A stretch of DNA of 48,309 nucleotides, taken from assembly GCA_023249475.1 (NCBI GenBank), contig JAHFCO010000015.1, forward strand, positions 1 through 48,309. The letters run 5' to 3'. The notes under the pieces are model-generated. The model made no database searches. It worked only from the letters and a program-made list of their open reading frames with translations, and was not told the origin of the DNA. This document shows, in pieces, positions 1 through 48,309 of the stretch. The translations under genes were made by a program, and so were the position numbers. Position 1 is the first letter of the stretch. Every line of letters begins with the position of its first letter. The DNA comes from Bacillota bacterium (lineage in GTDB: Bacteria; Bacillota_I; Bacilli_A; Erysipelotrichales; Erysipelotrichaceae).

Positions 1-966
1 ATCGATAAACTCGGCCATGTCAGCGAAGTCTATATCCCGACGCCTGAACCTCCGCTTACCTTCGTGGATGTCATCGAAAATTGTACGATGATCGGAACAT
101 TAGAAGACATGACCTGTCAAACAGGTGCCTATCAATACAAAGTCTATTATGATGATAGTGTCGATACCTTACCTCCGATCGTCCTTCCGACAGTTCCCAA
201 TACGACCCTAAAACTTCAACCATACACCTTTTCCGGGAAAAGCCCCTTGGTTTCTTCCACGGGGAATGTACTGATCAGCTCGACGACGGCGATCGGGTCG
301 ACGTACGACCTCGCGGGGGCAAACACACCCAACACGGCGTTTTATGTCCCTTCGTTCAGGGTGGAGAGCACCGTGACGGATTTTGCGATCGATGTCGGCG
401 ATAAGGACATCGCGTTGGTTGTTGATAGTTTCTATCTCTCCGGTGAGTTTAAAATCACCGGTACTGGAACGCTTACGGTCTTTGTCGATTATGATGACTT
501 GATTCTGAATTGTAAAAACAAAGTCTGTGGTGTCAAGGGCGATGCAGCCACACCGACTGTCGCGGATAAGTTCGTTCTTGTCGTACGCGGCGACCCGACG
601 GATGAAATCGATTTTACCGCCGGTCAGAACCAATCGAGCTTCTACCTAAGCCTCATTACGAATGTTTCGATGGATATCACATTATATGGCAATGGTCATT
701 TCTACGGGTTCATCGCAACGACCAGTAGTGCCGTGAAGTTGAACGGGACCGGGAATTCCGATCCGAAGTCATCACTGTTGTTATACGCACCCAACGCAAC
801 CGTTACCGTGGATGGTTCCATCAACATGGACGGTGCGCTCATCGCAAATTCCTATACAAGTAACGGACAAGCCGTAATGAGATTCAATCCGGATTTCACT
901 GATCCTCCGTTTGACTTTCTGGATCCGTTCGCTTCGTTCCAATACGAACCGACAGTAGAGAATTAG
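1..966 (+). CDS. PilX-like pilus-associated surface protein (5' end outside window)
   Basis: The frame is open from base 1 and ends at TAG 964-966, so at least 321 residues are visible and the true start lies upstream; the GTG at 64 is not a convincing start. The visible part is beta-rich and low in lysine. Its last 100 residues repeat short turns (GNGHFYGF, LLLYAPNATVTVDGS, MDGALIAN), which resemble the beta-helical domain found in Gram-positive PilX-type pilus proteins (DUF7305-like). Twenty-two bases separate it from pilC, so it is probably co-transcribed with the pilus genes and may be a minor pilin or tip component. No N-terminal prepilin signal can be checked because that end is missing. 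The family assignment rests on motif resemblance only. Confidence 0.5.
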   Translation: MDKLGHVSEVYIPTPEPPLTFVDVIENCTMIGTLEDMTCQTGAYQYKVYYDDSVDTLPPIVLPTVPNTTLKLQPYTFSGKSPLVSSTGNVLISSTTAIGSTYDLAGANTPNTAFYVPSFRVESTVTDFAIDVGDKDIALVVDSFYLSGEFKITGTGTLTVFVDYDDLILNCKNKVCGVKGDAATPTVADKFVLVVRGDPTDEIDFTAGQNQSSFYLSLITNVSMDITLYGNGHFYGFIATTSSAVKLNGTGNSDPKSSLLLYAPNATVTVDGSINMDGALIANSYTSNGQAVMRFNPDFTDPPFDFLDPFASFQYEPTVEN

Positions 967-988
967 ACATTCGAAAGGGGGAGTAGAA

Positions 989-2179
989 ATGCGAGCATAT
1001 CGCTATGTAGCCGTCGATATCAATGGCAAGCAAATCAAAGACGTCATGAATGTTGAATCGCCAGAACATTTGATGGCTGAGATTAAAGGCAAATCGCTTT
1101 ACTGTGTCAGTTATGAAGAGATTCCCGAAATGGAAACGAAGACCGGCAAGCTGAAACTAAAAAGCTTGGTGGTTTTCTGTCGACAACTCGGAACCATGCT
1201 GACTGCCGGCATTCCTGTAACTCAAGCCTTGGACATGATTCAATCGAAGGCTGACTCAAAAAAAGCCAAGAAAGTATTTGCGAATGTTTATGAAGAGGTC
1301 CAGAAAGGGAACTCCCTTTCCCATGCCATGCAATTGCAAGAAGGGTTGTTTCCCTCCTTATTGGTGAACATGGTCATGGCCGGCGAAGCCGGGGGGACAC
1401 TTGACATATCGGTTGCTCGTATGGCGGACCATTTCGACAAAGAACACAAACTGAATAATAAGGTTAAGGGCGCGATGACGTACCCGATCATCTTGTTGGT
1501 TGTAGCGCTATTGGTAGTTCTAATACTGGTTACATTCGTACTTCCGACAATCACGCAAATGTTTGACGAGAAGTCGATGCCTTGGACGACGAAGATACTT
1601 CTTGCGTTTAGCGGCTTCGTCATCCATCAATGGTGGGTCATCATATTGTTCGTTATCGGTACGGTTATGCTCATTCGATATCTTCTTCGTATGCCTTCAT
1701 TTAGACTATGGTTTGATAAGTTGATTCTATTTATGCCGATTATCGGAAAACTCAATCAAACGATCTATTCTGCTCGATGTGCTCGAACGTTCGCTTCGCT
1801 CTATCTTAGTGGGGTTCCTGCGCTAGATATGTTGATGATCACCGGAAAAGTGTTGAATAACAAGTATCTTGAAAAGATGTTCGAAGATGTTATTGCCGGT
1901 GTTAGCCGTGGTGAGTTCATTTCGACCGCGATCGCTCAGACCATGGCGTTTGACCCGATGCTGAGCTCGATGATTTTTATCGGAGAAGAAGCTGGGGCGC
2001 TGGGTGATATTTTGTCGAAGACGGCCGACTACTTCGACAATGAATCTGATGCCGCGATTGCCCGTATGGTTGCCTTGATGGAACCGGCGATGATCGTCGT
2101 ATTGGGTGTTATCGTAGCCTTTATCGTCGTTTCGATCATGCAGCCGATGTTTGCCGTCTATGATACAATCGGTGCCTAG
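989..2179 (+). CDS. pilC: Type IV pilus inner membrane platform protein PilC
   Basis: This 396-residue protein matches the PilC/GspF family, the membrane platform that couples the cytoplasmic ATPases to the growing pilus. Two T2SSF repeats are visible. The first covers about residues 60-190 (FCRQLGTMLTAGIPVTQALD, then GEAGGTLD) and the second about 260-390 (FASLYLSGVPALDML, then GEEAGALGDIL). Each ends in a strong hydrophobic segment, near 165-190 and 370-390, with a further one near 205-230. The length is typical of the family. The start at 989 follows a GGGGGAG ribosome site. It lies 17 bases ahead of pilM in the same operon. The family call is firm. Confidence 0.93.
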   Translation: MRAYRYVAVDINGKQIKDVMNVESPEHLMAEIKGKSLYCVSYEEIPEMETKTGKLKLKSLVVFCRQLGTMLTAGIPVTQALDMIQSKADSKKAKKVFANVYEEVQKGNSLSHAMQLQEGLFPSLLVNMVMAGEAGGTLDISVARMADHFDKEHKLNNKVKGAMTYPIILLVVALLVVLILVTFVLPTITQMFDEKSMPWTTKILLAFSGFVIHQWWVIILFVIGTVMLIRYLLRMPSFRLWFDKLILFMPIIGKLNQTIYSARCARTFASLYLSGVPALDMLMITGKVLNNKYLEKMFEDVIAGVSRGEFISTAIAQTMAFDPMLSSMIFIGEEAGALGDILSKTADYFDNESDAAIARMVALMEPAMIVVLGVIVAFIVVSIMQPMFAVYDTIGA

Positions 2180-2196
2180 GGGCAAGGAGGGGAAAT

Positions 2197-3099
2197 ATGC
2201 CTGTCTCAATTGAAGTTCGCAATAATCGTATCCATGTCGTTGACGCCGTTGTCAATAACAACAGGATCACCTGTAAGAAAGCATTCTCACTCGATCTACC
2301 GGATGGAGTTTTGGATGCAAAGGGAATCATTGACAACATGCAGTTCGCTAGAATTCTTGAATCGGGACTGGAGATTCATCATGTCAAGTCGAAAAAAGTG
2401 ACATTATGCATCAATAACCCTTCGATTATCTATCGCGAACTCGTCGTTCCACGCGTCGATGACAAGAAGTTGGCGTTTGTAGTGAGATCGGAAATGATCA
2501 GTTCACTTAACCTAACCAATGAATACATCATCGATTTCATCATTCTTGATGAATTCATCGATCAGCATAAACCTTTCTATCGTATCCTGGCTGCAGCGAT
2601 CCTTGATTCGGCGATGAAATCCTTTGTGGATACTCTCTACACGATTAAGCTTAAACCAACCGTTGTCGAAACAAGTACAAGTTCGATCATCAAGTATGTC
2701 GATATGAGTGGCGTTGTCGACAGTGGGGAACCCATCATCATTGCGGATATCGAAGATGGAACTTTGAAACTTTATCTTTTTGAAGATAAGAAATATGTTC
2801 TCACTCGAAACACAAAAATCACGGATTATTCCATGGACGACAAAAAAGCATTAATCGGTGTAATTGAAGACAATATCAACAAAATGGTTCAATTCCAATT
2901 CACACGTCCTTCTCATGTTGGGATCAAGAAGATATTCTTGGTCGGTAAAGTCGATTTCCTAAATGAAGCTTGTCTCAGTATCAACGATAGTTTGCAAATC
3001 GAAACCTTAGTCTTCCCACAACCCAGTTTTGTCCTCGATGAAACCAATACCCCTCACTATTATAAAATCTACGCTGCCGGCGCACTGTTGAGGAAATAA
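2197..3099 (+). CDS. pilM: Type IV pilus assembly protein PilM-like (actin-fold)
   Basis: This 300-residue soluble protein resembles PilM, the cytoplasmic actin-like protein that binds the N-terminus of PilN and links the pilus alignment complex to the ATPase. Visible support includes the opening SIEVRNNRIHVVDA strand pattern, the NNPSIIYRELVVP segment near residue 70 (in PilM this is the region before the nucleotide-binding core), and IIIADIEDGTLKLYLFE near 185. Sequence conservation is weak, and the call leans heavily on its position between pilC and pilN/O-like genes. AAGGAGG ends 7 bases before the ATG. The next gene starts 2 bases after its stop codon, suggesting coupled translation. Confidence 0.78.
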   Translation: MPVSIEVRNNRIHVVDAVVNNNRITCKKAFSLDLPDGVLDAKGIIDNMQFARILESGLEIHHVKSKKVTLCINNPSIIYRELVVPRVDDKKLAFVVRSEMISSLNLTNEYIIDFIILDEFIDQHKPFYRILAAAILDSAMKSFVDTLYTIKLKPTVVETSTSSIIKYVDMSGVVDSGEPIIIADIEDGTLKLYLFEDKKYVLTRNTKITDYSMDDKKALIGVIEDNINKMVQFQFTRPSHVGIKKIFLVGKVDFLNEACLSINDSLQIETLVFPQPSFVLDETNTPHYYKIYAAGALLRK

Positions 3100-3101
3100 T
3101 C

Positions 3102-3677
3102 ATGAAAAAACAGAACATTAACTTAATGGAAGGTTTCTCGGCAATCGAGAAACGCAGGTCTGCGAAATCGGACAGAATCTTGGTTTTCATGGCAATGTTT
3201 CTATCGGTCATCCTGATAATTAGTGCTTTCTCCTTTAAGCTTTTCCTTGACAACAATGATCTGAAAGATCGGATCAAAGTCACTGAAGCCTATGTCAATG
3301 ACCCTGTGCTTAAAGAAAGAATATTAGCCATCGAGGTAATGCAGTCGAAAATCAACGACTTGAATGAAATCGATAAAATTCTGGATGAACTGAACGCATC
3401 GTTCGAAGTATTTCCGAGGATCAATACATTGTCGTTACGGGTGATTACGTCAAACATGCCTGCAGGGACATCGCTTAAGTCGTTAGGCTTCGATGGACAA
3501 TGGTTCACGATTCAATTAATAAGCCCGAATTATTCCGAACCTTCGAAGTTTGCGGTGAATCTTCGTGATTCTGAGTTCTTTGAAGAAGTGATCTATCAAG
3601 GTTATACTTCCGAAGTCGTGAATGGAGTTACCCGATATGTCGGAAAAGTCGTCGCGATCTTGAAGGTAGGTGAATGA
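3102..3677 (+). CDS. PilN-like pilus alignment protein
   Basis: This 191-residue bitopic membrane protein has a short cytoplasmic head (residues 1-25, with INLMEGFSAIEKRR resembling the conserved PilN INL.P motif). A single membrane segment follows at about 28-50 (VFMAMFLSVILIISAF), then a coiled-coil-prone stretch near 55-95 and a small alpha/beta domain. PilN pairs with PilO to join the platform to PilM. Its place directly after pilM and before a PilO-like gene supports this, although overall similarity is low, as is usual in this family. It begins 2 bases after pilM, with GAGG 9-12 bases ahead of the ATG. Confidence 0.72.
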   Translation: MKKQNINLMEGFSAIEKRRSAKSDRILVFMAMFLSVILIISAFSFKLFLDNNDLKDRIKVTEAYVNDPVLKERILAIEVMQSKINDLNEIDKILDELNASFEVFPRINTLSLRVITSNMPAGTSLKSLGFDGQWFTIQLISPNYSEPSKFAVNLRDSEFFEEVIYQGYTSEVVNGVTRYVGKVVAILKVGE

Positions 3678-3678
3678 T

Positions 3679-4362
3679 ATGAAACTAACAAAACGTGAAC
3701 AAGTACTACTCTTCATCTTGGCGTCGATCGGCGTCGTAGCCGCAGCATTTGTATTCGTGATCATACCGCTCAATAAGTCGATTGAAGAAAATACTGCTAA
3801 ACTTCAGGAGCTTGAAAGTAGAAAAATTGTTATGGAAGCCAAGTTGCTATTGGAGAACAAGATCGAATCTGATTTGGCGGCGGCGATTGTCAAAGTAAAT
3901 GAAAAGTTTAGCAGAATCGAATCGCCTCTGTTTGCTGCTGAATTCGAACGTTGGTCATTGCCATATTTGACGAAGAATGCGGTGGCCATGGTCAGTTTGG
4001 AAGTAGCGGATCCATTTCTGTCGACGCCTGAAGTACCGTTGTATGTCAACGCAGGATTCCAATATCATGTTCGTGAGTTGGTGGATAGTTACAATCAGAC
4101 AATTGCCGAATCCAACACGATTCCGACCACCGAAGCCGAATTGGTTCGTACGGTTGTGAAATTCAACTTCAAGACATCATACGTCGTATTCAGTAATTTC
4201 TTGGATGAGATCGCATTTTGGGATACCACCGCGTTTGTTACGCATTCGTTCTATGATTTTGCGCAACAGTCAGGGACGGTCACCATCGATTACTACACGA
4301 TCACGAAACTTGAAGACCAACCGAACACCAATGAAGAAGAGCCGGTAACACCAGCTCAGTAA
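3679..4362 (+). CDS. PilO-like pilus alignment protein
   Basis: This 227-residue protein starts with a basic head, then one membrane span at about residues 8-32 (LLFILASIGVVAAAFVFVIIP) and a coiled-coil stretch to about 75, followed by an extracytoplasmic domain. This is the PilO architecture. The ATG at 3679 is preferred over the GTG at 3670 because AGGTAGGTG lies at a good distance upstream, and it starts just after the pilN-like stop (TGA 3675-3677). The C-terminal tail is rich in Glu, Pro and Asn (NTNEEEPVTPAQ). The partner is the PilN-like protein. It is the last plus-strand gene before the oppositely oriented peptidase gene. Confidence 0.7.
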   Translation: MKLTKREQVLLFILASIGVVAAAFVFVIIPLNKSIEENTAKLQELESRKIVMEAKLLLENKIESDLAAAIVKVNEKFSRIESPLFAAEFERWSLPYLTKNAVAMVSLEVADPFLSTPEVPLYVNAGFQYHVRELVDSYNQTIAESNTIPTTEAELVRTVVKFNFKTSYVVFSNFLDEIAFWDTTAFVTHSFYDFAQQSGTVTIDYYTITKLEDQPNTNEEEPVTPAQ

Positions 4363-4364
4363 AT

Positions 4365-5117
4365 TCATCCGAAGATAAATCCAAGATACCAATCCGCGAT
4401 TTGAACACCGTAAAGTAGAGCAATATACATTCCGACACACAAGAACGGTCCGAATGGAATCATCGCTTTTCCTTCCTTCTTGAAGAAAAGCATGAGGATG
4501 ACTCCCCAGAGTCCACCCATCAGAATTCCAAGGAAGGTACCGACGAGTGTTACTTTGATTCCAAGGAAGAATCCGGCAACCCCCATCAACTTGACATCCC
4601 CTCCACCGATACCTTGTGTGAGGATGGCGATGATGTAAAGAGGGATACTAACCACAAGCCCTCCAAGGATGGCTGATGGAAAACTCGAAATATTTGTGAT
4701 GAGTCGAAAGATTGCGAGGAGTAGAATCACGACGAGAGTACCGTCATAGACATCCATGGTGTCGAAATCGATCATCGCGATGACAAGTAACGTTGAACTG
4801 AAAGCCATCATGAGCAGGCTATCCAGTGTCAATCCAAAGAAAGCGAATACGCCTAGATAGAGGAATCCGCTGAGAAGTTCGATCAACGGATATCGAATTG
4901 AAATCTTGGTTCCGCAGTTTCTGCATTTTCCACCCAAGATGAGATAACTTAGCACAGGAATTAAGTCATAGGGTTTAATCTTCTCGTTGCAGTTCATGCA
5001 ATGAGACGGACCATAGACGATCGACTCATGTTTCGGTAAACGATAGATGACAACATTTAAGAATGAGCCGATGATAAGTCCAAAGATAAGAAGCAAAGTT
5101 CCGTAAAGGATTGGCAT
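4365..5117 (-). CDS. pilD: Prepilin peptidase / N-methyltransferase PilD (A24 family)
   Basis: This is the membrane aspartyl protease that removes the leader from type IV prepilins and usually methylates the new N-terminus. With the chosen start it has 250 residues. The N-terminal domain has GSFLNVVIYRLP and a zinc-type CMNC...CRNC pair. The catalytic aspartates are in the membrane-embedded AMIDFDTMDVYDG and GGGDVKLMG motifs. About seven to eight membrane segments are visible. The ATG at 5117 follows a GGGAGG ribosome site, which is better than the upstream GTG at 5162. It faces the pilus genes and shares its upstream region with pilB. Its substrates here should be the pilin at 7987 and perhaps the first gene of the window. 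Confidence 0.93.
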   Translation of the reverse strand: MPILYGTLLLIFGLIIGSFLNVVIYRLPKHESIVYGPSHCMNCNEKIKPYDLIPVLSYLILGGKCRNCGTKISIRYPLIELLSGFLYLGVFAFFGLTLDSLLMMAFSSTLLVIAMIDFDTMDVYDGTLVVILLLAIFRLITNISSFPSAILGGLVVSIPLYIIAILTQGIGGGDVKLMGVAGFFLGIKVTLVGTFLGILMGGLWGVILMLFFKKEGKAMIPFGPFLCVGMYIALLYGVQIADWYLGFIFG

Positions 5118-5128
5118 AAAAGAAGATC

Positions 5129-5160
5129 CTCCCATATACAAGACATTATAAAGAATGGGC
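5129..5160 (-). promoter_or_regulatory. Candidate promoter of the prepilin peptidase gene
   Basis: On the minus strand a perfect TATAAT lies about 25 bases before the chosen ATG at 5117, just ahead of its GGGAGG site. The -35 region is weak (TTTCAT-like, 17-base spacing). It would let pilD be expressed apart from the plus-strand pilus operon. The box is seen directly; promoter function is inferred. Confidence 0.45.
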
Positions 5161-5192
5161 ACAGTAAATGAAAGCAGAACAGGAGAAATTGA

Positions 5193-6875
5193 ATGAAGGC
5201 GATTCCACTAGGACAATTGTTGATTGAAGAAGAAATCATCACCGAAGATCAATTGAGCCAGGCGTTAGCTTTACAGAAAACCGTAAAGAAACGTATCGGC
5301 GTATTGATCACGGAGTTAGGGTTTGCGTCCGAGAAGGACATCGCAAAAGCACTTTCACGTCGTCTCAAAGTAGACTATGTGGATAATCCGATTTTCAATA
5401 TCGAAGCCGATGTTGTCAAACGGGTGCCTGAGGTGTTGGCGCGTAAGTATCGAATCGTTCCACTGAATATCAGGGAAGGGACATTGACAATCGCCACGAA
5501 CGATCCATTAGACTTCTCATGTCTGGAAGATGTCGGGATGATAACCGGGATGGAAATCACGACTGTGCTCTCCACCAGTACCGAAATCGAGAAGGCGATC
5601 GACCGTGTTTACGCGAAACGTAATGCGGACGAAATCATCGATGACATTAAGCAAGAATATTCAGAATTGAACTTCCAGTCACCGACGATGGAAGAAGCGG
5701 CGATCGTCGAACGTGTCGACTCCGCACCGGTCGTAAAATTAGTTAATTCCTTGATTCTTGAAGCCTACCAACAAAATGCTTCCGATATCCATATCGAGCC
5801 ACAAGAGCACTTAACAAGAGTTCGGTTCCGTGTTGATGGTGATTTACAGGAACATACCGATTTCTCAAACGATTTCCACAGTTTACTTACAACCCGCATC
5901 AAGATTATCAGTGGTATGAACATCGCTGAGAAACGAATACCTCAAGACGGTTCATTCACCGTCAACAATGACTTCATCCATGTCGATATGCGTGTTTCCA
6001 GTTTACCGACTCCTTATGGAGAGAAGATCGTAATGCGTCTCTTAGGCGCCAACCGATATATTGACTACAATTTGCCAGCGTTGGGGTTATCACCTCAAAC
6101 CATGGAACAAGTCGAACGTGCGATGTTGTTCCCACACGGAATATTACTTGTCACTGGACCAACCGGAAGCGGTAAAACGACGACCCTCTATGCCATGTTG
6201 GCGAAACTATCCAAACCGAAAGTCAACTTGGTTACGGTTGAAGATCCGATTGAACGTCGCTTTGAAGGGATTACCCAGGTGCAAGTCAACCCGCGAGCCG
6301 GACTTACGTTTGCCAGCGGACTTCGTTCCATCTTGCGTCAGGACCCCGATGTCATCATGGTTGGTGAAATTCGTGATAGCGAGACCGCTGAGATTGCGAT
6401 TCGAGCCGCCATTACCGGACACTATGTCTTGTCCACCATCCATACCAACGATGCATTGTCGACGGTTACTCGTTTAGTGGATATGGGAATCGAACCTTAT
6501 CTTGTTGCATCCTCTGTCAAATGTATTATCTCGCAGCGTTTAGTTAAAAAGATCTGTACGCACTGTAAGACGGAAGTTGAAATCAGTGCGACCGATAACC
6601 GTCTCCTTCAAACCAGCCTGAAAACGGCGAAAGTTGGAAGAGGCTGTCAACACTGTAATTCAACCGGATATTCCGGAAGAACCGCAGTCCACGAAGTGTT
6701 GATGATTGATCAGGGAATGGAGGAGTTGGTTTCTAGAAGAGCTTCGATGGATGAACTTCGCAGATACACCCGTGAGCGTGGGATGCGGATGTTGCGGGAT
6801 GAAGTCCTCGACCTTATAAACAAGGGGGTGACGACCGTCGAAGAAGGTATCCGTATTCTGTATTCAGTCGATTAA
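5193..6875 (+). CDS. pilB: Type IV pilus extension ATPase PilB (GspE/PilB family)
   Basis: This 560-residue cytoplasmic hexameric motor powers pilus assembly. An N-terminal MshEN-type domain (residues 1-150, starting LGQLLIEEEIITEDQLSQAL) precedes the ATPase core. The core shows Walker A GPTGSGKTT at about 322-330, an Asp box, Walker B DPDVIMVGEIRD and a His box STIHTNDA. A tetracysteine zinc site follows (CTHC near 458 and CQHC near 490), typical of PilB and absent from PilT. The ATG at 5193 has AGGAG upstream. It is followed 14 bases later by pilT. All key catalytic motifs are intact, so it is probably functional. Confidence 0.96.
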   Translation: MKAIPLGQLLIEEEIITEDQLSQALALQKTVKKRIGVLITELGFASEKDIAKALSRRLKVDYVDNPIFNIEADVVKRVPEVLARKYRIVPLNIREGTLTIATNDPLDFSCLEDVGMITGMEITTVLSTSTEIEKAIDRVYAKRNADEIIDDIKQEYSELNFQSPTMEEAAIVERVDSAPVVKLVNSLILEAYQQNASDIHIEPQEHLTRVRFRVDGDLQEHTDFSNDFHSLLTTRIKIISGMNIAEKRIPQDGSFTVNNDFIHVDMRVSSLPTPYGEKIVMRLLGANRYIDYNLPALGLSPQTMEQVERAMLFPHGILLVTGPTGSGKTTTLYAMLAKLSKPKVNLVTVEDPIERRFEGITQVQVNPRAGLTFASGLRSILRQDPDVIMVGEIRDSETAEIAIRAAITGHYVLSTIHTNDALSTVTRLVDMGIEPYLVASSVKCIISQRLVKKICTHCKTEVEISATDNRLLQTSLKTAKVGRGCQHCNSTGYSGRTAVHEVLMIDQGMEELVSRRASMDELRRYTRERGMRMLRDEVLDLINKGVTTVEEGIRILYSVD

Positions 6876-6889
6876 AGGGGGGATGACCC

Positions 6890-7948
6890 ATGTTCGACAA
6901 AATCCTTGCTTATGCACAAAAGGAACTTTGTTCCGATATCCACCTTGCCGGTGGATCCGTCCCAATCGTTCGTCTTGATGGATCTCTGATTCCGTTCGCA
7001 ACCGAAGTCATGTCAAACACCGAAGTGCTCGGTTATGCCTATGCGATTCTCAACGAGCAACAACGTGAAATCTACGAAAACGGGTACGATGTGGACATGG
7101 CGTTTGCCGACCGATATGGCAATCGCTATCGTGTCAACGTCTATCGTTTCCGCGGGAATTGCGCAATTGCCATTCGTTGTCTGCGTGGATCGGTTCCCAC
7201 CATCGATGAATTGAAACTTCCACCTGTTTTGAAAGATTTGGCAATGCTTCCCCGCGGATTGGTTTTAATCACAGGACCTACCGGGAGTGGTAAATCCACC
7301 ACCTTGGCAGCCATGATCGATGAAATCAATGCGAACAAGCGCTGTCATATCCTTACTCTTGAAGATCCGATTGAATATGTATTCGAGCCTAAATTGTCGA
7401 TGGTACATCAACGTGAGATCCATGCCGACTTCCGCGATTTCGCATCAGCCCTACGCGCTGCGCTTCGCGAAGACCCGGACGTAATCCTCGTCGGGGAAAT
7501 GCGTGACCACGAAACCATCAGTTTAGCGCTCACTGCAGCCGAAACCGGACACTTAGTCCTCTCGACACTGCACACCACGGGTGCCGCAAGCACCATCGAC
7601 CGTATTATCGACGTGTTTCCGCCCCATCAACAAGGGCAAATCCGCACCCAATTGGCAAGTTCATTGCGTGGTGTCGTTTCTCAGGAACTCATCCCGATCA
7701 ACGAAGGTCGCGGACGGGTCATGGCTAACGAGATCATGATCATGACCGATGCGATCGGCAATTTGATTCGCGAGAACAAGATCGTTCAGATCAACTCCGC
7801 GATTCAGACCGGTATGCGCATCGGGATGCTATCCCTGGACGCCTCATTGGTTAATCTTATCCGTCAGAATCTGATTTCAGTGGAACAAGGGATGTCTTAT
7901 TCGAACAATCCCGAGGCCATGAAACGCTTGTTGACAACATCTTACTAA
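6890..7948 (+). CDS. pilT: Type IV pilus retraction ATPase PilT
   Basis: This 352-residue protein has PilT length and layout. A PAS-like N-terminal domain precedes Walker A GPTGSGKST at about 129-137, an Asp box ILTLEDPIEY, Walker B DPDVILVGEMRD and the His box STLHTTGA. The PilT-specific C-terminal segment is altered relative to the textbook AIRNLIRE (here AIGNLIRENK). PilT depolymerises the pilus and powers twitching or DNA uptake, so the system is probably dynamic rather than a static fimbria. GGGGGG precedes the start. The pilin gene follows after a short gap. Confidence 0.95.
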   Translation: MFDKILAYAQKELCSDIHLAGGSVPIVRLDGSLIPFATEVMSNTEVLGYAYAILNEQQREIYENGYDVDMAFADRYGNRYRVNVYRFRGNCAIAIRCLRGSVPTIDELKLPPVLKDLAMLPRGLVLITGPTGSGKSTTLAAMIDEINANKRCHILTLEDPIEYVFEPKLSMVHQREIHADFRDFASALRAALREDPDVILVGEMRDHETISLALTAAETGHLVLSTLHTTGAASTIDRIIDVFPPHQQGQIRTQLASSLRGVVSQELIPINEGRGRVMANEIMIMTDAIGNLIRENKIVQINSAIQTGMRIGMLSLDASLVNLIRQNLISVEQGMSYSNNPEAMKRLLTTSY

Positions 7949-7986
7949 TGTGTGAAAATTATTACCATAAGGAGGGAAACTTACAC

Positions 7987-8313
7987 ATGAAAAAACGTTT
8001 AAACAAAAAGGGCTTCACCCTGATTGAACTCATCGTCGTTATCGCCATTCTTGCTATTTTAGCAGCTATTCTCATTCCTTCGCTTACGAATTATATTCAA
8101 AAGGCAACGGATGCCAAAAATGAAGCGAACGCCCGTTCTGAGTATTCTAGAGTTATGTTAGGAGTTGCTACTGGAGATATCACAGCTAGCGGAACCTCTG
8201 CACCTGCGGGATTGGCTTGTTCTTGGACGGTAACTACTGGAGTGTTGTATGATTTTGAATGTACAGTTGGAACAGACACATATGCTTTCGGAGATGTAAC
8301 TCCTGCTCCTTGA
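7987..8313 (+). CDS. Type IV prepilin (major-pilin-like)
   Basis: This 108-residue protein carries a class III signal: a short basic leader, cleavage expected in KKG|FTLIEL, the conserved Glu at +5 and a roughly 20-residue hydrophobic helix (IVVIAILAILAAILIPSL). The rest is a small globular domain with two Cys near the C-terminus (ACSW and FECT), which could form a disulphide. The ATG at 7987 has AAGGAGG upstream; an in-frame ATG at 7948 overlaps the pilT stop and is unlikely. Its codons use more T- and A-ending triplets than its neighbours, as often seen in highly expressed structural genes. It ends 30 bases before a strong terminator. Confidence 0.9.
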   Translation: MKKRLNKKGFTLIELIVVIAILAILAAILIPSLTNYIQKATDAKNEANARSEYSRVMLGVATGDITASGTSAPAGLACSWTVTTGVLYDFECTVGTDTYAFGDVTPAP

Positions 8314-8343
8314 TTGTTTTTGCCATTTGAATCAATTTTAAGT

Positions 8344-8373
8344 AAGAAACATCAATTCTCGATGTTTCTTTTT
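8344..8373 (+). terminator. Intrinsic terminator after the pilin gene
   Basis: A perfect 10-base stem (AAGAAACATC / GATGTTTCTT, 7-base loop) is followed by a short T-run. It closes the pilus operon. Confidence 0.8.
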
Positions 8374-8380
8374 AACTTTA

Positions 8381-8407
8381 CAAAAAAGAAGCGCTATTGC
8401 GCTTCTT
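8381..8407 (-). terminator. Intrinsic terminator of the gcv operon
   Basis: On the minus strand a 9-base stem AAGAAGCGC / GCGCTTCTT with a 4-base loop ends in a T6 run. It overlaps the last bases of gcvPB, including its TAG stop at 8394-8396. Confidence 0.8.
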
Positions 8408-9836
8408 CCGGTGTATATTTCAGAATCGGATGACGGGCTGCCAAGACATCGTCGACACGTTTGATCGGCATCGTCGTGGGTGCGTCGAGGAGGACTTGGG
8501 GATTCGTGTAGGCAAGAGCGTGGATTTCACGTAGGACTTCGATCGCTCTGTCCAGTGTTTCTTTGCTTTCGGTTTCCGTGGGTTCGATCATGAGGGCTTC
8601 ATGGACGATGTTGGGGAAATACATGGTCGGGGGATGGATGCCGTAATCCAGAAGGGCTTTGGAGACGTCTTTGGCGGTAATGCCGGTTTCGTCTTTGAGT
8701 TTTTGGCAGCTGACCACGAATTCATGCATACAGGGGCTTACGTAGGCGACGGGATAGAGATCGCTGAGCTTGGCCATCATGTAGTTGGCGTTGAGAACGG
8801 CGTTCTCACTGGCTTCTTTGAGGCCTTCTGCGCCGAGGCTTAAAATATAGGTAAGCGCACGGATGTTGGTGAGGAAGTTGCCATAGAACGAGCGCATCCG
8901 ACCGATGGGGAACTCGCTGGAAACGGTGAGTTTCTTTTCTGTGGGATGAAGGGTTCCTTTAGGTAGGAATGGGACCAGGCAAGACTTGACGCCGACCGGT
9001 CCGCTGCCCGGTCCGCCGCCTCCGTGAGGGGTGGAGAAGGTTTTGTGGAGGTTGAGATGGACGACGTCGAATCCCATGTCTCCGGGGCGGGCGATGCCCA
9101 TGATGGCGTTGAGATTCGCGCCGTCATAGTAGACCAAGCCTCCGGCTTCATGGACGAGACGACTGATTTCCAGGATGTTTGGATCAAATAAGCCTAGAGT
9201 GTTGGGGTTTGTCAGCATCAATGCGGCCACTTCGTCGTTGAGGACGGATTTCAGCGCTTCCACATCCACGCCGCCCTTATCGTTGGACGGGACGGAGATG
9301 ACGGAGTAACCCGCCATCGCGGCGGATGCGGGGTTGGTGCCGTGGGCCGAATCGGGGACCAAGACTTTCGTGCGTTTGAGGTCGTTGCGGTGCTGGTGGT
9401 AGGCATGGATCAACAGGAGTCCCGTGAATTCCCCGTGGGCGCCGGCGGAAGGCTGAAGGGTGAACGCGTCCATCCCGGTGACTTCACACAATGCGGAGGA
9501 GAGTTCTTCCATCGATCGGAGCGCGCCGGAGACGGTGGATTCAGGTTGAAGGGGATGGATGTGGGCGAATCCCGCCAAGGAAGAGGTTTCTTCGTTGATC
9601 TTGGGATTGTATTTCATGGTGCAGGAGCCCAAGGGATAGAACCCGTTGTCGACACCGAAGGCTTGACGGGAGAGTTCCATGTAATGACGGACGAGATCGA
9701 CTTCCGCGACTTCTGGGATGGAAGGGGCGCTTTGGCGGGTCAGCGCTTCGTCGATCTGAACGAGTTCAACGTCGAGGGGAGGGAGTTCCGAGCAGCGGCG
9801 ACCGACACTGCTGAGTTCGAAGATCAGCTTACTCAT
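8394..9836 (-). CDS. gcvPB: Glycine dehydrogenase (decarboxylating) subunit 2, GcvPB
   Basis: The C-terminal half of the split P protein, 480 residues. It decarboxylates glycine with PLP and passes the aminomethyl group to lipoyl-GcvH. The PLP lysine is in HLNLHKTFSTPHGGGGPG, the usual P-protein motif, with the glycine-rich loop right after it. GSCTMKYNPK near the N-terminus is also family-typical. The start at 9836 is chosen because AAGGAGG precedes it and it overlaps the gcvPA stop by 4 bases (ATGA); a longer reading to 9905 is junk in the gcvPA frame. Length fits GcvPB of Bacillota. It is the last gene of the riboswitch-controlled unit. Confidence 0.96.
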   Translation of the reverse strand: MSKLIFELSSVGRRCSELPPLDVELVQIDEALTRQSAPSIPEVAEVDLVRHYMELSRQAFGVDNGFYPLGSCTMKYNPKINEETSSLAGFAHIHPLQPESTVSGALRSMEELSSALCEVTGMDAFTLQPSAGAHGEFTGLLLIHAYHQHRNDLKRTKVLVPDSAHGTNPASAAMAGYSVISVPSNDKGGVDVEALKSVLNDEVAALMLTNPNTLGLFDPNILEISRLVHEAGGLVYYDGANLNAIMGIARPGDMGFDVVHLNLHKTFSTPHGGGGPGSGPVGVKSCLVPFLPKGTLHPTEKKLTVSSEFPIGRMRSFYGNFLTNIRALTYILSLGAEGLKEASENAVLNANYMMAKLSDLYPVAYVSPCMHEFVVSCQKLKDETGITAKDVSKALLDYGIHPPTMYFPNIVHEALMIEPTETESKETLDRAIEVLREIHALAYTNPQVLLDAPTTMPIKRVDDVLAARHPILKYTPEEAQ

Positions 9837-11146
9837 GCGAGCACCTCCTTCAGGATGGCTACGACACGATCCAGGTCGTCTTTCGTGCTGGTTTCGGTGA
9901 CGCACCAGAGGATGCCGGTGTCATCCAAGGGGAGACCGGAAAGAATCCCATGGTTCGAAAGGACTTCTTCGACTTTGAATGAGGGAAGGGGTCCGTCGGT
10001 GACAAATTCATGGAAGAAGGAGGAATCATAGCGGAGTTTGAATCCGAGGGTGGACAATTGTTTGAAGAGATAATGGGCTTTGGAGGTGCACTGCGTCGCG
10101 ACGTCCTTGAGCCCTTGCGGACCCATGGCGGCCAGATACATTCCTGCGGTCAGAGCGCAATGCGCCTGGTTACTGCAGATCGAACTGGAGGCTTTCTCGC
10201 GTCGGATGTGTTGTTCACGGGCCTGAAGGGTAAGTACGAACGCGCGTTTACCGTCCAAGTCGAGGGTTTGTCCGACGATGCGTCCGGGGAGACGACGGAC
10301 CATGTCGGTGGTCGTGGCCATGTAGCCGAGGTACGGACCGCCGAAGGACATGGGAAGTCCTAAAGGCTGCGCTTCGCCGACCGCGATGTCCGCGCCTTGT
10401 TCACGCGGTGTTTTCAAAACACCCAAGGTCATTGGGTTGGCGGAGACGATGACTTTCGCCCCCGCTTCATGGGCGAGTTTCGCCAAGCCTTCCACGTCTT
10501 CCAGGATCCCGAAGAAATTGGGTTGCTGGAGGACAAGGCAGGCGGTTTCAGTGGATAAAAGGGACTTCAACGATTCCACATCCACCTTGCCGTCCTTGAT
10601 CTCGACTTCTTTCAAGGTGATCGGTAACCATTGGGTATAGGTTTTCACCGTCTCCAAGGTTTCCGGGTTGACCGACTTGGGGATCAAGGCGATCGTCCGT
10701 TTGCGGTCGCTGGTCATGTTGACGGCTTCCGCGACCGCGGACGCTCCGTCATAGACGGAAGCATTGCAGGCATCCATGCCGGTGATGGCGCAGATCGACG
10801 ATTGATATTCGAAAATGGATTGCAGGATCCCTTGGGATAATTCGGCTTGATAGGGGGTGTAGGCGGTGACGAATTCTTCACGACCGCTCAGTTGACGGAC
10901 GACCGCCGGGATGAAATGGGATTCCGACCCCGCTCCGCGTAAGACGACATCGTAGACCGTGTTCTGGTTGGCCAGATGTTTCATATGGCGCAGGACTTCG
11001 AGTTCGCTCTTTCCCTTGGGAAGGTTCAGCGGACGCTGAAGCATGACGTCCTGTGGGATCGAGGCATAGAACGATTTCTCGTTGATCCCCGCTTCCGCAA
11101 GCATCTTCTCCCGCTGTTCTTTGGTGTTGACGACGTAGGAGGCCAT
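9833..11146 (-). CDS. gcvPA: Glycine dehydrogenase (decarboxylating) subunit 1, GcvPA
   Basis: The N-terminal half of the split P protein, 437 residues, which forms a heterotetramer with GcvPB. It has the aminotransferase fold but lacks the PLP lysine. Recognisable parts are FIPAVVRQLSGREEFVTAYTP near residue 75, YQSSICAITGMDACNASVYDG near 115, and LGYMATT. Length is typical (about 440-450). The start follows the gcvH stop by one base, with AGGAAC upstream. Split gcvP genes are the rule in Bacillota, whereas most other bacteria have one long GcvP. Confidence 0.95.
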   Translation of the reverse strand: MASYVVNTKEQREKMLAEAGINEKSFYASIPQDVMLQRPLNLPKGKSELEVLRHMKHLANQNTVYDVVLRGAGSESHFIPAVVRQLSGREEFVTAYTPYQAELSQGILQSIFEYQSSICAITGMDACNASVYDGASAVAEAVNMTSDRKRTIALIPKSVNPETLETVKTYTQWLPITLKEVEIKDGKVDVESLKSLLSTETACLVLQQPNFFGILEDVEGLAKLAHEAGAKVIVSANPMTLGVLKTPREQGADIAVGEAQPLGLPMSFGGPYLGYMATTTDMVRRLPGRIVGQTLDLDGKRAFVLTLQAREQHIRREKASSSICSNQAHCALTAGMYLAAMGPQGLKDVATQCTSKAHYLFKQLSTLGFKLRYDSSFFHEFVTDGPLPSFKVEEVLSNHGILSGLPLDDTGILWCVTETSTKDDLDRVVAILKEVLA

Positions 11147-11147
11147 G

Positions 11148-11519
11148 TTAGTGTTCCTGTGCCAGCAGGGTATCGTATTGATCTTTGGTCAGCAATCCGG
11201 TCCGATCGAAGTTACCTTCGACCTTCAGGATCCACGTCCCCATCGCATCTTCATTCAGTTTTTCAGGCGTGTTCACCAAGACGTCGTTGGTTTCGACGAC
11301 CGTCCCGCTGATCGGTGAAATCAGGTCGCTGACGGCTTTGACGGATTCGACGTCGCCGAAACGGGTCGCTTCTTCGACCTTGTCGCCGGCTTCCGGCAGG
11401 TTGACGTAGACGATGTCCCCTAAAGCATGTTGGGCGTAATCGGTGATGCCGATTTCGGCGTGGTGTTCATCCAGGAATTTGACCCATTCGTGGGAGGCGG
11501 TGAAAAATGTGTTTTCCAT
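11148..11519 (-). CDS. gcvH: Glycine cleavage system H protein
   Basis: This 123-residue lipoyl carrier shuttles the aminomethyl group and reducing equivalents between P, T and L proteins. The lipoylation site is Lys61 in VESVKAVSD, within an otherwise standard H-protein sequence (HEW near residue 10, GITDYAQHALGDIVYVNLP near 25-42). AAGGAG precedes the ATG. The lipoate ligase needed to modify Lys61 is encoded upstream on the same strand at 14168-15127. Confidence 0.96.
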   Translation of the reverse strand: MENTFFTASHEWVKFLDEHHAEIGITDYAQHALGDIVYVNLPEAGDKVEEATRFGDVESVKAVSDLISPISGTVVETNDVLVNTPEKLNEDAMGTWILKVEGNFDRTGLLTKDQYDTLLAQEH

Positions 11520-11531
11520 TTGATTTCTCCT

Positions 11532-12602
11532 TTATTTCCGTTTGTAGAAGGGGAGGGGGATCCGCTTGGCGGTCAATATCCTTCCCCGAACATCCAATTT
11601 GAATTCCGCGGCGTCGATCTTATCCGCATCGACGATCGCCATCGCGACCGCTTTGCCTAAGGTGGGACTCATCGTCCCCGATGTCACGAATCCGACTTCC
11701 TTGCCTTCGACATACACCGGCGTGTGTTCCCGTGCGATCCCGCGGTCGATCAGTTCTAGTCCGATCCGACGGCGTTTTGGGGCGTGCGACAGCGCTTCTT
11801 TGGCGATGAAGTCTTCCTTATCCAGTTTCACGAACATCTTCAATCCGGCTTCCAAGGGCGTGATCTCTTCGCTGAGTTCATGACCATACAAAGGCATGGC
11901 CGCTTCCAATCGAAGGGTGTCGCGACAGCCCAAGCCGCAGGCTTGTACGCCTTCGTCTTTCCCGGCCTCCAGGATCGCGCTGAACAACACCTCGGTGTCC
12001 TTCGCATCGCAGTAGATTTCATACCCGGCTTCGCCCGTATAGCCCGTGGCGCTGACCAGGCAGGGGATTCCCGCCACGTTAACCTTGTCTTTGAAACTGT
12101 AGTAGGTTTCGGGAAGGTCGTCGCAGATCTTGCCGAGTACTTCCTTCGCCATGGGTCCCTGAAGGGCGACCTGACCGATGTCCTCGCTGATGTTGGTGAG
12201 GGAGACATCCCCGAAGAGATGCGCCCTGAACCACTGTTCGTCCTTTTCGATGTTAGAGGCGTTGACGACGATCAGATACTTGTTCTCTCCCATACGATAG
12301 ACCAAGAGGTCGTCGACGGTCGTCCCGTCTTCTTTCACCAATATCCCGTAACGTACGAATCCGACTTCAAGACTGCGATAATCGTTGGTGATCAGATACT
12401 GAAGGTTCGCCAAAGCGTCTTTCCCTTCAAGGATCAGTTCCCCCATGTGGCTCACGTCGAACAAGCCGGCTTTCGTCCTTACCAGACGGTGTTCATGGAG
12501 AATCCCGTCGGGATAGTTGACCGGAAGCAAATACCCTGCGAAAGGGACGATGTTCCCCTTCAATGCCACATGCATGTCATACAACGGTGTTTTCTTTTCC
12601 AT
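11532..12602 (-). CDS. gcvT: Glycine cleavage system T protein (aminomethyltransferase)
   Basis: This 356-residue folate-dependent protein transfers the methylene from aminomethyl-GcvH to tetrahydrofolate and releases ammonia. Family landmarks are the N-terminal TPLYDMHVALKG..VPFAGYLLPV, the catalytic region FDVSHMGE, and the C-terminal GTMSPTLGKAVAMA barrel. The ATG at 12602 is chosen over an upstream in-frame ATG at 12629 because AAGGAGC sits at the right distance and the upstream option would start inside the riboswitch terminator. It is the first gene after the glycine riboswitch. Confidence 0.95.
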   Translation of the reverse strand: MEKKTPLYDMHVALKGNIVPFAGYLLPVNYPDGILHEHRLVRTKAGLFDVSHMGELILEGKDALANLQYLITNDYRSLEVGFVRYGILVKEDGTTVDDLLVYRMGENKYLIVVNASNIEKDEQWFRAHLFGDVSLTNISEDIGQVALQGPMAKEVLGKICDDLPETYYSFKDKVNVAGIPCLVSATGYTGEAGYEIYCDAKDTEVLFSAILEAGKDEGVQACGLGCRDTLRLEAAMPLYGHELSEEITPLEAGLKMFVKLDKEDFIAKEALSHAPKRRRIGLELIDRGIAREHTPVYVEGKEVGFVTSGTMSPTLGKAVAMAIVDADKIDAAEFKLDVRGRILTAKRIPLPFYKRK

Positions 12603-12616
12603 GGTGCTCCTTGCGC

Positions 12617-12649
12617 AAAAAAAGCGCACAAAGTAATGTGCGCCTTCGT
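12617..12649 (-). terminator. Regulated intrinsic terminator of the glycine riboswitch
   Basis: On the minus strand a 7-base stem GCGCACA / TGTGCGC is followed directly by T7, 15 bases ahead of the gcvT start. The stem can be lengthened at its base by pairing GAAG (minus-strand reading of 12644-12647) with the first Ts of the T-run. Those four bases also belong to the predicted closing stem of aptamer II, so the two folds compete. Confidence 0.8.
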
Positions 12650-12793
12650 TCCTTGTACCTGAAAGATTCTCCTTGCGGATTGCTTCTTCGGTGGATTTCT
12701 CGCTCTACGAAGTTTCGTCCAAATCCGGTCCTTTTGCCTGAGAGTTTCTGCGCTTTGCTCCTTCGGCTCCTATGTGGTCTCTCCCGGATTCTT
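12644..12793 (-). promoter_or_regulatory. Tandem glycine riboswitch controlling gcvT-gcvH-gcvPA-gcvPB
   Basis: Read on the minus strand, the leader contains the glycine aptamer signature CCGAAGGAGCAA followed by AACTCTCAGGCAAAAGGAC (aptamer I, about 12721-12793). A second, more degenerate copy follows: CCGAAGAAGCAA, then AATCTTTCAGGTACAAGGA (aptamer II, about 12644-12712). Aptamer II can be closed by CTTCGT (12707-12712) pairing with ACGAAG (12644-12649). A terminator follows at once. Glycine riboswitches of this tandem form usually turn on gcv genes when glycine is plentiful; the terminator layout here fits an ON switch. Confidence 0.93.
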
Positions 12794-12812
12794 CATTCGA
12801 TCTACCGTACTC

Positions 12813-12841
12813 ATTATACGTTCTGCCTTGTGAAAACTCAA
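12813..12841 (-). promoter_or_regulatory. Promoter of the riboswitch-gcv unit
   Basis: On the minus strand TTGAGT (12836-12841) and a perfect TATAAT (12813-12818) are spaced by 17 bases. The -35 box overlaps the TGA stop of lpdA, so gcv transcription can start independently of lplA-lpdA. Confidence 0.8.
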
Positions 12842-14166
12842 TGAAGAGTCTTGCTTTTCTCAAGAATGCTCGCGGCGAGTTCGCCGATCGCTTCGCTCAA
12901 CGTCGGGTGGGGGTAGATGATGGTGGTAGCTTGGGTGAAGGGGATTTTGTTTTCCATCAGGAAGGTGAAGAAAGGAAGGAACTCGGATGCGTCGCTGAGA
13001 TAGAGCGATACGCCGAGGATCAGGTTGTTTTCGTCCAGGTTGACGCTGAGATAGCGTCGTCCGTCGCCTTTGATTTTCTGTTTGGCCAATGCTCCCAACG
13101 GTTGTCTGTAACTCCGGTAGGGGATGCCTTTGGCTTTGAGTTCTTCCTCGCTCATCCCGATCCAGGCGGCTTGTATAGGCGTGTAGATCGCATTGGGGAT
13201 GATGAAGGGAAGAACGGGGGTCTGGTGGATCATGTGGTCCATGGCGAGAAGCGCCTGACGGGTCGCCACATGCGCCAACTGGATGCGACAGGACGCATCG
13301 CCGACGCTGTAGATGTGCTCGACACTGGTCTGATAGTTGGAATCGACCTGAATCAAACCGCGCTCCACGACCACTCCCGTCGCGTTGAGGTTGAGACTGT
13401 CGATGTTGGGGATCCGTCCCGCACAGAGGACGACGACATCGAAGGTCTCGACCTGGTCGTTGAACGCGACGGTAAAGTCCGACCCTTGCGTGATCTTGAC
13501 GATCTCGATCGACGTGAGCACGCGGATGTTTTCTTTCTTGTAGTCCATCATCAGACTCTGAACCAAGTCCTTGGGGGCGTTGGGCAGGATCCTCGCTTCT
13601 TTCTCGAAGATCGACACGTCGTGTCCCAAGCTATGGTACAGCGCGGCCAGTTCGATCCCGATGACCCCGCCTCCGATCAAAAGGATCTTTTTCTTGGAAG
13701 GGAACGGTTGGAACAGCGCATCGTCGCTGGTCCACAGTTTCGCGTTTCCCGGGAAATCGAAGACCCGGTTCTTACTTCCGGTCGCGATCAGAATAGAGTC
13801 GGCCATAAGGGTTTCATCGTTGACACGGATCGTATGGTCGTCGACGAAGGTCGCTTCCCCTTGGATCAGTCGGATTTTCCTGGCGGAAATCTGTTGGTTC
13901 AAGGTCGCGGTCAAGTCCGCGACGATCTTGTCTTTGCGTGCATACATCGCGCTTTCGTCGATCTGCGTCAGTCCATAGTTCCTGCGTGCCAGATCGATCG
14001 TATGGGCTTCCTCAAGCAAGGCCTTGGTCGGGATGCAACCGCGCTGAAGACAGGTCCCGCCGACCTTGTCCTTTTCGATCAGGATGGTTTCCCATCCCGC
14101 ACTCGCCGCTTTCAATGCGGCGGCCGTCCCTGCCGGACCGGCCCCCAGAATGATGATCTTTGTCAT
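12838..14166 (-). CDS. lpdA: Dihydrolipoyl dehydrogenase (L protein)
   Basis: This 442-residue flavoprotein disulphide reductase reoxidises the dihydrolipoyl arm of GcvH with NAD+. The FAD-binding GAGPAGTAAA motif is at residues 8-17. The redox-active pair is in GGTCLQRGCIPTKAL (near 36-50), the NAD site is GGGVIGIELA near residue 165, and the C-terminal catalytic His-Glu pair is in YPHPTLSEAIGE. Placement between lplA and the gcv unit suggests it serves glycine cleavage; a role in another lipoyl complex cannot be excluded from this window. It starts one base after the lplA stop, with GAGGGAC upstream. Confidence 0.95.
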   Translation of the reverse strand: MTKIIILGAGPAGTAAALKAASAGWETILIEKDKVGGTCLQRGCIPTKALLEEAHTIDLARRNYGLTQIDESAMYARKDKIVADLTATLNQQISARKIRLIQGEATFVDDHTIRVNDETLMADSILIATGSKNRVFDFPGNAKLWTSDDALFQPFPSKKKILLIGGGVIGIELAALYHSLGHDVSIFEKEARILPNAPKDLVQSLMMDYKKENIRVLTSIEIVKITQGSDFTVAFNDQVETFDVVVLCAGRIPNIDSLNLNATGVVVERGLIQVDSNYQTSVEHIYSVGDASCRIQLAHVATRQALLAMDHMIHQTPVLPFIIPNAIYTPIQAAWIGMSEEELKAKGIPYRSYRQPLGALAKQKIKGDGRRYLSVNLDENNLILGVSLYLSDASEFLPFFTFLMENKIPFTQATTIIYPHPTLSEAIGELAASILEKSKTLH

Positions 14167-14167
14167 A

Positions 14168-15127
14168 TCAGTCCCTCAGCCAGGCGATCAGTTCGACCGT
14201 GGCCGCGTCGTTCATGTCCGAGGACGCCAAGGCATCCGCGATGATCCGCGGATCCGGAACCAACCCCAAAACCAGTTTCTCCAGTTTCTCGATCCAGCTC
14301 ACATCCATGGCATCGGAATAGATGCGGGCACGGATGATTTTATTCTGTTCGGACTGGAACTCCCAACGGATCGATCCGAAGGAGAGATAGGTTTCAAGTT
14401 TCAGTTGTTTATCGAAATGCGTCCCGTAGAGCCAGTCTTCGCTCCCAAAGAACGCGATCTTTTCTTTCGCCGCTTCCATTGGGAAAGGCAGACGATGGGT
14501 GATTTCCCCGTATTCTTCCCCCACGGCCAAGAGACAAGCTTGTTTAACTTCCTCCAGACCGACGGGTTTCACATCGCACAAATTCATGATCCTGGCTTTC
14601 ACGCTCTCGACGCTCTTGCGTTTCAACTTCGCCTCGCTGACCGTCAAGTATTTCCCCAGCTTCTCTTTGTCCACGTTGAACAAGATGGTCCCGTGATGCA
14701 AGCCGAAGCCGTCGCGTTTCAAGAACGCGTTCCCCGAGACTTTCGCCCCGTTGATTTCAATGTCGTTGCGTCCGCTGACCAGGGCGTCGAACCCCAGTTT
14801 TCCCAACGCCCGGGCGATGACGTTCATTTGCTTCTGTACATCGTAGTCCTTCTCTTCCAGGATGAAGGTGAAATTCACGTTGCCCAGATCGTGATATACG
14901 GCGCCTCCGCCCGAAGAGCGGCGCGCCAATCTTCCTCCGTCTTCCAACAGTTTCGTGATCGCGACCTCGCTTTGGGCATGCTGGTTTTTTCCAATGACCA
15001 CCGTGTGGGCGTTTTGCCACAGGTAAAAACGCAGGGTGTTCTTCGGACAGGTCTCAAGCAGGAGTTCCTCGACGCCAAGATTGACGTAGGGGTCGAAAGA
15101 AGGGGATTGGTAGAGTTCGATGTTCAT
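14168..15127 (-). CDS. lplA: Lipoate-protein ligase A
   Basis: This 319-residue enzyme activates free lipoate with ATP and attaches it to a carrier lysine, here most likely GcvH Lys61. The catalytic domain shows RRSSGGGAVYHDLGNVNFTF (near 70-88), the ligand-binding loop, and SGNAFLKRDGFGLHHGTILFN with conserved Lys and His (near 150-170). The C-terminal accessory domain, typical of bacterial LplA, makes up the remaining residues. GAGG precedes the ATG. It heads a minus-strand unit with lpdA, suggesting the cell scavenges lipoate; no lipoate synthesis gene is seen here. Confidence 0.93.
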   Translation of the reverse strand: MNIELYQSPSFDPYVNLGVEELLLETCPKNTLRFYLWQNAHTVVIGKNQHAQSEVAITKLLEDGGRLARRSSGGGAVYHDLGNVNFTFILEEKDYDVQKQMNVIARALGKLGFDALVSGRNDIEINGAKVSGNAFLKRDGFGLHHGTILFNVDKEKLGKYLTVSEAKLKRKSVESVKARIMNLCDVKPVGLEEVKQACLLAVGEEYGEITHRLPFPMEAAKEKIAFFGSEDWLYGTHFDKQLKLETYLSFGSIRWEFQSEQNKIIRARIYSDAMDVSWIEKLEKLVLGLVPDPRIIADALASSDMNDAATVELIAWLRD

Positions 15128-15145
15128 GGGGGTACCTCAAGGCAA

Positions 15146-15174
15146 ATTATAAAGTCAAATCGCAAAACCGACAA
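15146..15174 (-). promoter_or_regulatory. Promoter of lplA-lpdA
   Basis: On the minus strand TTGTCG (15169-15174), a 17-base spacer and a perfect TATAAT (15146-15151) lie about 20 bases ahead of the lplA start. Confidence 0.65.
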
Positions 15175-15243
15175 GGTTCAAGCAGAAAACATGCAAGAAA
15201 GGGTGAAAGACGGTATACTATTGTTACTACGTGAGGTGAAAAG

Positions 15244-15507
15244 ATGCAACCGTTAACCTTGTTCTACTTGAAATTCTGCCCCTATTGCCACGAGGCGAAG
15301 GCATACATCGAGGAATTGCTGAAGGAAGAGAAATATCAGAAGATCGAAATCCAATGGATCAACGAAGGGAAAGAGCGGGCGTTGGCCGATACCTACGACT
15401 ATTACTATGTCCCGACCTTCTATCTTGGAAGAAAGAAACTCCATGAAGGCGCGATGAGTAAAGAGGATGTCCGCAGAGTCTTCGACACGGCATTGGCCAA
15501 TGGCTAG
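15244..15507 (+). CDS. Glutaredoxin-like thiol-disulphide protein
   Basis: This 87-residue protein has a thioredoxin fold with the CPYC active site near residues 13-16 (FCPYCHEAKAYI) and the cis-proline motif YVPTFYLG near 55-62. CPYC and the small size point to a glutaredoxin or NrdH-type redoxin, cytoplasmic, reducing disulphides or mixed disulphides. The partner reductase is unknown. GAGGTG precedes the ATG, and a TATACT box lies at 15214-15219. It overlaps the next gene by 8 bases, so the two are probably translated together. Confidence 0.85.
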   Translation: MQPLTLFYLKFCPYCHEAKAYIEELLKEEKYQKIEIQWINEGKERALADTYDYYYVPTFYLGRKKLHEGAMSKEDVRRVFDTALANG

Positions 15508-16030
15508 AAAAACCGTCCTGTACATCGCGGCCAGTCTGGACGGCTACATCGCTTCCGACGACGGGTCGATCGATTGGCTGGTCAAGTACGACAGTTCGGC
15601 CAGCGGCTATGACGAATTCATTTCCACCATCGATACGGTGGTGATGGGGTATGCGACTTATCGTCAACTGACGGAGGAACTGAGCGTCGGGGTGTGGCCG
15701 TATGAAGGGTTGGACGCCTATGTGGTGAGTTCTAGGGATCATGAGAAGCGAAAGGAAGTCACTTTCGTCAAAGATCCGATGAAGCTTGTGGAAGAACTGA
15801 AGCGTAAGGATGGAAAGACGATCTGGATCGTCGGCGGGGCGAAACTCGCCCACAGTCTATTCGATGCGGGCTTGATCGATGAACTGGTGTTGACGATCAT
15901 CCCCGAAACGATCGGGAAAGGGATTCCCTTGTTTCCCAAGACGCCGATGACGCTGCAAACGATCCAAACCCGGCACTACGGACCTTTCGTGGAAATCACC
16001 TATGCGATTAAATCAACCAAACAAGGTTGA
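15500..16030 (+). CDS. Dihydrofolate reductase family protein (RibD C-terminal-like)
   Basis: This 176-residue protein has the DHFR/RibD reductase fold. SLDGYIASDDGSIDWL near the N-terminus, TVVMGYATYRQL near 45-56 and IWIVGGAKLAHSLFDAGLIDEL near 105-127 are the hallmarks of the YyaP-type group, whose substrates are mostly unknown. NADPH use is likely by family. The ATG at 15500 is preferred over an in-frame start at 15467 inside the upstream gene because MARKTVLYIAASLDG is the normal family start. A second, distant member lies at 42331-42882. Confidence 0.85.
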   Translation: MARKTVLYIAASLDGYIASDDGSIDWLVKYDSSASGYDEFISTIDTVVMGYATYRQLTEELSVGVWPYEGLDAYVVSSRDHEKRKEVTFVKDPMKLVEELKRKDGKTIWIVGGAKLAHSLFDAGLIDELVLTIIPETIGKGIPLFPKTPMTLQTIQTRHYGPFVEITYAIKSTKQG

Positions 16031-16108
16031 TTTCGGGTTTGCGGATTTTAGTGTACATTTTCATCCGTGGATGAAATAATGAAAAGAGAAAACGACGGGG
16101 AACAAACG

Positions 16109-16573
16109 ATGTGGAAATGGTTTCGGAAGAAGAGGATCACGGACGGGGAGATCGAACTGATCTTGTCCGGTACATCGAAAGATCCCGATCCCGAGGGATG
16201 GGGCAATACTTTTCTCTATGACATCCTCGAACTGAAAACCGGGAAAATCATCGGGCGTTGCGACTTACGGCTGGGCAACACGAAGACCCTCTATATCGGA
16301 GGGAACATCGGGTATACCGTCTATGTGCCCTATCGCGGGAATCACACGGCGGCCAAGGCGTGCATCCTCCTCTTCGACGTCGCGCGCGGGTTCGGGGTCA
16401 AACAGTTGATCATCACCTGCAATCCCGACAACCTGGCATCCTATCGGACCTGCGAGTTGGCCGGATGTACCTTGAAGGAAATCGTGCCGGTTCCACAGGA
16501 TCACGAGCTTTATCTTCAAGGGGATCGGGAGAAAGCCATTTTTATCAAGAATCTCGTCGAAAGCACGGACTGA
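16109..16573 (+). CDS. GNAT family N-acetyltransferase
   Basis: This 154-residue protein resembles GNAT enzymes that open with MWKWFRKKRITDGEI and carry IGRCDLRLGN, GYTVYVPYRGNHTAAKAC (the acetyl-CoA pyrophosphate loop, near 80-97) and ITCNPDNLASYRTCELAG (near 112-129). The substrate is not predictable; small amines or antibiotics are possible. Upstream in-frame starts exist at 16067 (GTG) and 16079 (ATG). The 16109 ATG is favoured because the protein starts like other family members and has GGGG nearby, but this choice is uncertain. Its stop sits inside a strong terminator. Confidence 0.82.
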   Translation: MWKWFRKKRITDGEIELILSGTSKDPDPEGWGNTFLYDILELKTGKIIGRCDLRLGNTKTLYIGGNIGYTVYVPYRGNHTAAKACILLFDVARGFGVKQLIITCNPDNLASYRTCELAGCTLKEIVPVPQDHELYLQGDREKAIFIKNLVESTD

Positions 16574-16596
16574 AACGCATTGTTTCAGTCTTTTTT
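16568..16596 (+). terminator. Intrinsic terminator after the GNAT gene
   Basis: A perfect 9-base stem GACTGAAAC / GTTTCAGTC with a 5-base loop is followed by T6. The TGA stop of the acetyltransferase gene lies within the left arm. Confidence 0.9.
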
Positions 16597-16600
16597 CGTA

Positions 16601-16606
16601 TATAAT
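16601..16606 (+). promoter_or_regulatory. TATAAT box ahead of the PHP-cls operon
   Basis: A perfect TATAAT lies 22 bases before the ATG at 16628 and right after the preceding terminator. No clear -35 box is seen, and the 5' untranslated part would be short. Confidence 0.5.
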
Positions 16607-16627
16607 AAGAATGTACGAGGAAAAAAC

Positions 16628-17401
16628 ATGCAGAAATTCAACTATCACACCCATACCCTCCGTTGCGGCCATGCGGGAGGGGATGACGAACAATACGTCA
16701 AGGCGGCGATCGCGGCCGGATATGAAATCGTCGGGTTCAGCGACCATTCGCCCTATCCCGGGGTCATCCATCCGGGGGACCGGATGCGGATGGACGAGCT
16801 GGACGGATACCTCGCTTCGATCCGGGGATTGAGCGAGAAGTATAGAGACAGGATCGAACTGAAAGTCGGGTTGGAAATCGAGTATTTCCCCGAAATGGAA
16901 GACTTCTACCGCGATTTGAGGAAGATCACGGATTATCTGATCGTCGGCCAGCATAACCGCATCCTGGATGCGATGGAATACGACAAGTGGTGCGACGACG
17001 AGGATGTCCTCTACTATGCCTGGCAGATCCGTCAGTGCGTCGAACACGGCTTAGCGGATATCATCGCCCATCCCGACTATTTCATGTTGGGGCGCAAAGG
17101 ATGGAGCGCGGCCTGTGAAACGGCCGCACGGGACATCTGCGCGGTTTCGCTTCAATACAACATCCCCCTGGAACTCAATCTCAACGGCTTGCGTTACGGG
17201 AAGCAGCATTACGACGATCGTGTTTCGTATCCCTATCCCTATCGTCCGTTTTGGGAAATCATCAGTGAAACCCAGGCGCCGGTCATCTATGGCGTCGATG
17301 CCCACAAACCGATGAATTTCATGGAGAAGGAACGCTATGCGAAAGTCATGGAAGACATCAAGGATTTGAAGTTGAACTTCATCACGGATTTTAGGATCTA
17401 G
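16628..17401 (+). CDS. PHP-domain phosphatase, histidinol-phosphatase (HisK-type) like
   Basis: This 257-residue protein has the PHP metallo-phosphoesterase motifs: NYHTHTLRCGHA at the N-terminus, FSDHSPY near 38, an EIEYFPE metal-ligand segment near 83, VGQHN, IIAHPDYF near 145 and YGVDAHKP near 225. This is the layout of HisK-type histidinol phosphatases, but no other histidine genes are nearby, so another phosphoester may be the substrate. The ATG at 16628 has GAGG upstream and starts exactly at the conserved motif. It is 19 bases from cls and probably shares its transcript. Confidence 0.85.
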   Translation: MQKFNYHTHTLRCGHAGGDDEQYVKAAIAAGYEIVGFSDHSPYPGVIHPGDRMRMDELDGYLASIRGLSEKYRDRIELKVGLEIEYFPEMEDFYRDLRKITDYLIVGQHNRILDAMEYDKWCDDEDVLYYAWQIRQCVEHGLADIIAHPDYFMLGRKGWSAACETAARDICAVSLQYNIPLELNLNGLRYGKQHYDDRVSYPYPYRPFWEIISETQAPVIYGVDAHKPMNFMEKERYAKVMEDIKDLKLNFITDFRI

Positions 17402-17420
17402 GGTAGAGGAGGGGGAGCCT

Positions 17421-18950
17421 ATGCGTCGTTTTTTCGGTTTTTTCGTCAGTAAACCGTTTACCATCCTGTTCATGATCCTGGCCGAACTCGGTCTTCTTTA
17501 CTATGTCGTCTATACCTTCAGCGTACGCTTCGTGACGCTGTATAATTTTCTGGTCGTGCTAAGCGTCATCATCGTCGTCTACCTCATCAACCGCAACGAC
17601 AATCCGTCCTACAAGCTTTCCTGGGCGGTGTTCATCCTGGCCTTGCCTTTATTCGGTGGCTTGACCTATCTTCTTTTCGGGGGGAGGAAAATCCCCAGGG
17701 CGCTGCGTGCCGGGATGATCCGCAACAACCCCGAAGGCGAACCGATCCTGAAACAGGATGAAGCCGTGCTCGAAGAAGTCGTCGCCGGCGACCCGTCGTT
17801 CGAACGACAGATCCACTATATCCTGCGCAATACCGGCATGCCGGTCTACGCCAACACCGAGACGACGTATTTCCCGATCGGGGAAGAGAAGTTCAAGGCG
17901 ATGAAAGAAGAATTGCTGAAAGCGACGAAATTCATCTTCATCGAATACTTCATCATCAACACCGGCTTCATGTGGGATTCGATCGAAGAAATCCTGAAGA
18001 TGAAAGTGAAGGAAGGGGTGGATGTCCGCGTTATCTACGACGACGGGGGTTCCATCCGGCTTCCCAGGGGGTTTCTGCGCCGATTGCGTTCCCTCGGAAT
18101 CAAGGCTTATCGCTTCAATCCGATGTCGGCCACCTTGGCGATCCAGATGAACAACCGCGACCACCGCAAGATCTGCGTCATCGACGGAAAGGTCGGTTTC
18201 GTGGGCGGCATCAACCTGGCCGACGAATACATCAACAAGAAACTCCGTTTCGGACACTGGAAGGATTGCGCCGTGATGCTGAAGGGGGAAGCGGTCTTCA
18301 GTCTGACCGTCATGTTCCTGCAGTTCTACCATTACCTTTCAAAGACTAAAGAAGATTATCTGAACTACCGTGCGGATTTCTCAAGCGATCCGGTCGAAAG
18401 CAAAGGCTATGTCCAACCCTTCACCGACAGTCCGACCGATGAGGAATTGGTCAGCGAAACCACCCACCTCAACATGATCAACGCCGCGCGGCGCTACATC
18501 TATATCATGACCCCGTATCTGGTCATCGGACACGAGATGACGCAGGCGCTCATCACCGCTGCAAAAAGCGGGGTGGACGTGAAGATCATGGTTCCGCACA
18601 TCCCCGACAAGTGGTATGTGTTCGCCGTGACGCAAAGCAGTTATGAAGAATTCACCAAGAACGGGGTGAAGATCTATGAATACGAACCCGGGTTCCTGCA
18701 TTCCAAGGTCATGGTCAGCGACGACAAGGCGGCGATCATCGGAACCTCCAACCTGGATTTCAGAAGCTACTACCTCCATTTCGAATGCGGGATCCTCTTT
18801 ACGGACCATCCCGTCCTTCGCGAAGTCAAACGCGACTTCGTCGATACTTTGCAGAACTGCATCGAAGTCACCTACGAAGATTGCCTGAAAGTGAATTTCT
18901 TCGTCAAGCTGGGACGCGCGATCCTGAAACTCTTCAGCGCATTATTATAA
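17421..18950 (+). CDS. cls: Cardiolipin synthase
   Basis: This 509-residue membrane enzyme condenses phosphatidylglycerol into cardiolipin. Two N-terminal membrane hairpins cover about residues 10-80 and are followed by the PLDc_N-type region. The two HKD phospholipase-D motifs are DHRKICVIDGKVGFVGG (near 250) and LHSKVMVSDDKAAIIG (near 430). Length and both motifs are normal. A GAGGAGGGGG ribosome site precedes the ATG. It lies between a PHP phosphatase and a patatin gene, which suggests a lipid-linked unit. Confidence 0.95.
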   Translation: MRRFFGFFVSKPFTILFMILAELGLLYYVVYTFSVRFVTLYNFLVVLSVIIVVYLINRNDNPSYKLSWAVFILALPLFGGLTYLLFGGRKIPRALRAGMIRNNPEGEPILKQDEAVLEEVVAGDPSFERQIHYILRNTGMPVYANTETTYFPIGEEKFKAMKEELLKATKFIFIEYFIINTGFMWDSIEEILKMKVKEGVDVRVIYDDGGSIRLPRGFLRRLRSLGIKAYRFNPMSATLAIQMNNRDHRKICVIDGKVGFVGGINLADEYINKKLRFGHWKDCAVMLKGEAVFSLTVMFLQFYHYLSKTKEDYLNYRADFSSDPVESKGYVQPFTDSPTDEELVSETTHLNMINAARRYIYIMTPYLVIGHEMTQALITAAKSGVDVKIMVPHIPDKWYVFAVTQSSYEEFTKNGVKIYEYEPGFLHSKVMVSDDKAAIIGTSNLDFRSYYLHFECGILFTDHPVLREVKRDFVDTLQNCIEVTYEDCLKVNFFVKLGRAILKLFSALL

Positions 18951-18962
18951 AAGGAGAACCCC

Positions 18963-19814
18963 ATGAACATCGCATTGGTATTGGAAGGCGGCGGCCTACG
19001 CGGAAGTTACACCGCCGGCGTCTTGGTTTGGTTGATCGAGCAGGGCATCGAAGCGGATACGGTCGTCGGGATTTCAAGCGGCGCCATGCATGCCTGCCAT
19101 TATGTGTTGAAAGACATCGAGGCACTGAAACTGACCTCGATGAAATATGCTTCCCATAAACATAACGTCGGATGGTATCCGCTCTTGCATGAAGGACAGC
19201 CGGTCGGATACGACTTCCTTTTCGAAACGGTCATCAAGGAAATTTTGAAATTCGATGTGAATAAACTGCGTGCCCAAAAACAAGCGGTCGAGTTCGGGGT
19301 CTATGACTTAAGCATCCAGAAAACCATCTGGAAAAACCAGTTCACCATGGACGATGACATCCGATTCCTAAAGGCCGCATGTACGCTTCCTTTAGCCGGA
19401 CGCAACGTCAAGGTCGGCGATACCTATTATCTTGACGGAGGCGTCACCACGATGGTCCCGATCGGTCGGGCGAAGGAACTGGGCGCCGAGAAATTCCTGG
19501 TCGTCGTCACCAAAGACCCCGGTTTCGTCCGCAAACCCAATAGCCCTTTCCTTCAATTCATTTTGGATCTGATGTACTTCAAATACAAAACGCTGCTGAA
19601 GGATTTCCGTGCCCGGACGCAAGTCTACTACGACGAGATGAACGAAGTGCGCGCCCTGCAAGATGAAGGCAAAGCCATCCTCCTGCAACCGACGCGCGAC
19701 TGCGGGGTCAAACGTTTCTCCGGGACCGAACAACAGATCATCGACATGTTCAATCTCGCCAAGGAAGACTGTGAGAACCGTAAGGAAGAACTCCTTGCGT
19801 TCTTTGCGAAGTAA
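18963..19814 (+). CDS. Patatin-like phospholipase
   Basis: This 283-residue protein shows the patatin oxyanion loop EGGGLRGSYTAGVL at residues 8-21, the nucleophile serine in GISSGAMHA (G-x-S-x-G, near 37-41) and the catalytic Asp in LDGGV near 160. It belongs with bacterial patatins of the YjjU/RssA type, presumed to cleave acyl esters of membrane lipids. AAGGAG precedes the start. It follows cls by 12 bases, so remodelling of cardiolipin or phosphatidylglycerol is a reasonable but unproven role. Confidence 0.9.
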   Translation: MNIALVLEGGGLRGSYTAGVLVWLIEQGIEADTVVGISSGAMHACHYVLKDIEALKLTSMKYASHKHNVGWYPLLHEGQPVGYDFLFETVIKEILKFDVNKLRAQKQAVEFGVYDLSIQKTIWKNQFTMDDDIRFLKAACTLPLAGRNVKVGDTYYLDGGVTTMVPIGRAKELGAEKFLVVVTKDPGFVRKPNSPFLQFILDLMYFKYKTLLKDFRARTQVYYDEMNEVRALQDEGKAILLQPTRDCGVKRFSGTEQQIIDMFNLAKEDCENRKEELLAFFAK

Positions 19815-19832
19815 CGCAAAAAGGAGGTCGCC

Positions 19833-20444
19833 ATGGTTAAAAACTACCGGATTCAAAACGCGAACGCCCCGAAGGAACAACTGGGCGATATCGCTTCGTT
19901 TCTCCGGATGAGTCTGGATTCGCATCAAATCATCACCCTTTTCACCAACGACCTCGATCCCAATCAGTTCACCTGCGGGATCGTCGCAGCGCTGTCGGAG
20001 ACCGGCGTGGTCTTCTCGCGGATCGACCTCTACGGATCCAACGACGGGATCGCTTGTCTCCCTGTCGACATCATCTACCGGGTCGAAGCCGACACCCCGC
20101 TGATCCAACGGGTCGCGACCTTGTGGAAACTCAACAGTGAAGAAAGCGGCGTCTATGGTTCTGCAGGCAGCGAACTGTTACGGGGCTTCCTGAAGCAAGC
20201 CTACGACGCTCAGAAAGTCGTCTCCATGGAAATCATGGATAGCCGCCGCTACGATGTTTGCGGTCTGATCGGGAAGTTGGATGAGACCTTTGTCAACGTG
20301 AACCTGCTGGATGGCAACGGCAACCCGATGGGGAGCAGTCTGGTCCTCATCGAAAGCATCACCCAGGTCGTCATGGACGCGAAGGAAGAACACACGATCC
20401 AACGTCTGTACGAGTATCAGAAGAGGGTCGGGAACTTGACGTAA
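19833..20444 (+). CDS. Unknown protein with two copies of a small beta-rich repeat
   Basis: I do not recognise this 203-residue protein. It contains an internal duplication. Residues about 30-98 (from QIITLF to RVATLW) and about 127-196 (from KVVSME to RLYEYQ) align with matching positions for Phe/Tyr-x-x-Cys-Gly, Leu-x-Glu-Thr-x-Val, Asp, two Gly, Ile and Ile-Gln-Arg. Alternating hydrophobic residues suggest strands, so each repeat may be a small barrel of Sm or SH3 type; this fold is a guess. There is no signal peptide or membrane span. It is the last gene of the PHP-cls-patatin unit (18 bases after patatin, AAGGAGG upstream) and ends at a terminator. Confidence 0.7.
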   Translation: MVKNYRIQNANAPKEQLGDIASFLRMSLDSHQIITLFTNDLDPNQFTCGIVAALSETGVVFSRIDLYGSNDGIACLPVDIIYRVEADTPLIQRVATLWKLNSEESGVYGSAGSELLRGFLKQAYDAQKVVSMEIMDSRRYDVCGLIGKLDETFVNVNLLDGNGNPMGSSLVLIESITQVVMDAKEEHTIQRLYEYQKRVGNLT

Positions 20445-20445
20445 C

Positions 20446-20470
20446 AAAAGGGGCGCACATCGCCCCTTTT
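20446..20470 (+). terminator. Intrinsic terminator after the cls-patatin operon
   Basis: A 10-base stem AAAAGGGGCG / CGCCCCTTTT with a 5-base loop; its T-run forms part of the right arm. It is symmetrical enough to work on both strands. Confidence 0.85.
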
Positions 20471-20494
20471 CGTTTGTGTGTTTCATAAATCCGG

Positions 20495-20536
20495 GGGAAA
20501 CGATGGAAATCCCGGTCATTCTTTCCATCGTTTCCC
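20495..20536. repeat. Perfect 15-base inverted repeat upstream of the HAD gene
   Basis: GGGAAACGATGGAAA (20495-20509) and its exact reverse complement (20522-20536) flank a 12-base loop. No T-run follows on either side, and a normal terminator already lies 25 bases upstream, so this is not an ordinary terminator. It sits 55-97 bases before the ATG of the HAD gene and could be an operator, an RNA stem in the leader, or a small mobile-repeat unit. Confidence 0.8.
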
Positions 20537-20591
20537 GACGCACTATGAAAATGTAGCTCCTTTCGATAGAATGGACCCACGGAGGTTCACG

Positions 20592-21410
20592 ATGGGAAAA
20601 ATACGATTCATCGCCATGGATGTGGACGGCACCCTGGTCGATCAAGATAAGAAGATCAGACCGTTCACGAAAGAAACCCTATTGAAGGCGCAGGAAGCCG
20701 GATATACCTTGATCCTGGCTTCGGGCCGACCGGAAAACGGGCTTCAATCCTATCGGAAAGAATTGGAGATGGACCGCTATGGCGGTCTGCTTGTGGCGTA
20801 TAACGGAAGCAAGGTCATCCAAGTGCCGGGGGACAAGGTCCTCTACAATCAAGCGTTGACCCATGAAGCGACGATGAAGGTGCTTGACCACGTCAAGAAC
20901 TTCGAGGTCACCGTGATGATCGACAACGGTTCGAAACTGTTCACGGAGAACCTGGACGGGGTGAACGTGGCGAAGGAAGCCAAGAACAACGCGCTCGAGG
21001 TGGTACGGGTCGACGATCTGAAGGCGATCCTCGACGGTGACCTCAACAAAATCCTGACCAGCGGGAAACCCGAGTACTTGCGCAGCGTGTTCGATGAACT
21101 GTACGCCCCGTTTCGCAGCGAACTCAACTGTATGTTTACGGCGCCGTTCTATGTGGAATTCACCGCGCGGAACGTCGATAAAGGGTTTGCCTTGAAACAT
21201 GTCCTGACCTCGTTGGGGTATGAACGCCGACATCTGATCGCGTTCGGGGATGCGGAGAACGATCTCTCGATGATCGACTTTGCGGGGGTCGGGGTGGCGA
21301 TGGGGAACGCGGTCGAACCGTTGAAAGCCATCGCGGACCATGTGACCCTCAGTAACCTTGACGACGGGATCGCCCATGCGTTACTAAACTATCTGCCTGA
21401 ACTTAACTAA
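20592..21410 (+). CDS. HAD superfamily (Cof-type) phosphatase
   Basis: This 272-residue protein is of the Cof/YidA subgroup (HAD IIB). It has motif I MDVDGTLVD near the start, a type C2 cap, and the C-terminal motif KGFALKHVL...FGDAENDLSMI that positions the metal. These enzymes dephosphorylate small sugar phosphates or cofactors such as FMN or PLP; the exact substrate is not evident. The ATG at 20592 has GGAGG 6 bases upstream; the longer reading from 20478 runs through the inverted repeat and is rejected. A TAGAAT box at 20567-20572 may be its promoter. Confidence 0.9.
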   Translation: MGKIRFIAMDVDGTLVDQDKKIRPFTKETLLKAQEAGYTLILASGRPENGLQSYRKELEMDRYGGLLVAYNGSKVIQVPGDKVLYNQALTHEATMKVLDHVKNFEVTVMIDNGSKLFTENLDGVNVAKEAKNNALEVVRVDDLKAILDGDLNKILTSGKPEYLRSVFDELYAPFRSELNCMFTAPFYVEFTARNVDKGFALKHVLTSLGYERRHLIAFGDAENDLSMIDFAGVGVAMGNAVEPLKAIADHVTLSNLDDGIAHALLNYLPELN

Positions 21411-21413
21411 CAG

Positions 21414-21438
21414 AAAAAAGTCCGATGCGGACTTTTTT
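21414..21438 (+). terminator. Intrinsic terminator after the HAD gene
   Basis: An 11-base stem AAAAAAGTCCG / CGGACTTTTTT with a 3-base loop, ending in T6. It probably works on both strands. Confidence 0.88.
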
Positions 21439-21470
21439 CAGGTTTCACCCGAGAGATATCGATTCTCTAC

Positions 21471-21499
21471 TTGACGCTCCACCCTCCATCAAGTAGAAT
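21471..21499 (+). promoter_or_regulatory. Promoter of the amino-acid permease gene
   Basis: TTGACG (21471-21476), 17-base spacer, TAGAAT (21494-21499): a near-consensus housekeeping promoter 38 bases before the chosen start. Confidence 0.85.
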
Positions 21500-21536
21500 G
21501 AAACAAACTTGTCAAGTTTTCATGAAAGGGATGTAC

Positions 21537-22934
21537 ATGGAGAATCTTCAAAAGAGGAAGTTTGGTTTATTGACGACCACGGCCATGATCGTCGGGATCG
21601 TCATCGGTTCGGGGATCTTTTTCAAGACCGATAACGTTCTGGCAGCCGTGGACGGATCGGTGTTTCTGGGGGTATTGGCATGGATTCTCGGCGGGATCGG
21701 GATCATCTTCGGAGGTCTCACCATCGCCGTCTTGGCCAAGCGCGACGAAAACGTCGGCGGTTTGATCACGTATTGCGAAATGACCTGGGGGAAGACCTTG
21801 GGTTACCTCGCGGGTTGGTTTCAAACGATGTTCTATTATCCGGCGCTGGTCGCCGTCGTTTCCTGGGTCGCCGCGATGTATCTTTCCGAATTGTTCGGAT
21901 GGACCGCGGAGGGCACGTTTTTCGGCGTCGCGGTTTCCTGGGTCCCGGCTTGGGGCTATCCGTTCTCTTTGACCGAATGGGTCGTAACGCTGTTCATCAT
22001 CGTTTTCTTGTTCGTTTTCAATATGTTTTCGACCAAATCGGCCGGTAAGTTCCAAAGTTTCGCGATGATCGTGAAAGTGTCGGCCTTGTTCGTCTTGGCG
22101 TTTGTCGGCTTGGTCTTCGGGAATCCCGTCGAAGTCACCCATTTCGCGGACGCAGGGTTGATCGGTGGCGGGTTCTTCGCCGCCTTGGTCCCGATCGCTT
22201 TCGCCTTCGACGGATGGCAAGTCGCCCCGTCGGTCGCCCATGAAATCAAGAACCCCAAGCGCAATCTGCCGTTGGCACTGACCTTCGCTCCGATTTTAAT
22301 CATGTTGATCTACATCGCGTATTTCGTCGGCATCAACGCCGTCCTGGGTCCGACCCAAGTCATGGAACTCGGCAACAACGCCGTGAGCGTGTTCGCCCAG
22401 AAGTTCTTCGGCAACGTCGGATACCGCGTCGTCCTGGTCGCCGTCGTCCTTTCGGTTCTGGGGACCACCAACGGGTTGATCCTGGGCTACATCCGTCTCC
22501 CGTATGCCCTGGGCCTACGCAACGAGATGTTCTGGAGTGAAAAGTTCGCCAAGCTCAACGTCCGCTTCGATATCCCGCTCTTTTCCGCCGTGTTCACCTT
22601 CGCCGTCAGTCTGTTCTGGCTGCTTCTTCACTTCGCAAGCACCACGGGGGCGATCTTCATGGGATGGACGATGTTCAGCGGGATGTCGGTCGACGAGATC
22701 TCGATCGTCCTCATCTACATCTTCATGATCCTGATCTACTTCGGCGTCTTGAAGCAGTTCCTCCAGAAGAAAACCGATTCCTGGGTCTTCGGCGCACTCT
22801 TCCCGATCCTTGCGATCCTAGGGGCCGCCACGGCGGTCTACGGCGGTTTCCAAAGCCCGAAAGTCGCCGTCTATCTCACGGTTTCCATCCTTGGTATCGT
22901 CGCCGGGTTGCTTGTGAAACCCAAACATTCCTAA
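21537..22934 (+). CDS. APC family amino-acid permease
   Basis: This 465-residue polytopic protein has about 12 hydrophobic segments. The first helix carries the broken-helix motif IVIGSGIFFKTDNVL near residues 20-34, typical of the APC superfamily (LAT/SteT-like amino-acid exchangers). FDGWQVAPSVAHEIKNPKRN near 230 is the conserved region after helix 6. The exact substrate is unknown. The ATG at 21537 has AAAGGG 6 bases upstream; the near-consensus promoter at 21471-21499 rules out the longer reading that starts at its -35 box. It is monocistronic, between two terminators. Confidence 0.9.
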   Translation: MENLQKRKFGLLTTTAMIVGIVIGSGIFFKTDNVLAAVDGSVFLGVLAWILGGIGIIFGGLTIAVLAKRDENVGGLITYCEMTWGKTLGYLAGWFQTMFYYPALVAVVSWVAAMYLSELFGWTAEGTFFGVAVSWVPAWGYPFSLTEWVVTLFIIVFLFVFNMFSTKSAGKFQSFAMIVKVSALFVLAFVGLVFGNPVEVTHFADAGLIGGGFFAALVPIAFAFDGWQVAPSVAHEIKNPKRNLPLALTFAPILIMLIYIAYFVGINAVLGPTQVMELGNNAVSVFAQKFFGNVGYRVVLVAVVLSVLGTTNGLILGYIRLPYALGLRNEMFWSEKFAKLNVRFDIPLFSAVFTFAVSLFWLLLHFASTTGAIFMGWTMFSGMSVDEISIVLIYIFMILIYFGVLKQFLQKKTDSWVFGALFPILAILGAATAVYGGFQSPKVAVYLTVSILGIVAGLLVKPKHS

Positions 22935-22948
22935 AATTCCGAAATCCG

Positions 22949-22978
22949 AGCGTCTCCGTTCACAGAGACGCTTTTTTT
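22949..22978 (+). terminator. Intrinsic terminator after the permease gene
   Basis: An 8-base stem AGCGTCTC / GAGACGCT with an 8-base loop and T7. Confidence 0.88.
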
Positions 22979-23045
22979 ATGGTCGAAACGCTAAAAAAGG
23001 GGTATGATAGAAGTATCTAGAGTATCTTGTGAAAGGGGGAAAATC

Positions 23046-23927
23046 ATGAACCCTTGTATCATCACGGACCAAATATCGCAAGATTTTGAGTTTGCGCTCA
23101 ACGCCATCTCGGAAGAGGGGGTCCATCGGATCGAAATCCATTCGCTCTGGGGGAAAACCATCGAAGAACTGGACGATGCTTCCGTCGAAAAAGTGAAGAA
23201 CCTGATGAAGTTCTACGGGATGAGCGTCACCTGTCTGGCGTCGACCTTGTTTATGATGTTGCCGCTGCACGACGACGATGTTTTGACCGATTTCAATCCG
23301 ACCTTCAAAGTCATCAAAGGCGACTTGGCGACCCACATGAAATACCTGCAGTGCGCCATCGATATCGCGCATAAACTCGATTGCCCGCGGATCCGGGTCT
23401 TCCCGTTCCGCGCCCCGGAGAACCGCAAGATGCTGGGGGATAAGTTCGACATCGAAGCGATGGCCATCCTCTTCACCCCCGCCGTCCGTTTGGCGGAAAG
23501 GGAAAACATCACCCTGGTCGTCGAGAACTGCCCCTACTCCCATCTCCCCAAAGGAAAGATGACGGCCGACCTGGTGAAACGCATCGACTCCCCGAATTTC
23601 AGACTGCTCTACGATCCCGCCAACAGTTACCGCGCCAACATCGTCCGCATCCCGTTCCGTTATCTGGAAGGGTCGCTGGTCGAAGAGTTGCGCCTGATCC
23701 TGCCGTGGGTCGATCATCTTCACATCAAAGACTATCACTACGTGGACGGGCTCACCAAACCCTACCTCCATGTCCCCTTAGGCAAAGGGGAAGTGCCCTA
23801 TGCCCAACTTTTGCGGATCCTCCACGACAACGGATACACCGGCGCGCTGAGTTGCGAGCCCGAAGTCGGCTTCGAAGGCACGATGGAGAGTCTGAATACC
23901 CTGCGCAAATTACTACGTACGTTATAA
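23046..23927 (+). CDS. Sugar phosphate isomerase/epimerase (TIM barrel, AP endonuclease 2 family)
   Basis: This 293-residue protein is a xylose-isomerase-like TIM barrel. Metal-binding positions are visible in VVENCPYSH (Glu near 158), LLYDPANSYR (Asp near 193), DHLHIKDYHY (His near 225) and LSCEPEVGFEG (Glu near 265). Members isomerise or epimerise sugars or inositol derivatives; without a catabolic neighbour the substrate cannot be named. The ATG at 23046 has GAAAGGGGG upstream and a TATGAT box at 23003-23008. It converges with the rRNA-modification pair, with a shared terminator between them. Confidence 0.82.
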   Translation: MNPCIITDQISQDFEFALNAISEEGVHRIEIHSLWGKTIEELDDASVEKVKNLMKFYGMSVTCLASTLFMMLPLHDDDVLTDFNPTFKVIKGDLATHMKYLQCAIDIAHKLDCPRIRVFPFRAPENRKMLGDKFDIEAMAILFTPAVRLAERENITLVVENCPYSHLPKGKMTADLVKRIDSPNFRLLYDPANSYRANIVRIPFRYLEGSLVEELRLILPWVDHLHIKDYHYVDGLTKPYLHVPLGKGEVPYAQLLRILHDNGYTGALSCEPEVGFEGTMESLNTLRKLLRTL

Positions 23928-23956
23928 AGCCGGACTCGACGAGCCCGGCTTATTTT
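23927..23956. terminator. Bidirectional terminator between the TIM-barrel gene and the pseudouridine synthase gene
   Basis: A long stem: AAGCCGG (23927-23933) pairs with CCGGCTT (23945-23951), with an inner CTC/GAG extension. T-rich sequence follows on the plus strand and AAAG-rich sequence borders the other side, so it can serve both converging genes. Confidence 0.8.
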
Positions 23957-24615
23957 ATATTGAATTTGGTCCACGGAAGATTGCGCGGCGGATTCGACGT
24001 GAAATCCATGATTTCTTTCGTCACCGGATGAGGGAAGGATAAACGGACCGCCCAAAGCGCGATCTGTTGCCCCGGTTTCGCGTTACGGTTGTAGCGGGCA
24101 TCCCCCCAGAGCGGATTCCCTCGGGATGAAAACTGGACCCGGATCTGATGCGATCGCCCCGTGATCAGCTGGATTTGAATCAGCGACAAGTTCAGATCGT
24201 GCTTGAGGACACGATACGACAACTCCGCATCCTTGCCCTCGGGGTCGTCGCTTCGTACGACCTTCGACGTGTTCGATTTTTCATCTTTCTTCAACGTATC
24301 TTTTAATACCCCTTCATCGGGAAGCTTCCCCTCGACGATGGCCAGGTATTCCTTGGTGATCTCATGTTTGCGGATCGATTCGCTTAATCTCCCCGCGGCC
24401 TTGGACGTCTTCGCCAACACGACGACCCCGCCGACCGGACGATCCAGACGATGGACCAAGCCCAGGTAGATGTTCCCGGTCTTCGCGTATTTTTCCCGCA
24501 AGTATCGCTTGCCCAAGGTCAAGAGGTCGACATCGTGGCTCTCGTCTTCCTGCATCGGTAAATTCGCTTCTTTCACGACCACCAAGAGGTGGTTGTCTTC
24601 ATAAAGGACGTTCAT
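23950..24615 (-). CDS. RNA pseudouridine synthase (RluA/RluD family)
   Basis: This 221-residue protein carries the family signature VHRLDRPVGGVVVLAKT (near 65-80), where the Asp of HRLDRP is the catalytic residue. GRSHQIRVQFSSRGNPLWGD is near the C-terminus. It lacks an N-terminal S4 domain, so it is a short RluA-type enzyme; rRNA or tRNA target unknown. The ATG at 24615 overlaps the methyltransferase stop by 4 bases (ATGA); the longer reading to 24864 lies in the wrong frame of that gene. The pair is a two-gene RNA-modification operon. Confidence 0.9.
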   Translation of the reverse strand: MNVLYEDNHLLVVVKEANLPMQEDESHDVDLLTLGKRYLREKYAKTGNIYLGLVHRLDRPVGGVVVLAKTSKAAGRLSESIRKHEITKEYLAIVEGKLPDEGVLKDTLKKDEKSNTSKVVRSDDPEGKDAELSYRVLKHDLNLSLIQIQLITGRSHQIRVQFSSRGNPLWGDARYNRNAKPGQQIALWAVRLSFPHPVTKEIMDFTSNPPRNLPWTKFNIK

Positions 24616-25487
24616 TCCAGACTCATCCTTCCGTAGATCCCGCACGGTAGAATCCAACCCTTCTGGGAAATCGGCAGACCGATTTCCCCTGCGACGATGG
24701 TCGCATGAGGGAAGCGCGGTTTCAAGCTTAGGTTCAGGATGTTTTCCAGCACGATGCTGGAAAACCCGGTGGTATAGGCGTTGACGCAGAAGAAGAGCGG
24801 ATTGGGGTCCAGGATCTTCGCGCAGGCTTCCACCAACTCGTACAACTGGTCTTCCAACTTCCATATTTCACCGTTGGGACCCCGTCCGTAACTGGGCGGA
24901 TCCATGATGATCGCATGGTAGGTCCGTCCGCGGCGCTCTTCCCGGGCGATGAATTTCATGACGTCGTCCAGGATGTAGCGGATTTTCGCGTTTTCCAGAT
25001 GACACAGGGCTTGGTTTTCCTTCGCCCATTGGATCATCCCTTTGGAGGCGTCCACATGGACGACTTCGCTTGCATCGGCGCTGGCGCAGGCCATGGTCGC
25101 GCCACCCGTATATGCGAACAGGTTCAACACCCGGATCTCGCGCTTCGCATTCCGGATCTTCCCCTGCATCCATTCCCAGTTCACGGCTTGTTCGGGGAAA
25201 AGACCCGTATGTTTGAATCCGGTCGGGGAAACTTTGAACGTCAGTTCGTTGAAACCGATGGTCCAGACTTCGGGGAATTTCTTCTTGAATTCCCATTCCC
25301 CGCCGCCGGCTTTACTGCGGTGGTAGTGGGCGTGCGGCTTCTTCCACATCCCGTGTTCATCCGTGATCGGCCAAACCGCCTGGGGGTCGGGCCGGCGCAG
25401 GACGATCTCGCCCCAACGCTCCAGTTTCTCCCCGTTCCCGGCATCGATGCATTCGTAGTCTTTCCAATGGTCGGCGATTTGTCTCAT
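24612..25487 (-). CDS. Class I SAM-dependent rRNA methyltransferase (RlmI/RlmL-like)
   Basis: This 291-residue protein has SAM motif I VLNLFAYTGGATMACA (near 118-133), VHVDASKGMIQWAKEN (motif II, near 141-156) and the catalytic MDPPSYGRG (near 190-198). That PPSYG form is typical of RlmI-like 23S rRNA cytosine-C5 or related rRNA methylases. The N-terminal PUA domain of RlmI is missing, so it is a short relative. A GGAG ribosome site precedes the ATG. It is transcribed with the pseudouridine synthase gene downstream. Confidence 0.87.
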   Translation of the reverse strand: MRQIADHWKDYECIDAGNGEKLERWGEIVLRRPDPQAVWPITDEHGMWKKPHAHYHRSKAGGGEWEFKKKFPEVWTIGFNELTFKVSPTGFKHTGLFPEQAVNWEWMQGKIRNAKREIRVLNLFAYTGGATMACASADASEVVHVDASKGMIQWAKENQALCHLENAKIRYILDDVMKFIAREERRGRTYHAIIMDPPSYGRGPNGEIWKLEDQLYELVEACAKILDPNPLFFCVNAYTTGFSSIVLENILNLSLKPRFPHATIVAGEIGLPISQKGWILPCGIYGRMSLE

Positions 25488-25522
25488 GGTGGATCTCCTT
25501 CACTTGCGATTATATCATAAAG

Positions 25523-25542
25523 CAAAAACGCCCGAGGGCGTT
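25523..25542 (-). terminator. Intrinsic terminator of tRNA-Gln
   Basis: On the minus strand AACGCC / GGCGTT with a short loop is followed by T5, ten bases after the encoded CCA of the tRNA. Confidence 0.75.
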
Positions 25543-25552
25543 ATCGTAGAAC

Positions 25553-25628
25553 TGGCTGGGGTAGAAGGGATCGAACCTTCGAAATGTCAGAGTCAGAGTC
25601 TGATGCCTTACCGCTTGGCGATACCCCA
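25553..25628 (-). tRNA. tRNA-Gln (anticodon CUG)
   Basis: Read on the minus strand, this 76-base cloverleaf has acceptor TGGGGTA / TACCCCA with encoded CCA, a D arm with AAGCGGTAAGGC, an anticodon stem TCAGA / TCTGA with loop CTCTGAC (anticodon CTG at loop positions 3-5), and a GTTCGATC T loop. The U1-A72 first pair is a bacterial tRNA-Gln identity feature. It reads CAG codons. It lies divergently beside gltX. Confidence 0.95.
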
Positions 25629-25648
25629 ATATCGAAATGGCAACTCTT

Positions 25649-25677
25649 ATTTTAACCATTTTAGGGTTTAAAATCAA
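25649..25677 (-). promoter_or_regulatory. Promoter of tRNA-Gln
   Basis: On the minus strand TTGATT (25672-25677), 17-base spacer and TAAAAT (25649-25654). The layout closely matches the tRNA-Glu promoter at 28056-28084. Confidence 0.75.
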
Positions 25678-25747
25678 GAAACTTCGCGATAAACTAGAAG
25701 TATGTTTCAAACTATACTATAATTACAACGCAAGAAGGGAGTTTACC

Positions 25748-27205
25748 ATGAACAACGTCAGAACACGCTTCGCGCCTAGCCCTACCGGATACATGCATAT
25801 CGGGAACCTGCGTACCGCGCTGTATGAATATCTGGTCGCCAAAGGACAAGGCGGCGATTTCATCCTACGCATCGAGGACACCGACCAAAACCGCTATGTG
25901 GAAGGCGCCGTCGAGATCATTTATGATACTTTGAAATCGGTCGGGTTGATCCACGACGAAGGACCGGATGTCGGAGGGGACTTCGGGCCCTATACCCAAT
26001 CCGAACGATTGGGCATCTATAAAGAATACGCCGTGAAACTCATCGAAGCCGGCGGGGCGCATTACTGTTTCTGCAGCGAAGAGGACATCGCGAAACAACG
26101 CGAAGCCGCCGAAGCCGCGGGCACGCCGTTCAAATTCCGCGACCCCTGCCACCGCTATACGCCCACCGAGGCGCAAGCCAAGGTCGACGCCGGGTCGTCG
26201 TATGTCGTCCGTCAAACCATCAAACCGGGGGAACCTTGCGTCTATCACGACGAGGTCTACGGGGAGATCACCGTCGAACGCGAGATCCTCGATGAAAGCA
26301 TTTTACTGAAGTCGGACGGATTCGCCACCTATAACTTCGCCAACGTCATCGACGACCATCTGATGGCCATCACGCATGTCGTACGCGGCAACGAATACCT
26401 TTCCTCGACCCCGAAATACAACCTGATCTACGATAGTTTCGGATGGCAACGTCCGACCTATGTCCATCTGCCGCCGGTCATGAAGGATGAACAGAACAAG
26501 TTGTCCAAACGCAACGGGGATGCGTCGTTCCAGGATTTGGTTTCCAAAGGCTATCTCGGGAAGGCCGTCCTCAACTACATCGCCCTTTTGGGATGGAGTC
26601 CGGAGACCGAACAGGAAATCTACACTTTGGAAGAATTGACGAAGGCGTTCTCGGTCGCGCGGTGTTCGAAATCGCCGGCGATCTTCGACATCGAGAAACT
26701 CAAATGGATGAACGGCATGTATCTGCGTGCCTTGAGCCTGGATGAGTTCCATGAACTCGCCCTGCCTTGGTTGAATCAAGCCATCCATCGCGTCTGCGAC
26801 CTGAAGGAAGTCTCCAAGATCCTTCAACAGCGTGTTTCCGTGTTGGGTGAAATCCCGGAGATGGTCGATTTCATCGACGAACTTCCGGAATACGACGTGG
26901 AGATGTATTTCCACAAGAAGATGAAGACGGATAAGGAAATCTGCATCCGTGCGTTGGAAGCTTCCCTTGAGGTTTACCACGGGATCCAACATTGGGAGAG
27001 CGTGGATGAACTGCAAGCGAGCATACAGGCTCTGCCGGAAAAACTCGGGCTCAAGAACGGACAGGTCTACTGGCCGATCCGTACCGCGATGACCGGGAAA
27101 CAGTTCACCCCCGGAGGTGCGCTTGAAATGCCCTACATCCTGGGCAAAGAAGAAGCGATCCACCGTACCAAAGTCGGCCTGCATAAACTTAGAGAACTCA
27201 AATAG
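25748..27205 (+). CDS. gltX: Glutamyl-tRNA synthetase
   Basis: This 485-residue class I synthetase charges tRNA-Glu, and in organisms without GlnRS usually tRNA-Gln as well. It shows RFAPSPTG..HIGNLRTALYE at the N-terminus (HIGH equivalent HIGN near residue 17) and KLSKRNGDAS near 251 (KMSKS equivalent). Length is normal. The start at 25748 has GGGAG upstream and a TATAAT box at 25718-25723; the reading from 25637 begins in noncoding sequence by the tRNA gene. With gatCAB in the same window and tRNA-Gln next door, a non-discriminating enzyme is likely, though the specificity residues cannot be judged here. Confidence 0.95.
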   Translation: MNNVRTRFAPSPTGYMHIGNLRTALYEYLVAKGQGGDFILRIEDTDQNRYVEGAVEIIYDTLKSVGLIHDEGPDVGGDFGPYTQSERLGIYKEYAVKLIEAGGAHYCFCSEEDIAKQREAAEAAGTPFKFRDPCHRYTPTEAQAKVDAGSSYVVRQTIKPGEPCVYHDEVYGEITVEREILDESILLKSDGFATYNFANVIDDHLMAITHVVRGNEYLSSTPKYNLIYDSFGWQRPTYVHLPPVMKDEQNKLSKRNGDASFQDLVSKGYLGKAVLNYIALLGWSPETEQEIYTLEELTKAFSVARCSKSPAIFDIEKLKWMNGMYLRALSLDEFHELALPWLNQAIHRVCDLKEVSKILQQRVSVLGEIPEMVDFIDELPEYDVEMYFHKKMKTDKEICIRALEASLEVYHGIQHWESVDELQASIQALPEKLGLKNGQVYWPIRTAMTGKQFTPGGALEMPYILGKEEAIHRTKVGLHKLRELK

Positions 27206-27226
27206 CCCCGTCAAACGGGCTTTTTT
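27204..27226 (+). terminator. Intrinsic terminator after gltX
   Basis: An AGCCC-GT / ACGGGCT stem with one bulged C, a short loop and T6. Confidence 0.7.
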
Positions 27227-27416
27227 CATGTTTCTCGGAAAAACCGGAAAAAGCGTTTGCGGTCATGTCGCACTCTTCTTTCAATCAAAGATCGAGTCTG
27301 GTGAAACGTATGCCGCATAAAAAAATATAGGGTTCACATTGGTCGAACGATTCGTCGTGATCCGGTCCGGGAATTATGCATCGTCCTCTTCGACGAAGTC
27401 ACCGTCACAAAAAAGT

Positions 27417-27441
27417 AAGCACGTCCATCGACGTGCTTTTT
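27417..27441. terminator. Bidirectional terminator beside the broken immunity-like gene
   Basis: A perfect 9-base stem AAGCACGTC / GACGTGCTT with a 4-base loop. T5 follows on the plus strand and ACT6 on the minus strand, so it can stop the minus-strand gene just after its restored stop codon at 27440-27442. Confidence 0.85.
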
Positions 27442-27918
27442 AGTCCGTTCTTTCTTTTTGGTTTCGGATGAAGGTTTGAAGGGATTCGATCTGTAATGTA
27501 CGTTCCACTGCGACCGCATCCAGGTCGCCCGGGTGTTTCTGGTTGATCGCCTTGATCGCATAGTCGGCCATGACCTGGCATGTTCGCGCATATGCGCCAC
27601 GCCGACGGCTTGACCGCAGATCCTCAAAATGGAAATCTTGATGGGATCCTGGACGGAATCGACCAGTTGGTGGACGGCGAAACCGGCGACCCGGACATCG
27701 TACGCCTTCTTTTCGCCTTTCGTTTTCGCGAGAGCGGTCTGAAACGCCGCATCGATCGTCTTAATCTCAAGTTCGCTCAACGTCGCTTTTTTCAAGCTCC
27801 TTTTCGCCACGTCGATCGACCATTCCACAAGCAAGGCTTGGCTGCTTGCAAGGATCAAGGTCTCCAATTCCTGACGCAATGCCGGTTCATCCTGGATTCT
27901 GAGTTTCGATTTCGCCAT
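27440..27918 (-). pseudogene. Imm-5-like putative immunity protein gene, frameshifted
   Basis: The minus-strand frame from ATG 27918 (AAAGGAGG upstream) gives a plausible first 110 residues that end in ICGQAVGVAHMREHA, a pattern seen in putative immunity proteins (Imm-5-like). After that, near 27571-27576, the frame turns into Arg- and Ser-rich nonsense. In the neighbouring frame the protein continues sensibly as QVMADYAIKAINQKHPGDLD and ends at TAA 27440-27442, right at a terminator. A one-base loss near 27575 therefore explains the break. It could be a real pseudogene or a sequencing or assembly error. The family call is moderate. Confidence 0.65.
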
Positions 27919-27933
27919 GTGGCCTCCTTTATG

Positions 27934-27956
27934 AAAAGACGACAGTGCCTGTCGTC
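27934..27956 (-). terminator. Intrinsic terminator of tRNA-Glu
   Basis: On the minus strand an 8-base stem GACGACAG / CTGTCGTC with a 3-base loop is followed by T4, 11 bases after the tRNA CCA end. Confidence 0.75.
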
Positions 27957-27967
27957 CGAGTGTACGA

Positions 27968-28043
27968 TGGTAGCCCGTACGGGGTTCGAACCCGCGAATC
28001 CATGCGTGAGAGGCATGTGAGTTAACCGCTTCTCCAACGGGCC
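27968..28043 (-). tRNA. tRNA-Glu (anticodon CUC)
   Basis: Read on the minus strand, this 76-base tRNA has acceptor GGCCCGT / ACGGGCT with a G-U first pair, an AAGCGGTTAA D loop, an anticodon stem CATGC / GCATG with loop CTCTCAC (anticodon CTC), a GTTCGAAC T loop and encoded CCA. It reads GAG codons and resembles usual bacterial tRNA-Glu in the D and T arms. Confidence 0.95.
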
Positions 28044-28055
28044 GTGTCTTTATTT

Positions 28056-28084
28056 ATTTTACGACCAAGCGGCAGGAATATCAA
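28056..28084 (-). promoter_or_regulatory. Promoter of tRNA-Glu
   Basis: On the minus strand TTGATA (28079-28084), 17-base spacer and TAAAAT (28056-28061), 12 bases before the tRNA 5' end. Confidence 0.78.
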
Positions 28085-28186
28085 GGACTGCTTTTCGTAG
28101 GACTTTAATCGAATGTTAATCTTTTAGAAAAGGAATCTCAATCTTCCTTTGGTAAACTCGATCTTGTGAAAGCGAGGACAAACAAG

Positions 28187-28585
28187 ATGAAGAAAGCGAT
28201 GAAGATCGGATTAGGAATGGTAGGTGCGGTGGCGATTCTGTATGGTCTGAAGGAAGGGAAGGAAATCTTGGATTATCAGGCGAAGATGAAGAAGCTCGAG
28301 ATCGAGACGTTGGATGTCTCCACGGTGAAAGACGGCGTCTATGAAGGAAGCTACGATGCGAACGTGATCTCCGCAAGCGTCAAGGTGACGGTGCATGAGG
28401 GGAAGATCGAATCGATCGAACTGACCTCGCACAAATACGACCGGGGCGGACCGGCCATCGCGATTGTCGACGAAGTGATCCAAGCGCAATCGTTGGACGT
28501 CGATGTCGTCAGCGGGGCGACCAACAGCAGCAAGACGATCCTCAAGGCGATCGAAAACGCCTTGAAAAGTGATCCGGTCGAATAA
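28187..28585 (+). CDS. Membrane-anchored FMN-binding domain protein
   Basis: This 132-residue protein has a basic N-terminus, one hydrophobic segment near residues 7-22 and an extracellular FMN-binding domain (PF04205 type). VVSGATNSSKTIL near 110-122 holds the S-G-A-T motif in which the Thr is flavinylated by the ApbE enzyme. Such proteins carry electrons outside the membrane, for example in extracellular electron transfer or flavin-linked reductases; no partner is encoded here. The ATG at 28187 has GAGG upstream; the GTG at 28166 is a weaker choice. It is a single gene next to tRNA-Glu. Confidence 0.83.
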   Translation: MKKAMKIGLGMVGAVAILYGLKEGKEILDYQAKMKKLEIETLDVSTVKDGVYEGSYDANVISASVKVTVHEGKIESIELTSHKYDRGGPAIAIVDEVIQAQSLDVDVVSGATNSSKTILKAIENALKSDPVE

Positions 28586-28666
28586 TCCAACCTGTGACAA
28601 GGAACCTTCGAAGCGTTGCCAATCCGTCGAAGATGGCGTCCCGTACTATTAAGAAAGGGTGAAGTT

Positions 28667-28675
28667 TGGTATAAT
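28667..28675 (+). promoter_or_regulatory. Extended -10 promoter of the pcrA operon
   Basis: A perfect TGGTATAAT lies 17 bases before the pcrA start. No good -35 box is seen, which is normal for extended -10 promoters. The leader would be very short. Confidence 0.7.
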
Positions 28676-28692
28676 GTTTCGGAGGTGATGAC

Positions 28693-33918
<5,226 letters not shown>

Positions 33919-33927
33919 GAGGAACCC

Positions 33928-34221
33928 ATGAATCGATACGAACCTGAATATTTCAAATCGTTGGCGAAACAACTGCGTTTTTCGCTCAGCGACGAGGAAG
34001 CCCGCGCCATCGCCGACGAATTCGGCGTCTTGCTCGACCAAATGGATTTATTGGATAAAATCGATACCGAAGGGGTGGAAGAAATGGTCTACCCGATCGA
34101 AGAAGAAACCAGTTTCATGCGTGACGACGAAGTCGGGCATACCTTCACCGTCGAACAAGCGCTTTTCAACGCACCGCATCAAGCCAACGATCACTTCGTG
34201 ACCGTGAAGGTGGTCGGATGA
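33928..34221 (+). CDS. gatC: Glu-tRNA(Gln) amidotransferase subunit C
   Basis: This 97-residue subunit wraps around GatA and stabilises the GatCAB complex. It shows the usual pattern LAKQLRFSLSDEEARAIADEF near 14-34 and the Pro-rich MRDDEVGHTFT region near 71-81. Length is typical. AGGAGG ends 5 bases before the ATG. It overlaps gatA by 4 bases, which helps equal expression of the complex. Confidence 0.93.
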   Translation: MNRYEPEYFKSLAKQLRFSLSDEEARAIADEFGVLLDQMDLLDKIDTEGVEEMVYPIEEETSFMRDDEVGHTFTVEQALFNAPHQANDHFVTVKVVG

Positions 34222-35639
34222 TGAACTTCGCCCACTACACGAACCAAAAGAATCCGACACAGGCAGTGAACCAAGCCGTCGAGGCCGCGAAGAAAGCCAA
34301 TGCGAAACTCAACGCCGTCGTGACCCTGGTCGACCCCGGCGAACAACTGAGCCAACTGGAAAAGTATGCCGGAGGGAAGATGTTCGGCATCCCGATCGTA
34401 CTGAAAGACAACGTCAACACCCGCGGCATCCTCACGACCGCCGGCAGCCGGATCCTGGGCAACTATGTCCCGCAATACGACGCGACCATCGCCGAGAAAC
34501 TGAGAGAAGCCGGAGCGGTCGTCATCGCGAAGTCCTCCCTCGACGAATTCGGGATGGGCGGATCCAACCTCAGCGCCGCGACGGGTCCCGTATACAACCC
34601 CTATGATCTTACCCGCATGTCGGGCGGTTCATCCGGCGGCAGCGCCGTCCTTGTCGCCTCGGGCGTCGTCCCGTTTGCGATCGGCAGCGACACCGGCGAC
34701 TCCGTACGCAAACCCGCTTCCTACAACGGCATCGTCGGCTACAAACCCACCTACGGGCGCATCTCGCGCTACGGGATCATCCCTTATGCCTCGTCGCTGG
34801 ACCACGTGGCCTTCTTCACCCGCAACGTCACCGATGCGGCGATCGCCCTGGAAGTCCTTTCCGGCCGCGACGACCGCGACATGACCTCGCTTCAGCTACC
34901 CGTCGAAGACTACGCAAGCGCGCTTAACCCTTCACTCAAAGGCAAACGAATCGGCATCCTGACCAATGTCCTCAAGGCCATCACGAATCCCGACATCCAA
35001 GCCCATTTCGCCACGCTCGTCGCAAACTTGAAAGAACAAGGCGCGACGATCGTCGACATCGAAATGAACCAGGACCTGCTTAGCGCAATCCTGCCGACCT
35101 ACTATATCATCGCCAACGCCGAAGCGACCGCGAACCATTCCAACCTCGACGGACTGCGGTTCGGCGTCCAGAAGGAAGGGAAAGAAGTCGACGAAGTGAT
35201 GAGCGCATCCCGCACCGCGGGGTTCGGAAAACAGATCCGTAAACGTTTCGTCATCGGATCCTATGCTTTATTTGTGGAAAACCAAGACAAACTCTTCCGC
35301 AAAGCGCAGAAAGTGCGCCGTTTGATCGTCGAAGACCTGAAGAACGCCTTAAGCGGCATCGACGGACTGATCGCACCGGCCTCCGCCGGCGTCGCCCCCA
35401 AACTTACCGACACATCCATGGACCAACTCTCCAGCACCTATCTGATCGCGGAGAACTACATGGTCATGGGGAACTTCTCCGGCTATCCGAGCGTCACCTT
35501 ACCGCTGGGGTATTGCGACGGCTTGCCGGTCGGCGTCAACCTGACCTGCAAACTCTATGACGAACAGACGACCTTGAACTTGGCGTTGGCCATCGAACAA
35601 GCGACCGGACTGGCCGATCAAATCAAGGAGGTGGCCTAA
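34218..35639 (+). CDS. gatA: Glu-tRNA(Gln) amidotransferase subunit A
   Basis: This 473-residue amidase releases ammonia from glutamine for GatB. The Ser-cisSer-Lys triad is visible: Lys in PIVLKDN near residue 61, cis-Ser in MSGGSSGGSAV near 138, and the nucleophile Ser in GSDTGDSVRKPAS near 160. The usual form is TGGSIRQPA; Asp in place of the second Gly and Lys in place of Gln are as I recall for Mollicutes GatA, which hints at the organism's kinship. The chosen start overlaps the gatC stop. The next gene, gatB, starts one base after its stop. Confidence 0.95.
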   Translation: MMNFAHYTNQKNPTQAVNQAVEAAKKANAKLNAVVTLVDPGEQLSQLEKYAGGKMFGIPIVLKDNVNTRGILTTAGSRILGNYVPQYDATIAEKLREAGAVVIAKSSLDEFGMGGSNLSAATGPVYNPYDLTRMSGGSSGGSAVLVASGVVPFAIGSDTGDSVRKPASYNGIVGYKPTYGRISRYGIIPYASSLDHVAFFTRNVTDAAIALEVLSGRDDRDMTSLQLPVEDYASALNPSLKGKRIGILTNVLKAITNPDIQAHFATLVANLKEQGATIVDIEMNQDLLSAILPTYYIIANAEATANHSNLDGLRFGVQKEGKEVDEVMSASRTAGFGKQIRKRFVIGSYALFVENQDKLFRKAQKVRRLIVEDLKNALSGIDGLIAPASAGVAPKLTDTSMDQLSSTYLIAENYMVMGNFSGYPSVTLPLGYCDGLPVGVNLTCKLYDEQTTLNLALAIEQATGLADQIKEVA

Positions 35640-35640
35640 G

Positions 35641-37068
35641 ATGAACTACGAAACCGTCATCGGGATCGAAATCCATTGCGAACTGAAGACCGCCACCAAG
35701 ATGTTTTCCCCGGCGCCCGTCACCTTCGCCAAACGCCCCAACAGTTGCGTCAACGAAATCGACCTGGCCCATCCGGGGACCTTGCCGAGTCTCAATAAGA
35801 ACGCCGTCAAACAAGCGATCAAAGCCTGTGCGGTACTCAACCTCGAGATCGATCCGCTCATCCGCTTCGACCGCAAAAACTATTATTATCCCGACTTGGC
35901 CAAGGGCTATCAGATCACCCAGCAGTTCCATCCCATCGGCAAAAACGGACATGTGAGCATCCCCACTTCAAACGGAGAGAAGATCGTCCGCATCAACCGC
36001 CTGCATATGGAAGAAGACACGGCGAAACAATTCCATTACAACACCGAAACCTGGATCGACTACAACCGGGCGGGAACGCCCTTGGTCGAGATCGTCAGCG
36101 AACCCGACATGCGCAATGCGGAAGAAGCGGTCGCCTATGTCGAGAAACTTCGTTCGATCCTCTATTATCTGGGCGTCTCCGACGTCAAGATGGAAGAAGG
36201 TTCCCTGCGCTGCGACATCAACATCTCCTTGCGTCCGGTCGGCAGCGAAGCCTACGGGGTCAAGACCGAAATCAAGAACCTGAACTCCCTCAACAACATC
36301 AAAGTGGCGATCGAAGCCGAAATCAAGCGTCAATCCGAGCTACTGGATAAAGGTGACGCCGTCGAACAAGCCACGCGCCGTTATGACGACGTCGCGAAAA
36401 CGACGATCCTGATGCGTAAGAAAGAAGGAAGCGTCGACTACAAGTATTTCCCCGAGCCCAACATCCCTCCGATCCGTTTGCGTAAGGAATGGGTCGATGA
36501 AATCATCGCGACCTTGCCCGAGCTTCCCGAAGCCCGCAAAGAACGCTATCTGTCGATCGGGCTGAGCGAATACGACGCCACCGTGTTGACGCAAAACAAG
36601 GACCTCTCCGACTTCTACGACGAGATCCTCAAGCACACCGACCAAACCAAGATCGCCGCCAACTGGTGCATCAGCGAATTGCCGGCCGTGTTGGATACCC
36701 AACACCTCGCCTCCGCCAAAAACAAACTGACGCCCAAGAACCTGGCGGACATGATCAACGGGATCAAAGCCGGGGCCATCTCTTCCAAACAGGCGAAAGA
36801 CGTGCTTCCGCACCTGATCCAAGGGGAAAACTTCGAGGACGTCGTGAACCGTTTGGGACTCAAGCAAGTCAGCGATACCGGCGAACTACTGAGAGTGATC
36901 GTCGAGACCTTGGATGAACAAGCCCAATCCGTCGTGGATTTCCATAACGGGAAAGACCGTGCCTTGGGGTTCCTGGTCGGACAAGTCATGAAGAAAACAA
37001 AAGGCCAGGCCAATCCGGCGCTGACCAGTACGTTAATCACGGAAGAACTGATGAAGCGTAAACCGTAA
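35641..37068 (+). CDS. gatB: Asp-tRNA(Asn)/Glu-tRNA(Gln) amidotransferase subunit B
   Basis: This 475-residue subunit holds the tRNA and phosphorylates then amidates the misacylated Glu. Family motifs are VIGIEIHCELKTATKMFS at the N-terminus, RKNYYYPDLAKGYQITQ near 80-96 and DYNRAGTPLVEIVSEPDM near 140-157. The C-terminal YqeY-like tail domain begins near 325 (NWCISELPAVL). Length is normal. Together with gatC, gatA and gltX it supplies Gln-tRNA-Gln without a GlnRS. It ends the operon at a terminator. Confidence 0.96.
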   Translation: MNYETVIGIEIHCELKTATKMFSPAPVTFAKRPNSCVNEIDLAHPGTLPSLNKNAVKQAIKACAVLNLEIDPLIRFDRKNYYYPDLAKGYQITQQFHPIGKNGHVSIPTSNGEKIVRINRLHMEEDTAKQFHYNTETWIDYNRAGTPLVEIVSEPDMRNAEEAVAYVEKLRSILYYLGVSDVKMEEGSLRCDINISLRPVGSEAYGVKTEIKNLNSLNNIKVAIEAEIKRQSELLDKGDAVEQATRRYDDVAKTTILMRKKEGSVDYKYFPEPNIPPIRLRKEWVDEIIATLPELPEARKERYLSIGLSEYDATVLTQNKDLSDFYDEILKHTDQTKIAANWCISELPAVLDTQHLASAKNKLTPKNLADMINGIKAGAISSKQAKDVLPHLIQGENFEDVVNRLGLKQVSDTGELLRVIVETLDEQAQSVVDFHNGKDRALGFLVGQVMKKTKGQANPALTSTLITEELMKRKP

Positions 37069-37090
37069 AGAGGGCGATGCCCTCTTTATT
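37067..37090. terminator. Terminator between gatB and the alpha-CTD-like gene
   Basis: A 9-base stem AAAGAGGGC / GCCCTCTTT with a 3-base loop; T3-ATTT follows on the plus strand. The two genes converge here, so it may serve both. Confidence 0.75.
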
Positions 37091-37283
37091 TCATCTTGAA
37101 TTCAACCTTTGCTTCTACCATTTTTTCTTCAAGCATCCTCAACCCTTTCGGCCCGAAACCATGCAGATCCAAGAGATCCTTTCGAGTGAAACCGCGTAGA
37201 TCCTCCAACGTCTTTATCCCTTCACCCGCCAAAGCACGTTGCGCCGGTGCGGATAGGAATGCGAAATCATCTTGCTTTTCCAT
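37086..37283 (-). CDS. Small orphan protein resembling RNA polymerase alpha C-terminal domain
   Basis: This 65-residue protein has helix-hairpin-helix character. SAPAQRALAGEGIKTLEDLRGFTRKDLL and LHGFGPKGLRMLEEKM line up with the alpha-CTD pattern of RpoA (LSVRSYNCLKRAGI.TVEEL...NLGRKSLEEV). It has no other domain. The ATG at 37283 is chosen because GGAGG lies at the right distance; the longer reading to 37343 runs across noncoding sequence. It may bind DNA or transcription factors as a free CTD, but that is only inferred. It converges with gatB. Confidence 0.72.
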   Translation of the reverse strand: MEKQDDFAFLSAPAQRALAGEGIKTLEDLRGFTRKDLLDLHGFGPKGLRMLEEKMVEAKVEFKMK

Positions 37284-37357
37284 AGTCCACCTCCACATCC
37301 CAAGTATAATCAAAGGTGGAATCATGATACAATGATTCTGCACCGGAGGAAACCATC

Positions 37358-37843
37358 ATGCGACGTAGCGACAGAGAAGTCACAAACCAAGAAGAAATCA
37401 AAGAAATCATCGATCGTTGCGTGATCTGCCGGGTCGCGATGGTCGACGAAGGGAAACCGTATCTCGTCCCCTTGAACTTCGGGTATACGCTGGATCAAGG
37501 GAAACTGACGCTGGTTTTCCATAGCGCGAAAAGCGGGCGCAAGATCGACATCCTCCGCACTCATCCCGACGTCTGTTTCGAGATGGATTGCGACCATGCC
37601 TTGATCGACGGCGAGCGGGCGTGCGACTATAGTTTCGCGTTCTCCAGCGTCATCGGAAACGGCAGGGTCGAATTCATCGAGGAGGAATCCTCGAAACTCG
37701 AAGCGCTCACCCTCTTGATGAAACGTCAGACGGGCAAAGAGGATTTCGAATTCTCACCCCGCGAAGTCCAAGGCGTCTGTGTTTTTCGGATCGTCAGCGA
37801 AGCGTTCAGCGCCAAGCGAAAGACGACGGCACCGCGTCCCTAA
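37358..37843 (+). CDS. Pyridoxamine 5'-phosphate oxidase family (NimA-like) flavoprotein
   Basis: This 161-residue protein has the split-barrel flavin-binding fold: CRVAMVDEGKPYLVPLNFGY near 24-43, FHSAKSGRKIDILRTHPDVCFEMD near 54-77, and FSSVIGNGRVEFIEE near 94-108. This is the NimA / pyridoxamine oxidase-related group, known for FMN or F420 binding and, for NimA, nitroimidazole tolerance. The natural substrate is unknown. GGAGG precedes the ATG. A TGATACAAT box at 37325-37333 may be its promoter. Confidence 0.85.
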   Translation: MRRSDREVTNQEEIKEIIDRCVICRVAMVDEGKPYLVPLNFGYTLDQGKLTLVFHSAKSGRKIDILRTHPDVCFEMDCDHALIDGERACDYSFAFSSVIGNGRVEFIEEESSKLEALTLLMKRQTGKEDFEFSPREVQGVCVFRIVSEAFSAKRKTTAPRP

Positions 37844-37910
37844 CCCTTGATTTACAGGAAGGGATGCATACAAATCGAAAATAAGGTATAATAACCCCTG
37901 AGGAGTGAAT

Positions 37911-38528
37911 ATGATGACACAAACGAAAACAAAAACAAAAACGAGAAAACGCCGCAAAATCAGCGTCGCCGGAGTGATCCTGGTCCTTGGGGTCGCGATA
38001 CTCATGGTGCCGGTGATCATTTTCGGATACCTGCTTTACGATGCGACGCTGGGGACGGGTACACCGCTTTTCGGTAGCCGCTTCACCAACGACCTCGACC
38101 CTAAGATCACCAGCGAACAAGTCGCGACGGTGGAAACGACGCTTGACGGACTGGCCAACGTCGAAAGCGCGACGGTCAATTTGAAGTCCGCGACCGTACG
38201 GATCACCGTCGATACGGCGGATACCCTGATCGACGCGGCCGGCGTCCAAGCCTTGACGACCCAGGTATATAACTCGATCATCGCGACGCTGCCGATCGAA
38301 ACCTATTTCACCTCCGATGAAGTGAAGAAGATGTACGACCTTGAAATCTCCGTCTATAATCTGAAGGGCGGGAAAGACCAGGCGAACTATTTCTATTTCA
38401 TCCTGGTGAAGAATGCGAACATGGAAACATGGAAGATCCAGGAAGTCTCCAAGCCGCTCAATCCCGAACTGGCACAGGAGTTGTTGGACAAACTCAATGC
38501 GGAAGAAACGGAGAATCAAGAGGGGTAA
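37911..38528 (+). CDS. Single-span membrane protein of unknown function
   Basis: I do not recognise this 205-residue protein. A Lys/Thr-rich cytoplasmic head (MTQTKTKTKTRKRRK) leads to one membrane span near residues 20-42. An extracytoplasmic domain follows that is rich in Val, Thr and Asp (ATVETTLDGLANVESATVNLKSATVRITVDTAD), perhaps a small alpha/beta domain like those in heavy-metal or BON-type folds; this is a guess. GAGGAG sits 5 bases before the ATG at 37911, with a second ATG at 37914 also possible. A TATAAT box at 37887-37892 is close upstream. It lies between a flavoprotein gene and rlmD. Confidence 0.68.
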   Translation: MMTQTKTKTKTRKRRKISVAGVILVLGVAILMVPVIIFGYLLYDATLGTGTPLFGSRFTNDLDPKITSEQVATVETTLDGLANVESATVNLKSATVRITVDTADTLIDAAGVQALTTQVYNSIIATLPIETYFTSDEVKKMYDLEISVYNLKGGKDQANYFYFILVKNANMETWKIQEVSKPLNPELAQELLDKLNAEETENQEG

Positions 38529-38540
38529 GCCCCTCTTTTA
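38518..38540 (+). terminator. Hairpin after the unknown membrane protein gene
   Basis: AAGAGGGG / CCCCTCTT with a 4-base loop is followed by TTATTT. It overlaps the TAA stop and lies right before the rlmD start, so it may attenuate rather than fully end transcription. Confidence 0.65.
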
Positions 38541-38544
38541 TTTC

Positions 38545-39876
38545 ATGAGAGAAAAAGACATGCTGACGGTAACCGCCGTCGATTATGATAACAATGGCTA
38601 CGGAGTCGCGAAAGTCGACGGTTTCGTCGTCTTCGTCAAAGGGTTGATGAAAGGGGAAGAAGCGGAAGTCCAAGTCGTTTCGTCGCGCAGGAACTACGCC
38701 TACGCCAAAGTACGTCGCCTCATCACCTTCAGCGACCAACGCGTCACCCCGAAATGCCCCATCGCATCCGCCTGCGGGGGATGTCAGATCCAACATTTTT
38801 CCACCTTCGAACAAGCCTCGTTCAAACAGAACATCGTCGAAGGCCTGCTCAAACGGGTCGCGAAGACCGATATCCAGGTACAACCGATCCTGACGATGAG
38901 CGACCCCTGGCGTTATCGCAATAAAGTCCAAGTCCCCATCGGTAAAGACAAGCAGGGTAAGATGATCTGCGGTTTTTACCGTGCCCAAACCCACGACATC
39001 ATCCCGTTCACCGATTGCTTCCTCCAACACACGATCCAAAACGACATCCTCGCCTTCATCCTCGATTTCTACAACGCCCGTCATCTCTACCCCGACACGC
39101 TTCGCTGGGTCTTGCTAAAGCGCGGCATCGTCACCGAAGAAATCATGGTCGTCCTGATCACGTCGGACGAAGGGATGCTGCTGAAAGACGAGTTGGTCAA
39201 GGAACTGCTATATACCTTCCCCCAAATCAAATCGATCATCCAAAACATCAACCGCAGGGTAGACAACGTCATCCTGGGAGACGAAGAAATCGCACTGACA
39301 CCCGTCACGACGATCATCGATCGACTTGGCGATTGCGAATTCGCAATCTCCTCCAAATCGTTCTACCAAGTCAATCCGATCCAAGCGAAAGTCCTCTATG
39401 ACAAAGTCATCGAGTTCGCACGATTCAAACCCACCGATACCGTCATGGATCTCTATTGCGGCGTCGGGACGATCGCCCTATACATCAGTAAATTCGTAAA
39501 ACAAGTCATCGGCGTGGAGGTCATCCCCGAAGCGATCGAAGACGCGAAACAAAACGCCAAACGCAATCAAATTACCAACGCTTCCTGGATCACCGGCGAT
39601 GCGGGTGAAGCCGCCCGCAAGCTTCATGACGAAGGCATCGGCATCGATGTCATCGTCGTCGATCCCCCGCGTAAAGGTCTCAACCAACCCACGATCGATG
39701 CGATCGTGGACATCTCCCCCCGCAACATCGTCTATGTCTCCTGCGATCCGGGTACCCTGGCGAGAGATCTCGCGATCTTTCAAGAAAAAGGTTATCAAAC
39801 CGAAATCGTCCAACCGGTCGACATGTTCCCTCAGACCGTGCATGTCGAGTCGGTCTGTCTACTACAGAAGATTTGA
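38545..39876 (+). CDS. rlmD: 23S rRNA (uracil-C5)-methyltransferase RlmD/RumA family
   Basis: This 443-residue protein is a TrmA/RumA-type enzyme that makes 5-methyluridine in RNA. It has an N-terminal TRAM domain (VTAVDYDNNGYGVAKVDGFVVFV), an iron-sulphur Cys set CPIASACGGCQIQ near 71-84 completed by a later Cys, SAM motif MDLYCGVGTIAL near 300, and the catalytic Cys in YVSCDPGTLARD near 397. The exact uridine (1939, 747 or a tRNA site) cannot be told. The start is uncertain: ATG 38545 follows a hairpin directly, and ATG 38560 is the alternative; upstream frame sequence belongs to the previous gene. Confidence 0.88.
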   Translation: MREKDMLTVTAVDYDNNGYGVAKVDGFVVFVKGLMKGEEAEVQVVSSRRNYAYAKVRRLITFSDQRVTPKCPIASACGGCQIQHFSTFEQASFKQNIVEGLLKRVAKTDIQVQPILTMSDPWRYRNKVQVPIGKDKQGKMICGFYRAQTHDIIPFTDCFLQHTIQNDILAFILDFYNARHLYPDTLRWVLLKRGIVTEEIMVVLITSDEGMLLKDELVKELLYTFPQIKSIIQNINRRVDNVILGDEEIALTPVTTIIDRLGDCEFAISSKSFYQVNPIQAKVLYDKVIEFARFKPTDTVMDLYCGVGTIALYISKFVKQVIGVEVIPEAIEDAKQNAKRNQITNASWITGDAGEAARKLHDEGIGIDVIVVDPPRKGLNQPTIDAIVDISPRNIVYVSCDPGTLARDLAIFQEKGYQTEIVQPVDMFPQTVHVESVCLLQKI

Positions 39877-39903
39877 TTAAAATGGTTATTTAAGTTTATA
39901 CTC

Positions 39904-39945
39904 AAAAAGGATGCCTTGCATGAATCGCATGACATCCTTTTTCTT
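39904..39945. terminator. Terminator after rlmD
   Basis: AAAAAGGATG / CATCCTTTTT, a 10-base stem, encloses a small inner TGC/GCA hairpin. A T-run lies in the right arm and A5 in the left, so it can act on both strands. Confidence 0.78.
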
Positions 39946-40040
39946 GAATAATGTATCTGGAATCTTGATTGGATTATAGTATTCTATTAGTAGAACGAAT
40001 TACTTTTAAATTAACATAACCATGGATGTTAATCAACAAT

Positions 40041-40715
40041 TTACTCAAAGGTTGTTACTTCGTATTTCTTCCATTTGCCTTCCGAGATTACTTCAACTTG
40101 ATCATCGATTACCTTGATCGCCGTCGCATCATCGATCGCATATGCGTCACCATGGATGGTTTCTGCCCATTGGTCGGCTGCGATAAGCGTGTTGTGCGGT
40201 AAGGATACATGATCAAGATGCGGGAAGATTGAGAAATGAACCATCCCCAATGTGATGTCATCTCCCCTTGGTTGTTTCCATTCTACAAAGAATTCACCGA
40301 TACGAGGTGCCATGATCATACTGCCGGCACTGAGGCCAACATACACCGCATCGAGTGAAGGGAGGAGATCAGCTACGCCTGACTCCTTCATCCAATGATT
40401 GAGATATAGCGGATCTCCACCATTGACCAAAATCACATCCGCTTCACGTAGTTTCGGTTCCCATAGTTCACGCGGTACGCTTGGAAGTGCGGTAAGTTCA
40501 AGAACTCCAATGCTCTTCCAACCTAAATCGCACATGTGGGATTCTTCTTGGCCACTGATAAATGACCAAGCATAGTCGATTCCATTCGGAATGGCATAAC
40601 TTGCTGTCGGAATACAAAGCGCTTTGCATTCTCCAATAGGCTTGTTTAGCATACTTACGAGTGCATTATAGATGCTATCATTCGTTATTCCACCGGATGT
40701 TAAGAGTAGTTTCAT
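40041..40715 (-). CDS. Peptidase E-like serine peptidase (S51 family)
   Basis: This 224-residue protein matches the S51 family, which splits N-terminal Asp dipeptides or related peptides in the cytoplasm. It opens KLLLTSGGITN, has VILVNGGDPLYL near 95-106, and the nucleophile Ser in VGLSAGSMIMAP near 126-137. The His of the triad may be in VHFSIFPHLDHV near 160-172. AAAGGGA precedes the ATG. It is alone on the minus strand at the edge of a zone of small accessory genes. Confidence 0.88.
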   Translation of the reverse strand: MKLLLTSGGITNDSIYNALVSMLNKPIGECKALCIPTASYAIPNGIDYAWSFISGQEESHMCDLGWKSIGVLELTALPSVPRELWEPKLREADVILVNGGDPLYLNHWMKESGVADLLPSLDAVYVGLSAGSMIMAPRIGEFFVEWKQPRGDDITLGMVHFSIFPHLDHVSLPHNTLIAADQWAETIHGDAYAIDDATAIKVIDDQVEVISEGKWKKYEVTTFE

Positions 40716-40783
40716 ACTTAAGTCCCTTTCGTTTTAGTTTCATAAATTAAGTGGGTTTTCTCAACACAAGTCACTGTAATGTT

Positions 40784-40792
40784 ATTATACCA
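40784..40792 (-). promoter_or_regulatory. Extended -10 promoter of the peptidase E gene
   Basis: On the minus strand a perfect TGGTATAAT, with TTGATG (40805-40810) at a 15-base spacing, lies about 70 bases ahead of the ATG. Confidence 0.65.
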
Positions 40793-40865
40793 GTCCTTAA
40801 GGTCCATCAATACCATCCATGCATTGTTGCTGTTGCGAAAACGGATGCGATAAACTATATTGAGT

Positions 40866-40894
40866 TTGACTATATTGACTCGTAGTTCGATACT
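40866..40894 (+). promoter_or_regulatory. Candidate promoter of the GrpB-like gene
   Basis: TTGACT (40866-40871), 17-base spacer and GATACT (40889-40894). A second TTGACT lies at 40875-40880. The leader would be about 85 bases. Confidence 0.5.
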
Positions 40895-40983
40895 GCTTAA
40901 TGGGTTGGTTGTATTCGATGGTTTTTGTCAGATTTAGTTGCAAGATCATCGATCGACGTTGATGTCCATCAAAGGAGAAAATC

Positions 40984-41520
40984 ATGGAAGGTGTTGAGCG
41001 GAATAAAGTGAAGCTGGTCCCACATAACAAAGAATGGGAAAATGAATTCAGAAGAATCAAACCAATATTGATGACGATATTCAACGTGAAGAGCGATAAT
41101 GTCCAGCATGTCGGCAGTACCGCCGTCAGAGGAATCGTCGCAAAACCGATACTTGATATTGCGATCAACCTCGAGAGTTTTTCTGTTCTTAACATCGACG
41201 GAATGGCGGAACTTGGATATGAAGACCGTCTCGAAGCCGGTGTACCCGGCAGACGATTATTTGTCTTAAAGGGGAACGAAGACCGATCGCTTCATCACAT
41301 CCATTGTTTCGAGAGAAACGGCGATGGATTTCGGAAACAGGTGTTTTTTCGCGACTATTTGATCGGACATCCTGAAATCGCGATGCAATACAGCGAACTT
41401 AAGATTGGACTGGCGCTCATAACCCCGGATGATCGAAAACGATATACCGAAGGTAAAGATCGGTTCGTTCAATCCATTCTTGAGAAAATGGATTCAGAAG
41501 TATTCAAAATCGATCAATAA
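40984..41520 (+). CDS. GrpB family protein (UPF0157, nucleotidyltransferase fold)
   Basis: This 178-residue protein has the GrpB pattern VKLVPHNKEWENEFRRIK at the start and VQHVGSTAVRGIVAKPILDIAI near 41-62. The GST and the D-x-x-I pair are the usual nucleotidyltransferase-fold residues. Members are of unknown exact role and are sometimes fused to dephospho-CoA kinase. AAAGGAG precedes the ATG. It is a single gene and no partner gene is evident nearby. Confidence 0.88.
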   Translation: MEGVERNKVKLVPHNKEWENEFRRIKPILMTIFNVKSDNVQHVGSTAVRGIVAKPILDIAINLESFSVLNIDGMAELGYEDRLEAGVPGRRLFVLKGNEDRSLHHIHCFERNGDGFRKQVFFRDYLIGHPEIAMQYSELKIGLALITPDDRKRYTEGKDRFVQSILEKMDSEVFKIDQ

Positions 41521-41620
41521 AAGTAACGATTCATTTCCTAGCAACAATATGATGACATGAGTATTAAACATCGACACATATCGAAATGCAAGTTCTCAAA
41601 GTTTATATTAATGACAACAG

Positions 41621-41647
41621 GGCATTCCAAGTTGGAATGCCTTTTTT
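41621..41647 (+). terminator. Intrinsic terminator in the GrpB-DUF1801 gap
   Basis: A perfect 9-base stem GGCATTCCA / TGGAATGCC with a 3-base loop and T6, 100 bases after the GrpB-like stop codon. Confidence 0.88.
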
Positions 41648-41694
41648 GCGAACAGATCGATCCCGGGTTCATCCTCTTTCTCATTGTGTTTTAG

Positions 41695-41723
41695 TTGTAT
41701 AGGATGATCAAATCGTTGATAAT
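41695..41723 (+). promoter_or_regulatory. Candidate promoter ahead of the DUF1801 gene
   Basis: TTGTAT (41695-41700), 17-base spacer and GATAAT (41718-41723), with a leader of about 130 bases. Function is inferred. Confidence 0.45.
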
Positions 41724-41856
41724 GGAACTAAATTACTGAACGAAGCTACATTCCTAAGTCCTTGCTAAGTCTAGATAACACAAGTGGCAATAGATCGAAT
41801 AGTTTGATTCGAGAGGATTTTTGCGATCACATTTTATGAAGAAAGGAGGTTGGATT

Positions 41857-42246
41857 ATGAATGAAGAAATCATGCGATATCATTCACTGTTTTCGATAAA
41901 GGATCAGCAAATCTGCCAATTACTAGCGGAGGGGATTAATGCCAACCTACCCGACTCTCAATGTAACATCTGGCATGGGAGTCCCGTTTGGTTTATCGAT
42001 GACAATCCGATCGTTGGATATACGAAACTTAAGGATTGCATCCAGTTGTTATTTTGGAGCGGACAGTCCTTCGATGTCGAGGGTTTAGGACCTGTCGGGA
42101 AATACAAGGCAGCCGAAGTCCGGTATGTTGAAAGTGATGAGATCAACAGTGTCCAACTGTCGCAATGGCTTAGATTATCCGTCTCGATTCAATGGGATTA
42201 TCGGAATATCGTGAAACGCAGAGGTGAACTTTTGCGTTTGAAGTAA
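41857..42246 (+). CDS. DUF1801 domain protein (YdhG-like)
   Basis: This 129-residue protein resembles DUF1801 proteins: HGSPVWFIDDNPIVGYTKLKDCIQLLFWSG near 39-68 is the family core, and the fold is close to that of YdhG/frataxin-like iron chaperones. A cell role is not established. The ATG at 41857 has AAAGGAGG upstream; the reading from 41821 is less likely. It appears to be a single gene. Confidence 0.75.
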   Translation: MNEEIMRYHSLFSIKDQQICQLLAEGINANLPDSQCNIWHGSPVWFIDDNPIVGYTKLKDCIQLLFWSGQSFDVEGLGPVGKYKAAEVRYVESDEINSVQLSQWLRLSVSIQWDYRNIVKRRGELLRLK

Positions 42247-42330
42247 GAAGATCGTGAGTCGAGAATTATGGAATAGGATGTGTAATTCACGGATGTATTA
42301 CAGATCAAATGAAATCATAAGGAGGTTTCA

Positions 42331-42882
42331 ATGAGAAAACTTATCGTCTCGGTTCATATTTCTTTGGACGGTTTTGTGGCAGGTCCCAATGGCGAAATGG
42401 ATTGGATCCATGTCGATGACGAACTCTTCGATTACATCTCCAAACTGACGAGTCAATCGGATGCTGCGATCTATGGAAGGGTAACCTATCAAATGATGGA
42501 TGCCTATTGGCCGACCGCCGCGGATCAACCCGAAGCGTCAAACCACGACATCGAACATTCAGAATGGTATAACCGCGTCGAAAAGTATGTTCTATCGGTC
42601 ACTTTAACCGACCAGAAACCAAAAACAACCTTCCTATCCGGAGACATTGCTGAAAAGGTGGGGTCGATTAAGGCTCAGTCCGGAGAAAAGTTGCTGATGT
42701 TCGGGAGTCCGACCGCTGCACAGACACTCATGCGCTTGAATTTAGTGGACGAGTTATGGTTGTTTGTCAATCCGGTGTTGCTTGGTCGCGGGATTCCGTT
42801 TTATAAGGATCCATCCCAAACGAAACGCTTGCATCTTATCGAATCCCACGTTTTTTCTTCTGGCGTTACAGAACTTCATTAA
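42331..42882 (+). CDS. Dihydrofolate reductase family protein (second copy of the fold)
   Basis: This 183-residue protein has the RibD C-terminal/DHFR-like fold: HISLDGFVAGPNGEMDWI near 8-25, DAAIYGRVTYQMMDAYW near 46-62, LLMFGSPTAAQTLMRLNLVDELWL near 122-145 and GRGIPFYKD near 152. It is clearly distinct from the copy at 15500-16030. NADPH-dependent reduction is expected by family; the substrate is unknown. AAGGAGG ends 5 bases before the ATG. It is followed by a short candidate peptide and the YciI-like gene. Confidence 0.87.
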   Translation: MRKLIVSVHISLDGFVAGPNGEMDWIHVDDELFDYISKLTSQSDAAIYGRVTYQMMDAYWPTAADQPEASNHDIEHSEWYNRVEKYVLSVTLTDQKPKTTFLSGDIAEKVGSIKAQSGEKLLMFGSPTAAQTLMRLNLVDELWLFVNPVLLGRGIPFYKDPSQTKRLHLIESHVFSSGVTELH

Positions 42883-42907
42883 CAGATCGATCAAGAGGTG
42901 TGATACC

Positions 42908-43009
42908 ATGAATTTATATAAATCGACTCGGACTTCTGAAATCGATATGGATGAAGATCGTAAGGACTACATAAGTAGTAAAGGAGGATGTACATGCTCT
43001 TCATGTTAA
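42908..43009 (+). CDS. Candidate 33-residue Cys-rich peptide (doubtful)
   Basis: An ATG at 42908 follows AGAGGTG at a fair distance and opens a 33-codon frame ending in GGCTCSSC and a TAA. The end overlaps the start of the YciI-like gene by 16 bases, and the KGG part is simply the ribosome site of that gene read as codons. It might be a leader peptide that couples translation, or chance. No family match is recognised. Confidence 0.25.
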   Translation: MNLYKSTRTSEIDMDEDRKDYISSKGGCTCSSC

Positions 43010-43344
43010 TCGTCTATGCTTCGAAAAACTCCGAAGCCGGGGAGTTGCCAAGTGCCGAGCTGATGGATGCGATGGATAAGTACAACGACGATCTCGTCGA
43101 AGCCGGTGTGAGGGTGATGGCCAACGGTCTACATCCAAGCTCGGAAGGGATTCGTATTACATTTCCAGTTCCGGGAGGAGAACCCGTTCTCGAATCCGGT
43201 CCGTTTGCGGATGTGCAGAATGTGGTCGCCGGGTTTTTCTTGATCGATGTTCAGTCGAAAGAGGAAGCCATCCAATGGGCAATGAAAGTCCCCGACCCCC
43301 AAGGTTTCGGCGAAGGGAAAGTCGAGTTGCGCCAAGTCTTCTAA
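42994..43344 (+). CDS. YciI / YCII-related domain protein
   Basis: This 116-residue protein resembles the YCII family of DGPF-type proteins: a strand-rich start MLFMLIVYASKNSE, the Asn-Gly-Leu-His segment VRVMANGLHPSSEGIRI near 39-55 and FADVQNVVAGFFLIDVQSKEEAIQWAMKVP near 69-98. The usual DGPF is replaced by SGPFADV. These small ferredoxin-fold proteins are often found with sigma factors; none is seen here. The ATG at 42994 has AAGGAGG upstream; the 42988 ATG overlaps that site. Confidence 0.83.
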   Translation: MLFMLIVYASKNSEAGELPSAELMDAMDKYNDDLVEAGVRVMANGLHPSSEGIRITFPVPGGEPVLESGPFADVQNVVAGFFLIDVQSKEEAIQWAMKVPDPQGFGEGKVELRQVF

Positions 43345-43387
43345 ATGAAGCGAAATCATTGGATCGAAACGATTCGAAAGGGGAAGT

Positions 43388-43714
43388 ATGAACAAACGAT
43401 TGGTGAATGCTCTCATCGGGGGAGTCATCCTGGGACTGGTTTGTGTGATCGGGGCATATGCCCGATCCAATTTCACAGCCTCGGCGGATTTCGTGTTCTC
43501 GCTTTGGTACAATCGCGTAATCCTCGGACTGGTCGTCGGTGCGCCATGGCCGGATACGACAAGAAACAAAGCCATGCTTCGCGGCGCGTTGTTTGGGTTG
43601 TTAGTATCCTTTTCTTTCTACAGTTCCACCGGATTTCAAGACCCCGTCAGTTTCTTGGCAGGCGTCGTGTACGGCGTCATCTTGGAAGCATGGCTTAGCC
43701 GACCTCAAAAATAA
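43388..43714 (+). CDS. Small membrane protein of unknown function
   Basis: I do not recognise this 108-residue protein. It has three likely membrane segments: about 8-24 (LIGGVILGLVCVIGAY), 38-52 and 68-98, with a charged loop between the last two (WPDTTRNKAML). AGGGGAAG precedes the ATG. It lies between the YciI-like gene and a methyltransferase gene, with short gaps, so co-transcription is possible. Confidence 0.65.
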   Translation: MNKRLVNALIGGVILGLVCVIGAYARSNFTASADFVFSLWYNRVILGLVVGAPWPDTTRNKAMLRGALFGLLVSFSFYSSTGFQDPVSFLAGVVYGVILEAWLSRPQK

Positions 43715-43759
43715 CCTTAATTATGGAGAATACCGAAAATCAAGGGAGTGCGCAGACTC

Positions 43760-44398
43760 ATGAAGATTTTAACACCTGAAGAAACCGGGAAGCGATACGA
43801 TCAAATCGCAGCGGACTATGAGAAAAATCGTTCTTCGACGATCGGAATGGAGCATCTCGAGAAGTTTCTTTTGCTTCTTGAACCGAAAGCGAGCGATCAA
43901 GGAAAGGTTTCGATTCTCGATATCGGGTGCGGAACCGGTCTTCCGTTGATGAAACGGATGGTTGATTTCGGTGCGAACGTGACCGGAATCGATATCTCGT
44001 ACGAGATGGTCCAAAAGGCGAAAGCGAATGTCCCTGGGGCTTCGATCCTCGAAGGGGATATCCTGACCTTTGCTTTCGAAGAAGCATTTGATGGAGTGCT
44101 TGCCTGGGATTCGCTTTTTCACCTTCCTTTGGATCATCAAGAACAAGCGATCCGCAAGATCGCATCTTTACTTAAGCCAAATGGCATATTTCTCTTTACC
44201 GCGGGCGGTAGCGAAGGAGAGCTGCGATCGACGATGTTCGACACGGAATTCTATTATAGTTCGCTTTCATCGCAGGAATATGAAAGCATTCTTGCAGATG
44301 CGCAGTGTAGTGTGCTTCTGAACGAGGTCGATGATCCAAGAAGTAAAGGACACCGGGTAATCTGTTGCCGAAGAAAGACGTCGAATGAACGTAAGTGA
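43760..44398 (+). CDS. Class I SAM-dependent methyltransferase
   Basis: This 212-residue protein has SAM motif I ILDIGCGTGLPL near 54-65, motif II VTGIDISYEMVQKAKA near 77-92, ILEGDILTF near 98-106 and a post-motif DGVLAWDSLFHLPL near 112-125. It is a Methyltransf_25-type small-molecule or unknown-target enzyme. The ATG at 43760 is used, with AGGGAG 11 bases upstream; a GTG at 43748 would overlap that ribosome site. Confidence 0.85.
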   Translation: MKILTPEETGKRYDQIAADYEKNRSSTIGMEHLEKFLLLLEPKASDQGKVSILDIGCGTGLPLMKRMVDFGANVTGIDISYEMVQKAKANVPGASILEGDILTFAFEEAFDGVLAWDSLFHLPLDHQEQAIRKIASLLKPNGIFLFTAGGSEGELRSTMFDTEFYYSSLSSQEYESILADAQCSVLLNEVDDPRSKGHRVICCRRKTSNERK

Positions 44399-44419
44399 TC
44401 CGACTGGAATGTATCATCC

Positions 44420-44448
44420 GTTACATTTCTCTTGGATTGGTGTAGAAT
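44420..44448 (+). promoter_or_regulatory. Candidate promoter of the DUF4256 gene
   Basis: GTTACA (44420-44425), 17-base spacer and TAGAAT (44443-44448), 23 bases before the start. Function is inferred. Confidence 0.45.
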
Positions 44449-44470
44449 TCCATTAACAGAGGAGACTTTT

Positions 44471-45022
44471 ATGGAAATATCAACCGAGAAAAGAAATGAA
44501 CTGATTGAAATCTTGAAGGTACGTTTTGAACGCAACATGAAGCGACATGAAGGATTGAGTTGGAAGGATGTCGAAGAACGATTGATGGCGAACCCAAAGA
44601 AAGTGTGGTCGCTGTTTGAAATGGAAAACACCGGTGGCGAGCCGGATGTGGTTCTGTTCGACAAGAAAACCAACGAGTTCGTGTTCTTTGATTGCAGCGA
44701 AGAGAGCCCGAAGGGACGCAGAAGCCTTTGCTTCGACAAAAAGGCGTTGGATGCCAGAAAAGAAAACAAACCGGCGAATAGCGCCGAAGAACTGGCGTCG
44801 ACATTCGGAATCGCGTTGTTATCGGAAGAGGAATACCGATACTTGCAGACCCTTGGGAAATTCGATATGAAAACGTCGAGTTGGATCCAAACCCCCGATC
44901 GCATCCGTAAACTTGGCGGAGCGCTCTTCGCGGATTATCGTTATGATACGGTGTTTGTCTATCACAACGGTGCGGATTCCTATTATGGGGCCAGAGGGTT
45001 TAGAGCTTCGTTGCGAGTTTGA
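44471..45022 (+). CDS. DUF4256 domain protein
   Basis: This 183-residue protein resembles DUF4256: it starts with a short helix (RNELIEILKVRFERNMKRHEGLSW), then a glutamate-rich middle with TGGEPDVVLFD near 54-64 and CSEESPKGRRSLCFDKKALDARK near 77-99, and ends GALFADYRYDTVFVYHNGADSYYGARGFRASL. The role is unknown; it is a common cytoplasmic protein in Bacillota and Bacteroidota. GAGGAG precedes the ATG; the longer reading from 44432 has no ribosome site and spans the candidate promoter. Confidence 0.75.
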   Translation: MEISTEKRNELIEILKVRFERNMKRHEGLSWKDVEERLMANPKKVWSLFEMENTGGEPDVVLFDKKTNEFVFFDCSEESPKGRRSLCFDKKALDARKENKPANSAEELASTFGIALLSEEEYRYLQTLGKFDMKTSSWIQTPDRIRKLGGALFADYRYDTVFVYHNGADSYYGARGFRASLRV

Positions 45023-45245
45023 TCGATGAAGCGGAATCGACTGCGAAGAAACGAGAGTAAATAAGGCATTGTCTTGGATCCCCCATCACGATGCCTTTTC
45101 TATGCGATCGAGTGTGTCATCATCTGCTTCTATTGTTATTTGACCTGCTTATGGTCTTTTCAATCCGATTAAAATATAATGTGGGTAATGATATAGGCAA
45201 AATCTACAAAAGTTATTTTCTTGTATAAGTCATTGAGGTAATGAA

Positions 45246-46079
45246 ATGTCAAATCAAAATCGTGGGAACAGGTATGAAAGGTTGTATGATGAACTCTCAA
45301 TCGACTGCGAGAAATGCAGCGGTTTGTGTTGCGTCGCGTTATATTGCGCGAAATCGGACGGGTTTCCTTCGAATAAGCCGGCGGGTAAGCCCTGTGAATG
45401 TTTATTGGGCGATTTTCGATGTGCGATTCATCCTGTGTTGAAAGAGCGGAAGATGAAAGGTTGTCTCGCCTATGATTGTTTCGGTGCAGGTCAAAAAGCC
45501 ACCACGCTGTATCCAAGAGGTGTCAATTGGATGACCCGTCCTGAAGAGGCGAACGAAATCTTCGACGTATTCCGCATCCTGTTTCAATTGCATCAGTATT
45601 TATGGTATCTGCTTGAAGCGATGAAGATTGTCCGGGATGATAGCACAATGCGGGAGATCGAACGTCTGATCGAAGAGAACCGGCGCATTACCGGATTGGA
45701 TCCGAGAAGATTGATTGACCATGATCTGAATGCGTACAAGACGAGCGTCGACCGGATCTTGAGAGAAGTAAGTTTAGATAAAAAACCTGGCGGATTTCGA
45801 GAAAGCAAAAATAAAAACCATCTTGGAAAGAATTTCAAAGGAGCGAATCTTGAGGACGGCGATTTCACGATGTCGCTGATGATCGGGGCGAACCTGAAGG
45901 GATGCAAACTCGATGGAGCGAATTTCCTGGGTACGGATCTACGGGATGCGGATGTCAGAAGCACCGACTTGAGTGAAAGTCTGTTTCTTACTCAGATGCA
46001 GATCAATTCAACCATCGGGAACAAGCTGACCATCCTACCCATCAGATTGGTTCGACCCGCGTCATGGGACGATCAATAA
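45246..46079 (+). CDS. Cys-rich domain plus pentapeptide-repeat protein
   Basis: This 277-residue protein joins two parts. Residues 20-85 hold ten Cys (CEKCSGLCC, YC, CEC, RC, GC and CFGAGQ), a probable metal- or cluster-binding domain. A helical linker runs to about 190. Residues about 195-250 contain pentapeptide repeats of the A(N/D)LxG type (GANLEDGDF, GANLKGCKLDGANFLGTDL), which form a right-handed square helix. Some pentapeptide proteins protect gyrase, but the Cys domain is not part of that. The ATG at 45246 follows TTGAGGT. A TATAAT box lies at 45175-45180. Confidence 0.78.
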   Translation: MSNQNRGNRYERLYDELSIDCEKCSGLCCVALYCAKSDGFPSNKPAGKPCECLLGDFRCAIHPVLKERKMKGCLAYDCFGAGQKATTLYPRGVNWMTRPEEANEIFDVFRILFQLHQYLWYLLEAMKIVRDDSTMREIERLIEENRRITGLDPRRLIDHDLNAYKTSVDRILREVSLDKKPGGFRESKNKNHLGKNFKGANLEDGDFTMSLMIGANLKGCKLDGANFLGTDLRDADVRSTDLSESLFLTQMQINSTIGNKLTILPIRLVRPASWDDQ

Positions 46080-46142
46080 CTCCGTCTGAAGTCATATACA
46101 ATTTCCGGACTAGATTTGAAGTGAGGAAAGAGGGGGCGATGT

Positions 46143-46880
46143 ATGTCGACGTGGAATCCATGGCGGGGTTGCCACAAGAAGAGCGAAGGGTGTCTGCACT
46201 GCTATATCCATCGTGCGGATGCCGGAAAAGGGATCGACACGGATCGGATCATCAAGACCGACGAGTTTTATAAACCGATCGGGAAAGATGCGAAAGGAAA
46301 GGACCGTATCAAAAGCGGTCAAGTCGTTTTCCTGTGTTTCAACAGCGATTTCCTGATCGAAGAGGCGGATGAATGGCGTAAAGAAGCATGGAAGATGATC
46401 AAACAGCGCGACGACCTTCATTTCCTTTTCCTCACCAAGCGCATCGAACGCTTCACGATCGGTTTGCCCGAAGATTGGGGAGAAGGCTATCCCAATGTCA
46501 CGGTGTGTTGTACGATCGAGAACCAAGTCCGTGCGGATGAACGACTGAAGGTTTTCAAGACGTTGCCGATCCGCCATAAACTGATCGTCGTCCAACCGAT
46601 GTTGGAAAAGATCGACATCGCTTCCTATCTTGATTCTTCCATCGAATGCGTCGTGGCCGGCGGGGAATCGGGGAAGGATGTACGCCCTCTGGACTATGCG
46701 TGGGTGTTGGATCTGCGCAGACAATGCATGGAAAACAACGTGAGCTTCGAGTTCAGGCAGATCGGGTCGATCTTCATCAAAGATCAGACAATTTATCGTG
46801 TGCAGAAACAATTCCTAGGCGCACAGGCGCGTAAGGCGAACATCAACTATAAGGCCGATCCGGCGTCATCCGTAGATTGA
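46143..46880 (+). CDS. DUF5131 (phage Gp37/Gp68-like) protein
   Basis: This 245-residue protein has the family opening TWNPWRGCHKKSEGCLHCY, where three Cys (C-x6-C-x2-C) lie near residues 10-20, then VVFLCFNSDFLIEEADEWR near 60-78, HFLFLTKRIERF near 95-106 and a closing GGESGKDVRPLDYAWV near 174-189. The Cys cluster and TIM-like pattern suggest a radical-SAM-related or metal-binding fold, not proven. Copies occur in phages and bacteria. AGAGGGGG precedes the start. Confidence 0.75.
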   Translation: MSTWNPWRGCHKKSEGCLHCYIHRADAGKGIDTDRIIKTDEFYKPIGKDAKGKDRIKSGQVVFLCFNSDFLIEEADEWRKEAWKMIKQRDDLHFLFLTKRIERFTIGLPEDWGEGYPNVTVCCTIENQVRADERLKVFKTLPIRHKLIVVQPMLEKIDIASYLDSSIECVVAGGESGKDVRPLDYAWVLDLRRQCMENNVSFEFRQIGSIFIKDQTIYRVQKQFLGAQARKANINYKADPASSVD

Positions 46881-46884
46881 ACGA

Positions 46885-46914
46885 TTGACAGGGTTCTTTC
46901 TTCGGTGGTACTGT
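46885..46914 (+). promoter_or_regulatory. Promoter of the DUF3784 gene
   Basis: A perfect TTGACA (46885-46890) with an 18-base spacer to TACTGT (46909-46914), preceded by TGG as an extended -10. Confidence 0.6.
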
Positions 46915-46935
46915 TGAAACAACAGGGGGTGAACC

Positions 46936-47256
46936 ATGATCTTCTATGTTCCCGCACTCATTCTGCTCGTCATCGCCTATTTCATCAAGTTCAAGAAAGT
47001 GACTTGGCTGGTTTCGGGGTACAATACATCCTCGAAAAAAAGCAAAGAAAAGTATGATCTGGAGAAACTCTGTCGGTTGATGGGGAATTTCGTCTTCGGA
47101 CTCTCTTTCATCCTCTTCATCCTGGCGAGCGCCATGACGCTTATCCCGGATCAAGAAGAGATGCTTCTGCTTGTCGGGCTCGCAGTCCTTGCGCTGTATT
47201 CGTTGATCGGTTTACTCTATCTGAATACTGGAAGAAGAGTATTGAAAGAGGAATGA
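46936..47256 (+). CDS. DUF3784 family small membrane protein
   Basis: This 106-residue protein resembles DUF3784: a first span near 2-17, the conserved WLVSGYNTSSKKSKEKYD segment near 24-41, then two further spans near 50-70 and 76-95. The function is unknown; it is a frequent small integral membrane protein in Bacillota. GGGGGTG precedes the ATG. It stands alone between DUF5131 and the polyphosphate kinase gene. Confidence 0.8.
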   Translation: MIFYVPALILLVIAYFIKFKKVTWLVSGYNTSSKKSKEKYDLEKLCRLMGNFVFGLSFILFILASAMTLIPDQEEMLLLVGLAVLALYSLIGLLYLNTGRRVLKEE

Positions 47257-47479
47257 TCGAAGAAGACCATCAACAAGACGTAGTTTCATCGACATTCGTT
47301 CAAAGTGATTCGACAAGCTTCTAGACCATAAGGGAATCCAGTACAGTCATCCTCTATTCTAGTCTTGGGTTCGTCTTTCCTCGGACATCGAAACCCTCCT
47401 CAATGGAAACGATCGATCGAAAACCAAAGGATGAGCCAAGAATCGATCGGTTACGAAAAAACGAAAGAAAAGGTACGGT

Positions 47480-48309
47480 ATGAACATCAAAGAGTTCCGT
47501 TATGACGGAAGCAAGAAATTCAACATCAAGGAGTTCGACACCAGCCAGACCGGTGAATTCAAGGATCGTGAAGAAGCGGAATCAAACCGCGACGACCATA
47601 TCCTTGAACTGCAAGGATTACAGGATCGCTTGTATGCGGAAAACAAGGAAGGCTTGTTGGTCATTTTCCAGGCCATGGATGCGGCCGGGAAAGATGGCGC
47701 GGTGAAGTACGTCATGTCGGGGATCAATCCGGCGGGCGTGAGCGTCTACAATTTCAAAGTGCCGACCGCGGAAGAAATGGACCACGATTATCTGTGGCGT
47801 GCGATGAAAGCCGGACCGGAACGCGGGAAGATCGCGATTTTCAATCGTTCCTACTATGAGGATGTCTTGGTGGTGAAGGTGCATCAACTGCATCTGAATT
47901 CCGATCTGCCCGACCGGTGCAAGACCAAGGACATATTCGAGAAACGCTACGAACAAATCCGTAACTATGAGAAACATCTCTATGAGAACGGATTCCGCAT
48001 CGTCAAGATTTTTCTGAACATCTCCAAGGATGAACAGAAGAAACAGTTCTTACAGAGGATCGACGATCCTGCGAAGAATTGGAAATTCGCCGACGGGGAT
48101 GTGAAGGAACGCGGGTTTTGGGATCAATACATGGAAGCCTATGAAGATGCGATCAATGCGACCTCCACGAAGGAAGCCCCGTGGTATGTCGTACCTTCGG
48201 ACAAGAAATGGTTCGCACGACAGTTGATCGCCGAGATCATCGTTAAAACGATGGAAGACATCGATCCGCAGTATCCGGTCATCGATGAAGAACGCAAGGC
48301 GAAACTGGC
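47480..48309 (+). CDS. Polyphosphate kinase 2 family protein (3' end outside window)
   Basis: The frame is open from ATG 47480 to the window end, giving 276 visible residues. Walker A-like MDAAGKDG is at residues 66-73, NRSYYEDVLVVKVH near 126-139 forms part of the phosphate-binding and lid region, and DPAKNWKFADGDVKERGFWDQYMEAYE near 198-224 is the lid typical of PPK2. These enzymes use polyphosphate to phosphorylate nucleoside mono- or diphosphates, or the reverse. The class cannot be fixed without the C-terminus, but most of a single PPK2 domain is present. AAAGGT lies upstream of the start. Confidence 0.9.
   Translation, partial: MNIKEFRYDGSKKFNIKEFDTSQTGEFKDREEAESNRDDHILELQGLQDRLYAENKEGLLVIFQAMDAAGKDGAVKYVMSGINPAGVSVYNFKVPTAEEMDHDYLWRAMKAGPERGKIAIFNRSYYEDVLVVKVHQLHLNSDLPDRCKTKDIFEKRYEQIRNYEKHLYENGFRIVKIFLNISKDEQKKQFLQRIDDPAKNWKFADGDVKERGFWDQYMEAYEDAINATSTKEAPWYVVPSDKKWFARQLIAEIIVKTMEDIDPQYPVIDEERKAKL

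Follow-up and report, generated by a model that had tools for sequence, protein, structure and literature searches.

The protein described here is encoded in a 48,309-nucleotide stretch of a Bacillota bacterium from the Erysipelotrichaceae, the whole of which is called the window. It consists of two related repeats, each with a predicted Sm-like fold, and belongs to a family that carries no name in the libraries searched. On balance it seems probable, if by no means certain, that this is a polymorphic-toxin immunity family of tandem Sm-like (Hfq-type) barrels, of which the window gene is an orphan representative. The reading builds on computed results: the protein is duplicated internally, one repeat is predicted to have an Sm-type fold, relatives make up a family, the gene is under purifying selection, and some members are tightly coupled to a single type of basic Rhs C-terminal tail.

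The gene, its signals and its neighbours are listed in Table 1. The region holds eight terminator-like hairpins of the kind found directly after the stop codon, against 5.5 expected by chance, and given this hairpin, the transcription unit probably ends with this gene. As read from the translations, the window also contains a type IV pilus-like operon (64-7948), as well as minus-strand genes for glycine cleavage and lipoate (8394-15127).

Table 1. Features of the gene and of its surroundings in the window
Feature	Position	Strand	Basis
CDS, 203 aa, tandem Sm-like barrel protein (predicted fold) of nameless family	19833..20444	+	ORF list, homologues
Repeat 1, residues 18-99: helix, five predicted strands, helix	19884..20129	+	alignment; model of residues 14-106
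Repeat 2, residues 113-203, homologue of repeat 1	20169..20441	+	alignments
AGGAGG ribosome-binding site, strong, 5 nt upstream of ATG	19822..19827	+	sequence
Terminator-like hairpin directly 3' of stop	20446..20470	+	10 pairs, 6 G-C
Neighbour, cardiolipin synthase (cls)	17421..18950	+	TIGR04265, 335.9 bits vs cut-off 290
Neighbour, patatin-like phospholipase	18963..19814	+	PF01734, E 1.2e-15
Pilus-like operon, ATPases	5193-6875 and 6890-7948		by reading
Pilus-like operon, inner-membrane protein	989-2179		by reading
Pilus-like operon, prepilin peptidase	4365-5162	other strand	by reading

The internal duplication suspected in the first-pass annotation is real. The Smith-Waterman self-alignment of the two halves scores 63, which none of 1000 shuffles reaches (mean 24.4, sd 4.3), and profiles of the N- and C-terminal halves of 18 members align with each other over 89 columns (probability 97.7, E 1.3e-12). 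Both halves of the window protein and of its sister share G, F-L, D, C-G, L-x-E-T-x-V, D, G, G, I, V, D, I-Q-R and K. The shared motifs listed earlier are present, but F/Y-x-x-C-G was inexact, since the first half has F-x-C-G and the second Y-x-x-C-G, with a one-residue indel. The identities at C-G, L-x-E-T-x-V and I-Q-R are peculiar to the window protein and not family-wide. Across 32 aligned family repeats, column conservation is below 90% throughout; it is highest at the strand-2 G, at the D-G turn and at the I that precedes strand 5. Among single members, the duplication is visible by self-alignment in L026 and L011 (0 and 4 of 1000 shuffles as high). It does not rise above the shuffles in L004 (863 of 1000 as high), L016 (855), the second copy of L013 (931), L014 (571) and L061 (446), where the duplication rests on the profile comparison.

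Each repeat is likely an Sm-like small barrel, as judged from structure prediction. A single-sequence model of the full-length protein was unusable (pLDDT 37.5). The model of one repeat (residues 14-106), based on a four-row alignment of its own and sister repeats, has a pLDDT of 81.8 and a pTM of 0.68; two of the five repeat models are good (81.8 and 75.6) and three poor (37-42). Its elements are a helix (7-17), five strands, the last two of which are linked by a short helical turn, and a second helix (76-91). The first nine Foldseek matches in the PDB are all Hfq (E 1.1e-3 to 1.8e-3, probability 1.00), with none at E<=1e-3. VIA-align gives a designed SH3 barrel (Z 9.3), Hfq (8.1) and the WYL protein BrxR (8.1), in a setting where a best Z of 7-8 is common. 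Three matches in a viral structure library pass 1e-3, all of them uncharacterised phage proteins. With Hfq as the best PDB match of the one-repeat model, the earlier guess of an Sm- or SH3-type barrel is supported.

The statement that no named family fits also holds: the whole window protein matches nothing in Pfam or NCBIfam at E<=10, its two PHROGs matches have E 0.21 and 0.25, and its second half alone reaches PF18286 at E 0.069, under the cut-off. PDB sequence searches with single proteins and profiles gave nothing significant, and none at E<=10 for the whole window protein. The other members scanned have no match of weight in Pfam or NCBIfam; their best matches, isolated ones with E 0.0005 to 0.004, are to unrelated families, and the one with a printed score is under its cut-off. 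The 32 single repeats match at least 25 Pfam families at E<=1. Small barrels among those listed are Phage_Hfq (3 members), Hfq (2), LSM14, RimP SH3, two Spt5 KOW domains and the MreC core, which may be taken as a hint only, with unrelated families listed too. Phage_Hfq (PF23874) is the most frequent weak match, found with 3 of 13 members (best E 0.0096) and 3 of 32 single repeats (best E 0.034); the match with a printed score has 13.7 bits against a cut-off of 24.2. PADLOC gave three families with one member each (best E 0.012), and no paper naming the family was found in the open-licence literature.

The family is sparse and scattered. A 94%-identical copy is present in the Erysipelotrichaceae UBA12416 MAG (L002), which is apparently the genus-mate counted below as G001. 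Matches were found in 8 of 60 relatives at E<=1, in 11 of 272 genomes of the family and 14 of 395 of the class at E<=0.01 (several of the latter weak), and in 10 of 392 of the phylum at E<=0.001, where six of the ten matching genomes already had rows in the query profile. Three other families have members at E<=0.001 in 3/28, 2/8 and 6/55 genomes. Clear members occur in 17 genomes: the window genome (G000), G001, G008, G026, G635, G615, G066, G127, G124, G350, G328, G096, G283, G194, G109, G784 and G358, the last counted as clear although cut by a contig end. Weak matches left out of this count are those in G007, G009, G018, G022, G073, G140, G148, G241, G341, G421, G532, G563, G020, G190, G794 and G392. 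By reading, the weak match in G190 is inside or beside what looks like a Cas9-Cas1-Cas2 locus that includes a repeat array (L056:8572-15137).

Members are tandem barrels of 165-355 residues. They are found in 13 records of Priestia plasmids, one of them partial. One sub-branch (L052:7918-8457, L055:7977-8516 and L080:8190-8747) has support of 100/99 in the tree; by reading, its L052 and L055 members adjoin DegV-like genes, and the L080 member lies among transposase-like ORFs. Fusobacterium vincentii (NZ_CP084075.1) encodes a 305-residue relative with three or four barrels (L089:5995-6912; tblastn E 3e-3), which is less certain because its 58.3-bit HMM score carries a bias correction of 48. This ORF overlaps the next by 4 nt, the next being a cobyric-acid-synthase-like one, and the placement speaks for a non-toxin role of some members. 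Viral contigs scanned with the family profile, five relatives and the tail described below contain no relative; the sole viral-contig match of the window protein (L087) falls within a protein of another kind and is apparently due to chance. Phage records have no match for the window protein or for a Priestia member.

The clue to a function comes from genomes in which a member follows an Rhs gene, a link that the first-pass annotation missed. G283 has a 1771-codon Rhs ORF with a basic tail at its end, and the member begins 3 nt after the stop of this ORF. A second cassette 6.4 kb further on has the tail without the Rhs head, followed by a member after 22 nt. In G784, two tandem members follow the Rhs tail, the first overlapping it by 38 nt. 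Two tandem members are also present in G124, behind an Rhs tail and after a gap of 578 nt in which no other ORF on the same strand reaches 60 aa. G066 has tail and member in one open frame, and a GGAGG site precedes the member's own start. The Rhs core is recognised by TIGR03696 in G066, G124, G283 and G350, and by pattern and reading only in G784. G350 has a four-barrel member as the third ORF behind a different Rhs tail. The three small ORFs behind that tail, the last of them four-barrelled, look like a mixed immunity array (L051:7465-9977).

The tail shared by the other four genomes is of one type, with about 45-75 residues, a strongly basic composition (net charge +9 to +15) and the motif H-x-x-G-x-[AT]-R-[RK]-x-[RK]-D. 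A member is directly next at all five known tails (G066, G124, two in G283, and G784). A tail profile of four rows found four places in the 395 class genomes, with a member next at each; these include the second G283 tail, which was absent from the profile rows, and G784 evidently lies outside this sample. Against Pfam, one tail has two weak matches (E 0.1 and 0.45) and the other three none, and NCBIfam has none. Searches from the tail side gave no match in plasmids (three tails), phage records (one tail) or viral contigs.

Among 25 Rhs stretches, a core-end pattern recognises 24 Rhs C-termini in 19 of the stretches. All four C-termini with the tail have a member next or in frame, versus none of the 20 without it (Fisher 9.4e-5); in 19 of these 20 a different ORF comes next, and in the remaining one (L099) the stretch ends after 261 nt. 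This shows consistency without counterexamples and not an unbiased rate, as does the count of five out of five, because the tails were discovered through the family. Twenty of the 25 stretches, around additional Rhs loci of member-bearing genomes, contain neither tail nor member by HMM, although in six of them, including both of the genus-mate, no Rhs C-terminus is recognised by the pattern. In 4 of 14 genomes a member and an Rhs core are no more than 3 kb apart, compared to 0.12 expected (P 2.6e-6), a count that leaves out G784, G109 and G358. At the level of the family, a member follows a putative toxin C-terminus directly at five of five tails. The window genome, which is 96% complete, shows no Rhs core and no tail, so the window copy is an orphan at best. 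Its genus-mate has two Rhs loci, with no tail in the stretches examined.

The family is mostly acidic. Its median pI is 4.73, and 20 of 25 members are under 5.5, versus 36% of 97 neighbouring ORFs, a background that includes family members in those flanks. The window protein has a pI of 4.78. An electrostatic plug of the basic tail by acidic barrels is plausible from these compositions, but is not general, since the Rhs-linked members are less acidic than the others (5 of 9 under pI 5.5, with G784a at 7.6 and G283b at 6.0, versus 15 of 16). Compared with its sister (94% identity), the window gene has a dN/dS of 0.093, with 0.04 and 0.06 in the repeats and 0.36 in the 13-codon linker; seven neighbour genes range from 0.03 to 0.19. 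By this measure the gene is under purifying selection, and it is being retained for some reason, even with no Rhs core found in the genome.

If the immunity reading is correct, the basic Rhs tail would be a toxin or part of one. Within the cytoplasm the barrels would bind this tail and block it, in the manner of YxxD and the tRNase YxiD. The window copy may guard its host when neighbours equipped with a matching Rhs gene deliver their toxins. A more detailed picture is put forward tentatively, with doubts prevailing over confidence: Rhs proteins with a very short basic tail and two to four strung Sm-like barrels that neutralise it would form a nameless pair, in which the Sm fold, otherwise a binder of nucleic acids, acts as a decoy or plug, the number of barrels varies by lineage, and stand-alone copies serve as a defence against neighbours. 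This picture is weakened by the lower acidity of the Rhs-linked members.

A different possibility, which we regard as unlikely without dismissing it, is that of a general small-barrel (Sm/SH3-like) family with a housekeeping or regulatory job in RNA or protein binding, which was recruited for immunity at the Rhs loci of a few lineages, with the window copy keeping the older job. Several observations fit it or count against the immunity reading. No Rhs gene is present in the flanks read (3 to 17 kb) of 12 of the 17 clear genomes, and none is annotated within 7 kb in six annotated Priestia regions, for which the gene table is incomplete. Some placements are operon-like, such as that of the G328 member between genes read as DegV-like and NuoE-like, a housekeeping-like place, and that of the Fusobacterium relative. 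The window gene is under purifying selection in a genome with no Rhs core found, and the nearest fold is Hfq. The tree needs four changes of the Rhs label, yet its well-supported branches force only one, and this labelling of a sequence tree does not decide for the immunity reading or for the general one. Against a general family stand its sparseness in the class, where several of the few matches are weak, the variation of its positions between genera, and its presence on Priestia plasmids. The Hfq likeness could also mean that the protein is an Hfq that has degenerated and, with its protomers fused, stands in for Hfq as the RNA chaperone of the clade. Hfq (PF17209) is indeed found at E<=0.001 in none of 149 class genomes, the window genome included, versus 5 of 14 control genomes, and Phage_Hfq in 1 of 198 class genomes, under its cut-off. 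However, the family is present in only a few percent of the same clade, its members are mostly acidic, and PF17209 matches 2 of 32 repeats (best E 0.1) and not the whole window protein. Y-K-H is the motif of Hfq, and it is found in 0 of 32 repeats. Such a replacement is therefore very improbable, and the acidity and the missing motif leave the RNA role once suggested for the barrels unsupported.

The idea that the protein works with the cardiolipin synthase and the patatin in membrane-lipid turnover, to which the first-pass annotation was drawn, has hardly any probability left. It has in its favour that the gene is on the same strand as the patatin gene, starts 18 nt behind it and is followed by the terminator-like hairpin. 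However, tblastn of the window cls and patatin against 26 flank stretches places the two beside a barrel gene only in the genus-mate (L002), and there an extra ORF is inserted between patatin and barrel gene; the cls-patatin order was not found next to a barrel gene outside the genus. The inserted ORF is presumably FMN-binding.

The immunity reading has a close parallel in YxxD of Bacillus subtilis 6633 (PDB 9V8I). YxxD is a proven Sm-like-fold immunity protein of the LXG tRNase YxiD, and its acidic loop plugs the basic active site of the enzyme (PMC12700104). YxxD and the window family are alike in being acidic with an Sm-like fold (predicted here), and in YxxD the partner is a polymorphic toxin whose basic surface is covered. 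They differ in that YxxD is a single barrel of about 110 residues while the family has tandem barrels, and in that its partner is an Ntox50 RNase as opposed to a short basic Rhs tail. Structure 9V8I is not among the PDB sequence matches of the family, its presence in the copy searched being uncertain. The repeat resembles Hfq/Sm (PF17209) in its predicted helix and five-strand barrel, as reflected in Foldseek ranks 1-9 and the VIA Z of 8.1. Unlike Hfq/Sm, the family has two or more repeats per chain, is mostly acidic and sparse, and does not reach the Pfam cut-off; Phage_Hfq, too, matches with E-values too weak for membership.

In other respects the family resembles the polymorphic-toxin immunity families described in PMC3482391, with a gene right behind the Rhs C-terminus, tandem paralogues (G124 and G784) and multi-domain polyimmunity forms, such as perhaps the four-barrel form of G350. 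It is unlike those described there in that its members, as far as scanned, have no weighty Pfam or NCBIfam match. Polyimmunity and tandem immunity genes are known from that source, and orphan as well as tandem immunity genes are known phenomena (PMC9484751 and PMC3482391). If the immunity reading is true, a family that is nameless in the searched libraries would gain a function, along with a partner, the short Rhs tip, that is also nameless there. The one published Sm-fold immunity protein found (PMC12700104) would be joined by a tandem case. It would then be possible to test whether the Sm fold has repeatedly served as a scaffold for neutralising basic toxins, and for what reason orphan immunity genes are retained in genomes. 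On this reading, the family is a nameless one within a known kind of system, with a specific predicted partner.
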